The notes under the pieces: generated by a model
The model's database searches: none
The model's input: only the letters and a program-made list of their open reading frames with translations
Told to the model about the DNA's origin: nothing
NCBI GenBank assembly: GCA_026392155.1
Contig: JAPLCP010000048.1
Location: 1 to 36,873 of the forward strand
Direction: 5' to 3'
Source of the DNA: Armatimonadota bacterium
Lineage (GTDB): Bacteria; Armatimonadota; Armatimonadia; Armatimonadales; Armatimonadaceae
Length of the DNA stretch: 36,873 bases
Program-made: the position numbers and the translations under genes
Part shown: positions 1 through 36,873 of the stretch, one piece after another
Position numbering within the stretch: position 1 is the first letter of the stretch
Layout of the letters: each line of letters starts with the position of its first letter

Positions 1-267
1 CCGGAAAATGCGGTCGCGCTGAAGCTCTTTCGCAAGAGCACGGGCAAGTGGGAGACATTCGACTACCCCCTGCCCGCCAACCACGGCGAGCGCCTCGCCG
101 CGATCCCGCGCCCCTTTCTCGACAACCTCAAGGCAGGCAACCCGCCCAGCATCACCGCCCGCGATGGGAAAATTAGCGCTGAGATGTGCCTCGCCGCCTA
201 CGAAAGCGCCCGTGAGGGCAAGAGAGTGAGTTTCCCCCCTAACCCCCGCCCGGCGGGGGAACAATAA
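1..267 (+). CDS. C-terminal end of a Gfo/Idh/MocA-type oxidoreductase (partial)
   Basis: The open frame runs from base 1 to a TAA at 265-267 and gives 88 residues; the start lies before the window. The end reads like the C-terminus of a Gfo/Idh/MocA dehydrogenase: a 'RPFLDNLKAGNPPSITARDGKISAE'-type segment in which the family usually has a helix of the form 'G..sa..al.~y~Sa~~G~~V'. Two more genes of this family follow at 1855 and 2871, which supports the call. The last residues (PPNPRPAGEQ) are encoded by the palindromic intergenic element at 234-313. The natural end was therefore probably near GKRVSFP, and the element added a short tail and the stop codon. The substrate is unknown. Family confidence is moderate because only the tail is visible. 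Confidence 0.6.
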   Translation, partial: PENAVALKLFRKSTGKWETFDYPLPANHGERLAAIPRPFLDNLKAGNPPSITARDGKISAEMCLAAYESAREGKRVSFPPNPRPAGEQ

Positions 268-313
268 GGAATACCGTGTTTCCCCCCCCGTTGCACGGGG
301 GCTGGGGGGGAGG
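234..313. repeat. Palindromic intercistronic element, copy 1
   Basis: This GC-rich element is built of two inverted halves, each a short hairpin (CCCCCG..CGGGGG), joined by an AACAATAAGGAA-type spacer. The left half starts CCCCCCTAACCCCCG and the right half ends in a run of G. Related copies lie at 6096-6172 and 7533-7610. This copy supplies the last codons and stop of the upstream gene. Its G-rich end (GGGGGGGAGGAG) forms the Shine-Dalgarno sequence of the gene starting at 321. No T-run follows, so it is not an obvious terminator. Confidence 0.75.
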
Positions 314-320
314 AGAAATT

Positions 321-1700
321 ATGAAAAAACATCCCAATATCGTCTTGCTTGCGGTGGACTCACTGCGAGCGGATCACATGAGCTGCTACGGCTACCACCG
401 AAACACGACTCCGCACCTGGACCGCTTCGCTTCCCAGGGGACGCTGTTTGAGCACAATATCAGCGCGCATATCCCGACCACCAGCGCCTATGGCTCGATG
501 CTGACGGGGCAGGATGTGTTTACCACGCAAGTGGTCGCGCTGCGCCACAAAGGCCCGCTCCGTGAGGAAGTGCCGACCTTGGCCGAGCTGCTCAAAGAGG
601 CGGGCTACACCACGACTTGTGTTGGCTTTAGCGGCAACCCCAGCGCCCGTGGCTTCGACAAGTACTTAAACTTCGCCGGCTGGGGAAGCTGGAACGAGGG
701 CCGCAGCCCCAAGGCAGAGAACCTCAACCAAGTCGCGATCCCCGAGCTAGACGAATTAGTAAAGGGCGAGGCCCCGTTCTTTCTCTTCCTGCGCCACATG
801 GACCCGCACGCGCCGTATCTGCCGCCCGCGCCCTACGAGCGAATGTTCTACCACGGCAACGAGTCCGACCCCGAGAACAAGTCCATGGAGCCCGTGATGA
901 GCTTCAAGCCCTTCTGCGACTTCTTCGCCAGCTGGATGCCGCCGGGAATCTCCGACAAGGACTACGTCATCGCGCAGTACGACGGCGCGATTGCCTACAT
1001 GGACGCCTGCATCCAGACGATCTTCACGGCCCTCGAGGCACATGGCATCTACGATGAGACTCTGATCATCCTTAACGGCGACCACGGCGAGACGCTCTAC
1101 GACCACGAGTGCTGGTTCGACCATCACGGAATCTACGACACGACCCTCCATGTGCCGCTGATCATCCGCTACCCCGGCAAGGTTCCGGCGGGCCAGCGCG
1201 TCTCGGGCTACACGCAACATAAAGATTTGGTGCCGACTGTTCTGGAGCTGGCGGGGATCGAGACCGAGCGCAGCTTCGATGGCAATAGTGTCCTCCCGCT
1301 CATCTCTGGCGACGAAGTTTCCCACGAGAGCGAGATCTACATCACCGAGTGCACCTGGATGCGCAAGCACGGCTGGCGCACCCCGGAGTGGAAGCTGATT
1401 GTCGCGCTGGAGCCTGATTTTCACTTCAAGCCCGAGGTCGAGCTCTACAACCTAATCCAGGACCCCGACGAGAACCACAACTTGGCGGAGAGCGAGCCCG
1501 AGGTGGTGGCGCATCTCAAATCGCGCATGGATGCCTGGATCGCGAGGCGCGAGGCGGAGACGGGCCTCACGAACCCGATCCACACCCAAGGCGACTGGCA
1601 CGGACACACGGGAGTCGGGCCGTTCAAGACCAGCCAGCAGGCCTACGACACGATGCATATCGGCGACCCCAATCAAGCAGCAAAGCTGCAGGGGAAATAA
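321..1700 (+). CDS. Sulfatase-fold (alkaline phosphatase superfamily) hydrolase with Thr nucleophile
   Basis: This 459-residue protein has the sulfatase/alkaline phosphatase fold. The N-terminal metal motif is VDSLRADH (Asp13, Asp18), and the second metal motif is GDHGE (Asp254, His255) followed by FDHHG. Where sulfatases have C/S-x-P-x-R, this protein has T-T-S-A-Y (Thr53) before the conserved S-M-L-T-G. The residue normally converted to formylglycine is therefore Thr, and the motif Pro and Arg are also missing. Thr nucleophiles are known in phosphodiesterases and phosphotransferases of this superfamily (NPP, LtaS, EptA), so phosphate- rather than sulfate-ester chemistry is likely. I chose ATG 321 because an AGGAG lies just upstream; a GTG at 276 would start inside the repeat element. 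There is no signal peptide, so it is predicted cytoplasmic. Paralogues lie at 4658 and 6178. Substrate unknown. Confidence 0.85.
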   Translation: MKKHPNIVLLAVDSLRADHMSCYGYHRNTTPHLDRFASQGTLFEHNISAHIPTTSAYGSMLTGQDVFTTQVVALRHKGPLREEVPTLAELLKEAGYTTTCVGFSGNPSARGFDKYLNFAGWGSWNEGRSPKAENLNQVAIPELDELVKGEAPFFLFLRHMDPHAPYLPPAPYERMFYHGNESDPENKSMEPVMSFKPFCDFFASWMPPGISDKDYVIAQYDGAIAYMDACIQTIFTALEAHGIYDETLIILNGDHGETLYDHECWFDHHGIYDTTLHVPLIIRYPGKVPAGQRVSGYTQHKDLVPTVLELAGIETERSFDGNSVLPLISGDEVSHESEIYITECTWMRKHGWRTPEWKLIVALEPDFHFKPEVELYNLIQDPDENHNLAESEPEVVAHLKSRMDAWIARREAETGLTNPIHTQGDWHGHTGVGPFKTSQQAYDTMHIGDPNQAAKLQGK

Positions 1701-1850
1701 GTCCCGCCCGTTAGAGGGGCGGGACTGGAGAGCCTGCGGCTACAAAGGCCGTTCCGGCCATCCTAGTTGAGTTATTGACATGGCCGCTTGCGGCCTTCGT
1801 AGCGCGAAGCGCTCTACAGCCACCCCGTTCTAATCGGGGTGGGGAGAGGT
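1701..1850. repeat. Nested inverted-repeat region between genes
   Basis: The 154-base gap is almost wholly palindromic. A perfect 9-bp hairpin (GTCCCGCCC/GGGCGGGAC, 1701-1725) is followed by a long imperfect inverted repeat whose arms are about 1736-1751 and 1791-1805 (GCTACAAAGGCCG against CGGCCTTCGTAGC). Small hairpins (GGCCG..CGGCC, GGCCGC..GCGGCC, AGCGC..GCGCT) lie within or beside it. Then comes CACCCCG..CGGGGTG (1821-1841). The following GGGGAGAGG is the ribosome binding site of the next gene. A TTGACA at 1775-1780 has no matching -10 box, so I call no promoter. Confidence 0.65.
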
Positions 1851-1854
1851 AATC

Positions 1855-2868
1855 ATGAGCTTAAAAGTGGCCGTAGTTGGCCTTGGTGGAATTGGCAATA
1901 CCCACGCGGGTGTTTATATGAAGCGGGAAGACTGCGAGCTGGTCGCCGTCTGCGATATTGTGCAGGAGCGCACCGACAAAGCCGCCGAGAAGTACGGCTG
2001 TCCGGGGTTCTACTCCATCGCAGACATGCTGGCGAGCGGGATTCAGATCGATGCCGTGAGTGTCTGCTCCGCGGGCGTGGAAAACGGTGGCGATCACTAC
2101 GTTCCAACCATGGAACTTCTGGCGGCGGGAATTCCGGTGCTGGGCGAGAAGCCGATCTCCAATAACATCACGCATGCGGAAGAGATGGTCGCACTGGCCA
2201 AAGAGAAGAACCTGCGCTACGGCATTAACCTAAACCATCGGTTCACACCGGCGGCACTGCGCGGCAAGGAGTGGATCAATGAGGGGCGGCTAGGCGAGCT
2301 CAATATCATCAACATGACGATGTGGATCAACAACCCCAATGAGTCCTCGCCCTGGTTCCATGTGCGCGCTCTGCACCCACACTCACTCGATGTCATGCGC
2401 TACTTCGGCGGCGATGTCGAGAAAGTGCAGGCGTTCTTCAAGCGCGGTCCCAAGGCCGATGGCCCGGATGGCAAGCGTGTCTGCTGGTCGAATATGCAAG
2501 TCAACTTACTCTTTAAGAACGGCATTATCGGGCACTTAACGGGAAGCTACGATGCGGGCGGAAGCTACGGCCTCGAAACACTCGAAGTGGTCGGCTCCGA
2601 GGGGCGCTTTGTGCTGCTCGATGCCTGTGAGCACCTGACGTTCTACCCGCGCCGCTCCCGCCAGACCGAGACGTATGACTATCTGGGCGGCATGATGGGC
2701 TTTAGCGAGACTTTTCCCTCGCGCATTGGCAAGTGGGTGGAGCAGAATATCGCGGGTGATTCGCCAGACGAGATTGATGCCTCAGGCGCGGCGGCGCTCC
2801 ATGTCCAGAAGATCATCGAGGCCATTATCGAGTCCTGGGAGACCGGGACCGTGGTGACGATCAAGTAG
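1855..2868 (+). CDS. Gfo/Idh/MocA family NAD(P)-dependent oxidoreductase
   Basis: This 337-residue protein has an N-terminal Rossmann domain (VVGLGGIGNTHA, Gly9-Gly11-Gly14) and the family EKP motif (Glu98-Lys99-Pro100). The C-terminal half is the alpha/beta substrate domain, containing NHRFTPAA and ALHPHSLDVMRYFGG. Members oxidise or reduce sugars, inositols and related polyols. The start ATG has a GGGGAGAGG ribosome binding site. Two bases separate its stop from the next gene, a close paralogue, and both share long stretches such as EEMVALAKEKNL and YGINLNHRFTPAA. The context of an isomerase-type TIM barrel and sulfatase-fold hydrolases suggests a shared catabolic or modifying route for a sugar or cyclitol. 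The exact substrate cannot be read from the sequence. Confidence 0.9.
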   Translation: MSLKVAVVGLGGIGNTHAGVYMKREDCELVAVCDIVQERTDKAAEKYGCPGFYSIADMLASGIQIDAVSVCSAGVENGGDHYVPTMELLAAGIPVLGEKPISNNITHAEEMVALAKEKNLRYGINLNHRFTPAALRGKEWINEGRLGELNIINMTMWINNPNESSPWFHVRALHPHSLDVMRYFGGDVEKVQAFFKRGPKADGPDGKRVCWSNMQVNLLFKNGIIGHLTGSYDAGGSYGLETLEVVGSEGRFVLLDACEHLTFYPRRSRQTETYDYLGGMMGFSETFPSRIGKWVEQNIAGDSPDEIDASGAAALHVQKIIEAIIESWETGTVVTIK

Positions 2869-2870
2869 CC

Positions 2871-3860
2871 ATGCAACGAGTCTGTGTGATCGGCATGGGG
2901 GTGATCGGGAACCGTCATGCCGACATGTACAAGCTGAGTCCGCTCGCGGAGCTGGTCGGGGTCTGTGACCGCGACCGGGCGCGGGCGGATGCGGGTGCGG
3001 CGCGGCTGGGTGTCCCGGCATTTTATGATGTCGAGCAGATGCTGACCGCGCTCCAGCCTGATATCGTGAGCGTGGCAACCGGCGGCTACGAGTACGGCAG
3101 CGACCACTACGCGCCGACCATGCAGGCGCTGGCGGCGGGCTGCCACGTGCTGGGCGAGAAACCCATCTCCAACACGATCGCCGAGGCGGAGGAGATGGTG
3201 GCGCTGGCCAAAGAGAAGAACCTCTGCTACGGCATCAACCTGAACCACCGGTTTACCCCGGCAGCGCGGATTGCGAAGAAGTGGCAGAGCGAGGGGCGGC
3301 TGGGACACTTGCTCTTTATCAACATGAGCATGTGGATCATGAACCCCACCGAGAGCTCACCGTACTTTCAGATCAAAGCCCTGCACCCGCACACGGTCGA
3401 TGTCATGCGGCACTTCTGCGGCGATATCGAGCGCGTGCAGTGTTTTGCGACCATCGCGCCCGGCCGAAAGATCTGGACCACGGCACACTTCTCGATGCAG
3501 TTTAAGAACGGTGTGGTCGGCGGCCTGACCGGATCGTATGATATCGAGCGCGGCCACCCCATGGAGCGCTGTGAGGTCGCGGGAACCGGCGGACGCATCG
3601 TGATTGATGACATGTACCGGGAGGCCACTCTCTACCCGGCGGGCAACCCAGAGAAGCTGGTCTACACCAACCCGCTCTTTGGGGGCTTTGAGAGCTTCAC
3701 GGACACCTTCAAGGATCGCATCCATACATTTGTCCGCGAGGTAGACGAAGGCATCTCCCCGGAAAACCTAGATGGCTCCGGGGCAGATGGCCTCGCGGCA
3801 CAAAGAGTATTACAGGCGGCGATTGAGTCGCTCAACACAGGAACGGTAATAACCCTATGA
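2871..3860 (+). CDS. Gfo/Idh/MocA family oxidoreductase, tandem paralogue
   Basis: This 329-residue protein has the same architecture as its upstream neighbour: Rossmann motif VIGMGVIGNRHA near residues 7-18, LGEKPIS with EKP at 96-98, and an HPHTVDVMRHF segment in the substrate domain. Similarity to the preceding protein runs along the whole length, so the pair arose by tandem duplication. One difference is a shorter stretch after the VQ(A/C)F strand. The next gene starts inside this gene's stop region with a 4-base ATGA overlap, indicating translational coupling. The two paralogues may act on successive or epimeric substrates (for example oxidation then re-reduction around the neighbouring epimerase), but this is inference. 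Confidence 0.9.
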   Translation: MQRVCVIGMGVIGNRHADMYKLSPLAELVGVCDRDRARADAGAARLGVPAFYDVEQMLTALQPDIVSVATGGYEYGSDHYAPTMQALAAGCHVLGEKPISNTIAEAEEMVALAKEKNLCYGINLNHRFTPAARIAKKWQSEGRLGHLLFINMSMWIMNPTESSPYFQIKALHPHTVDVMRHFCGDIERVQCFATIAPGRKIWTTAHFSMQFKNGVVGGLTGSYDIERGHPMERCEVAGTGGRIVIDDMYREATLYPAGNPEKLVYTNPLFGGFESFTDTFKDRIHTFVREVDEGISPENLDGSGADGLAAQRVLQAAIESLNTGTVITL

Positions 3861-4654
3861 AACTTGGCGCGAATTCGGTTTTATTTGGCGGTTTCTCGAT
3901 GCGCGAGGCGTTCGAGCAGATCGCGCGGGCGGGCTACGATGGGATCGAGCTCTCCGCAATCGACGGTATGAGCGAGCACTTGGTGCTGGACCGCTGGCAG
4001 GACGTGGCGGGCGAGATCAAGGCGCTCTCGACAGAGTTTGGGCTGGAGCTACTGGCCATGGAGCAACCGTCGCAGGACGCGGCGAAGATGGAGAAGGCGT
4101 TTCAGGCCGCGGTGGAGATCGGGATTCCGATTGTCAACTGTGGCCCCGGCGGCAAGACGGGCGACGAGGAGAGTCTGCAGAAATCCATCGACTCACTGGG
4201 CGCACTCGCCACGATGGCGGAGAAGTACGGCGTGACGCTCTGTGTAAAAGCCCATGTGGGCGCGGCGATCTGGAACACCCCAACCACGCTGCAGCTGATG
4301 GAGGCGATCACGTCGCCTGCGTTTGGCATTGATATGGACCCGTCGCATATTCACCGTGGGCAAGAGAACCCTGTTGAGGCAATCAGCGCCGTGATCTCCC
4401 GTGTCAAGCACGTCCATATCCGCGACTGCAAGGGCCGCCAGCAGAACCCCGGCAAGCCCGAGATGCAGGCCAATGGCCGCGGCGACATTGATCTTCTGGG
4501 CTATATTCGCGTCCTGCACGAGAGTGGCTACACCGGCCCCGTCGATCTGGAAGTGATCGGAGCGAAGGAGTACTCACTGGTGCAGTGCGCCATTATCGCC
4601 GCCGAGGCACGGGGACACATGCAGGCCTGTCTGCAAGCGTGTGGGGCGCGGTAA
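3857..4654 (+). CDS. Sugar phosphate isomerase/epimerase-type TIM barrel protein
   Basis: This 265-residue protein belongs to the xylose-isomerase-like/AP endonuclease 2 TIM barrel group. Characteristic barrel-end motifs are visible: GYDGIELSA near residue 27, then CVKAHVGAA, GIDMDPSHIHRG, VKHVHIRDCKG, and VDLEVIG near the end. The strand-5 position that is often a metal-binding Glu in sugar isomerases reads Lys (VKAHVG); I believe KPHVG-like variants exist in this family. The later D..H, H.H..D and E positions are kept. The gene overlaps the upstream dehydrogenase by four bases and is followed three bases later by the second sulfatase-fold gene. It likely isomerises or epimerises the keto intermediate made by the dehydrogenases. 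The exact substrate is unknown. Confidence 0.8.
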   Translation: MKLGANSVLFGGFSMREAFEQIARAGYDGIELSAIDGMSEHLVLDRWQDVAGEIKALSTEFGLELLAMEQPSQDAAKMEKAFQAAVEIGIPIVNCGPGGKTGDEESLQKSIDSLGALATMAEKYGVTLCVKAHVGAAIWNTPTTLQLMEAITSPAFGIDMDPSHIHRGQENPVEAISAVISRVKHVHIRDCKGRQQNPGKPEMQANGRGDIDLLGYIRVLHESGYTGPVDLEVIGAKEYSLVQCAIIAAEARGHMQACLQACGAR

Positions 4655-4657
4655 GCC

Positions 4658-6103
4658 ATGAACATTGTCTTTATTGCACTCGACACCCAGCGCGCCGACC
4701 ACCTCGGCTGCTACGGCTACGAAAAAAACACGTCGCCGATTATCGATGCCCTTGCCTCCCAGGGCGTGGTGTTTGAGCGCTGCTACGCGCCCAATATCCC
4801 AACCCACCCATCGTTTACGACCATGCTCACGGGAAAAGAGGCCATTACCCATAACATCGTCAATATCGGCGGGCGCGTCCCCATTGAGGAAGGCGTGCGG
4901 CTCCTGCCTGAGATTCTCAAAGAGCACGGCTGGAACACGGCGGCGATTGATACGATGGGGCGGCACTTCAATCGCGGCTTCGATACCTATATCTCGCCGC
5001 AGTGGGATCGCTCCGACCCGCTCACGCTCCGACGCGCTGAGCATATCACCGATGCGGCGCTGCCGGTTCTCGCCGAGCTGAAGGCGGATAAAGAGAAGCC
5101 GTTCTTTCTCTTTCTGCACTACTGGGACCCGCACACCCCGTACTTACCACCCGCGGACTTTCGGACGATGTTCTACCCCGAGGGCGCTGATCCCTACGAT
5201 GCGAACAACCACTCAATGGACAAGGCCTGGAACGACGAGATGTTCCAGTGGTACTTCCACGACTGGATGCCCGGCGTCACGGATAGCAGCTATGTCAACG
5301 CGCTCTACGATGCGGAGACGGCCTACATGGACTGGCAGCTCCGACGACTCTTCGCGGCGCTGGAGCCAGTCAAGGACGACACCCTGATCGTGATTACCGC
5401 CGACCACGGGGAGATTCTCGATGAGCAGCTAGGCTTCTACGACCACCATGGTCTGTACGAGGGCAATGTCCATATCCCGCTGATCCTGATCTGGCCCGGC
5501 AAGCTCCCCGCCGGCAAGCGCGTCCCCGGCTTTGTGCAGAACCTGGACTACCTGCCGACGTTCTTTGAGCTGGCCGGAATCCCCGACACCGAGAAGCTGG
5601 AAGGCAAGAGCCTGCTGCCCTGCATCTTCGGGGAGCGCGAGGGTAACTACGACGAGCTGTTTCTCTCGGAGGCGACGTGGGAGGTGAAGCGGGCCTATCG
5701 TAACAATAAGTGGAAGTTCATCCACTCGTTCGAGCCCGACCCGCACAACCGCCCCCTGCAAGAGCTCTTTGACCTGGAGGCCGACCCCACCGAGCAAGTG
5801 AATCTTGCGGAGACGCACCCAGAGATTGTCGCGGAGCTGAAGGGTCGGCTCGATGCCTGGGTTGCTAAGCGCCTCGCGGAGACGGGGCGTACGGAGGACC
5901 CGGTTCCGGTGCAAGGTCGCTGTGGGAGCAAGATCGGCACCCCCATCGAGGGCGAGACTCCCGGCGCAGGCGCGACCCCGCTGCACCTGCGCAAGGCAAA
6001 AGAAGCCGCCAATATCCCCAAGCCCGAGGAGCTCAACTCGGCGACGGATCAGAAGTCGGGTAAACCACTTCATGGGTACGTCGAGAAGCCCGCCGCCCCC
6101 TAA
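4658..6103 (+). CDS. Sulfatase-fold hydrolase with Thr nucleophile, second copy
   Basis: This 481-residue paralogue of the 321 gene starts MNIVFIALDTQRADHLGCYGY, with the metal-binding Asp9 and Asp14. The nucleophile segment is I-P-T-H-P-S-F-T-T-M-L-T-G. Thr49 stands at the formylglycine position, the motif Pro51 is kept and the motif Arg is Phe53. The second metal site is ADHGE (Asp249-His250), followed by YDHHGLYE. The C-terminal ~70 residues are an extra, Pro/Gly-rich tail. There is no signal peptide. The stop TAA lies inside the CCCCTAACCCCCG of the repeat element at 6096-6172, so the element defines the C-terminus. Formylglycine-dependent sulfatase activity is unlikely. Phosphodiester, phosphonate-ester or phosphotransfer chemistry is plausible by analogy with Thr enzymes of the superfamily. 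Confidence 0.87.
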   Translation: MNIVFIALDTQRADHLGCYGYEKNTSPIIDALASQGVVFERCYAPNIPTHPSFTTMLTGKEAITHNIVNIGGRVPIEEGVRLLPEILKEHGWNTAAIDTMGRHFNRGFDTYISPQWDRSDPLTLRRAEHITDAALPVLAELKADKEKPFFLFLHYWDPHTPYLPPADFRTMFYPEGADPYDANNHSMDKAWNDEMFQWYFHDWMPGVTDSSYVNALYDAETAYMDWQLRRLFAALEPVKDDTLIVITADHGEILDEQLGFYDHHGLYEGNVHIPLILIWPGKLPAGKRVPGFVQNLDYLPTFFELAGIPDTEKLEGKSLLPCIFGEREGNYDELFLSEATWEVKRAYRNNKWKFIHSFEPDPHNRPLQELFDLEADPTEQVNLAETHPEIVAELKGRLDAWVAKRLAETGRTEDPVPVQGRCGSKIGTPIEGETPGAGATPLHLRKAKEAANIPKPEELNSATDQKSGKPLHGYVEKPAAP

Positions 6104-6172
6104 CCCCCGCAAGCGGGGGAACAATAAGGAAGGAAGCCTCTTATTCCCCCCGCCGGACGGGGGTTAGGGGGG
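6096..6172. repeat. Palindromic intercistronic element, copy 2
   Basis: This is the clearest copy. The left half is CCCCCTAACCCCCG, a loop, then CGGGGGAACAATAAGGAA. The right half is its inverted copy, TTATTCCCCCCG, a loop, then CGGGGGTTAGGGGGG. The stop codon of the upstream gene is the TAA in the left arm. The final AGGGGGG lies six bases before the next ATG and serves as its ribosome binding site. Confidence 0.8.
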
Positions 6173-6177
6173 AAGTT

Positions 6178-7530
6178 ATGAACATCGTTCTTCTCGCCAT
6201 AGATACCCTGCGGCCTGACCATCTGGGGTGCTATGGCTATGGTAAACACACGTCGCCGCAGATCGATGCGCTGGCGGCAGAGTCGGTCGTCTTTGAGCAG
6301 GCGATTGCGGCAGGCATCCCGACCATGCCGTCGTTTACGACCCTGCTCACGGGCCTACATCCGCTGCGGCATGGGATTGTCGCCCATATCGGGGAGAAGC
6401 AGCGGGTCGCGGCGAGCGTCCAGACCCTGCCACAGCTGGCGCAAAAGGCGGGCTGGACGACGATAGGCATTGATAACCTGGTGATTCAGGGCGGTGGTAA
6501 GGGCTCGTGGTTTGCGCGGGGCTTTGACCACTACTCGGGGTTTCTCTACGCGCCCTTTACCAACCAGAGCGAGCAGCTCATCGATCGGGCAATCCAGTTT
6601 GTGGACGAGCAGGACAAGCAAACGCCGTTCTTTCTCTACTGCCACCTCTGGGATCCGCACACGCCCTACGGCCCACCCGCGCCCTACAACACGATGCACT
6701 ACACGCCCGGCAGCGCGGAGTACGCCATGGACGAGGTCTATGCCCATGCGCCAGAGTACTACAAGGCGTTTCTAGGCGAGATGAAGTGCGAGCACCCCGA
6801 CGACTACCCGGCCTATGTCGCGCTCTACGATGGCGAGATTTCCTATGTAGACGTGCAAGTGGGGCGCTTGATTGGACATCTCAAGAACTCTGGAATCTGG
6901 GAAGACACGATCTTTATCTTCATGAGCGATCACGGTGAGGCATTTGGCGAAGGCGAGATTCACTTCGACCACCATGGCCTCTACGATGCGGTGACCCGTG
7001 TCGCACTCATGGCCAAAGTGCCCGGCACCGCGCCTGGTCGCACAAGTGCTCTTGTCTCCACCGAGGACATTCTACCCAGCCTCGCCGCCCTCTGTGGCTG
7101 GGAGTTGCCGACCGGCTACGAGCTCACGGGCCAGAGCTTCGCGCCTGCACTCCAGGGTGAGGCGTTTGCGGGCCGGGAGCGCGTTTTCTGCATCGAGTCG
7201 TCGCGGCAGGCATCGCTGGCGATTCGAACCCGTAAGTGGAAGCTCATCAAACCGATTGTCGAGGATGCACAGGGCAAGCCCCTGCCGCACCTGCACGGAA
7301 CGCCCCGTGACCCCGCTCCCCTGCTCTTCGATCTGGAGGGCGATCCGGGTGAGAAGCACAATGTCGCCAACACATACCCAGAAGTGCGTGAGACGCTGCA
7401 TGCCGAGTTGCTGGCCTGGCACGCCCAAGAAATCGCCCTACGCGGAGGGCACGATCCCATCAAAGAGAATGGTCTGAGCTTGAGCTACGAGGTCTTTATG
7501 AAGCGACTGCTGGCGAGGCATAAGAAATGA
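6178..7530 (+). CDS. Sulfatase-fold hydrolase with Thr nucleophile, third copy
   Basis: This 450-residue protein starts MNIVLLAIDTLRPDHLGCYGY (metal Asp9, Asp14). The nucleophile motif is I-P-T-M-P-S-F-T-T-L-L-T-G, so Thr49 replaces the formylglycine Cys and Phe53 replaces the motif Arg. The second metal site is SDHGE (Asp251-His252), followed by FDHHGLYD. The conserved WDPHTPYGPP segment is shared with the paralogue at 4658. No signal peptide is present. The ribosome binding site is the G-run at the end of the repeat element before it. A further element separates it from cysC. Three cytoplasmic paralogues in one operon suggest related ester substrates; their identity is unknown. Confidence 0.87.
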   Translation: MNIVLLAIDTLRPDHLGCYGYGKHTSPQIDALAAESVVFEQAIAAGIPTMPSFTTLLTGLHPLRHGIVAHIGEKQRVAASVQTLPQLAQKAGWTTIGIDNLVIQGGGKGSWFARGFDHYSGFLYAPFTNQSEQLIDRAIQFVDEQDKQTPFFLYCHLWDPHTPYGPPAPYNTMHYTPGSAEYAMDEVYAHAPEYYKAFLGEMKCEHPDDYPAYVALYDGEISYVDVQVGRLIGHLKNSGIWEDTIFIFMSDHGEAFGEGEIHFDHHGLYDAVTRVALMAKVPGTAPGRTSALVSTEDILPSLAALCGWELPTGYELTGQSFAPALQGEAFAGRERVFCIESSRQASLAIRTRKWKLIKPIVEDAQGKPLPHLHGTPRDPAPLLFDLEGDPGEKHNVANTYPEVRETLHAELLAWHAQEIALRGGHDPIKENGLSLSYEVFMKRLLARHKK

Positions 7531-7532
7531 GC

Positions 7533-7610
7533 CTAGCCCCCCGCCCCCCGTCCAACGGGGGAGATAGAAGGAACTCCTCATTGTCCCCCCGCTGGGCGGG
7601 GGTTAGGGGG
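7533..7610. repeat. Palindromic intercistronic element, copy 3
   Basis: This is a diverged copy of the elements at 234 and 6096. It begins TAGCCCCCCGCCCCCCG, has the inner hairpin CCCCCCG..CGGGGG, a GAAGGAA-like spacer, then CCCCCCGC..GCGGGGGTTAGGGGG. It fills the whole gap between the third hydrolase and cysC. Its terminal GGGGG lies five bases before the cysC ATG. Confidence 0.75.
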
Positions 7611-7615
7611 TTGGC

Positions 7616-8143
7616 ATGAGCTTCGTTGTCTGGCTAACCGGCCTTAGTGGTGCGGGCAAGACCACGGTTGCGCGGGGGCTGGCGGAGGCGCTGCGGGCGC
7701 GAGGTGTCGGCAAGCTTGAAGTACTCGATGGCGATGCGGTACGTGAAAACCTCTCCAAGGGACTGGGGTTCTCAAAAGAGGATCGGGATACCAATGTGGC
7801 ACGGATCGCGTTTGTGGCGCAGCTTTTAGCACGCAACGACATCAACGTGATTGTCGCGGCAATCTCCCCCTACGCCGAGGCGCGGGCGTCGGCACGGGAG
7901 CGGATTGGAGAGGGCTTTGTGGAGGTACACGTGGACTGTGGCCTTCCTGAGCTCGTGCGGCGGGATGTGAAGGGTCTCTATAAAAAAGCCCTCGCTGGAG
8001 AGCTGGCGCACTTTACGGGAGTTTCTGATCCATACGAAGCGCCCGAAAGCCCCGACATTCGGGTGAGTAGCGAAGGCCAGACAGCAGACGAGAGCATCGA
8101 GGCGATTGTGGCCTATCTACAGCGAGAGCAGCGCATCCCGTAG
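7616..8143 (+). CDS. cysC: Adenylylsulfate (APS) kinase
   Basis: This 175-residue enzyme phosphorylates adenosine 5'-phosphosulfate to PAPS, the sulfate donor of sulfotransferases and an intermediate of assimilation. The Walker A loop is GLSGAGKTT (residues 9-17). LDGDAVREN is the DGD motif, AAISPYAEAR carries the conserved Ser, and FTGVSDPYEAPESPDI is the APS-binding segment. Length is normal for a stand-alone enzyme. No ATP sulfurylase or sulfotransferase is in the window, so it must work with enzymes encoded elsewhere or upstream. Its place at the end of a sulfatase-fold operon hints at sulfate-ester metabolism, although those hydrolases lack the formylglycine site. Its 3' end overlaps the convergent sigma factor gene by 27 bases. 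Confidence 0.93.
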   Translation: MSFVVWLTGLSGAGKTTVARGLAEALRARGVGKLEVLDGDAVRENLSKGLGFSKEDRDTNVARIAFVAQLLARNDINVIVAAISPYAEARASARERIGEGFVEVHVDCGLPELVRRDVKGLYKKALAGELAHFTGVSDPYEAPESPDIRVSSEGQTADESIEAIVAYLQREQRIP

Positions 8144-8665
8144 GGCACGACGGGCCCGATAGAGAAGCGACTTCGTGGCGGCGACGGAGCGCCCCAGAAC
8201 TTCGGCGGCTTCGGCGTGGGGGATATCTTCCAGATCACAGAGAGTGAGAACGAGCTTGTGCTCCTCCGGTAGCGACTCCAGAGCATCCAGCAAGGCTTTT
8301 CGCTCGGCACGTGCTAGTGCCTCATCCTCAGTGCGAGAGAAACTTACCAGCGCTACGCCAACGGGTGTGTCTAGCGAGAGGGTTGGGAGCCGAAGCTGGC
8401 GACGCTTGTCGGCGGCAATCGAGCGCACAATCGTGAAGAGCCAGGGTCCAAAGCGCCGGGTATGCCCTCCCGTGAGCTGACGGGCACTGCGAAAGGCACG
8501 GATAAATGCCTCCTGCGCCACCTCCTCAGCATCTTCCCGCGTCTCCGTGAGGCGCATCGCCAGACCAAGCGCCCGGTCGGTATAGAGCTCAAAGAGCGTC
8601 TCCATCGCGCGAGCATCCCCCTGCCGAAACCGCTCTACCAGCCGCGCCTCAAAAACATCATGCAC
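8117..8665 (-). CDS. ECF-type RNA polymerase sigma factor
   Basis: This 182-residue sigma-70 family protein has region 2 (about residues 8-85, with EDAEEVAQEAFIRAF) and region 4 (about 125-180, LPEEHKLVLTLCDLEDIPHAEAA then a helix-turn-helix). It has the two-domain layout of an extracytoplasmic-function sigma factor. No anti-sigma gene is adjacent. I chose the GTG at 8665-8663. The upstream in-frame ATG at 8707 would make the frame read through the divergent promoter palindrome. The -10-like TACAAT ends six bases before this GTG, so the mRNA is probably leaderless. The sequence does not show which stress it serves. Confidence 0.85.
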   Translation of the reverse strand: MHDVFEARLVERFRQGDARAMETLFELYTDRALGLAMRLTETREDAEEVAQEAFIRAFRSARQLTGGHTRRFGPWLFTIVRSIAADKRRQLRLPTLSLDTPVGVALVSFSRTEDEALARAERKALLDALESLPEEHKLVLTLCDLEDIPHAEAAEVLGRSVAATKSLLYRARRALRDALLSL

Positions 8666-8702
8666 GCCTCTATTGTATCGCCACGATACAATAGAGGCGT
8701 GC
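8662..8702. promoter_or_regulatory. Perfect 19-bp inverted repeat with two divergent -10 boxes
   Basis: Arms 8662-8680 and 8684-8702 are perfect complements around a 3-base centre (CCA). Each arm carries TACAAT in its own outward direction (8687-8692 on +, 8677-8672 on -). In each direction GTG follows six bases later (8699 for gmk, 8665 for the sigma gene). It is both a symmetrical divergent promoter and a potential operator. No good -35 boxes are seen. Confidence 0.65.
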
Positions 8703-9274
8703 GACAAGGAAATTTATTTGTAGTCTCCGGGCCGTCGGGAGTGGGCAAGGACACGGTTCTTGCAGGGCTTCTCGAGCGCCAGCCTGATGTCAAAGTCTGT
8801 GTAACGGCAACAACGCGGGCAATGCGCCCTGGAGAGTCGGAGGGCAACCCGTACCAGTTTCTCTCTGTCACGGAGTTTGAGAGCCTCGTAAACGAAGATG
8901 CGTTTCTAGAGTACGCCCACGTCAATGGCGGTAACCTCTACGGCACCCCCCGCGCTTGGGTAGAAAAGAATCGCGCTTTAGGCCACGATGTGATTCTGAA
9001 AATAGACGTTCAGGGCGGGATTGCGGTACGAAAAAAAGCCGCAGACGTCATTCTCGTTTTCCTAGAGCCCCCATCGCTGGCCGAGCTAGAGCGCCGTCTC
9101 CGCGCCCGTAGCACCGAGACAGAGGACCAGATCAAAGTCCGCCTGCTCGATGCCCGTAACGAGCTGGCCCAAAAGCCCCACTACAACTATGCGGTGGTCA
9201 ACGACTCACTAGAAAGCGCCGTGGACCACCTGCGCGGCATTATTCTCGCCGAGCGCTGCCGCGTCGAAAAGTAG
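8699..9274 (+). CDS. gmk: Guanylate kinase
   Basis: This 191-residue enzyme phosphorylates GMP (and dGMP) to GDP with ATP. The P-loop is SGPSGVGKDT near residues 9-18. Downstream, ATTRAMRPGESEGNPYQFLS is the GMP-binding region, FLEYAHVNGGNLYGTP carries the conserved Y-G-T, and DVQGG is the later conserved motif. The start is GTG 8699 (MRQGNLFVVSG), which agrees with family length. In-frame starts at 8660 and 8462 would put the promoter palindrome or the antisense sigma gene inside the protein. There is no Shine-Dalgarno, and a -10 box lies six bases upstream, so translation is probably leaderless. It ends four bases from the convergent lepB stop. Confidence 0.93.
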   Translation: MRQGNLFVVSGPSGVGKDTVLAGLLERQPDVKVCVTATTRAMRPGESEGNPYQFLSVTEFESLVNEDAFLEYAHVNGGNLYGTPRAWVEKNRALGHDVILKIDVQGGIAVRKKAADVILVFLEPPSLAELERRLRARSTETEDQIKVRLLDARNELAQKPHYNYAVVNDSLESAVDHLRGIILAERCRVEK

Positions 9275-9278
9275 ATTT

Positions 9279-10148
9279 TTAGCGCAGACGTCCTAGGCGG
9301 GTGAGGGGCCAGAAGGTGACGATGCCCCGTCCGACGATACGGCGGCCTTCGAGCTTGCCCCAGACGTGAGAGTCGGCGGAGTGGTTACGGTTGTCGCCCA
9401 TCATGAAGTAGCACTTGGGAGGCACTTCAAGCTCGTTCATGTTGTAGCCAGGGTCTTCGTTGGTGTAGGTGTCCTCTAGCGGCTTGCCATTAATAACGGC
9501 AGCTCCTGGAGTGAGCTCCACCTCGGCACCCGGCTGGCCAAACTGTTGCGCGATATCTTGCGGCATCAGTTTCTCCGTACCATTGACTAAGACATAGTCC
9601 TTGAAGAACTTGATAGACTTCTCGCGGCTGATCCCAAGCCGGTCACGAAGCGCCTGATGAGCGACATCGGCGTTGGTATCTTCACCCTGTGGCTCAAAGA
9701 CTTCTTTGCCAACCCGTAGCTTCGCCCCACGAATCTCGACTTTTTCGCCTGGCAGACCAATACAGCGCTTGATGTAGTCCTGCTCCAGAGTGGGACTTCC
9801 CGTGGCCTCCGGCGGAGCGGCAAACACCAGAATATCGCCGCGTTCGGGGTCGTGGAAGCGAAACGACATCTTATCCACGATCAGACGATCCCCAATCTGC
9901 AAGGTCGGCACCATGCTCTCGGAGGGAATATAGAAGGCCTGCGCGACGAAAGGCCGGATCAAGAGAAAAGCGAGCGCCAGCACAAACGTGACCGTATCGC
10001 AGATCTCGGAGAGGGTACGGGCCCAGCTCTCATGAAGGAGCTTGGACATCATCAATCGCAGCAAGGTGAAGCCCGCAATCACCGCCACCACGATCGTGGG
10101 GCTGATGTTGGCAAGCTGGTCAGTTAAAGGGACAGGTTGGTCATTCAT
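9279..10148 (-). CDS. lepB: Signal peptidase I
   Basis: This 289-residue membrane protease removes signal peptides from exported proteins. Hydrophobic segments lie near residues 18-34 and 52-72. The catalytic Ser78 is in YIPSESMVPTL and the general base Lys127 is in DYIKRCIG. GDNRNHSADSHVWG is the conserved box E. A ~70-residue insert (about 135-210) lies between boxes D and E, longer than in minimal enzymes. The gene is last in an operon. Its ATG overlaps the stop of the histidine kinase gene by four bases, so it is probably co-regulated with the two-component system. Confidence 0.93.
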   Translation of the reverse strand: MNDQPVPLTDQLANISPTIVVAVIAGFTLLRLMMSKLLHESWARTLSEICDTVTFVLALAFLLIRPFVAQAFYIPSESMVPTLQIGDRLIVDKMSFRFHDPERGDILVFAAPPEATGSPTLEQDYIKRCIGLPGEKVEIRGAKLRVGKEVFEPQGEDTNADVAHQALRDRLGISREKSIKFFKDYVLVNGTEKLMPQDIAQQFGQPGAEVELTPGAAVINGKPLEDTYTNEDPGYNMNELEVPPKCYFMMGDNRNHSADSHVWGKLEGRRIVGRGIVTFWPLTRLGRLR

Positions 10149-11185
10149 AGCGATTTGGCAAGAGGTAGTGTCACGGTAAAGCGAGACCCCCTTCCCAATT
10201 CGCTATCGGCGACAATGGTTCCTTCATGGGCCTCAACAATATGCTTTACGATAGAAAGGCCCAGTCCCGTTCCCCCCGTTGCGGTTCCGGCTTCGCCAGG
10301 GAACTTTCGCGCCCGATCCGCTCGCCAAAAACGCTCGAAAATACGCGGTAGATCTTCTTTGAGAATCCCAATACCAGTGTCGGAAACCGTGACAGTCAGG
10401 CTTGTCTTCTCTCGCACCACTGTCATTTCGACACTGCCTCCTGATGGGGTGTACTTGATGGCATTATCTAACAAATTAAAAAAAACTTGTTCCAGCTCGC
10501 TGCGATCTGCCTCAATCTCCAAAGTCGGAATTGCCTCAGGCAGGATAATCTTCACCTTACGACGAGCGGCGTAGGTGGCCAGACGCTCCGCCATATCGTA
10601 GAGCAAGTCACTTAGATCGAAGCGCTCACGTGCGGGAGCCAGTGTTTCGGAGCGTGCCAGAAATGTCAGGTCTTCGGAGAGGCGCACCAAGCGATCTACT
10701 TCACGGACAATATTTCCCAGAAACTTCTCACTGACCTCAGGGTCGTTTAGTGCTCCATCTTGAAGTGTCTCCGCCATCGCCCGAATCGAGGCAAGGGGGG
10801 TGCGCAGCTCATGGGAGACATTGATCACAAACTCGGTCCGCACCGTTCGTAGCCGACTTAGCTCCGTTTGATCTGAAAAGAGAATCATGGCCTCCCCTGA
10901 CGAAAGGCCTAAAACACGGGCCTTCACAAAGCGCTCTTTTCCATTGACTAAGCGCACTTCCGCTTCCTGAGGGCTTTTTGTCGCACGTGCTGACTCAACA
11001 AGCTCGACCAATGCTCTTTGGTGTGTGGCCTCTAGGAGCGAGCGCCCCACAACGCGCTTGGCATTGCCATCCGCCGTCAGAAACCCAATCGCCGTCTCAT
11101 TGGCATAAAGAATCTTGTTGTTGTCATTAACGCGCAGGAGGCCATCTGGCACGAGAAGCGCGAGCTGTTCGAGGCGCTTACTCAT
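10145..11185 (-). CDS. Soluble PAS-domain sensor histidine kinase, PhoR-like
   Basis: This 346-residue kinase has no membrane segment. A PAS-type domain (about residues 8-110, with VNDNNKILYANETAIGFL) precedes the dimerisation domain, whose phosphoacceptor is His125 in NVSHELRTPL. The HATPase_c domain follows, with the N box (NLLDNAIKYTPSGG), G1 (DTGIGI), an F box and G2 (GTGLGLSIV). It resembles the cytoplasmic half of PhoR/WalK kinases. It overlaps the response regulator before it and lepB after it by four bases each. Lack of a transmembrane sensor means it either senses a cytoplasmic cue or docks on another protein. Confidence 0.92.
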   Translation of the reverse strand: MSKRLEQLALLVPDGLLRVNDNNKILYANETAIGFLTADGNAKRVVGRSLLEATHQRALVELVESARATKSPQEAEVRLVNGKERFVKARVLGLSSGEAMILFSDQTELSRLRTVRTEFVINVSHELRTPLASIRAMAETLQDGALNDPEVSEKFLGNIVREVDRLVRLSEDLTFLARSETLAPARERFDLSDLLYDMAERLATYAARRKVKIILPEAIPTLEIEADRSELEQVFFNLLDNAIKYTPSGGSVEMTVVREKTSLTVTVSDTGIGILKEDLPRIFERFWRADRARKFPGEAGTATGGTGLGLSIVKHIVEAHEGTIVADSELGRGSRFTVTLPLAKSL

Positions 11186-11883
11186 GGCTGGAACTTGTAT
11201 CCAACACCACGAACCGTTAACAGATGCTCAGGGCTGGAGGGGCTAGGCTCGATTTTTTCTCGTAGCCAGCGGATATGGACATCCACCGTGCGCTCCTCCA
11301 CCACCTCTCCGGTTCCCCAGACCCGGTCCAGCAGTGCGGCTCGGTCAAAGACTCTTCCGGGATGCGCCGTGAGCAAGACGAGAAGGTCGTACTCTTTTCG
11401 TGCTAGCTTTACGGGCTTCCCCTTCAGCGTGATCTCATGTTTCTCTAAATCCACGATTAAGTCCAGCGCCGCAGAGACGAGCTGTGGCCCGACGACACTG
11501 CTGTCGCCCTCGCTCCCCGCACGACGCAACAGCGCCTTGATCCGCGCCACAAGCTCCCGCATCCCAAAGGGCTTGACCACATAGTCATCCGCCCCAATCT
11601 CCAGCCCCTGCACCCGGTCACTCTCCGCGATGCGTGCCGTGAGCATCAGAATAGGCACCCGCTCGCCTTGCTGACGGATCAGGCGACAGATATCAAAACC
11701 ACTCCCCGAGGGTAGCATCACATCCAGCACGATGAGGTCAGGGCGCTGGCTCCGGAAGAGCTGGAGTGCTTCATCCGCATCCCCTGCCGTCAGAACCGTG
11801 AAACCCTGCGCTTTTAGGTTATAGCGTATCGCCTCGATGAGAGTCGGCTCATCGTCCACAACTAAGATGGTTTCTTGGGCCAT
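11182..11883 (-). CDS. OmpR/PhoB-family response regulator
   Basis: This 233-residue protein has a receiver domain with acidic pocket Asp10-Asp11, phosphoacceptor Asp54 (VLDVMLP) and Lys104 (VVKPFG). A winged-helix DNA-binding domain follows (about 135-232, LARKEYDLLVLL...RTVDVHIRWLREK...VRGVGYKF). It pairs with the downstream histidine kinase, whose ATG overlaps its stop. I prefer ATG 11883 over the upstream 11904 start. The receiver fold begins right after it (MAQETILVVDDE), and a GATAAT -10-like box sits at 11898-11893, nine bases before the ATG, with no Shine-Dalgarno. Target genes are not visible. Confidence 0.92.
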   Translation of the reverse strand: MAQETILVVDDEPTLIEAIRYNLKAQGFTVLTAGDADEALQLFRSQRPDLIVLDVMLPSGSGFDICRLIRQQGERVPILMLTARIAESDRVQGLEIGADDYVVKPFGMRELVARIKALLRRAGSEGDSSVVGPQLVSAALDLIVDLEKHEITLKGKPVKLARKEYDLLVLLTAHPGRVFDRAALLDRVWGTGEVVEERTVDVHIRWLREKIEPSPSSPEHLLTVRGVGYKFQP

Positions 11884-11944
11884 TGCGTCTCTATTATCCC
11901 GCATTCCCTACCAAAGGCATTAAGTCTCTGTTAAACTTAGGACT

Positions 11945-12334
11945 ATGGCAGGCAAATCTGGTAAAGAAAACAAAAAAGGGAAGGCAGACCTAGCAGAAGT
12001 GCTGGGTGAGCTCGCAGTACTTCGGGAAGAGATTGAGGCCCTTAAAGTATCCTCGCGGAGCATAGTCCGCTCAGAAACGAGCTCTAGTGCGGAGCAAGTG
12101 GCACGAAAGGCCAGCGCCTTCTCCCCGATCTCTCGTGCCAAGCTGATCGAGACACTTTTAACAAAAGGTCCACAGACACCTCCCCAGCTGGGGGAAACTG
12201 TCGGGCTTGCCACTGGCTCGCTCTACCACCACCTACGGGAGATCGTCGCAGCAGGAATCGCCACCGTCGAGGCAAAAAACTACCGCCTCACTCCCGAAGG
12301 AGAGCGCCTCGCGCAAGCCTTTTTTGATGTCTAG
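11945..12334 (+). CDS. Winged-helix DNA-binding protein (ArsR/PadR-like)
   Basis: This 129-residue protein has a Lys-rich, coiled-coil-like N-terminus (about 1-40, KENKKGKADLAEVLGELAVLREEIEALK). A winged-helix domain follows from about residue 60, with SRAKLIETLLTKGPQTPPQLGETVGLATGSLYHHLREIVAAGIATVEAKNYRLTPEG in the order helix, helix-turn-helix, wing. The 'SLYHHLREL...GI' recognition pattern is typical of ArsR/PadR-like regulators. It is divergent from the response regulator gene with a 61-base gap. A TAAACT -10-like box (11932-11937) stands seven bases before the ATG and there is no ribosome binding site. The ligand is unknown. Confidence 0.7.
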   Translation: MAGKSGKENKKGKADLAEVLGELAVLREEIEALKVSSRSIVRSETSSSAEQVARKASAFSPISRAKLIETLLTKGPQTPPQLGETVGLATGSLYHHLREIVAAGIATVEAKNYRLTPEGERLAQAFFDV

Positions 12335-12354
12335 AGATTTATCGTGGGTATACT
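12324..12354 (+). promoter_or_regulatory. Predicted sigma-70-type promoter of the 12363 gene
   Basis: TTGATG (12324-12329), a 19-base spacer and TATACT (12349-12354). The ATG is eight bases after the -10 box, so the transcript would start at or next to the start codon. The -35 box lies over the end of the upstream gene. Confidence 0.55.
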
Positions 12355-12362
12355 AAAGTCCT

Positions 12363-12935
12363 ATGATGCAGCCTCGTCCGCAGACAGACGATCTCTCCTG
12401 GTTCCAGCAACAGCTCCCCGAGTTTACTCGGAGGACTTGTCAGGAAGCTCGGCGACGGCGCTGGGATAAGTATCTGTGGTGGCTTGAGACATCTCTCTCG
12501 GAAGAGTGGGTGAATCAGGGAGTAAAGCTCCAAGACGCCTTTTTGGGGGCTCCCCAGGATATTCTCCCCGAGCTTTTCTCTCTGGGGGAGGCACTGGAGA
12601 AACTTCCTCGTCTGGAGGGCCGCCGTAACCTGCACCGTAAGGCAAACCGAATGACGTTCGAGCTTCAGGAAGCCCTCTTTGTGACTTTCACCCGGCTTCT
12701 GGCCCGTCGTACGCCTCAAGAGTTGGTCTTCCTAGACGAACCTCAGCGGGCCTATCTCCGCCGTGCGGTATTTCGTAGCGCCGATGCGGGCTTTGTTGCC
12801 TGTGCGCTCCTCGTGCTAGCGACCCTGCGAGACACGAACTTACGCCCTCAAGCCCAAGAGCTCCTGGATCGGCATCCCTCCGAGCGTATCCGTGAGGCGG
12901 CGAGTGAGTACATCTCCGCACTCGCTCCCTCCTAG
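12363..12935 (+). CDS. Hypothetical protein, mostly helical
   Basis: I do not recognise this 190-residue protein. It is rich in Arg, Leu and Glu and looks all-helical, with an N-terminal WFQQQLPEFTRRTCQEARRR-type segment and a Trp-rich patch (YLWWLETSLSEEW) near residue 38. The C-terminal third (ALLVLATLRDTNLRPQAQELLDRHPSERIREAASEYI) resembles a HEAT-type helical pair. There is no signal peptide or membrane segment. A strong -10 box (TATACT) eight bases before the ATG supports expression. It converges with the operon ending at 13029. The 93-base gap contains only a weak stem (CCAGG..CCTGG) and no terminator. Confidence 0.6.
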   Translation: MMQPRPQTDDLSWFQQQLPEFTRRTCQEARRRRWDKYLWWLETSLSEEWVNQGVKLQDAFLGAPQDILPELFSLGEALEKLPRLEGRRNLHRKANRMTFELQEALFVTFTRLLARRTPQELVFLDEPQRAYLRRAVFRSADAGFVACALLVLATLRDTNLRPQAQELLDRHPSERIREAASEYISALAPS

Positions 12936-13028
12936 ATCTCGGGTTCCTAGTTTCCGCCAGGACGACAGCCTGGCTGCTGCTGGAGCTAGGCCCCATGTCG
13001 CCTTGGAAGCGCTACACGGCACCGAAAA

Positions 13029-13466
13029 CTAAAAGATCGTTTCTTCAGTGCTGTCTTCGCTCCAGGTGAGCTTTGCACTGGCCAGCCCTGGTGTTAGGAC
13101 AACTCGCAGGCTCTTCACTCCCTGCACTTGGTCGCTCGTACCGTCTGGGCGCAACCCTATCCCAAAGTAGAGTCCCTCGAGGTTATTGGCCTCCACTGCA
13201 GAGAGAGAGAGGCGCTTTTCTTTGGCGATGATCTCAATAGAGCCCGGAAAGAGGCTAATGTTATTGCCTTCTCTGCGCACCAGAATCGCCGTCACGGTAC
13301 CTTTTTCGCTATCAATGTCTACGGAGATACTCTCAATAGAGCCCGTGAGAATCGCTTGGCCATTATGCAAAACATGCAGGCCATCGGCGCTATCAGACTC
13401 GTAGACGATCCAAGTGAGGTTGGTATCCAGTCCCGCCACTTGGGCGGCGGAAGGTCGGTTTGACAT
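13029..13466 (-). CDS. Hypothetical beta-rich protein, third gene of the lipoprotein operon
   Basis: I do not recognise this 145-residue protein. It has alternating hydrophobic strands and no signal peptide or membrane segment. The middle part, NGQAILTGSIESISVDIDSEKGTVTAILV, resembles NGEDITDRVVDIVVDINAVDSFVQAYASV of the upstream protein in spacing and pattern (N-G-x-x-I...V-D-I...V-x-A). The two may therefore be distant paralogues. Its ATG lies 17 bases after the stop of that gene, with a purine-rich AAGAGAGAG stretch upstream. The two genes and the lipoprotein probably form one transcript. Confidence 0.6.
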   Translation of the reverse strand: MSNRPSAAQVAGLDTNLTWIVYESDSADGLHVLHNGQAILTGSIESISVDIDSEKGTVTAILVRREGNNISLFPGSIEIIAKEKRLSLSAVEANNLEGLYFGIGLRPDGTSDQVQGVKSLRVVLTPGLASAKLTWSEDSTEETIF

Positions 13467-13483
13467 CTCTACAGAACTCTCTC

Positions 13484-13933
13484 TTACAAAATATTGTACG
13501 TAATCACTTCATCACGTAGCAGAAACCGTGATTTATAGACACTGGCATAGGCCTGCACGAAGCTATCCACGGCATTAATATCTACCACGATGTCCACCAC
13601 GCGATCCGTGATGTCCTCACCATTGAACCAGATGCGCAAGTGGCGCATATCTACCATCGGGTGCTGGTTCTCCATGATGATCGTGTAGCCAGGAAACTCC
13701 ATGGTGATACGTCCGGGAAAGATGTCGTAGGGTGCCATCGGATCTTCCGCGGGCCGGATCAGGGCGGTTAGCTCCGCCCCTTCCCAGATTCCACCCTCCA
13801 CTTCATCACCCCAGTCGTCTCGTCCTGCCCGGAGCTCGACATAGAGCTGGGCTGCCTCGATAGAGTAGCCCCCGCTCGTCAGACTAGTCGTGTCCCAGTC
13901 GCCTCCCGTGCTAAAAATAAACTCATTTCTCAA
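13484..13933 (-). CDS. Hypothetical beta-rich protein with TTG start
   Basis: I do not recognise this 149-residue protein. It is acidic, rich in Asp/Glu and beta-prone segments (FPGRITMEFPGYTIIMENQHP; ITDRVVDIVVDINAVDSF). The start is a TTG that overlaps the TGA stop of the upstream lipoprotein gene (TTGA). A perfect GGAGGAGG lies about nine bases before it, inside the lipoprotein's last codons. The nearby ATG is out of frame. This argues for strong translational coupling to the lipoprotein. The function is unknown; an extracellular or envelope partner of the lipoprotein is possible, but no export signal is seen. Confidence 0.62.
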   Translation of the reverse strand: MRNEFIFSTGGDWDTTSLTSGGYSIEAAQLYVELRAGRDDWGDEVEGGIWEGAELTALIRPAEDPMAPYDIFPGRITMEFPGYTIIMENQHPMVDMRHLRIWFNGEDITDRVVDIVVDINAVDSFVQAYASVYKSRFLLRDEVITYNIL

Positions 13934-15006
13934 CGGCGGCGGCCTCCTCCAAACGAGCTACGACCTCCGCCAAAGCTACCACCCGAGCTACGCCCCCCAC
14001 CAAAGCTACTGCCACCAGAAGGGCGACTACTGGAGAAGCCCGAGCTACCTGAGCCAAAGCTAGGACGGCTTGCCGACGAGCCGCCACCAAAGCTAGGACG
14101 CGAGCCGCTCCCAAAGCTAGGACGCGAGCCGCTGGAGCCACCACCAAAGCTAGGACGCGAGCCGCTCCCAAAGCTAGGACGTGAGGCACTGAAGCCACTG
14201 CCACCAGGGCGTGTGCCCGCTGTGGAGCGCCCACCAAACGAGCCTGTACCACCCGATGAGCGGCTGAACGAGCCCGCTGAAGGGCTACGACGGCCTACCG
14301 ACGAGTAATTAAAGTTGCTACGGCTATTGTTGATCAGCACACGATTGGTAGGGTTAGAGCGGTAGTAGGTACTGTAGCTATTCCAGCCGTAGTAGGGTCG
14401 TCCCCCGATATTGGCCATCATTCCGACCATAGCCCCAAAGGCCATCCCCGAAACCCAGGGACTTGTACTATAGTAGCCTCCGTAGTAGGTCATTCCAGGG
14501 TACCAGCCCATTCCCGTGTAGGCAGACCAGGATGGTGCCACCCCCAGATAAACGGGCTGCGTGTAAGCATAGTTCTGAGGGAAGGGATACCACTTAGCTC
14601 CCTGAGCCGCAGCATTTTCCAAAAAGGCACCTTCACGAACATAAAGGGTCGGGGTGGTGTTGTTCTCGTTGATAAAGTACATCTGGCCGCTGGTTCTGCC
14701 GAACTTCATGACGTACATGTTCTGGTTCTCAAAGGGAACCGCAATGGTCTCGCCTGAGGCAGCGTAGAGCTGGTAGCCTCCTTGGTCAAACACAGCACGC
14801 GTGATCGGAACCTGCTGACCGGCGGGCACATCACGCCAGTTGTAGACCTCGCCGTTAGAAACAGGAGCCGCCATGGCGGGTTGGGGCGGCGCAACCGGTG
14901 GTGCCATCACTACAGGGCGCGGCTGTGTACAACCTGCTAGCCCCGTCGCAGCAAGTCCTAAAACTCCAAAACGCATTGTATTTGTCATATTTCGAAACCT
15001 CATCAC
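13930..15006 (-). CDS. Lipoprotein with Gly/Ser-rich SRPSFG repeats
   Basis: This 358-residue protein has a lipoprotein signal: hydrophobic core, then LAGC with Cys26. A Pro/Ala linker and a folded part of about 150 residues (YNWRDVPAGQQVPITRAV...) follow. A Tyr/Gly/Trp-rich stretch (about 165-215, many YYGG and WYPG motifs) then leads into a C-terminal ~110 residues of low complexity with repeats of SRPSFGSG/SRPSFGGGSS, ending in GGGRRR. The composition recalls adhesive or surface-associated proteins. Start codons at 15006, 15003 and 14988 are all possible; I list the longest. A TATAGT -10-like box lies about 14 bases upstream. It is the first gene of a three-gene operon. Confidence 0.8.
   Translation of the reverse strand: MMRFRNMTNTMRFGVLGLAATGLAGCTQPRPVVMAPPVAPPQPAMAAPVSNGEVYNWRDVPAGQQVPITRAVFDQGGYQLYAASGETIAVPFENQNMYVMKFGRTSGQMYFINENNTTPTLYVREGAFLENAAAQGAKWYPFPQNYAYTQPVYLGVAPSWSAYTGMGWYPGMTYYGGYYSTSPWVSGMAFGAMVGMMANIGGRPYYGWNSYSTYYRSNPTNRVLINNSRSNFNYSSVGRRSPSAGSFSRSSGGTGSFGGRSTAGTRPGGSGFSASRPSFGSGSRPSFGGGSSGSRPSFGSGSRPSFGGGSSASRPSFGSGSSGFSSSRPSGGSSFGGGRSSGGSFGGGRSSFGGGRRR
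14052..14181. repeat. Coding tandem repeat (SRPSFG units)
   Basis: Five copies of CCAAAGCTAGGACG occur about every 17-42 bases inside the lipoprotein gene. They encode the repeated RPSFG core, separated by variable Gly/Ser codons. The near-identical DNA implies recent expansion or gene conversion. Confidence 0.75.
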
Positions 15007-15052
15007 TAGATAGAACCACTATACCCGGAAAAGTTGCACCCCCTCCAAAATT

Positions 15053-15703
15053 TCAGTCGTGTTTTTGCGGTTTTCCTTCAGGGATGGGCTGCCCTAGCAT
15101 CTGAGCAAGGCGCTCGGTGAGGCGCTTTGTCGCTTCGTCCACCGCGCCTTTTTTGCCATGGAGATCGGAGAAGTCTAGCGGTTCGCCAAACTCGACGCGC
15201 ACGGGCTCAGAAGATTTTTGGGGACGTGTGGCACCATAGGGTACGACTTTATTGGTGTGAAACAGTGCCACGGGAACCACGGGGACTTTCGTGCGCAAGG
15301 CCAGCAACAGTGCTCCAGGATGCAGGGGCTGGAGCGTGCCTTCAACATTGCCCCCCCCCTCCGGGAAGATCACAACCGCCTCGCCCGCTCTCAGTAGCTC
15401 TTCGGCGCGAGACAGTGCAGCACGGTCGGCAGAGTCGCGTCGGATAGGAAAGGCATGCACCGCAGGAAGAAGACAGCGCAGGATGGGCATGGAGAAAAGC
15501 TCGGACTTGGCCATAAACCATGCCTCGCGATCTAAAGCCGCTCCGATAGCGGGAGGATCGGCATCGCAAACATGGTTCGGGCAGATCAAGACACCGCCTT
15601 TTTGAGGCACTGACGCATTGCCCGTCACACGAAAACCACCATGAAAGATAAAAAGCAGGTGTGCCAGCCACCGACAGAGTGTGCGTAGCAGACGGTATCT
15701 CAT
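15053..15703 (-). CDS. plsC: 1-acyl-sn-glycerol-3-phosphate acyltransferase
   Basis: This 216-residue acyltransferase makes phosphatidic acid from lysophosphatidate (LPLAT superfamily). The catalytic HX4D motif is NHVCDAD (His44, Asp49). Downstream are the acceptor-binding VIFPEGGG and a VPVVPVALFHT strand, and an N-terminal hydrophobic stretch (about residues 7-20) may anchor it to the membrane. It is encoded alone between the lipoprotein operon and tRNA-Gln. The ATG has no Shine-Dalgarno but has TAAAAT seven bases upstream. A lysophospholipid acyltransferase of slightly different acceptor range cannot be excluded. Confidence 0.88.
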   Translation of the reverse strand: MRYRLLRTLCRWLAHLLFIFHGGFRVTGNASVPQKGGVLICPNHVCDADPPAIGAALDREAWFMAKSELFSMPILRCLLPAVHAFPIRRDSADRAALSRAEELLRAGEAVVIFPEGGGNVEGTLQPLHPGALLLALRTKVPVVPVALFHTNKVVPYGATRPQKSSEPVRVEFGEPLDFSDLHGKKGAVDEATKRLTERLAQMLGQPIPEGKPQKHD

Positions 15704-15710
15704 GCTCTCT

Positions 15711-15740
15711 ATTTTAGGTAGACCCAGTGTTTTCTAGCAA
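15711..15740 (-). promoter_or_regulatory. Predicted plsC promoter, leaderless type
   Basis: On the minus strand TTGCTA (15740-15735), an 18-base spacer and TAAAAT (15716-15711). The ATG is seven bases after the -10 box, so transcription should start at the start codon. Confidence 0.55.
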
Positions 15741-15789
15741 GGGACCAAAGTCACAAAAGCCGACCCATTTTTCATGAGACAAAAAATAA

Positions 15790-15860
15790 TTCCCAGGCAG
15801 GGATTCGAACCCCAATTAAAGGCACCAAAAACCTCTGTCCTGCCGTTGAACGACCTGGGA
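15790..15860 (-). tRNA. tRNA-Gln (anticodon TTG)
   Basis: On the minus strand the acceptor arms TCCCAGG/CCTGGGA pair perfectly. The D stem is GTTC/GGAC, the anticodon stem GAGGT/GCCTT with loop TTTTGGT (anticodon TTG), and the T arm has TTCGAAT as its loop. Discriminator base is A and CCA is not encoded. Length is 71 bases. UUG reads CAA glutamine codons. Confidence 0.92.
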
Positions 15861-15904
15861 GCATCTCCGAAGAAACTTGGGAAAGCGCAGGAATTATATC
15901 ATAG

Positions 15905-15934
15905 TTGATTGTGTTGTATCCAGCGCGGTAGAAT
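15905..15934 (+). promoter_or_regulatory. Predicted pdxS operon promoter
   Basis: TTGATT (15905-15910), an 18-base spacer and TAGAAT (15929-15934). Transcription would start about 15941, leaving a short leader that holds a GAGGA ribosome binding site before the ATG at 15959. Confidence 0.6.
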
Positions 15935-15958
15935 CAAGAACGAGGAAATTTAACAACA

Positions 15959-16843
15959 ATGACAGAAAAATCTACCTGGGCTACTAAGCTCGGGCTTGCG
16001 GAGATGCTCAAGGGCGGCGTGATCATGGACGTGGTCAACGCGGAGCAAGCCGTGATCGCACAAGAAGCAGGGGCCGTCGCCGTAATGGCCCTGGAGCGCG
16101 TCCCTGCCGATATTCGCAAAGACGGTGGCGTGGCACGCATGAGCGATCCCAGAATGATCAAAGAGATCATGGCCGCCGTCACCATTCCCGTGATGGCAAA
16201 AGCACGTATCGGGCATATTATCGAGGCGCGTATCTTAGAGGCCCTGGGCGTGGACTTTATTGACGAGTCCGAGGTACTGACCCCTGCAGATGAGCAATTT
16301 CACATCCACAAGCACGACTTTAGCGTCCCATTTGTCTGTGGCTGCCGGAATCTGGGTGAGGCGCTCCGTCGCATTGGAGAGGGCGCGGCGATGATCCGCA
16401 CCAAGGGCGAGGCAGGAACCGGCAACGTGGTCGAGGCCGTGCGCCACATGCGTGCGCTCATGGGCGGCATTCGCAAGATCCAGTCTATGGACGAAGCCGA
16501 GCTGATGAACGAGGCAAAAGAGCTACAGGCCCCCTACGAGCTGGTTCTGGAAGTGGCCAAAACCGGTCGGCTCCCGGTGCCAAACTTCTCCGCAGGCGGC
16601 GTGGCAACCCCGGCGGATGCGGCTCTGATGATGCATCTGGGCGCGGAGACGGTCTTTGTGGGCAGTGGCATCTTCAAGTCCGGCGATCCCGCGGAGCGTG
16701 CCAAGCGCATCGTGGACGCGGTTCTCTACTACAAAGACTACGCCAAGCTCGCCGAGATCTCGGAGAACCTAGGCGAGCCAATGGTCGGCATTGACATCCG
16801 CACCATCCCCGATGTCGAGCGCTTCGACAAGCGCGGCTGGTAG
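15959..16843 (+). CDS. pdxS: Pyridoxal 5'-phosphate synthase, lyase subunit
   Basis: This 294-residue (beta/alpha)8 enzyme makes pyridoxal 5'-phosphate from ribose 5-phosphate, glyceraldehyde 3-phosphate and ammonia delivered by PdxT. Asp24 (VIMDVVN), the Schiff-base Lys81 (MAKARIGH) and Lys149 (RTKGEAGTG) are all present, and the length is typical. The C-terminal [17 protein letters not shown] is of the normal type. Its partner pdxT lies two genes downstream, so the operon is split only by a nudix gene. The promoter is at 15905-15934. Confidence 0.97.
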
Positions 16844-16851
16844 TCGCTTAG

Positions 16852-17385
16852 ATGTTCCGGCACTATAGCTTCTGCCCACGGTGCCGCACCGAGCTTCAGA
16901 CCCGGCGCTTCCCGTCTGATACAGACGCGGAGCGCCGGATGTGCGACTCCTGTGGCTTTCTCTACTGGAACAACTCCCGACCTACCGCTGGGGGCGTAGT
17001 GGAAGATGCTCAGGGCCGCGTGCTCCTCGGACGACGTGGCATCGAGCCCTCCAAGGGACTCTGGGATCTACCTGGCGGTTTTCTGGAGCCGGGCGAGCAT
17101 CCTGAAGCGGGCATGAAGCGCGAGCTTTGGGAAGAGACGGGGTTATTAGTAGATCCGGTAAAATTACTAGGATTTTACATGGACCAGTACGGTGATGACC
17201 CCCATGAGCACACCCTCAATATCTTCTATCTGTGTAGAGTTATGGGTGGCAAAGCACAAGCATCCGATGATATGGCGGAGCTAGACTGGTTTTCCCCCGA
17301 TACCCTCCCGGAGAGTCGAGAGCTCGCCTTTCAAAACGTGAGAGACGCACTGGTAGACTGGAAAAAAATAAAAAATGGCACGTAA
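16852..17385 (+). CDS. Nudix hydrolase with N-terminal zinc ribbon
   Basis: This 177-residue protein has a zinc ribbon made by CPRC (Cys8, Cys11) and CDSC (Cys31, Cys34), followed by a nudix fold. The nudix box reads GGFLEPGEHPEAGMKREL then WEETGLL, matching GX5EX7REUXEEXGU. The arrangement resembles NADH pyrophosphatase-type nudix proteins, but the length is short and the substrate is not predictable. It starts eight bases after pdxS and overlaps pdxT by 11 bases, so it is part of the PLP operon. It might clean up a nucleotide or phosphorylated metabolite linked to PLP use, which is inference. Confidence 0.88.
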   Translation: MFRHYSFCPRCRTELQTRRFPSDTDAERRMCDSCGFLYWNNSRPTAGGVVEDAQGRVLLGRRGIEPSKGLWDLPGGFLEPGEHPEAGMKRELWEETGLLVDPVKLLGFYMDQYGDDPHEHTLNIFYLCRVMGGKAQASDDMAELDWFSPDTLPESRELAFQNVRDALVDWKKIKNGT

Positions 17386-17941
17386 GCGAGTAGGAGTTCT
17401 GGCACTACAGGGCGACTTTGAGGCGCATATCAAGGCGGTCAATGCCGCAGGGGGCGAGGGCTTTGAGGTGCGCAGCATTCAAGAGCTGGCAACAGCGGAT
17501 GCCCTGATCTTGCCCGGTGGTGAGAGTACCACGATGGGCTACCTGCTCAAGCGCTTCGGCCTGGATACGGCAATTCGTGCTTTTGAAAAACCGATCTGGG
17601 GAACCTGTGCGGGGATGATCTTACTCGCGAGTCGCATCACGGAAGGTGAGAAGCGCGGCGGTCAGCCGCTACTGGGCCTGATGGATATGGGTGTGGCTCG
17701 CAATGCCTTTGGGCGACAGAGAGACTCGTTTGAGGCTGATCTGGACTCACCGCTGGGCCGGGTGCACGGGGTCTTTATTCGAGCGCCCTATGTCAGTGAG
17801 TGGGGGCCAGCTGTCGAGCCACTTGCCCGCTACGAAGATAAAGTCGTGCTGGTACGCCAGAAAAACTGGCTCGCCTCCGCCTTTCATCCCGAGCTCACCG
17901 AGGATACGACTCTACACCGGGCGTTTCTAGAGAGCACCTAA
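17375..17941 (+). CDS. pdxT: Pyridoxal 5'-phosphate synthase, glutaminase subunit
   Basis: This 188-residue class I glutamine amidotransferase hydrolyses glutamine and channels ammonia to PdxS. The nucleophile elbow is WGTCAGM with Cys78, and the His171-Glu173 pair is in FHPELTED. GVLALQGDFEAH at the start and LPGGESTTM (oxyanion region) are typical. Its start overlaps the nudix gene by 11 bases. Its stop shares one base with the start of the next gene (TAATG), indicating coupled translation. Confidence 0.96.
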   Translation: MARKRVGVLALQGDFEAHIKAVNAAGGEGFEVRSIQELATADALILPGGESTTMGYLLKRFGLDTAIRAFEKPIWGTCAGMILLASRITEGEKRGGQPLLGLMDMGVARNAFGRQRDSFEADLDSPLGRVHGVFIRAPYVSEWGPAVEPLARYEDKVVLVRQKNWLASAFHPELTEDTTLHRAFLEST

Positions 17942-19074
17942 TGCAGTCCCCCTTACGCCCCCCCAGCACACCACGACCAAAAGCCCCGCCCACCAACACG
18001 ACTCCCGAGCCCCTGCTCACCATTGGCGATAACCGTCCCCGCTGGAAAGAGCGCTGGACACGCCTGTTCCCCCGCATACGGAGCCTCAGTCTTGCCCCAG
18101 ATGGTGCTGTGGCCTTGTTAGATGAGCAAAAACAAGTCCAGCTTCTGGAACCACAGACAGGGATTACCCTCTGGACAGCCGCGCCTCTCTCGCTAGCAAA
18201 CCGTGTTGTGGCAGTGCGGGGAAGGCGGGTACTGGTGGGAGCTCTGTACAACCCCTCTGTGAAGAAAGCCTGGATACTGGGGCCTGCTACCACGCAGACA
18301 TATGCCTTTGCCCTGCCAGGAACGCTCTGGAGCTTGGTCGCCACTCCCGATGGCAACAAGGCTTTTTTTGGTACCAGCGCCCATCAGATTCTCGCCGTCT
18401 CTCTGCTGAGTACTCAACCTCCCCTTGTCTGGAAGCTCAGCGCTGTGCCCGATAGTCTTGCGGTCTCCACCGATGGCTCTGCGGCTCTTACCGGAACCTG
18501 GCTGCCCGCAGGGGTTCGCAGGCTCGGGGGCTGGGCCTACGGCGACTCCGATACCGCCCGCTGGCAAGAGGTTCAGATCTCCGCCGATGGCGCCACCGCA
18601 ATTAGCCTCTCGGGACACGGCCCACGACGTGATGAGCGCGATCTGGAGCTAACGGGCTACGATATGGAGTCGGGGGTACGGCTCTGGGAGAAACGCATCC
18701 CCGGAACTCGGGCTCAGGCGATTGTCTCAGCGGATGGCCAGCGAGTCGCGCTGAGCTACGTGACCATGACGGGACGCGGTGACGAGACCAAGCGATTGCT
18801 GCTACTCAACCGTGATGGAACCGCCCGGGGCGATGAAAAAGGCGGGCGTTTTTTCGCCCCCCGGCTCGTCGCTCTTTCCGCACAGGGCGAGCGCACGACG
18901 GTTCTGGACGGCGAGCGGGCGTTGTTTGTCCTCGATCAGGAGGGTAAGACGCGCTGGCGGCTCACGCTCCCTACCAGAGCACCGATTCAGCAGACAATCT
19001 CCACGCCCGATGGAGCCTTCCTACTCCTCGTGCGCACCGACGGCACTCTGACTCTCTACGAGGCTCTCCCATGA
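17941..19074 (+). CDS. Beta-propeller (PQQ/WD40-like) protein
   Basis: This 377-residue protein has a Pro-rich N-terminus (about 1-30) and then repeated beta blades. Recurrent patterns such as SLAPDGAVALLDEQKQVQLLEPQTGITLW, SLVATPDGNKAFFGTSAHQIL, VSTDGSAALTG, VSADGQRVALSYV and STPDGAFLLLVRTDGTLTLYE (each '...s.DG..al....') point to a six- or seven-bladed propeller. There is no clear signal peptide or transmembrane helix, so it may be cytoplasmic. It is translationally coupled to pdxT and overlaps the luxE-like gene by four bases (ATGA). It is probably a binding or scaffold protein; no catalytic motif is seen. Confidence 0.7.
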   Translation: MQSPLRPPSTPRPKAPPTNTTPEPLLTIGDNRPRWKERWTRLFPRIRSLSLAPDGAVALLDEQKQVQLLEPQTGITLWTAAPLSLANRVVAVRGRRVLVGALYNPSVKKAWILGPATTQTYAFALPGTLWSLVATPDGNKAFFGTSAHQILAVSLLSTQPPLVWKLSAVPDSLAVSTDGSAALTGTWLPAGVRRLGGWAYGDSDTARWQEVQISADGATAISLSGHGPRRDERDLELTGYDMESGVRLWEKRIPGTRAQAIVSADGQRVALSYVTMTGRGDETKRLLLLNRDGTARGDEKGGRFFAPRLVALSAQGERTTVLDGERALFVLDQEGKTRWRLTLPTRAPIQQTISTPDGAFLLLVRTDGTLTLYEALP

Positions 19075-20033
19075 GTCTCTCCAGCGACCTTACTGCCTTT
19101 ATCCAGACCAGCACAGGCGACTTTGATTCGCTCGCGCTGCGGCTCTTTGCCTACCAGTACACGCACAACCTCCCCTACCAGCGCTTCTGCAATGGACGCG
19201 GTCAGACTCCAGCCACCGTCACGCGCTGGCAGGAGATTCCCGCTGCCCCTGCCGCCGCCTTCAAGCGCTTCCCCCTCACGTGTGTCCCGGAGAGCGCGTG
19301 CGTGAAAGTCTTTCACTCCTCAGGCACCACAAGCAGCGAGACCAGCCGCCATTTTATGAGCGCCAAGGCTCTGGAGCTCTACAAAGCCTCGCTCAAGGAA
19401 GGCTATGCGCACGCCATCCCCAAGTGTGAGGCGGGAATTATGGCCCTCATGCCCTCACCCGATGAAGCGCCACACTCGTCGCTCTCGTTCATGCTGGAGG
19501 CACTTGGTGCGACGTTCGCCACGCCCAAAACACTCCAGATCTTGCGACACCCCACCTGTTACTTTGGAACCGCCTTTGCCTGGGTAAACTTCTTCGATGC
19601 AGATCCCAATACGCATCTTGTGCTTCCAGAAGGCTCTGTGGTGATCGAAACCGGAGGCTTCAAAGGCCGCAGCCGCGAGGTCGAGAAGTCTGAGCTTTAC
19701 GAACTCTTCACCGAGCGCCTCGGAGTTTCCCCAACGCACTGCTACTCCGAGTATGGGATGAGTGAGCTGGCGAGCCAGTTCTATAGCCAAGGCGTAGATG
19801 GCCCTAAGCTCGCGCCTCCGTGGCTCAAGACACGCATTCTTGATCCCGTCACCGGAACCGATACTGCGCCTGGTCAGCTGGGCCTACTGGCCCACTACGA
19901 TCTGGCAAACTACAACTCTGTTTTGGCCATTCAGACTGAGGACATGGGGATATGGGACGAGCGCGGTGGCTTTCAGCTCCTAGGCCGCGCCCCCGGTGCC
20001 GTACTTCGTGGTTGCTCACTTTTAGCGGAGTAG
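19071..20033 (+). CDS. LuxE/PaaK-like acyl-activating protein
   Basis: This 320-residue protein resembles the acyl-protein synthetase LuxE, an ANL-type adenylating enzyme that in luminous bacteria activates a fatty acid and transfers it to an internal Cys. The phosphate-binding loop is HSSGTTSSETS and the adenylate-binding motif is CYSEYGMSELASQFY. YNSVLAIQTEDMG and LLGRAPG form the C-terminal hinge region. It ends RGCSLLAE, so Cys315 near the C-terminus could be the acyl acceptor. No luxC or luxD is nearby, so bioluminescence is not implied; the substrate may be a fatty acid or another carboxylate. It overlaps the propeller gene by four bases and the convergent ribD by 12. Confidence 0.8.
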   Translation: MSLSSDLTAFIQTSTGDFDSLALRLFAYQYTHNLPYQRFCNGRGQTPATVTRWQEIPAAPAAAFKRFPLTCVPESACVKVFHSSGTTSSETSRHFMSAKALELYKASLKEGYAHAIPKCEAGIMALMPSPDEAPHSSLSFMLEALGATFATPKTLQILRHPTCYFGTAFAWVNFFDADPNTHLVLPEGSVVIETGGFKGRSREVEKSELYELFTERLGVSPTHCYSEYGMSELASQFYSQGVDGPKLAPPWLKTRILDPVTGTDTAPGQLGLLAHYDLANYNSVLAIQTEDMGIWDERGGFQLLGRAPGAVLRGCSLLAE

Positions 20034-21098
20034 CTTGCCTTCGAGGGCTATATCGGGGCCGTAGCGACGAACACGAAGGCTCTCCAGGGCAATTAGAGTA
20101 GGCAAGCCAGGGCCATCCAGAGGAGTGGGAGCGTGGGCTCCCCCAATCAGCTTGGGAGCGAGAAAGAAAAGGCAGCGGTCTACGGCCAGCGCGGCATGAA
20201 AGGCCGCCGCCAGCGCCCCACCTGACTCCAACAACACGTCGAGCAGGCCGCGCTCCGCCAGAACCGCAAGCGCAACCGCCACAGAGACCCGCCCCGACTC
20301 GTCGGCGGGGAGTGTGATAAGCTCCGCATCCCAGCCCTGGCTAGCTGTCGCCTGCTGGCAGGTGAGGATCAGCGTGCCGGGGCGGTTGAGCTTTGCGCTC
20401 TGGGGTGTGCGAAGCATTGAGTCAAAGATCACCGGAGTAGGACTGGTGCCACGCACCAGCCGAACCGTCAGCTCAGGATCATCGGCGAGAACCGTCCCCA
20501 CCCCGACAATCACCGCATCAGACTTGGCACGCAGGCGGTGCACGGCGCGGCGGGCAGGCTCGCTGGTGATCGCAAGCGGCGCAGCATGGCTCGCGGCAAG
20601 CTTGCCGTCGAGCGTCATCGCGGCTTTGTGCGTGACATAGGGCATGCCTGTACGCTGGTGCTTCAGAAACGCCCGATGTGCTTCCTTTGCCTGCTCCTCA
20701 CAAACGCCAACCGTGAGCGCGACTCCGGCAGCTTCCAGCTGCGCAAAGCCTTCCCCGCTCACCTGAGGGTTAGAATCAAGCGTCGCCGCCACCACCCTCA
20801 CAATACCCGCCTGAGTACAGTGATGGGTACACGGCGTGCGCTCGGAGCCATCAGGGCGCTGCCAGTGTGAGCAGGGCTCCAGGGTAGTATAAAGTGTAGC
20901 ACCACGCGCCCGCTCCCCGGCAAGGCGCAGCGCCATCGCCTCCGCGTGCACTTTTGGGGTGCTGTACGTCCAGCCCTCACTGATGAGTTTGCCAGCTTTG
21001 ACAACCACTGCTCCCACCCCAGGGCTGGGATGAGTTTTCACCCGATTGGTTAGCCGCAGCGCCCGCCGCATCCAGAAAACATCCTCATCACTGGGCAT
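20022..21098 (-). CDS. ribD: Riboflavin biosynthesis bifunctional deaminase/reductase
   Basis: This 358-residue protein joins a deaminase domain (about 1-145) and a reductase domain (about 150-355). It converts the pyrimidine intermediate made from GTP towards riboflavin. The zinc site is VHAEAMAL (His-Ala-Glu) and EPCSHWQRPDGSERTPCTHHC, which is longer between the two Cys motifs than in E. coli. The usual Asn-Pro of the N-terminus reads SPGVGAVVV here. The reductase shows AMTLDGKLA, GVGTVLADDPELTVR and LLESGGALAAAF. It is the last gene of the aroK operon and overlaps the upstream membrane protein gene by 11 bases. No other rib gene is in the window. Confidence 0.93.
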   Translation of the reverse strand: MPSDEDVFWMRRALRLTNRVKTHPSPGVGAVVVKAGKLISEGWTYSTPKVHAEAMALRLAGERARGATLYTTLEPCSHWQRPDGSERTPCTHHCTQAGIVRVVAATLDSNPQVSGEGFAQLEAAGVALTVGVCEEQAKEAHRAFLKHQRTGMPYVTHKAAMTLDGKLAASHAAPLAITSEPARRAVHRLRAKSDAVIVGVGTVLADDPELTVRLVRGTSPTPVIFDSMLRTPQSAKLNRPGTLILTCQQATASQGWDAELITLPADESGRVSVAVALAVLAERGLLDVLLESGGALAAAFHAALAVDRCLFFLAPKLIGGAHAPTPLDGPGLPTLIALESLRVRRYGPDIALEGKLLR

Positions 21099-21459
21099 TG
21101 CGCTGCTTCTGAGCCTCTTCTATCGTCTGCTGAATCGCTTGCTGGATCACCTGGCGCTCCGCTTTACGCACGGTCACAAAGGACTCAAGAGCATCCAGAA
21201 GTGCAATACACGGCAGGCTAATTCCCAGGCAGTAAATGGAGATAAGAAGAGCAAGCTTCTGAAGCAGGCCCACACGGCCTACGAACTCTCGTCCCATAAA
21301 GATGGTCAAGAGTACCAAAAAGAGGCAGAGCATCGCCATTCCTGCGGTGCGGTAGAGGCGCGAGCGTGGGGAGAGTGCCCCGTAGCCACGGGAGTAGAAG
21401 AGGATGGTCAACGCGATGGCAACCACTAGCAAGACGCCAAAAACGACCGTCAGACTCAT
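21088..21459 (-). CDS. Small integral membrane protein
   Basis: This 123-residue protein of unknown function has three hydrophobic stretches: about 3-21 (VVFGVLLVVAIALTILFY), 38-55 (TAGMAMLCLFLVLLTIFM) and 66-88 (LQKLALLISIYCLGISLPCIALL). A polar Gln/Glu-rich C-terminal helix follows (RQVIQQAIQQTIEEAQKQRNAQ), likely cytoplasmic and coiled-coil prone. It is coupled to rpe by an ATGA overlap and to ribD by an 11-base overlap. Confidence 0.72.
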   Translation of the reverse strand: MSLTVVFGVLLVVAIALTILFYSRGYGALSPRSRLYRTAGMAMLCLFLVLLTIFMGREFVGRVGLLQKLALLISIYCLGISLPCIALLDALESFVTVRKAERQVIQQAIQQTIEEAQKQRNAQ

Positions 21460-22121
21460 GGCCCCACGACCTCCCGAAGCGCCGCGATGCCCGCAGCAAC
21501 ACCCGCAGCGTGATTGAAGACCGCCGAGCCCGCCACGAGTACATCTGCCCCATCGCGAGCCAGCCCTGGCGCGGTCTTGACATTCACACTACCATCTACG
21601 CTGATCTTGAACGTGGCCCCTGTCTCGGCGCGCAGCCTGGCAAGCTCCCCGACTTTGCGGGCTGCAATGGGAAGAAACGCCTGGCCACCAAACCCCGGAT
21701 TGACCGTCATCACCAGCACTAGGTCCAGATCTTCTAAAACGTAGCGCAGGATCTCCGGCGAGGTTGCGGGATTGAGCGCCACTCCTGCCAGACAGCCCGC
21801 CTCACGAATCGCGGCCAGTGTCCGCTGCAGGTGAGCTGTTGCCTCTTGGTGCACCGTGATGGCGTGTGCTCCTGCGGCAGCAAAGGGCTCGATGTAGCGC
21901 TCGGGCTCCACCACCATCAAGTGAACATCAAAAAAGGCTGCTGGGCAGAGCGGGCGCAGGGCACGAACCACCTCGGCCCCAAAGCTCAGATTCGGCACAA
22001 AGCGCCCGTCCATGACGTCTACATGGAGCCATGTCTCGCCAGTTGCCAGTGCCTCTTGGGCCTGCTGACCGAAGCGAGCATGATCTGCTGCCAGCAGTGA
22101 GGGAGCCAGCTCAATTGCCAC
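21456..22121 (-). CDS. rpe: Ribulose-phosphate 3-epimerase
   Basis: This 221-residue TIM barrel interconverts ribulose 5-phosphate and xylulose 5-phosphate. Metal and catalytic residues are visible: His33 and Asp35 (LHVDVMDG), His67 (FDVHLMV) and Asp176 (ISVDGSVN, where most family members have VDGGI). NPGFGGQ is the phosphate-binding loop. The start is GTG, one base after the stop of the kinase-like gene. rpe beside a PASTA kinase homologue is a known arrangement in Firmicutes, and rpe downstream of aroKB is known in enterobacteria. Confidence 0.95.
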   Translation of the reverse strand: MAIELAPSLLAADHARFGQQAQEALATGETWLHVDVMDGRFVPNLSFGAEVVRALRPLCPAAFFDVHLMVVEPERYIEPFAAAGAHAITVHQEATAHLQRTLAAIREAGCLAGVALNPATSPEILRYVLEDLDLVLVMTVNPGFGGQAFLPIAARKVGELARLRAETGATFKISVDGSVNVKTAPGLARDGADVLVAGSAVFNHAAGVAAGIAALREVVGP

Positions 22122-22122
22122 G

Positions 22123-24090
22123 TTAGCGTCCCTTCACGGCGAGAGTCTGCGCCTTGAGGTCATCGTTGTCGTAGAGCTTAATGATGATAGGTCGCCCCAC
22201 TCCCGAAATTTCCGTGGCGACGGTCTGCCCTGGCCCGTGCATATTGTCGTAGCCGGTATGGGTTCCCTCAGAGTCCTCCACCTGAATGACGATATGGTGC
22301 TGCTGGCCGTCCTGTGGCGTTCGGTAAGGAACCCGGAACGTGCGCTGCCGCGTGTCTTCAGGATCAGGCAAGCCTGCGGGATTCGTGCCAGGATCAGGTG
22401 CTGTTGGCATCGTAGGCGCAGGAGTGGGGGGGGGGGTTGGCTCCGGTGTCGGCTCAGGCTCTGGCCCCTTCGAGAGCGTCAGGTCAATCTTTGTGCCGCG
22501 CGCACGACGCTCCGAGCCATCTCCGCGCGGGAGCTGTTCCAAAACAACGCCTGTGGGGGTGATGGGATCAAAGCGCCGTGAGATCGTTCCCACTTTAAGG
22601 CCCACTTTTTCCAGATCTTTTTGCGCTTTATCCAGCGTGACTTCTTCAACATTGGGGATGAGTACCATCTCAGGGCCTTTAGAAACCCAGATGGTGACCT
22701 CTTTCCCTTCTAGAATCTTATCTCCTGGGCGCTCTTTCTGCTGATAGATCGTATTGGCAGGTTTATCATCCATGTAGACCTGATCTTGAACGGCAAGCTT
22801 GAAGTGTGATTCGTTGGCAATCGCCTTCGCCTCGGTAAGTGTCTTGCCCCTAAGCTCCGGAACCACAACCTGATTGGCGGGACTCAGGAAAGGCTTAATC
22901 CAGTTAAAGACAAGTGCACCTGCTCCAATGAGGGCTAGCAACAAAAATAAATTGACGGCCAGTAAAACGCCACCGATCCGCCGGGGCGCAGGTGCCTCTT
23001 CGTGGTCTATCTCCTCCATAGATCTATCACTTTTCTCCTTCGTATTCTTTTTTGGTAGAACATCCGTTGAAACGGCCTTCGAGACACGTCGCCCTGTGTC
23101 CGTTGGGTTCTCCACAATACTGGGTATCACAGCAACCACAGGAGCGACAGTGTCTAAGCTCCCCTCGCCATCCAGCGGCGACCAAGCCAGTGATCGGCCA
23201 AAGCGCAGTGCTTCCCGAATCTTTCGGAGATCGACAAGGAGATCGGTGGCGCTTGTATAGCGATCCTGAGGGCGCTTGGCTAGTCCCTTGAGAATAACTC
23301 CTTCCAGTGCTCTTGGCACCGCGAGATTGACCGCACGTGGTGAGTGCGGCTGCTCTTGGGCATGGCGGAGTGCAAGCTGGACGGCATTATCTCCTTTAAA
23401 GGGTGTCTCTCCCGTTAACATCTCATACAAAATCGCCGAGAGTGCGTAGAGATCTGCCGATGTTGTCGCTAACGAGTGGGTCGCTAGGTCAGGGGCCGCA
23501 TAGTGCGCCATTCGCATCAGGACACGGGGATCTTCTTTTGTGAGCAGCGCATAGGTGGATGATGTCCCAAAGCCACTCACCTTTACCTGCCCCTCTGGCC
23601 CAATTAAGATATTTTGCGGGCAGAGATCCCCGTGCGCAATTCCGCGCGGATGCGAGTACTCCAGTGCTTCTGCCAGGGCGAGGGCAATGTCCACAGCAGC
23701 CGTCAGCTGAAGCGGAGCCACACGCTTGATGCGCTCTTTAAGGTCAATTCCTCGAACAAACTCCTCCACATGGTAGAGAAGAGTCAGTGCCACATCTTCG
23801 CCGACATCATAAGAGCGTGCAATCCCCGAGTGTGTCAGAGAGAGTGTCTCCGCCCAACCGGCCCGCAGACTCTCGATAATATCGGAGCGCTGTGCGTGCT
23901 CAGAGCGCAAGGTCTTGAGCGTCACAATTCGGTTGAGCTGCCGATCCCGTGTTCGGAAAGAGGCCAGCAGTGGCCCTTCCCCAAGAAACTCTAGAACCTC
24001 GTAGCGCTTTCCCACCACCCGGTTGATCAGATAGACACGATCTTTATCTGCAGAAGCGGCATCTGTCGTCGGAGCATCGTCACTCGGCAT
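22123..24090 (-). CDS. PASTA-domain Ser/Thr kinase homologue, predicted pseudokinase
   Basis: This 655-residue membrane protein is laid out like PknB/PrkC: kinase domain (about 30-295), linker, one transmembrane helix (GGVLLAVNLFLLLALIGAGALVF), two PASTA repeats (VVVPELRGKTLTEAKAIA...; VLIPNVEEVTLDKAQKDLEK...), a Pro/Thr-rich linker and a C-terminal beta domain. PASTA repeats bind peptidoglycan fragments. The VAIK Lys is kept (Lys59), but HRDLKPxN reads HGDLCPQN (Asp155 kept, Lys lost at Cys157). DFG reads GFG (Gly173), and the helix-C Glu aligns with Gly78. It is therefore predicted inactive or severely altered. The start ATG 24090 has AAAGGA upstream and overlaps the small membrane gene by 11 bases; the 24129 start has no such support. 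Confidence 0.88.
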   Translation of the reverse strand: MPSDDAPTTDAASADKDRVYLINRVVGKRYEVLEFLGEGPLLASFRTRDRQLNRIVTLKTLRSEHAQRSDIIESLRAGWAETLSLTHSGIARSYDVGEDVALTLLYHVEEFVRGIDLKERIKRVAPLQLTAAVDIALALAEALEYSHPRGIAHGDLCPQNILIGPEGQVKVSGFGTSSTYALLTKEDPRVLMRMAHYAAPDLATHSLATTSADLYALSAILYEMLTGETPFKGDNAVQLALRHAQEQPHSPRAVNLAVPRALEGVILKGLAKRPQDRYTSATDLLVDLRKIREALRFGRSLAWSPLDGEGSLDTVAPVVAVIPSIVENPTDTGRRVSKAVSTDVLPKKNTKEKSDRSMEEIDHEEAPAPRRIGGVLLAVNLFLLLALIGAGALVFNWIKPFLSPANQVVVPELRGKTLTEAKAIANESHFKLAVQDQVYMDDKPANTIYQQKERPGDKILEGKEVTIWVSKGPEMVLIPNVEEVTLDKAQKDLEKVGLKVGTISRRFDPITPTGVVLEQLPRGDGSERRARGTKIDLTLSKGPEPEPTPEPTPPPTPAPTMPTAPDPGTNPAGLPDPEDTRQRTFRVPYRTPQDGQQHHIVIQVEDSEGTHTGYDNMHGPGQTVATEISGVGRPIIIKLYDNDDLKAQTLAVKGR

Positions 24091-24283
24091 GATTGTTTTT
24101 TCCTTTCTGACCAAGCAGTGATACAACAAGCATCACCACGCTAACCAGTAGAACCACACTGTAGAGTACCGTAAATACACTCATGGGCAGGGCCATCCCG
24201 AGAGCAGGTGCAAAAAAAGTAAACCCTACCACACCAAACCAGAGCGCACAAAGCGCTTCTTTGCCGACTCCACCTGATTGCAT
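24080..24283 (-). CDS. Small two-helix membrane protein
   Basis: This 67-residue protein has two hydrophobic helices (about 11-31, ALCALWFGVVGFTFFAPALGM, and 34-58, SVFTVLYSVVLLVSVVMLVVSLL) and a polar tail (GQKGKNNHAE). It is unrecognised. An AAAGGAG overlaps the TAA stop of aroB and serves its ATG. Its 3' end overlaps the PASTA protein gene by 11 bases, so the two are co-expressed and may act together in the membrane. Confidence 0.7.
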   Translation of the reverse strand: MQSGGVGKEALCALWFGVVGFTFFAPALGMALPMSVFTVLYSVVLLVSVVMLVVSLLGQKGKNNHAE

Positions 24284-24299
24284 TGTACCTTGCGCTCCT

Positions 24300-25412
24300 T
24301 TAGTCCAAACCTAAACCTTGGCGATGCGTTGTCAGCCCCACTTGAACCAGTTTTGTTGGCACTGTCATCAGTTCAACCTGTCCAAGCTGCTTAACCAAGA
24401 TAAAACGGGCTTCACCCGCCTCCGCTTTTTTATCACGAGCTGTCAGTGCAATTAATGTCTCATCGCTCACGTCATCCGGAAGGTCTGTCGGAAGCCCGAG
24501 CGCTACGAGAGTCGCCCGCAGCTCCTGCGTAAGCTCGGAAGGGGTGACACCCAGCTGCTCTCCAATGAGCGCTGCAGAGATCATCCCAATCGCCACTGCC
24601 TCACCATGCTTATAGCGACGGTACTTCGTGGCACTTTCCAAGGCATGACCAATCGTGTGGCCAAAGTTCAAGATCGCCCGAAGCCCTGTTTCTTCCCGCT
24701 CATCTGCCGTCACCACATCAGCTTTGAGCTGGCAGGAACGCTCAACAACGGCAGCAATCGCCTCTGCGTCCCCCCGCAAAAGCAAGCCCGCCTGCTCCCG
24801 AAGCGTTGTCAGTAGCTGGGGGTCTTGAATCACCCCGTACTTCACCACCTCCGCAAGACCAGAGCGTACTTCGCGGCGTGGCAGTGTCTGGAGGAGTGTG
24901 GGATCAATCACCACACAGCGGGGCTGATGGAAGGCTCCCACCAGGTTTTTCCCCTCACGAAAGTCTACACCTGTCTTCCCCCCAACCGAGGAGTCTACCA
25001 TCGCCAGAAGGGTTGTCGGGACTTGTACATAGTCAAGACCACGCAGGTAAGTGGCAGCGACATAGCCTGCCATATCTCCAACCACACCGCCCCCAAGCGC
25101 CACGATCAGTGTCTTTCGATCCAGAGCGGGCGTGAGCTGATAGAGAGCGTCGTAGAGCCGGGTGATCGTGGTGAGGTTTTTATAGCGCTCCCCGGCGGGA
25201 AAGTGTACGCTCTCGACCTGAAATCCCGCTCGCTCCAAGCTCTGAGACACTCCCGCTTCCCAGTGTCGCGCAATGCGGGGTTGGGTTACGACCACCGCAC
25301 GGGACGAGTGAGCGACAGCAGCACAGTGCGGGCCTAGAGCGGCGAGGGAGTCCGCTCCAATATGGATCTCGTAGTCCCTGCCCTCAGAGAGGGCAACGGG
25401 TACACGACTCAC
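24300..25412 (-). CDS. aroB: 3-dehydroquinate synthase
   Basis: This 370-residue NAD- and metal-dependent enzyme converts DAHP to 3-dehydroquinate in the shikimate pathway. NAD and active-site motifs are present: GGGVVGDMAGYVAATYLRG, VDSSVGGKTGVD, GLAEVVKYG, NFGHTIGHALE (metal His) and KHGEAVAIGM. The start is GTG 25412, which overlaps the aroK stop as GTGA with a GGGGA ribosome binding site. A start at 25502 would overlap aroK by about 90 bases and add an unconserved tail. Confidence 0.95.
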   Translation of the reverse strand: MSRVPVALSEGRDYEIHIGADSLAALGPHCAAVAHSSRAVVVTQPRIARHWEAGVSQSLERAGFQVESVHFPAGERYKNLTTITRLYDALYQLTPALDRKTLIVALGGGVVGDMAGYVAATYLRGLDYVQVPTTLLAMVDSSVGGKTGVDFREGKNLVGAFHQPRCVVIDPTLLQTLPRREVRSGLAEVVKYGVIQDPQLLTTLREQAGLLLRGDAEAIAAVVERSCQLKADVVTADEREETGLRAILNFGHTIGHALESATKYRRYKHGEAVAIGMISAALIGEQLGVTPSELTQELRATLVALGLPTDLPDDVSDETLIALTARDKKAEAGEARFILVKQLGQVELMTVPTKLVQVGLTTHRQGLGLD

Positions 25413-25942
25413 GAAATCCCCTTCTGTTTTTGAAACCGGCGCACAATCTCTTCCGCGAGCGCCCGAGGGGACCGATCCGATGTATCCACCAGGATGTGAC
25501 AAGCTTTCTGATAGAGGGGGCCACGCTCCGCGAGCATACGCAAGATTTGTGTCAGTGCAGGCTCCTCCCCACTTGTTAATAACGGGCGCTGTCCAGGGCG
25601 ACGGCTGACGCGCTCAGCGAGGACATCGGGGTGTGCAGTCAGATAGACAACAAGGCCGGCACCGCGCAGCGCCGCAACATTCTCTTCGCGCAAAATCGCC
25701 CCACCACCCGTCGCGATGACCTGCCGTTCCCCCGCAGTCACCCCTAATAAAATCTCCGTCTCTCGATCTCGGAATGCCATCTCACCATCACGCATGAACA
25801 AGGTAGGGATAGAGCATCCCGCAACACGCTCCACCAGGCTATCTGTATCCGTAAAATGCCAGCCAAGCAGCTGGGCAAGCTGCCTGCCCACGGTACTTTT
25901 CCCGCTCCCCATAAATCCAATCAGCGCAATATTATCAAGCAT
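25409..25942 (-). CDS. aroK: Shikimate kinase
   Basis: This 177-residue kinase phosphorylates shikimate at O3. The Walker A is GFMGSGKST (residues 9-17), the shikimate-binding DTD is in FTDTDSLVE, GGGAI is the GGG motif, and SRRPGQRPLL holds the lid Arg. It is the first gene of the seven-gene operon aroK-aroB-membrane protein-PASTA pseudokinase-rpe-membrane protein-ribD, in which every junction is 16 bases or less. It follows the terminator of the pil operon. Confidence 0.95.
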   Translation of the reverse strand: MLDNIALIGFMGSGKSTVGRQLAQLLGWHFTDTDSLVERVAGCSIPTLFMRDGEMAFRDRETEILLGVTAGERQVIATGGGAILREENVAALRGAGLVVYLTAHPDVLAERVSRRPGQRPLLTSGEEPALTQILRMLAERGPLYQKACHILVDTSDRSPRALAEEIVRRFQKQKGIS

Positions 25943-25953
25943 CTAACTGATGT

Positions 25954-25959
25954 ATTGTA
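25954..25959 (-). promoter_or_regulatory. Predicted -10 box of the aroK operon
   Basis: TACAAT on the minus strand within CGATACAATA, the same 10-mer as in the gmk/sigma palindrome. The ATG is 11 bases downstream, so the leader is only a few bases. No clear -35 box is seen; the region upstream is the pil terminator. Confidence 0.5.
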
Positions 25960-25967
25960 TCGTACAC

Positions 25968-26003
25968 AAACAAAAAGTCGGGTGGCAGCTGCCACCCGAC
26001 TTT
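25968..26003 (-). terminator. Rho-independent terminator of the pil operon
   Basis: Perfect 15-bp palindrome at 25974-26003 (AAAGTCGGGTGGCAG and its complement), followed on the minus strand by TTTTTGTTT. It lies 20 bases after the pilQ stop. Confidence 0.9.
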
Positions 26004-26022
26004 ATTTCACCCACAGAAGCTC

Positions 26023-27687
26023 TTACAGGTTTGAGCCGCCGCCGCCTGTATTGATCTCCTCAATAATACGAGGAGTCACAAAGATGAGCGTCTCGACACC
26101 CGTGACCGTGTTCGATTTCTGCTTAAAGAGCTCACCAATCAGCGGCAGACTTGACAAGAACGGGATACGCAGCTCGCCACCATCTTCCTGCTTTGTGATA
26201 AACCCACCCAGCATCATCGTCTCGCCACTTTTGATACGGCGGAACGTAGAAACTCCCTGAGTCGTGGAGCGTGGAGGAGTATTGGGCGTAATAGCCGTGG
26301 TAAACGACTGTAGCTGTGGGTTTAGCAACATGCTGATCGTACCATCACCATTAATATGGGGTGTCACGAAGAACTGGTTACTTGCCGTAATTGGAATAGG
26401 CTGGGTAGCAACCGTCGGCTGCCCACCTAGCTGTCCAGGAATCACAACAGACTGGTTGATAAAGGCCGTATCAAAGATAAACACACTTGCAGGGGTGTTG
26501 TTCGACGTACTGATGATAGGAGCCTGGAGAATCCGGTTTGTCTGCTTGATATAGGCAGCGCGCAAGCTTGCAACAGCATTTCCGGAAGCGTACTGAACCG
26601 CCAGGTTCGGTGCGCTACCCGCTGCCGCTTGCTGGCTGAGATCAAGGTTATTTGCGGGACTAAACTGCCACTGGATTCCAAAGCTGTTCACATCCTGAAT
26701 GTTGACCGTGACAAACTCAGCGCGAATCTCAACTTGTTTTGGTGCAACGTCCAGCAGACGAATCAGCGCTTTTAGCTCGTCAATATCAGCAGGGTCTCCT
26801 TGGACAATGAGAGTATTATCGGCATCACTGGAGAGGATATTGTCAATACCTGGAGGACGAAGCGAGCGCTGGTTCTGTCCTTGGCCGCCCGCACCAGGCT
26901 GGCCACCACCGATACCACCACCGGGCTGACCGCCAAAACCACCACCTTGGCGCCCACCACCGCCGAAGCCACCAGCACCACCACCGAAGCCACCGCCGCC
27001 CATCATGCCGCCGCCCATCATGCCACCACGTTGACCTGCTCCCAGAACACCGGAGCCCGTCAGATCGGTGGGAAGAATAGGGTTGCCATTCGGCTGCAAG
27101 ATGTTCGGCGGGGCAAGAGGCTGCATATTTCTGCTTGCTGCCATTGCCTCAGGAATAATCATTGTCTTGACGAGGTAGTTATAGGTAGGATCATCCATCA
27201 ACTTCACAAAATCCGAGGGGGCCAGGAAATTGAGGGGGATCTTCACAAACTGCGACTTGGAACGCGCAGGTGCGGTCGGGACAACGACGGTCGCGACAGG
27301 CTCTGGCGTCTTAGATTTTTCCACAACGGGTGCTTGACCGGCAGGTCGAAGATAGTAAATCCCGTCGCTCTCTTCAACAGAAGCTCCGGCAGCTCGCGCA
27401 ATCGCCTTCAGCGTCGCCTCAACGCCTTTGTCTCGTAGCTTAAGAGTGATCTTCTGGTAAGCATTAGCCTTGTCCCCAGGAATAATCACGACATTATCTA
27501 AACCGCTCTGCTGCGCAAGAATCGTAATTGCTTCCTCAAGACGAGCGTCCCGAAGATCAATATCAAGCGTACTGCTAGACTCTTTAACGGGCGTCGCTTG
27601 CGCCCGTGCCACCGACACCGTTGCCGCCAGCGAGATCGAAAACGCACACGTCAGTAACAAAGCACTACGCTGCCAGGGATTTTGCAT
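26023..27687 (-). CDS. pilQ: Type IV pilus secretin, PilQ-type
   Basis: This 554-residue outer-membrane secretin lets the pilus (or a type II-like system) pass the outer membrane. A signal peptide ends near VARAQA (about residue 30). An STN-like domain follows (about 40-118), then a short Pro-rich linker and an N-type domain. A Gly/Met-rich insert (about 213-275, GGMMGGGMMGGGG type) precedes the secretin domain (about 290-545). The classical C-terminal secretin signature is seen as IPFLSSLPLIGELFK. The insert sits just before a DADNTLIVQG N1-type motif. The start has a strong GGAGGATAT. It is the last gene before the terminator and is followed by aroK, as in gammaproteobacteria. Confidence 0.9.
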   Translation of the reverse strand: MQNPWQRSALLLTCAFSISLAATVSVARAQATPVKESSSTLDIDLRDARLEEAITILAQQSGLDNVVIIPGDKANAYQKITLKLRDKGVEATLKAIARAAGASVEESDGIYYLRPAGQAPVVEKSKTPEPVATVVVPTAPARSKSQFVKIPLNFLAPSDFVKLMDDPTYNYLVKTMIIPEAMAASRNMQPLAPPNILQPNGNPILPTDLTGSGVLGAGQRGGMMGGGMMGGGGFGGGAGGFGGGGRQGGGFGGQPGGGIGGGQPGAGGQGQNQRSLRPPGIDNILSSDADNTLIVQGDPADIDELKALIRLLDVAPKQVEIRAEFVTVNIQDVNSFGIQWQFSPANNLDLSQQAAAGSAPNLAVQYASGNAVASLRAAYIKQTNRILQAPIISTSNNTPASVFIFDTAFINQSVVIPGQLGGQPTVATQPIPITASNQFFVTPHINGDGTISMLLNPQLQSFTTAITPNTPPRSTTQGVSTFRRIKSGETMMLGGFITKQEDGGELRIPFLSSLPLIGELFKQKSNTVTGVETLIFVTPRIIEEINTGGGGSNL

Positions 27688-27747
27688 ACATATCCTCCAA
27701 AACTCCGCAACACTTTCGCTTCTTATTTATTTTACGAAAATGCTATA

Positions 27748-27769
27748 CAGGGGCGGGATTCCGCCCCTG
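27748..27769. other. Intercistronic hairpin between the STN protein gene and pilQ
   Basis: CAGGGGCGG and CCGCCCCTG form a perfect 9-bp stem around a 4-base loop. On the transcribed (minus) strand the following bases are TATAGCATTTTCG, only weakly T-rich. It may be an attenuator or an mRNA-stabilising stem. The 135-base gap otherwise holds only the pilQ ribosome binding site. Confidence 0.6.
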
Positions 27770-27822
27770 ATTAACTAACTTGATTATTTCAATACTTTGA
27801 GCGAGCCAACATAAGCAGAAGC

Positions 27823-28521
27823 TTAGCGACCAAAACCACCGAAGCCGCCGCCCATGCCGCCCATGCCGCCCATCATGCCGCCGCCCATGCCGCCCATGCC
27901 GCCCATCATGCCGCCGCCCATGCCGCCCATGCCACCCATCATGCCGCCCATGCCGCCGCCCATGCCGCCCATGCCACCCATCATGCCGCCCATGCCGCCG
28001 CCCATGCCGCCCATCATGCCGCCGCCCATGCTCATAGCACGCGTAAAGAAGCTCACATTGATGACGCCACCTAAAATCTGGCTCAGATCCATAGGATCAA
28101 GATAGGTCAAGTTGATGCGCTCGTAAGCTGCATTTGGCCGAGCGATTTCCTCGGTTCCTGTGGGAGCAGAGGTTGTGTCTTGTGGGTTCTGATTAATCAC
28201 ACGGGGCTTGACAATCCAGACACTATTCTCCTTGGTGTAGGTCAAAGGAACGCTTGCGGCACGCATGATCAGTTTAAGCGCATTCTCGAAAGGCTGCTCA
28301 GTGATCTTAAGCGTGACAAAACCGACAACATTATTGTCAATAATGTAGTTATTGATTCCTGCCTGCTTGAAGGCAGCCTCCAGCGTCGAGCGAATCGGCG
28401 CATCTTGAAGGTCAAAGGTCACATTGTTTAACTTCTCTTGTCGCGCTGAAGCACTCGTAGGAAGAGCAACAACCACTCCTCCGATTAAGATAGTCAGTGC
28501 CAAAAACTTCATCTTATTCAT
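27823..28521 (-). CDS. Secreted STN-domain protein with Gly/Met tail
   Basis: This 232-residue protein has a signal peptide (cleavage near SASA, residue 26). A secretin/TonB short N-terminal (STN) type domain follows (about 33-105, VTFDLQDAPIRSTLEAAFKQAGINNYIID...VTLKITEQPFENALKLIMRA). A second small domain (INLTYLDPMDLSQILGGVINV) leads into a ~70-residue tail of GGMMGGMGG repeats. It resembles the periplasmic front half of a secretin without the membrane channel. It may be an accessory ring or pilotin-like partner of the neighbouring PilQ. A separate strong promoter (28571-28599) precedes it, and AAGGAA serves as ribosome binding site. Confidence 0.8.
   Translation of the reverse strand: MNKMKFLALTILIGGVVVALPTSASARQEKLNNVTFDLQDAPIRSTLEAAFKQAGINNYIIDNNVVGFVTLKITEQPFENALKLIMRAASVPLTYTKENSVWIVKPRVINQNPQDTTSAPTGTEEIARPNAAYERINLTYLDPMDLSQILGGVINVSFFTRAMSMGGGMMGGMGGGMGGMMGGMGGMGGGMGGMMGGMGGMGGGMMGGMGGMGGGMMGGMGGMGGGFGGFGR
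27842..28031. repeat. Coding tandem repeat for the GGM tail
   Basis: About 190 bases are built from CCGCCCATG and CCGCCCATCATG units in a higher-order pattern of roughly 27-48 bases. The repeat encodes (GGM)n and GGMM. The DNA copies are nearly identical, suggesting slippage or recombination. Confidence 0.85.
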
Positions 28522-28570
28522 AGTTCATTTCCTTGTCTTGCTTTACCCCGCAAAACCCAAACTCTACACC

Positions 28571-28599
28571 ATTATACCCACTTGATTTCAAAGCGCCAA
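28571..28599 (-). promoter_or_regulatory. Internal pil promoter before the STN protein gene
   Basis: On the minus strand TTGGCG (28599-28594), a 17-base spacer and a perfect TATAAT (28576-28571). A start near 28564 gives a ~43-base leader with AAGGAA before the ATG. It could drive the STN protein and pilQ separately from pilMNOP. Confidence 0.75.
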
Positions 28600-28608
28600 G
28601 AGGTATTT

Positions 28609-29535
28609 TTATCCTGTTGGAGCTCCTCCAACACCGGCTTTACCGCCGGGTCCCATGCCGCCGGGTCCCATGCCACCGCCGGGCCCCATGCCACCACCAG
28701 GCCCCATGCCACCACCAGGCCCCATGCCACCGCCTGTTCCTCCCGTTGAGAACTGCTGGCGAAGAGCATCACGAACGGCGGGAGCCAAACCGGAGAGCTT
28801 CACCTCAACCGAACGTCCATCTTTCGCACGCAGAATTAAGCTCTCCATAGAGATAGACTCCACGACCAAAGGAGCAACGCCGGGGACGCCACTCTCGACT
28901 TCCGCACCAGGTTGTACGATTGTGATCGTCGAATCAGGTGGTGCACCAGACTCGATAATGGCTGTAATACCTCCGTTATAGAACACACCAGCGACACGCC
29001 GCGCGACAGGAGGCAGAGGCGGAAGCGAGTCAATGTCTGTGCTTGGCTCGGGCGTTGGTGGCACGAGCGGCAGAGGAGCTTGCGTACGATGGCTGATCAC
29101 ATAGTCCCAAGCAGGCGTGATCTGGACGACCGGCTTAAACATAGACTCGAAAGGATCTTTACGTGACGCCAGCGCAGGAGCCCCATCCCTGATAGGAGCA
29201 GGCTTAGCACCAGGCAATCCGCCACCCATAGGCATACCCCCTTGCCCAGACATATCTGACCCACCACCACCCCACAGCTTCTTCATACTCTCAGGAGCGG
29301 TATCAAAGGCAGTTGAACGACCTCCTGCTACTTTAGGAGCACCACCTCCCGTAAGAGTGGATGTTCCTCCCCCAGTAGACACACCACCAGGCATCATATC
29401 TTGCGGAGGGCGGCCTTGCATCGCAGGATCACCACCTGTTGGTGCCTGAGCAGGAGGGCTGTCAGAAGAACTACAACCTATAAGACTAATCACCCCAAGG
29501 AGGGCCAAAGATAATACCAACGTATTTGTTTTCAT
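28609..29535 (-). CDS. PilP-like pilus lipoprotein with Gly/Met/Pro tail
   Basis: This 308-residue lipoprotein has the lipobox LIGC with Cys21. A long low-complexity region (Gly, Pro, Met and Thr; about 22-130) leads to a KDPFESM motif, typical of PilP-like proteins. A beta-rich domain follows (about 180-260, RRVAGVFYNGGITAIIESG...VVESISMESLILRAKDGRSVEVKL) that matches the periplasmic PilP homology region in pattern. The tail is six GPGGGM-type repeats ending GKAGVGGAPTG. ATG 29535 was chosen because the lipoprotein signal starts there; the upstream 40 codons overlap the pilO region. Position between pilO and the secretin genes also fits PilP. The family call is by position and pattern. Confidence 0.72.
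   Translation of the reverse strand: MKTNTLVLSLALLGVISLIGCSSSDSPPAQAPTGGDPAMQGRPPQDMMPGGVSTGGGTSTLTGGGAPKVAGGRSTAFDTAPESMKKLWGGGGSDMSGQGGMPMGGGLPGAKPAPIRDGAPALASRKDPFESMFKPVVQITPAWDYVISHRTQAPLPLVPPTPEPSTDIDSLPPLPPVARRVAGVFYNGGITAIIESGAPPDSTITIVQPGAEVESGVPGVAPLVVESISMESLILRAKDGRSVEVKLSGLAPAVRDALRQQFSTGGTGGGMGPGGGMGPGGGMGPGGGMGPGGMGPGGKAGVGGAPTG
28651..28733. repeat. Coding 18-base tandem repeat (GPGGGM units)
   Basis: Four to five near-identical copies of an 18-base unit (CCATGCCACCACCAGGCC type) encode the repeated GPGGGM in the PilP-like tail. Confidence 0.8.
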
Positions 29536-29572
29536 CACGTGTTCTCTTCTCTTTCGCAAAGGCTCAGGCAAT

Positions 29573-30367
29573 TTAAGCCCCTCCCATAGTTGCCATTCCA
29601 GCAGCACCAGGCATCGACTTACCACCACCACCCATATCAGGCCCCATGCTACCACTCATGCCGCCGCCCATCATGCCACCGCCCATGCCGCCCATCATGC
29701 CGCCACCCATACCTCCAGCGCCTGCGCCACCTGAGGCAGCAGGGAAGTTCGGGCCGGGTTTATCCCCTTGCGTGAACTCAAAGATCTGGATGTTATAGCT
29801 ACCCATCAGACGAGGGGAGTTTCCTTGCAAATTGAAACCTGTCACCAGTACCAAGCGATCAAAATTATTCCAGCGCTCGACATGGCGAAGGACAGCATCA
29901 AAGTTACCAGAGACCGTCACCGCCCCTTTGTTGTCGGCCAGAATTGGCATACTGCACTGGTTCGGGTCGTTGGGAGGCGGATAGAGGCTAAAGCTTGACT
30001 GTACGATCTGTACCCCCTTATCTGCCTTAACAAACTTCTCCAGCTTTGGACCGAGGTCGTAGAGCTGCTCTTTCTGGATCTGCTGCCAAGCGGTATAGAG
30101 ATTGGAGACATTGATGCGAGGCATGAAGCGCCTGTCATAGCGCCCCCAGTCAGCCTTAGCCGCCGCAACACTCACAAGAGCTGCCTTGAATTTCTTATCC
30201 GCCTGTGGCTTGGTCTGTGCTATCTGATCGCGTGCCTCGAAGCGAGCTTGCTCTTTCGCAATTTCCTCATTTCTTGGCGAGTTCAGGGTAAACCAGAGAG
30301 TTAGCACTGCAATCAGTGAGAGAACTCCAAAGATGATCCAAATTTGAGGACGTGTTACTTTACTCAT
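29573..30367 (-). CDS. pilO: Type IV pilus inner-membrane protein, PilO-type
   Basis: This 264-residue protein has one N-terminal transmembrane helix (about 10-28, IWIIFGVLSLIAVLTLWF). A periplasmic coiled-coil stretch (30-75, rich in Glu, Lys and Ala) and a ferredoxin-like part (about 120-200, with VSGNFDAVLRHVERWNNFDRLVLVTGFNLQG) follow, as in PilO. PilO pairs with PilN to link the cytoplasmic PilM to the secretin. A Gly/Met-rich tail of about 55 residues (GGGMMGGMGGGMMGGGMSGSMGP) replaces the usual C-terminus. A strong TAGGAGG lies before the ATG. Confidence 0.82.
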   Translation of the reverse strand: MSKVTRPQIWIIFGVLSLIAVLTLWFTLNSPRNEEIAKEQARFEARDQIAQTKPQADKKFKAALVSVAAAKADWGRYDRRFMPRINVSNLYTAWQQIQKEQLYDLGPKLEKFVKADKGVQIVQSSFSLYPPPNDPNQCSMPILADNKGAVTVSGNFDAVLRHVERWNNFDRLVLVTGFNLQGNSPRLMGSYNIQIFEFTQGDKPGPNFPAASGGAGAGGMGGGMMGGMGGGMMGGGMSGSMGPDMGGGGKSMPGAAGMATMGGA

Positions 30368-30388
30368 AGTTTTTTTCCTCCTACCGTA

Positions 30389-31147
30389 CTAATCGGTAGG
30401 TGCCCCTCCACTCTTACCACCACCGGCTGCGGGAGGCATTCCCCCATCACCGCCAGGCCCCATTGCCCCAGGTCCCATGCTACCACTCATGCCACCAGAG
30501 CTCATGCCGGGAGGCATCCCACCTGTCATCCCACCTGCCATGCCAGCGGCACCCGCAATTGGAGCCATGGGTGGTACGACATTGTGAATGAGCTGAGCGG
30601 CAACCTGAATGGGGAACCCACGCTGCGCATCGGGAGGAAGCTGACGGATCTGCTGCATGCGCTGCCAGTCCGGCATCCCTTGAATACTCAGGGCCTTCAG
30701 GTCCGGGTTTCCAAAAAGTGTCAGGTAGAAACGTCCTACATCTTCCAGTTTCGGCACCGAGGCGCTAATACTCAGGCTATCTCCCTGAACCGCCATACTG
30801 TTGTACTCCACACCACGGTAGGTGTAGCGCGCAACATTACGATAGACCAAGCCAGGAAATCGGTTGTAGTACTGGATGTTCTTGACAAAATCCACTTTGG
30901 CCTGAATCGGCGCAATCTTGGCAAGCTCGTCTTTGGTCTTTTGTTCGGTGGCTTCAACAGCCGCCGCAGCCGTGTCGGCATTGTTTGCAGCCGTCAGGGT
31001 CTCATTGTATTTTGGATCCTGAAACGCAAAACGATAGACAAGCGGCGCGGCGATACAGGCCGCCAAGACAGAACCCGCCCACCACCAGGTGGCCCGAGTC
31101 TTCTTTTGTTCCGCGATATAAGCTGGTAAGAGGTTGATGCGCAGCAT
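30389..31147 (-). CDS. pilN: Type IV pilus assembly protein, PilN-type
   Basis: This 252-residue protein starts MLRINLLPAY, the INLLP motif by which PilN binds PilM in the cytoplasm. One transmembrane helix follows (about 22-40, WWAGSVLAACIAAPLVYRF), then a coiled coil (45-90) and a small periplasmic domain. From about residue 195 the tail is Gly/Met/Pro-rich (GGMTGGMPPGMSSGGMSGSMGP) and ends GGGKSGGAPTD, much like the end of the PilP-like protein. It sits between pilM and pilO, as expected. Confidence 0.85.
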   Translation of the reverse strand: MLRINLLPAYIAEQKKTRATWWWAGSVLAACIAAPLVYRFAFQDPKYNETLTAANNADTAAAAVEATEQKTKDELAKIAPIQAKVDFVKNIQYYNRFPGLVYRNVARYTYRGVEYNSMAVQGDSLSISASVPKLEDVGRFYLTLFGNPDLKALSIQGMPDWQRMQQIRQLPPDAQRGFPIQVAAQLIHNVVPPMAPIAGAAGMAGGMTGGMPPGMSSGGMSGSMGPGAMGPGGDGGMPPAAGGGKSGGAPTD

Positions 31148-31184
31148 CGTATTCTAGTCTTTCCCTTGAGAGGTTTGCTCAGTC

Positions 31185-31208
31185 AGACTACTCTTTTCAG
31201 AGTAGTCT
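31185..31208. other. Intercistronic hairpin between pilM and pilN
   Basis: AGACTACTCT and AGAGTAGTCT form a perfect 10-bp stem with a 4-base loop. On the minus strand no T-run follows, so it is more likely an mRNA processing or stability element than a full terminator. Confidence 0.65.
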
Positions 31209-31216
31209 TCAAAAAA

Positions 31217-32707
31217 TTATTCTTTTCCGAGAACCGCATCACGCGCGGCAAGTCCCAGAGCGACGGTCATTGCCGAAGCGATCTCCATACGGCGTGTCAC
31301 CGACATGTTCTTAGACACGACATTTAGCCCGGCAAAGGGATCGGCGACGCTTGTTGGGACTCCTAGATCGTACTCAATGTACTGATCCAGATTCTGCACA
31401 CGAGCGGAGCCCCCACAGAGCAGGATCAGATCCATCGTGTCGTTAGGATACTTCGAGCGGAAGTAATCCACAGATCGTCGCAGCTCCATCACAAACTCAC
31501 CCAGCATCGGCAAGATCGCATTGAAAACTTCTTTGCGACGCTCATAATGAGGCTCAACTTGCTCCACAGGGACCATCGCAGGCTCCACCACAACAGGTGC
31601 GTCGGCAATATCGGGCGCGGCTTCCTCAAACGGGCTCGCGAAAGGATTCGCAGGCTCGGCGAAGGGATTTGTCGCGGTTGAGTTGGCAAAGGGATTGTCA
31701 TCGGCAATATCAAAGGGAGAAGCGGGTGCCGCCGCTGGAGTCTCACCACCGCCAAAGAGGGGAGGTGGCAAAGGGGCGCTCATGTCCACGTCGAAGGGTG
31801 TCGAGATACCAGCGTCTTCCATTCCCCCCGCCGTACCGTACATCATCTCATCGGCCTGACCACTCTTAACCAGATCCATCAAGATGACGGCATGTGCCCG
31901 CTTCTCGTCCTCGGCAGCATCCATCGAGAGCCCTAGGCGATCCGCAATGGCTCGGGTGAGGTTGTCGCCACCGAGCGGAATCGTACGGGGGTAGCGCAGT
32001 GCGCCTCCCTTGAAGACGCCCACATCGGTCTGTGATGCGCCCATGTTGACGATCACCACATTTTTACTCTGCAGTCCCTCTTTCGAGAGATCAATCAGAG
32101 CACGACCTACCGCAAGCGGCTCAACATCAATGACCAGTGGCGTTAGCCCGGCGGCGGTCAGGGTGTTGATGTGCTGGGCGATCATGTCCCGCTGAGCAAC
32201 CGCAAGCAGCACTTCCATGTTGGGATTATTGGGATCGTTATCCGTCTCGGGATTGTCAATTTTCTGGAAAGACAGCTCAACATCACTGGCGGCGAAGGGA
32301 ATATGGCGCTCGACTTCCCACTTCATCGTCTCGGCCAGCTCGCTCGGGGTCATCTTAGGAACCTCGATCACGCGCACGACCATTCCTGCGGCCCCCGCCA
32401 CGGAACAGACGCACTTCGTGGCCTTGATGCCATTTTTCGTGCGCATCTGCTTCAGCGCTGCCCCGAGTGTTTTCGGATCGGCGATGACTCCCTGCATCAC
32501 TGTACCCGGCGGGGTGTTTTCGATAGCAAGGCCCGTGACACGCAAGCCACTGCCTGCCCCACTCACCTCAACCATCTTAATGGTCTGTGTTCCGATGTCC
32601 AAACCGACGAACGCTCCGCCGCTCGGTCTGGCACGAACCACTGGTTTTGGACGTGGAGCAGCCTTCGCTCCTCCGCCTTTTTTAGTCCCTTCGCCCAATC
32701 TCGCCAC
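31217..32707 (-). CDS. pilM: Type IV pilus assembly ATPase-fold protein, PilM-type, with NPF insert
   Basis: This 496-residue actin-like (FtsA/PilM fold) cytoplasmic protein binds the PilN N-terminus. Phosphate-1 motif VGLDIGTQTIKMVEV (about 34-48), IVNMGASQTDVGVF (phosphate 2) and LILLCGGSARVQNL (adenosine) are visible. It is longer than usual PilM (~350) because of a Lys/Pro-rich N-terminal tail (1-30) and an insert at about 278-388. The insert is acidic/Pro-rich with DNPFA, TNPFA and ANPFA motifs at 338-356 and lies before the last helical and adenosine-binding part. The start is GTG 32707 with AAGGAAGGA upstream. It is first of the pil operon. Confidence 0.9.
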   Translation of the reverse strand: MARLGEGTKKGGGAKAAPRPKPVVRARPSGGAFVGLDIGTQTIKMVEVSGAGSGLRVTGLAIENTPPGTVMQGVIADPKTLGAALKQMRTKNGIKATKCVCSVAGAAGMVVRVIEVPKMTPSELAETMKWEVERHIPFAASDVELSFQKIDNPETDNDPNNPNMEVLLAVAQRDMIAQHINTLTAAGLTPLVIDVEPLAVGRALIDLSKEGLQSKNVVIVNMGASQTDVGVFKGGALRYPRTIPLGGDNLTRAIADRLGLSMDAAEDEKRAHAVILMDLVKSGQADEMMYGTAGGMEDAGISTPFDVDMSAPLPPPLFGGGETPAAAPASPFDIADDNPFANSTATNPFAEPANPFASPFEEAAPDIADAPVVVEPAMVPVEQVEPHYERRKEVFNAILPMLGEFVMELRRSVDYFRSKYPNDTMDLILLCGGSARVQNLDQYIEYDLGVPTSVADPFAGLNVVSKNMSVTRRMEIASAMTVALGLAARDAVLGKE

Positions 32708-32753
32708 TACGCTTGTCCTTCCTTCTCTTCCCTACCGAGTGAGAGTATGCGCA

Positions 32754-32783
32754 ATTATACGGTCTCTGCATTTTCTATGTCAA
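32754..32783 (-). promoter_or_regulatory. pilM: Consensus sigma-70 promoter of the pil operon
   Basis: On the minus strand a perfect TTGACA (32783-32778), an 18-base spacer and a perfect TATAAT (32759-32754). Transcription would start near 32747, giving a ~40-base leader with AAGGAAGGA before the GTG at 32707. Confidence 0.9.
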
Positions 32784-32785
32784 GC

Positions 32786-32817
32786 AAAAAAGAAGAAAGG
32801 GCTGCACATGGCAGCCC
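32786..32817 (-). terminator. Rho-independent terminator after the Wzc-like gene
   Basis: GGGCTGC and GCAGCCC (32799-32817) pair around a 5-base loop, and the minus strand continues TTTCTTCTTTTTT. It lies a few bases after the stop and just before the pilM promoter. Confidence 0.88.
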
Positions 32818-32825
32818 CATCGACA

Positions 32826-35800
32826 TTACGAGCGTCCCCTTTTGAACCAATTAAGGATTCCACCAAGGCCTGTCGCCTTGGCTCTAGAGCGGTCTTTTCC
32901 CTGGTCCCCATCCTCATAATCACTATCAAAGTCGTCAAACTCATCATCAAAATCATTATCAAATTCATCCAGATATTCTTCATCATCGGGATCAAAATCA
33001 AAGCTGATAACGTCATCCTCGTCGGCCTTGCTCAGAATGGACTCTTGATGCGCAGGATTGGATAGCTCCACCGAACGGGCAGTAGGTGTCTCAATATTTC
33101 CTAGGAGAGGCGAGGTAGACCAGTTGGTCTTGAGTGGCTCACTTGCCTTGGGTGGCTCGCTGGGGCTCACGGGTGGAACCGGAATGATAATGGTAGGTGG
33201 CTCAGGCAGAGACTGCGGTGCGACCGTCGGGATTGTGGGCACCACCAGAGTCGGCTTCGGCGGCTCTTCTACGAAAGGCTTGGGCAGCTCGACAGATTTG
33301 CCTAGCTCCACCCCAACAGCTTTGGGGGTCTCAATCACGGGTACAGGGGGCACTTCAGGCACAATCGCGGGCTTAGGGGCAACAGGCTCGTCCACAACAC
33401 CTGGATTTCGGAGCGAGGGAGTGGGACGGGAGGCGAGGAAGTCTATTTCGTCGTCCTCCTCCTCATCGTCTTCACTCTCGAAATCGGAGGCTAGACGCTC
33501 AAAGCGCTCTTCTTCTTCCAGAGCCGTGCGGGAGGGATCACGGCCCGGAGCCGGCGCATTTTCCGTGGGCTTCAGGCGTGGGTAGTACTGATTGTGGTAG
33601 TGAACCGAGTCCACACTCTCTGAGGGCGCCGCATTGAGAACAACTCCGATCAGATTGGCATTGGCCTTGATCAGCATTCCCTTGACTTGCTCAACAGCAC
33701 CGCGTGGCACATCCCCGGCACGAATCACCAGCATGGTCGCGTCTATAAACGACGACATGATCGAGGCATCCGAGAACGTGATCGCTGAGGGAGCATCGTA
33801 GATCACGATATCGGCAACGGTCTTCAAGCGCTCATGAAGCTCGCGCATTTGCTGTGAGCCAACCAGCTCACTGGGATTGAGCGGAGGCGCTCCCGAGGTC
33901 ATCACTAAAAGCGACTCGATCTCGGTGCGCTGTAGGACTTCGTCAATGGCAAGACTCGCGCCTGCCAGCAGCGTGGTAAGCCCCTTCTGGTTGGGAAGAG
34001 AAAATACCCCGTGTAGGCTAGGATGGCGCAGATCCGCATCGACCAAGATCACTTTTTTCCCGGCCTGTGCCAGCGTGATCGCCAGGTTCGTCGCTGTCGT
34101 TGTGGCCCCCTGGCCGGGCTTGACGGTGGCAATTAAAAGCGAGCGGAACGGGTGCTCGATCTGTGTAAAGAGAATATCGGTACGCAGCAAGCGATACGAC
34201 TCTGCCGTGGGCGAGAGCGGGTCCAGATAGGCCACGCGTGGTGCCCGCCTAGGGTCGGGAAGCTGGGCCGGAATCTCTCCCGCCACTGGCAGCCCGAAGA
34301 GCTCTTCCGCATCTTTTTTGGTGCGCACGGAGTTGTCGAGCGCATCCAGACCAATCACCAGCGCAATACCTAAGATCAGCGCCAGAACCGTGGCGTAGAG
34401 CAGGAGCTTGATGCCATTGGCCATCGTGTTTTTAGATGGCAAGACATAGGCACGGGTGATCTGAATCGTCCCTGTCCGGCTGGTCTGGATACTTTCCAGC
34501 CGTGCACTCTGAAGCGCCTGGTTGATCCGTGTCAGGTTCTTATCAATCCCGTCAATCTCACGAGCGAGCTTACTGTACTCCGCTTGGAGAGCAGGCTGCT
34601 TCGCCAGACGATCCATCAGCTCTTTGTACTGCTTCTGGTGGGCACTGAGGGCTGCCTTCGCGGCGGCAAACTGACCACGTGCCATACTGAGTGTGCTCTG
34701 TGCAGAGAGATAGTTTGGGTTGGACTGCGACTGTGTCCAAGGCTTGTAGTTCGCCTTTGCCTGAGCCGTGGCTTGATTTAGCGCTGCCCGAGCAGTCTGA
34801 AGGTCAGGGTCGTTCTCACCTTTCGTTGCCGAGAGACGCTTTACATCAATAGACCACTTCTCGACATCCAGCTTCGCTGTCTTATATTGGGGATTTTCTG
34901 CCGCAGGCAGTGTGACCGTGATCGTTGGTTTCGTCTGAGCCAAGATCTGAATCGCATTTTTAAAGGTCTGCTCCGACGAGTCACGGGCGGACTCAAGCTC
35001 AGTAATACGGGTTTCTAAGAGCTGGGAGGTCTGACCGGTCGTCTCTTGGCCAATGAGCGAGGCGAGCTTGCTCTTGCGCTTAAAAACAGACATTGCATTG
35101 ATCGCACTCTGCCGCTGGCGCTCGGTATCCTCTTTTTGTTTAAGAAACCCCGCAATCGCCACTCGATTCGAGCTTTGTGCTGTCACGGCGTAGTTATCCA
35201 GAAACGCAACACAGAGCATGTTCAGGTAGAGAAGTGCCTCGTTTTCGCGTGGGAAGTGCCCTAAGAGCTGGATCTGGTTGTCAAACTGCCGGGCGCTCTC
35301 TGTGTCCAGAAGGCTAATCACCGGCTTGACATCCACAAACTGGCGCAGGTTATCGGCGATCTCGCTGGGCTCAAGCTTCAGTCCGTCCTGGGCAAACGCG
35401 CCTAGACGGTCCCGTGGAGCCGCCAGACGTGCCACTTCAGCGAGGCGAAAGCCTCGCTTCTGTTGCTCCAGCCGAGCCTGACGTTCTGCAGGAGCAAGCT
35501 CGCCTTCTCGCACGAGCTGATCGACTTTATCTTCGATCTGGCTGTCGTAAGGCGCGAAGTACTGATTGCGGTCAAGAATCGCATAGACTTCCTTCTTGCG
35601 TTCCTCTTCGTTCATTCGAAGCAGATTAGCCGTATTCAGGAAGGTGTTGTTGTTGTTGGCAAGCTGGGTGGCCAGCTCGGAAATACGCTTGCTAGAAGAA
35701 TCCGACGCAACCGCGGTGGTTTCGCCGTTGGCATTCGTCGCAACACTGGGCATGGCCTGCTGAAGGTTCAGGCGTGCGTCCGCGATCACCCCTGCGCGCT

Positions 35801-35909
35801 GGTTTTGGATAAAAATACCAATCACCACCAGAACAGCAGCGATCAGCGCCAGCCCAATGACAAGGTAGATGCGACGGTTAATCAGCCGCCAAATTCGCCA
35901 GAAGTCCAT
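32826..35909 (-). CDS. Wzc-like polysaccharide co-polymerase with BY-kinase-type domain and acidic tail
   Basis: This 1027-residue inner-membrane protein has a transmembrane helix near 14-34, a long periplasmic coiled-coil (chain-length determinant type, about 35-480) and a second helix near 495-520. The cytoplasmic ParA/BY-kinase-type ATPase spans about 570-765. The Walker A reads VKPGQGATTTATNLA: the invariant Lys is Ala602 while the early signature Lys597 is kept. Walker A' (VDADLRHP, Asp624/Asp626) and Walker B (IYDAPSA) are present. The Tyr cluster is reduced (HYHNQYYPRL). A ~260-residue Pro/Glu/Asp-rich tail follows, ending in an acidic DEFDNDFDDEFDDFD-type block and an amphipathic GLGGILNWFKRGRS. 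It is probably co-transcribed with the sigma-54 activator. Confidence 0.85.
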   Translation of the reverse strand: MDFWRIWRLINRRIYLVIGLALIAAVLVVIGIFIQNQRAGVIADARLNLQQAMPSVATNANGETTAVASDSSSKRISELATQLANNNNTFLNTANLLRMNEEERKKEVYAILDRNQYFAPYDSQIEDKVDQLVREGELAPAERQARLEQQKRGFRLAEVARLAAPRDRLGAFAQDGLKLEPSEIADNLRQFVDVKPVISLLDTESARQFDNQIQLLGHFPRENEALLYLNMLCVAFLDNYAVTAQSSNRVAIAGFLKQKEDTERQRQSAINAMSVFKRKSKLASLIGQETTGQTSQLLETRITELESARDSSEQTFKNAIQILAQTKPTITVTLPAAENPQYKTAKLDVEKWSIDVKRLSATKGENDPDLQTARAALNQATAQAKANYKPWTQSQSNPNYLSAQSTLSMARGQFAAAKAALSAHQKQYKELMDRLAKQPALQAEYSKLAREIDGIDKNLTRINQALQSARLESIQTSRTGTIQITRAYVLPSKNTMANGIKLLLYATVLALILGIALVIGLDALDNSVRTKKDAEELFGLPVAGEIPAQLPDPRRAPRVAYLDPLSPTAESYRLLRTDILFTQIEHPFRSLLIATVKPGQGATTTATNLAITLAQAGKKVILVDADLRHPSLHGVFSLPNQKGLTTLLAGASLAIDEVLQRTEIESLLVMTSGAPPLNPSELVGSQQMRELHERLKTVADIVIYDAPSAITFSDASIMSSFIDATMLVIRAGDVPRGAVEQVKGMLIKANANLIGVVLNAAPSESVDSVHYHNQYYPRLKPTENAPAPGRDPSRTALEEEERFERLASDFESEDDEEEDDEIDFLASRPTPSLRNPGVVDEPVAPKPAIVPEVPPVPVIETPKAVGVELGKSVELPKPFVEEPPKPTLVVPTIPTVAPQSLPEPPTIIIPVPPVSPSEPPKASEPLKTNWSTSPLLGNIETPTARSVELSNPAHQESILSKADEDDVISFDFDPDDEEYLDEFDNDFDDEFDDFDSDYEDGDQGKDRSRAKATGLGGILNWFKRGRS

Positions 35910-35918
35910 TTAACTCTC

Positions 35919-36873
35919 TTATCCGTTTACCACTTTAAGCTGTGGCTGTGCCGGCACCTCGACCATCCGCTGAAGTGCTTCCGGTAGCACTCCCACTTCA
36001 ATGCGCGTTGCCCCTTCGGGGGACATTACCACAGCGTACTCTATTACGTTTTGTAGCTCCCGGATGTTTCCTGGCCAGGTGTGACTCACGAGATACTCTA
36101 GTACCGCCTCCGAGATTCCCTCAGGGAAGGCACGGTCGTTGTCTTTGGCGATCTTATTCAAAAAATACAGAGCCAGCGACGGAATATCCTCGACACGCTC
36201 CCGCAGTGCGGGCAGGTGCACCGGAACGACATAGAGGCGGAAGTAGAGATCCAGCCGAAAGGTTCCCTCTTGCACGGCCTGCCAGAGATCCCGGTTGGTC
36301 GCCGCGACGACCCGGACATCCACCTTTACGTTCTTCACGCCACCGATACGGCAGATCTCCCGCTCTTGCAAGGCGCGCAGGAGCTTTACCTGGGTTAAAT
36401 GGGGAATGTCCCCAATCTCGTCTAAGAACAGCGTCCCGCCGTCGGCGAGCTCGAACTTACCTGGTTTTGCCGCTGCGGCTCCGGTGAAGGCGCTCTTCTC
36501 GTGCCCAAAAAGCTCGGACTCCAGCAGCGTGTCGGGCAGAGCGGCACATGAGATCGCCATAAACGGGCCGCGTTTTCGAGGGCTCGCCTCATGGACTAAC
36601 CGTGCAGCGACTTCCTTACCCGTCCCCGACTCGCCCAAAAGCAGCACGGTGGCCCGGCTGGCGTGGGATGCTTGCAGGAGCTGGTGTACCATTTTCTGGG
36701 TGGCGGGTGCGTTGCCAATCAGTGAGACTCCGGGAAGGTTGATAAGGTTCGGTATAGGTGCTGCGGTCGAGAGATTGGGCGCACTCCCGATCACCGACTT
36801 GACTTTGCCTGCCGGGATACTTGCGTGCGCGATGCTCTGCAGTGTCGGCTCAGGGCCCGCGATCAGGGCCCGC
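35919..36873 (-). CDS. Sigma-54-type AAA+ activator, N-terminus outside window
   Basis: The frame stays open to the window end, so the N-terminus is missing; about 318 residues are visible. An AAA+ sigma-54 interaction domain is clear: Walker A GESGTGKE, an HEKSAFTGA loop in place of GAFTGA (the first Gly is Ser), Walker [21 protein letters not shown] with the sensor Arg, and [11 protein letters not shown]. After the AAA+ domain only ~30 residues follow ([22 protein letters not shown]), so the usual C-terminal Fis helix-turn-helix is absent. It ends nine bases before the Wzc-like gene. It may regulate that gene or the pil genes, acting from solution or through its missing N-terminal domain. 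Confidence 0.88.

Follow-up and report, generated by a model that had tools for sequence, protein, structure and literature searches.

Genome-matched C-terminal tails on periplasmic components of an Armatimonadota type IV pilus locus

The pil locus and its components

The 36,873-nucleotide stretch of Armatimonadaceae DNA analyzed here (the window) contains a pilM-pilN-pilO-pilP-[STN]-pilQ cluster, in which pilM lies immediately upstream of pilN. The order N-O-P-STN-Q on a single strand was kept in all complete operons from Armatimonadota (53/53). The following features were assigned:

31217..32707, minus strand: PilM, cytoplasmic and without a Gly tail, which served as a control (TIGR01175, 222.8 bits, above the cut-off of 133)
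30389..31147, minus strand: PilN, 252 aa (operon position; phylum profile A4 versus the Myxococcus PilN chain 3jc8_Na, E = 1.8e-11)
30392..30553, minus strand: PilN C-terminal tail, residues 199-252, Gly/Met/Pro-rich (one motif in common with PilO; GGAPT end in common with PilP)
29573..30367, minus strand: PilO, 264 aa (operon position; weak profile match to PilO 3jc8_Oa, E = 0.0066)
29576..29761, minus strand: PilO C-terminal tail, residues 203-264, a Gly/Met-rich segment
28609..29535, minus strand: PilP-like lipoprotein, 308 aa from the ATG at 29535, lipobox LIGC (predicted core similar to PilP and GspC HR domains, VIA Z 8.1-9.6)
28612..28770, minus strand: PilP C-terminal tail, residues 256-308, a Gly/Met-rich segment with GPGGGM repeats
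29203..29400, minus strand: PilP N-terminal linker, residues 46-111, with Gly-rich stretches
27823..28521, minus strand: STN protein, 232 aa, consisting of a signal peptide, one secretin N0 domain, the start of a second domain, and a tail (Foldseek match to the PilQ N0 of 4ar0, E = 8.6e-6; VIA Z 10-11)
27826..28053, minus strand: GGM tail of the STN protein, residues 157-232, found at the same position throughout the phylum
26023..27687, minus strand: PilQ secretin, 554 aa (Secretin PF00263, E = 1.3e-29; weaker STN and Secretin_N matches; TIGR02515, E = 2.5e-36)
26857..27069, minus strand: PilQ internal Gly-rich insert, residues 207-277, within the Secretin_N domain

The cluster resembles the type IVa alignment complex (PilM/N/O/P plus PilQ) of Myxococcus, Pseudomonas, and Neisseria in its gene set, gene order, and PilM and secretin families, as well as in the profile match of PilN to Myxococcus PilN, the HR fold of PilP, and a genome-encoded PilT. 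PilM and PilN belong to their families by the scores listed above; the Pfam PilN model matched 3 of 16 PilN members and gave no match for the window protein alone, and Pfam PilO matched 1 of 16 PilO members. The predicted core of the PilP-like protein adopts the HR-domain fold (VIA Z of 9.6 against GspC HR and of 8.4 and 8.1 against PilP; Foldseek against 2y4y, E = 0.11, probability 1.00). PilQ is a secretin by its PF00263 match, which is over the cut-off, and its TIGR02515 match lies below the curated cut-off. The core of the STN protein has an N0 fold according to the structural matches, with Pfam STN itself reaching only E = 0.037; domain profile searches gave no Secretin match in this 232-aa protein, which is thus not a full secretin. 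Unlike the type IVa systems, the Armatimonadota machine has PilN, PilO, and PilP with C-terminal tails that match within a genome and an additional N0-only protein with a low-complexity tail encoded between PilP and PilQ.

Glycine-rich segments in this genome and across the phylum

A Gly-rich segment of 50 to 76 residues occurs in PilN, PilO, PilP, the STN protein, and PilQ alike, and all five lie where the first-pass annotation had placed them. That annotation described all five as tails, which is correct for PilN, PilO, PilP, and the STN protein but not for PilQ, whose segment is embedded in the Secretin_N domain. Similarly, its Gly/Met label fits the STN protein, PilO, and PilN but not the PilQ segment, which is mainly GGF/GGQ with 5% Met. 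The SGSMGP motif that it noted in both PilN and PilO is part of a longer common motif, GGMSGSMGP (20 identical nucleotides), and the endings GKSGGAPTD of PilN and GKAGVGGAPTG of PilP were also as described.

Such segments are rare in this genome, for which the background comprised 347 kb plus pattern searches. Only 6 of 314 non-overlapping open reading frames (ORFs) in the 347 kb contained a Gly-rich segment of at least 40 residues, i.e., 4 in the pil operon and 2 encoding the secretins of two other systems; PilN was left out of this count because it was masked by a longer antisense ORF. In a whole-genome pattern search, GAPT[D/G] followed by a stop codon occurred at the ends of pilN and pilP only, with a third pattern match excluded because its next codon is TGG. 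The proposal that standard PilNOPQ proteins have no such parts therefore holds only in part, since the two other secretins have Gly-rich inserts and Thermus PilW, a counterpart of PilP/GspC, is described as Gly/Pro-rich and flexible in the accessible text of PMC13039148. In that text, the Thermus periplasm is about 70 nm thick and the Gly/Pro richness concerns a single protein, with no matching to PilN/PilO ends seen, unlike the Armatimonadota tails. By analogy, the Gly/Pro-rich stretches might merely lengthen the components across a thick periplasm, as suggested there for PilW, and the Gly-rich N-terminal linker of PilP would fit this role. However, the PilN, PilO, PilP, and STN segments follow the last folded domain and link no two domains, and a spacer does not need sequence matching, so we regard reach as an improbable explanation.

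The presence of these segments on every periplasmic part, as initially claimed, applies to this genome and many relatives but not to several genomes that lack Gly-rich PilN, PilO, PilP, and PilQ segments and keep the STN tail. Absence of the tails from relatives, which the annotation treated as a point against their importance, was thus found for N/O/P/Q in genomes that encode PilT but did not extend to the STN tail. PilT (the retraction ATPase; TIGR01420 over the cut-off) was encoded in 32 of 32 genomes, tailed or not. Because some genomes without Gly-rich N/O/P tails still encode it, the machine does not depend on Gly-richness; the idea that the tails are specific to retraction was dropped, as the ubiquity of PilT offered no contrast.

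The Met content of the tails is lineage specific. In this genome, 30% of the residues in the STN tail are Met, a proportion that would suit Met-rich chains that bind copper or scavenge oxidants, but Met is 0% in many orthologous tails and anticorrelates with Phe/Tyr, and Cys and His are close to zero. The substitution of Phe/Tyr for Met speaks against copper binding, which the annotation had put forward, as a general function, and we consider metal binding or scavenging very improbable.

The tails are thus real, conserved in position across Armatimonadota, and under purifying selection at the amino acid level within a genus (see below). Two classes can be told apart: the tails of PilN, PilO, and PilP form a matched set, and the STN protein has a low-complexity tail, to which the PilQ insert is related.

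Matching and selection of the PilN, PilO, and PilP C termini

The suspicion that the PilN and PilP tails are related was borne out more strongly than a single sequence could reveal. Across the phylum, the C termini of PilN, PilO, and PilP matched pairwise within genomes (combined permutation z of 12.2, 8.7, and 4.1, with Gly matches scored as zero), such that the tail sequence is similar between the proteins of one species and different between species. In the final 12 residues, matching was significant in the discovery set (P ≤ 0.0007) and in a second, independent genome set (P = 0.0002 to 0.02). Strong matching was confined to a minority of genomes for each pair (24/66, 15/61, and 12/60), with significance on average.

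No comparable replicated matching was found between the N/O/P ends and those of the STN protein or PilQ across the two genome sets; for PilP and the STN protein, the final 12 residues gave P = 0.0097 in the discovery set versus 0.58 in the replication. The Gly-rich segments of the STN protein and PilQ match each other (P of about 0.001), a result confounded by the homology of these proteins, and the C-terminal test is inapplicable to the PilQ insert, which is internal. A second pilMNO-GspC system, sampled largely in the same genomes, had hardly any Gly tails and did not show matching; two loci with one ORF assigned to both the N and the O gene were removed from this control, and a check for double assignments of this kind was also made on the main sets. 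The zero score for Gly, the PilM, STN, and PilQ end controls, and the second system argue against an artefact of genome composition. Homogenization driven by proximity was ruled out as the sole cause, since the whole tails of PilP and the STN protein show no match even though the two genes are neighbors.

At the DNA level, tail dN/dS ratios were 0.02 to 0.10 for PilN and PilO (three close species) and higher, 0.23 to 0.39, for PilP (close relatives), and the STN tail showed 16 synonymous versus 0 nonsynonymous changes in one pair. At matched residues, codon identity was close to that expected from codon usage (70 versus 63.6, 46 versus 33, and 22 versus 24); the modest excess (46 versus 33) belongs to the O-P pair, and N-O and N-P did not go beyond expectation. 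Given these codon data and the low ratios for PilN and PilO, neither recent DNA copying nor neutral slippage explains the matching. Some DNA copying happens too, as indicated by the O-P excess and by 60 identical nucleotides common to pilN and pilO in one genome (G001). The latter, together with the GGC/ATG repeat that forms the STN tail DNA in the present genome, would be expected if the tails were neutral low-complexity expansions, spread from gene to neighboring gene through replication slippage and gene conversion and tolerated at free C termini. This scenario is improbable and already largely contradicted by the selection and codon data, and phylum-wide conservation of position, the lack of matching in the second system, and an Arg/Lys bias (see below) also speak against it.

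Genome-specific end motifs (e.g., RYGMxGT-stop and GAPTx-stop) were restricted to these genes, and in several genomes the match is limited to a short ending (e.g., EEY or PAP). These motifs and the strong match in the very last 12 residues would also be expected if the three ends were a common docking tag that binds the same type of site on a third, fast-evolving partner (e.g., a cell wall factor, the STN/PilQ tail, or a periplasmic PDZ-type protein), as one external partner recognizing all three ends could equally give matching. However, the end motif changes from genus to genus, so such a hypothetical partner would have to coevolve, and the matching extends over whole Gly-rich tails. We view a docking tag as possible but unlikely. 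The matched N/O/P ends, together with the STN tail, suggest that the tails adhere to one another and contribute to keeping the pilus machine assembled.

The STN tail and a possible role for the tails

Throughout the phylum, the STN protein nearly always ends in a low-complexity tail composed of Gly/Ser/Asn spacers (mean spacer content, 69%), Met/Phe/Tyr/Trp, and Arg, with almost no Lys (R:K of 145:2 in the tail versus 320:265 in the core; P = 6e-30). The last residue was aromatic in 39 of 60 STN tails versus 3 to 7 of 60 to 67 in the other pil proteins. Gly trades with Ser/Asn (rho = -0.78), and Met trades with Phe/Tyr/Trp (rho = -0.40). Low-complexity domains of the RGG/FUS type combine Gly/Ser/Asn spacers with Tyr/Phe and favor Arg over Lys, and the STN tail resembles them in its preference for Arg over Lys, its aromatic stickers, and its spacers. 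Unlike those domains, which largely act on RNA in the cytosol or nucleus, the STN tail is exported, and we propose no role in RNA binding. RGG and YGG motifs are treated in PMC6821194.

The Gly/Met tails of GroEL consist of GGM repeats, form polyproline-II helices, and resemble abductin (PMC12571646), and their function requires hydrophobicity and flexibility (PMC11978752). The pil tails are similar to GroEL/Hsp60 tails in their GGM repeats, flexible C-terminal position, and association with a ring machine, but they are periplasmic, 50 to 100 residues long, present on several proteins, and able to replace Met with Phe/Tyr, whereas GroEL tails are cytoplasmic and about 13 to 19 residues long. 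Abductin, the elastic protein of the bivalve hinge ligament, is likewise a flexible chain and takes polyproline-II helix conformations (PMC12571646), but it is a structural extracellular material of animals, and no homology is claimed. By analogy with GroEL, whose cavity is lined by its Gly-Met tails, the tails here might form a chaperone-like lining of polyproline-II helices or a hydrophobic brush in the secretin/alignment cavity, easing pilus passage or sealing the lumen. The interchange of Met and aromatics and a GGM-type tail on the GroEL of this genome are in line with such a lining, but sticker spacing in the STN tail follows no strict three-residue repeat (27% three, 25% four, and 13% five residues), and a lining leaves unexplained why PilN, PilO, and PilP match without the STN protein and PilQ; we find this reading doubtful.

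The reading we prefer, with about even confidence, is that coevolving, multivalent, flexible tails hold the alignment complex and the secretin vestibule together. PilN, PilO, and PilP would sit together in the inner membrane alignment complex, where their matched C termini would associate like with like and would therefore have to keep the same sequence grammar; this association could tether the periplasmic cage as it flexes when the pilus extends and retracts. The STN protein would be an extra N0-type subunit docking with PilP and/or the PilQ N0 ring, and its tail (Gly spacers, Met/Phe/Tyr/Trp, and Arg) may form, with the PilQ insert, a second self-associating layer, i.e., a fuzzy network or a polyproline-II-type bundle that surrounds the secretin vestibule or lies within it. 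Both interlocking of the complex and formation of a condensate, two of the roles that the annotation had put forward, would be compatible with these data. A bolder version, which we offer tentatively, is that the PilN/PilO/PilP C termini coevolve under protein-level selection as a self-recognizing code, so that tails of the same machine associate and those of the second, related machine are excluded, and that an N0-only protein found throughout the phylum supplies the secretin with a condensate-type tail. If true, a bacterial envelope machine would use its disordered tails as a homotypic specificity code.

Alignment complexes of pili and of type II secretion systems have to recruit the proper partners and remain coupled across the periplasm under load by means that are not settled, and three subunits with matched, fast-changing yet selected tails would provide a specificity mechanism open to direct testing. 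Few studies have addressed condensate-type low-complexity sequences in the periplasm of bacteria, and a literature search, with many journals outside its coverage, found no description of such tails on PilN, PilO, or the STN protein. An alignment of 30 STN sequences contained no stretch of sufficient conservation for scanning a sequence collection. A scan with seven close STN proteins yielded 22 loci, all with titles naming Armatimonadota, Chthonomonadia, or merely bacteria, the single pattern used limiting what this excludes. The STN protein, which pairs an N0 domain with a low-complexity tail, is a candidate for an additional subunit of the pilus in Armatimonadota. In Neisseria, the secretin N0 is bound by PilP (PMC3441751), and a relative encodes an N0-PilP-like fusion, both in line with such a role.

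Gly-rich segments of the pil operon

The minus-strand operon in the window reads pilM-pilN-pilO-pilP-[STN protein]-pilQ; aroK- and aroB-like genes come next. Family models clearly assigned PilM and the PilQ secretin, a PilN profile matched Myxococcus PilN (E 1.8e-11), and profile support for PilO was weak (E 0.0066). The lipoprotein core is predicted to adopt the PilP/GspC HR fold (Z 8.1-9.6), and in the STN protein a signal peptide is followed by a single secretin N0 domain, the start of a further domain, and a tail. This N0 domain resembles that of meningococcal PilQ (Foldseek E 8.6e-6; Z 10-11); structure prediction was moderately confident for regions other than the N0 and HR domains. In PilM, a disordered-looking insert with NPFA repeats (window about 31640-31801, minus strand; NPFANSTATNPFAEPANPFASPF) was also observed.

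The first-pass annotation had described low-complexity tails on PilN, PilO, PilP, the STN protein, and PilQ. Gly-rich segments were found on all five, of which four are C-terminal; that of PilQ is an internal insert within the Secretin_N domain rather than a tail. Their composition suggests that the tails are disordered. Only 6 of 314 non-overlapping ORFs (347 kb of the window's genome) contained a Gly-rich segment of at least 40 residues, namely four from the pil operon plus one secretin from each of two other systems; PilN fell outside this count, its place having been taken by a longer antisense ORF. This 261-codon frame (window 30344-31129, plus strand) is probably a by-product of codon composition. 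A genome-wide pattern search revealed more GGM-type stretches in a few proteins, including a second STN-type protein and GroEL, which has a Gly/Met C-terminal tail (L066 on contig C98; GGGGGGGGMPGMGGMGGF). Two extra STN-type proteins lie away from the pil operon, on contigs C140 (L080:2161-2922, minus strand) and C219 (L121:1977-2678); the C140 copy has a core 88% identical to that of the operon protein and its own long GGM tail.

Distribution and composition across Armatimonadota

The orthologous operon was sampled from relatives in the same order and, for the rest of the phylum, in two sets, one of 20 regions and one of 40. The gene order N-O-P-STN-Q on a single strand was conserved in 53/53 complete operons, and PilT was encoded in 32/32 genomes tested. 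All complete cases in the first set had a Gly-rich STN tail, as did 29/32 in the second at the same threshold; the tails of the three exceptions are also of low complexity, with abundant Ser, Asn, and Arg. At the STN position, L192 of genome G074 encodes a protein with an Asn/Tyr/Arg-rich, prion-like tail that is not Gly-rich. The segments of PilN, PilO, PilP, and PilQ are common across relatives, not universal, and tend to co-occur or to be jointly missing (Fisher p 4e-6 for O-P and 0.002 for P-Q, values inflated by related genomes). One genus in the window's order encodes an additional short secretin-N-type protein between PilP and the STN protein (L039:4163-4855 and L043:6506-6883).

The proposed Met-rich character did not hold as a constant of the tails, many genomes of the same order having Met-free GGYPGGGG or GGF types. 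Met anticorrelates with Phe/Tyr in the STN, PilN, PilO, and PilQ segments, and, over a larger sample of STN tails, with Phe/Tyr/Trp (rho -0.40, p 0.001). STN tails also trade Gly against Ser/Asn (rho -0.78), use Arg with hardly any Lys (145:2, compared with a core ratio of 320:265; p 6e-30), and often end in an aromatic residue (39/60 STN proteins; for the other four proteins, 3-7 of 60-67). Their sticker spacing is mixed (27% three, 25% four, and 13% five), a pattern more consistent with a flexible spacer than with a strict GGX lattice.

Matched ends of PilN, PilO, and PilP

The suspected relatedness of the tails was borne out for PilN, PilO, and PilP, whose whole tails are more alike within a genome than between genomes; no such within-genome likeness to the STN or PilQ segments was found. 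The ends match even in relatives whose tails are not Gly-rich: RYGMTGT/RYGMQGT in G146, EEY/EEY in G035, and KLRLGGGRN/KIRLRMGGGGRD in G086. End matching was evaluated by permutation over the last 12 and last 25 residues, with Gly matches scored zero; the number of shuffles sets a floor on the p-values, and relatedness among the sampled genomes raises the bar set by the between-genome comparison. N/O/P matching was significant in the first set (p <= 0.0007, 12 residues) and in the second, independent set (N-O, 0.0002; O-P, 0.0024/0.0002; N-P, 0.0196/0.0040), with combined z-scores of 12.2 (N-O), 8.7 (O-P), and 4.1 (N-P). Strong matching was limited to 24/66, 15/61, and 12/60 genomes per pair. 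Weak first-set values at one or other length were obtained for PilM-PilN (0.026) and PilM-PilQ (0.023), PilM being included in this set only, and for PilO-PilQ (0.015) and PilP-STN (0.0097-0.033), neither of which replicated; no pair with STN or PilQ was significant in the second set. As a control, a second pilMNO-GspC system, mostly from genomes of the same order, showed no end matching (p 0.51, 0.51, and 0.67, after removal of an ORF double-assigned in two loci); Gly segments are rare in this system (1/20, 1/20, and 1/18).

Selection and putative tail associations

Sixty identical nucleotides shared by pilN and pilO of the relative G001 indicate that DNA copying occurs. At matched identical residues of the strongly matched genomes, codon agreement was close to the codon-usage prediction for N-O (70 versus 63.6) and N-P (22 versus 24) and above it for O-P (46 versus 33). 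Among three close species, dN/dS was 0.02-0.10 for PilN and PilO tails and a looser 0.23-0.39 for PilP tails; the one available pair gave 0.06 for the PilQ insert and, for the STN tail, 16 synonymous and 0 nonsynonymous changes. Between the window's genome and G001, tail dN/dS was 0.14-0.45. These values indicate that protein-level selection keeps the tails over short times, with turnover between genera.

PilN, PilO, and PilP form an inner-membrane complex, and PilP binds the N0 domain of the secretin via its HR domain (PMC3441751). Our best inference is that the PilN, PilO, and PilP tails would associate mutually and that the STN and PilQ segments may form a second, self-associating layer. 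A small G001 protein (L125:1613-2266, minus strand) is a fusion of an N0 (STN) domain and a PilP-like stretch, with BLASTP values of 1e-18 to STN and 8e-9 to PilP, suggesting that the two parts act together and making an STN-PilP contact plausible. The best-studied analogue of the pilus tails is the Gly-Met tail of GroEL, which forms polyproline-II (PMC12571646) and depends on hydrophobicity and flexibility (PMC11978752).

Elsewhere in the window, a minus-strand gene (13930-15006) encodes an exported protein whose long repeat tail, of the RPSFGSGS type, is rich in Ser and Gly, and a cluster at 276-8143 contains, as judged from translations, three sulfatase-like, two oxidoreductase-like, and one adenylylsulfate-kinase-like gene.
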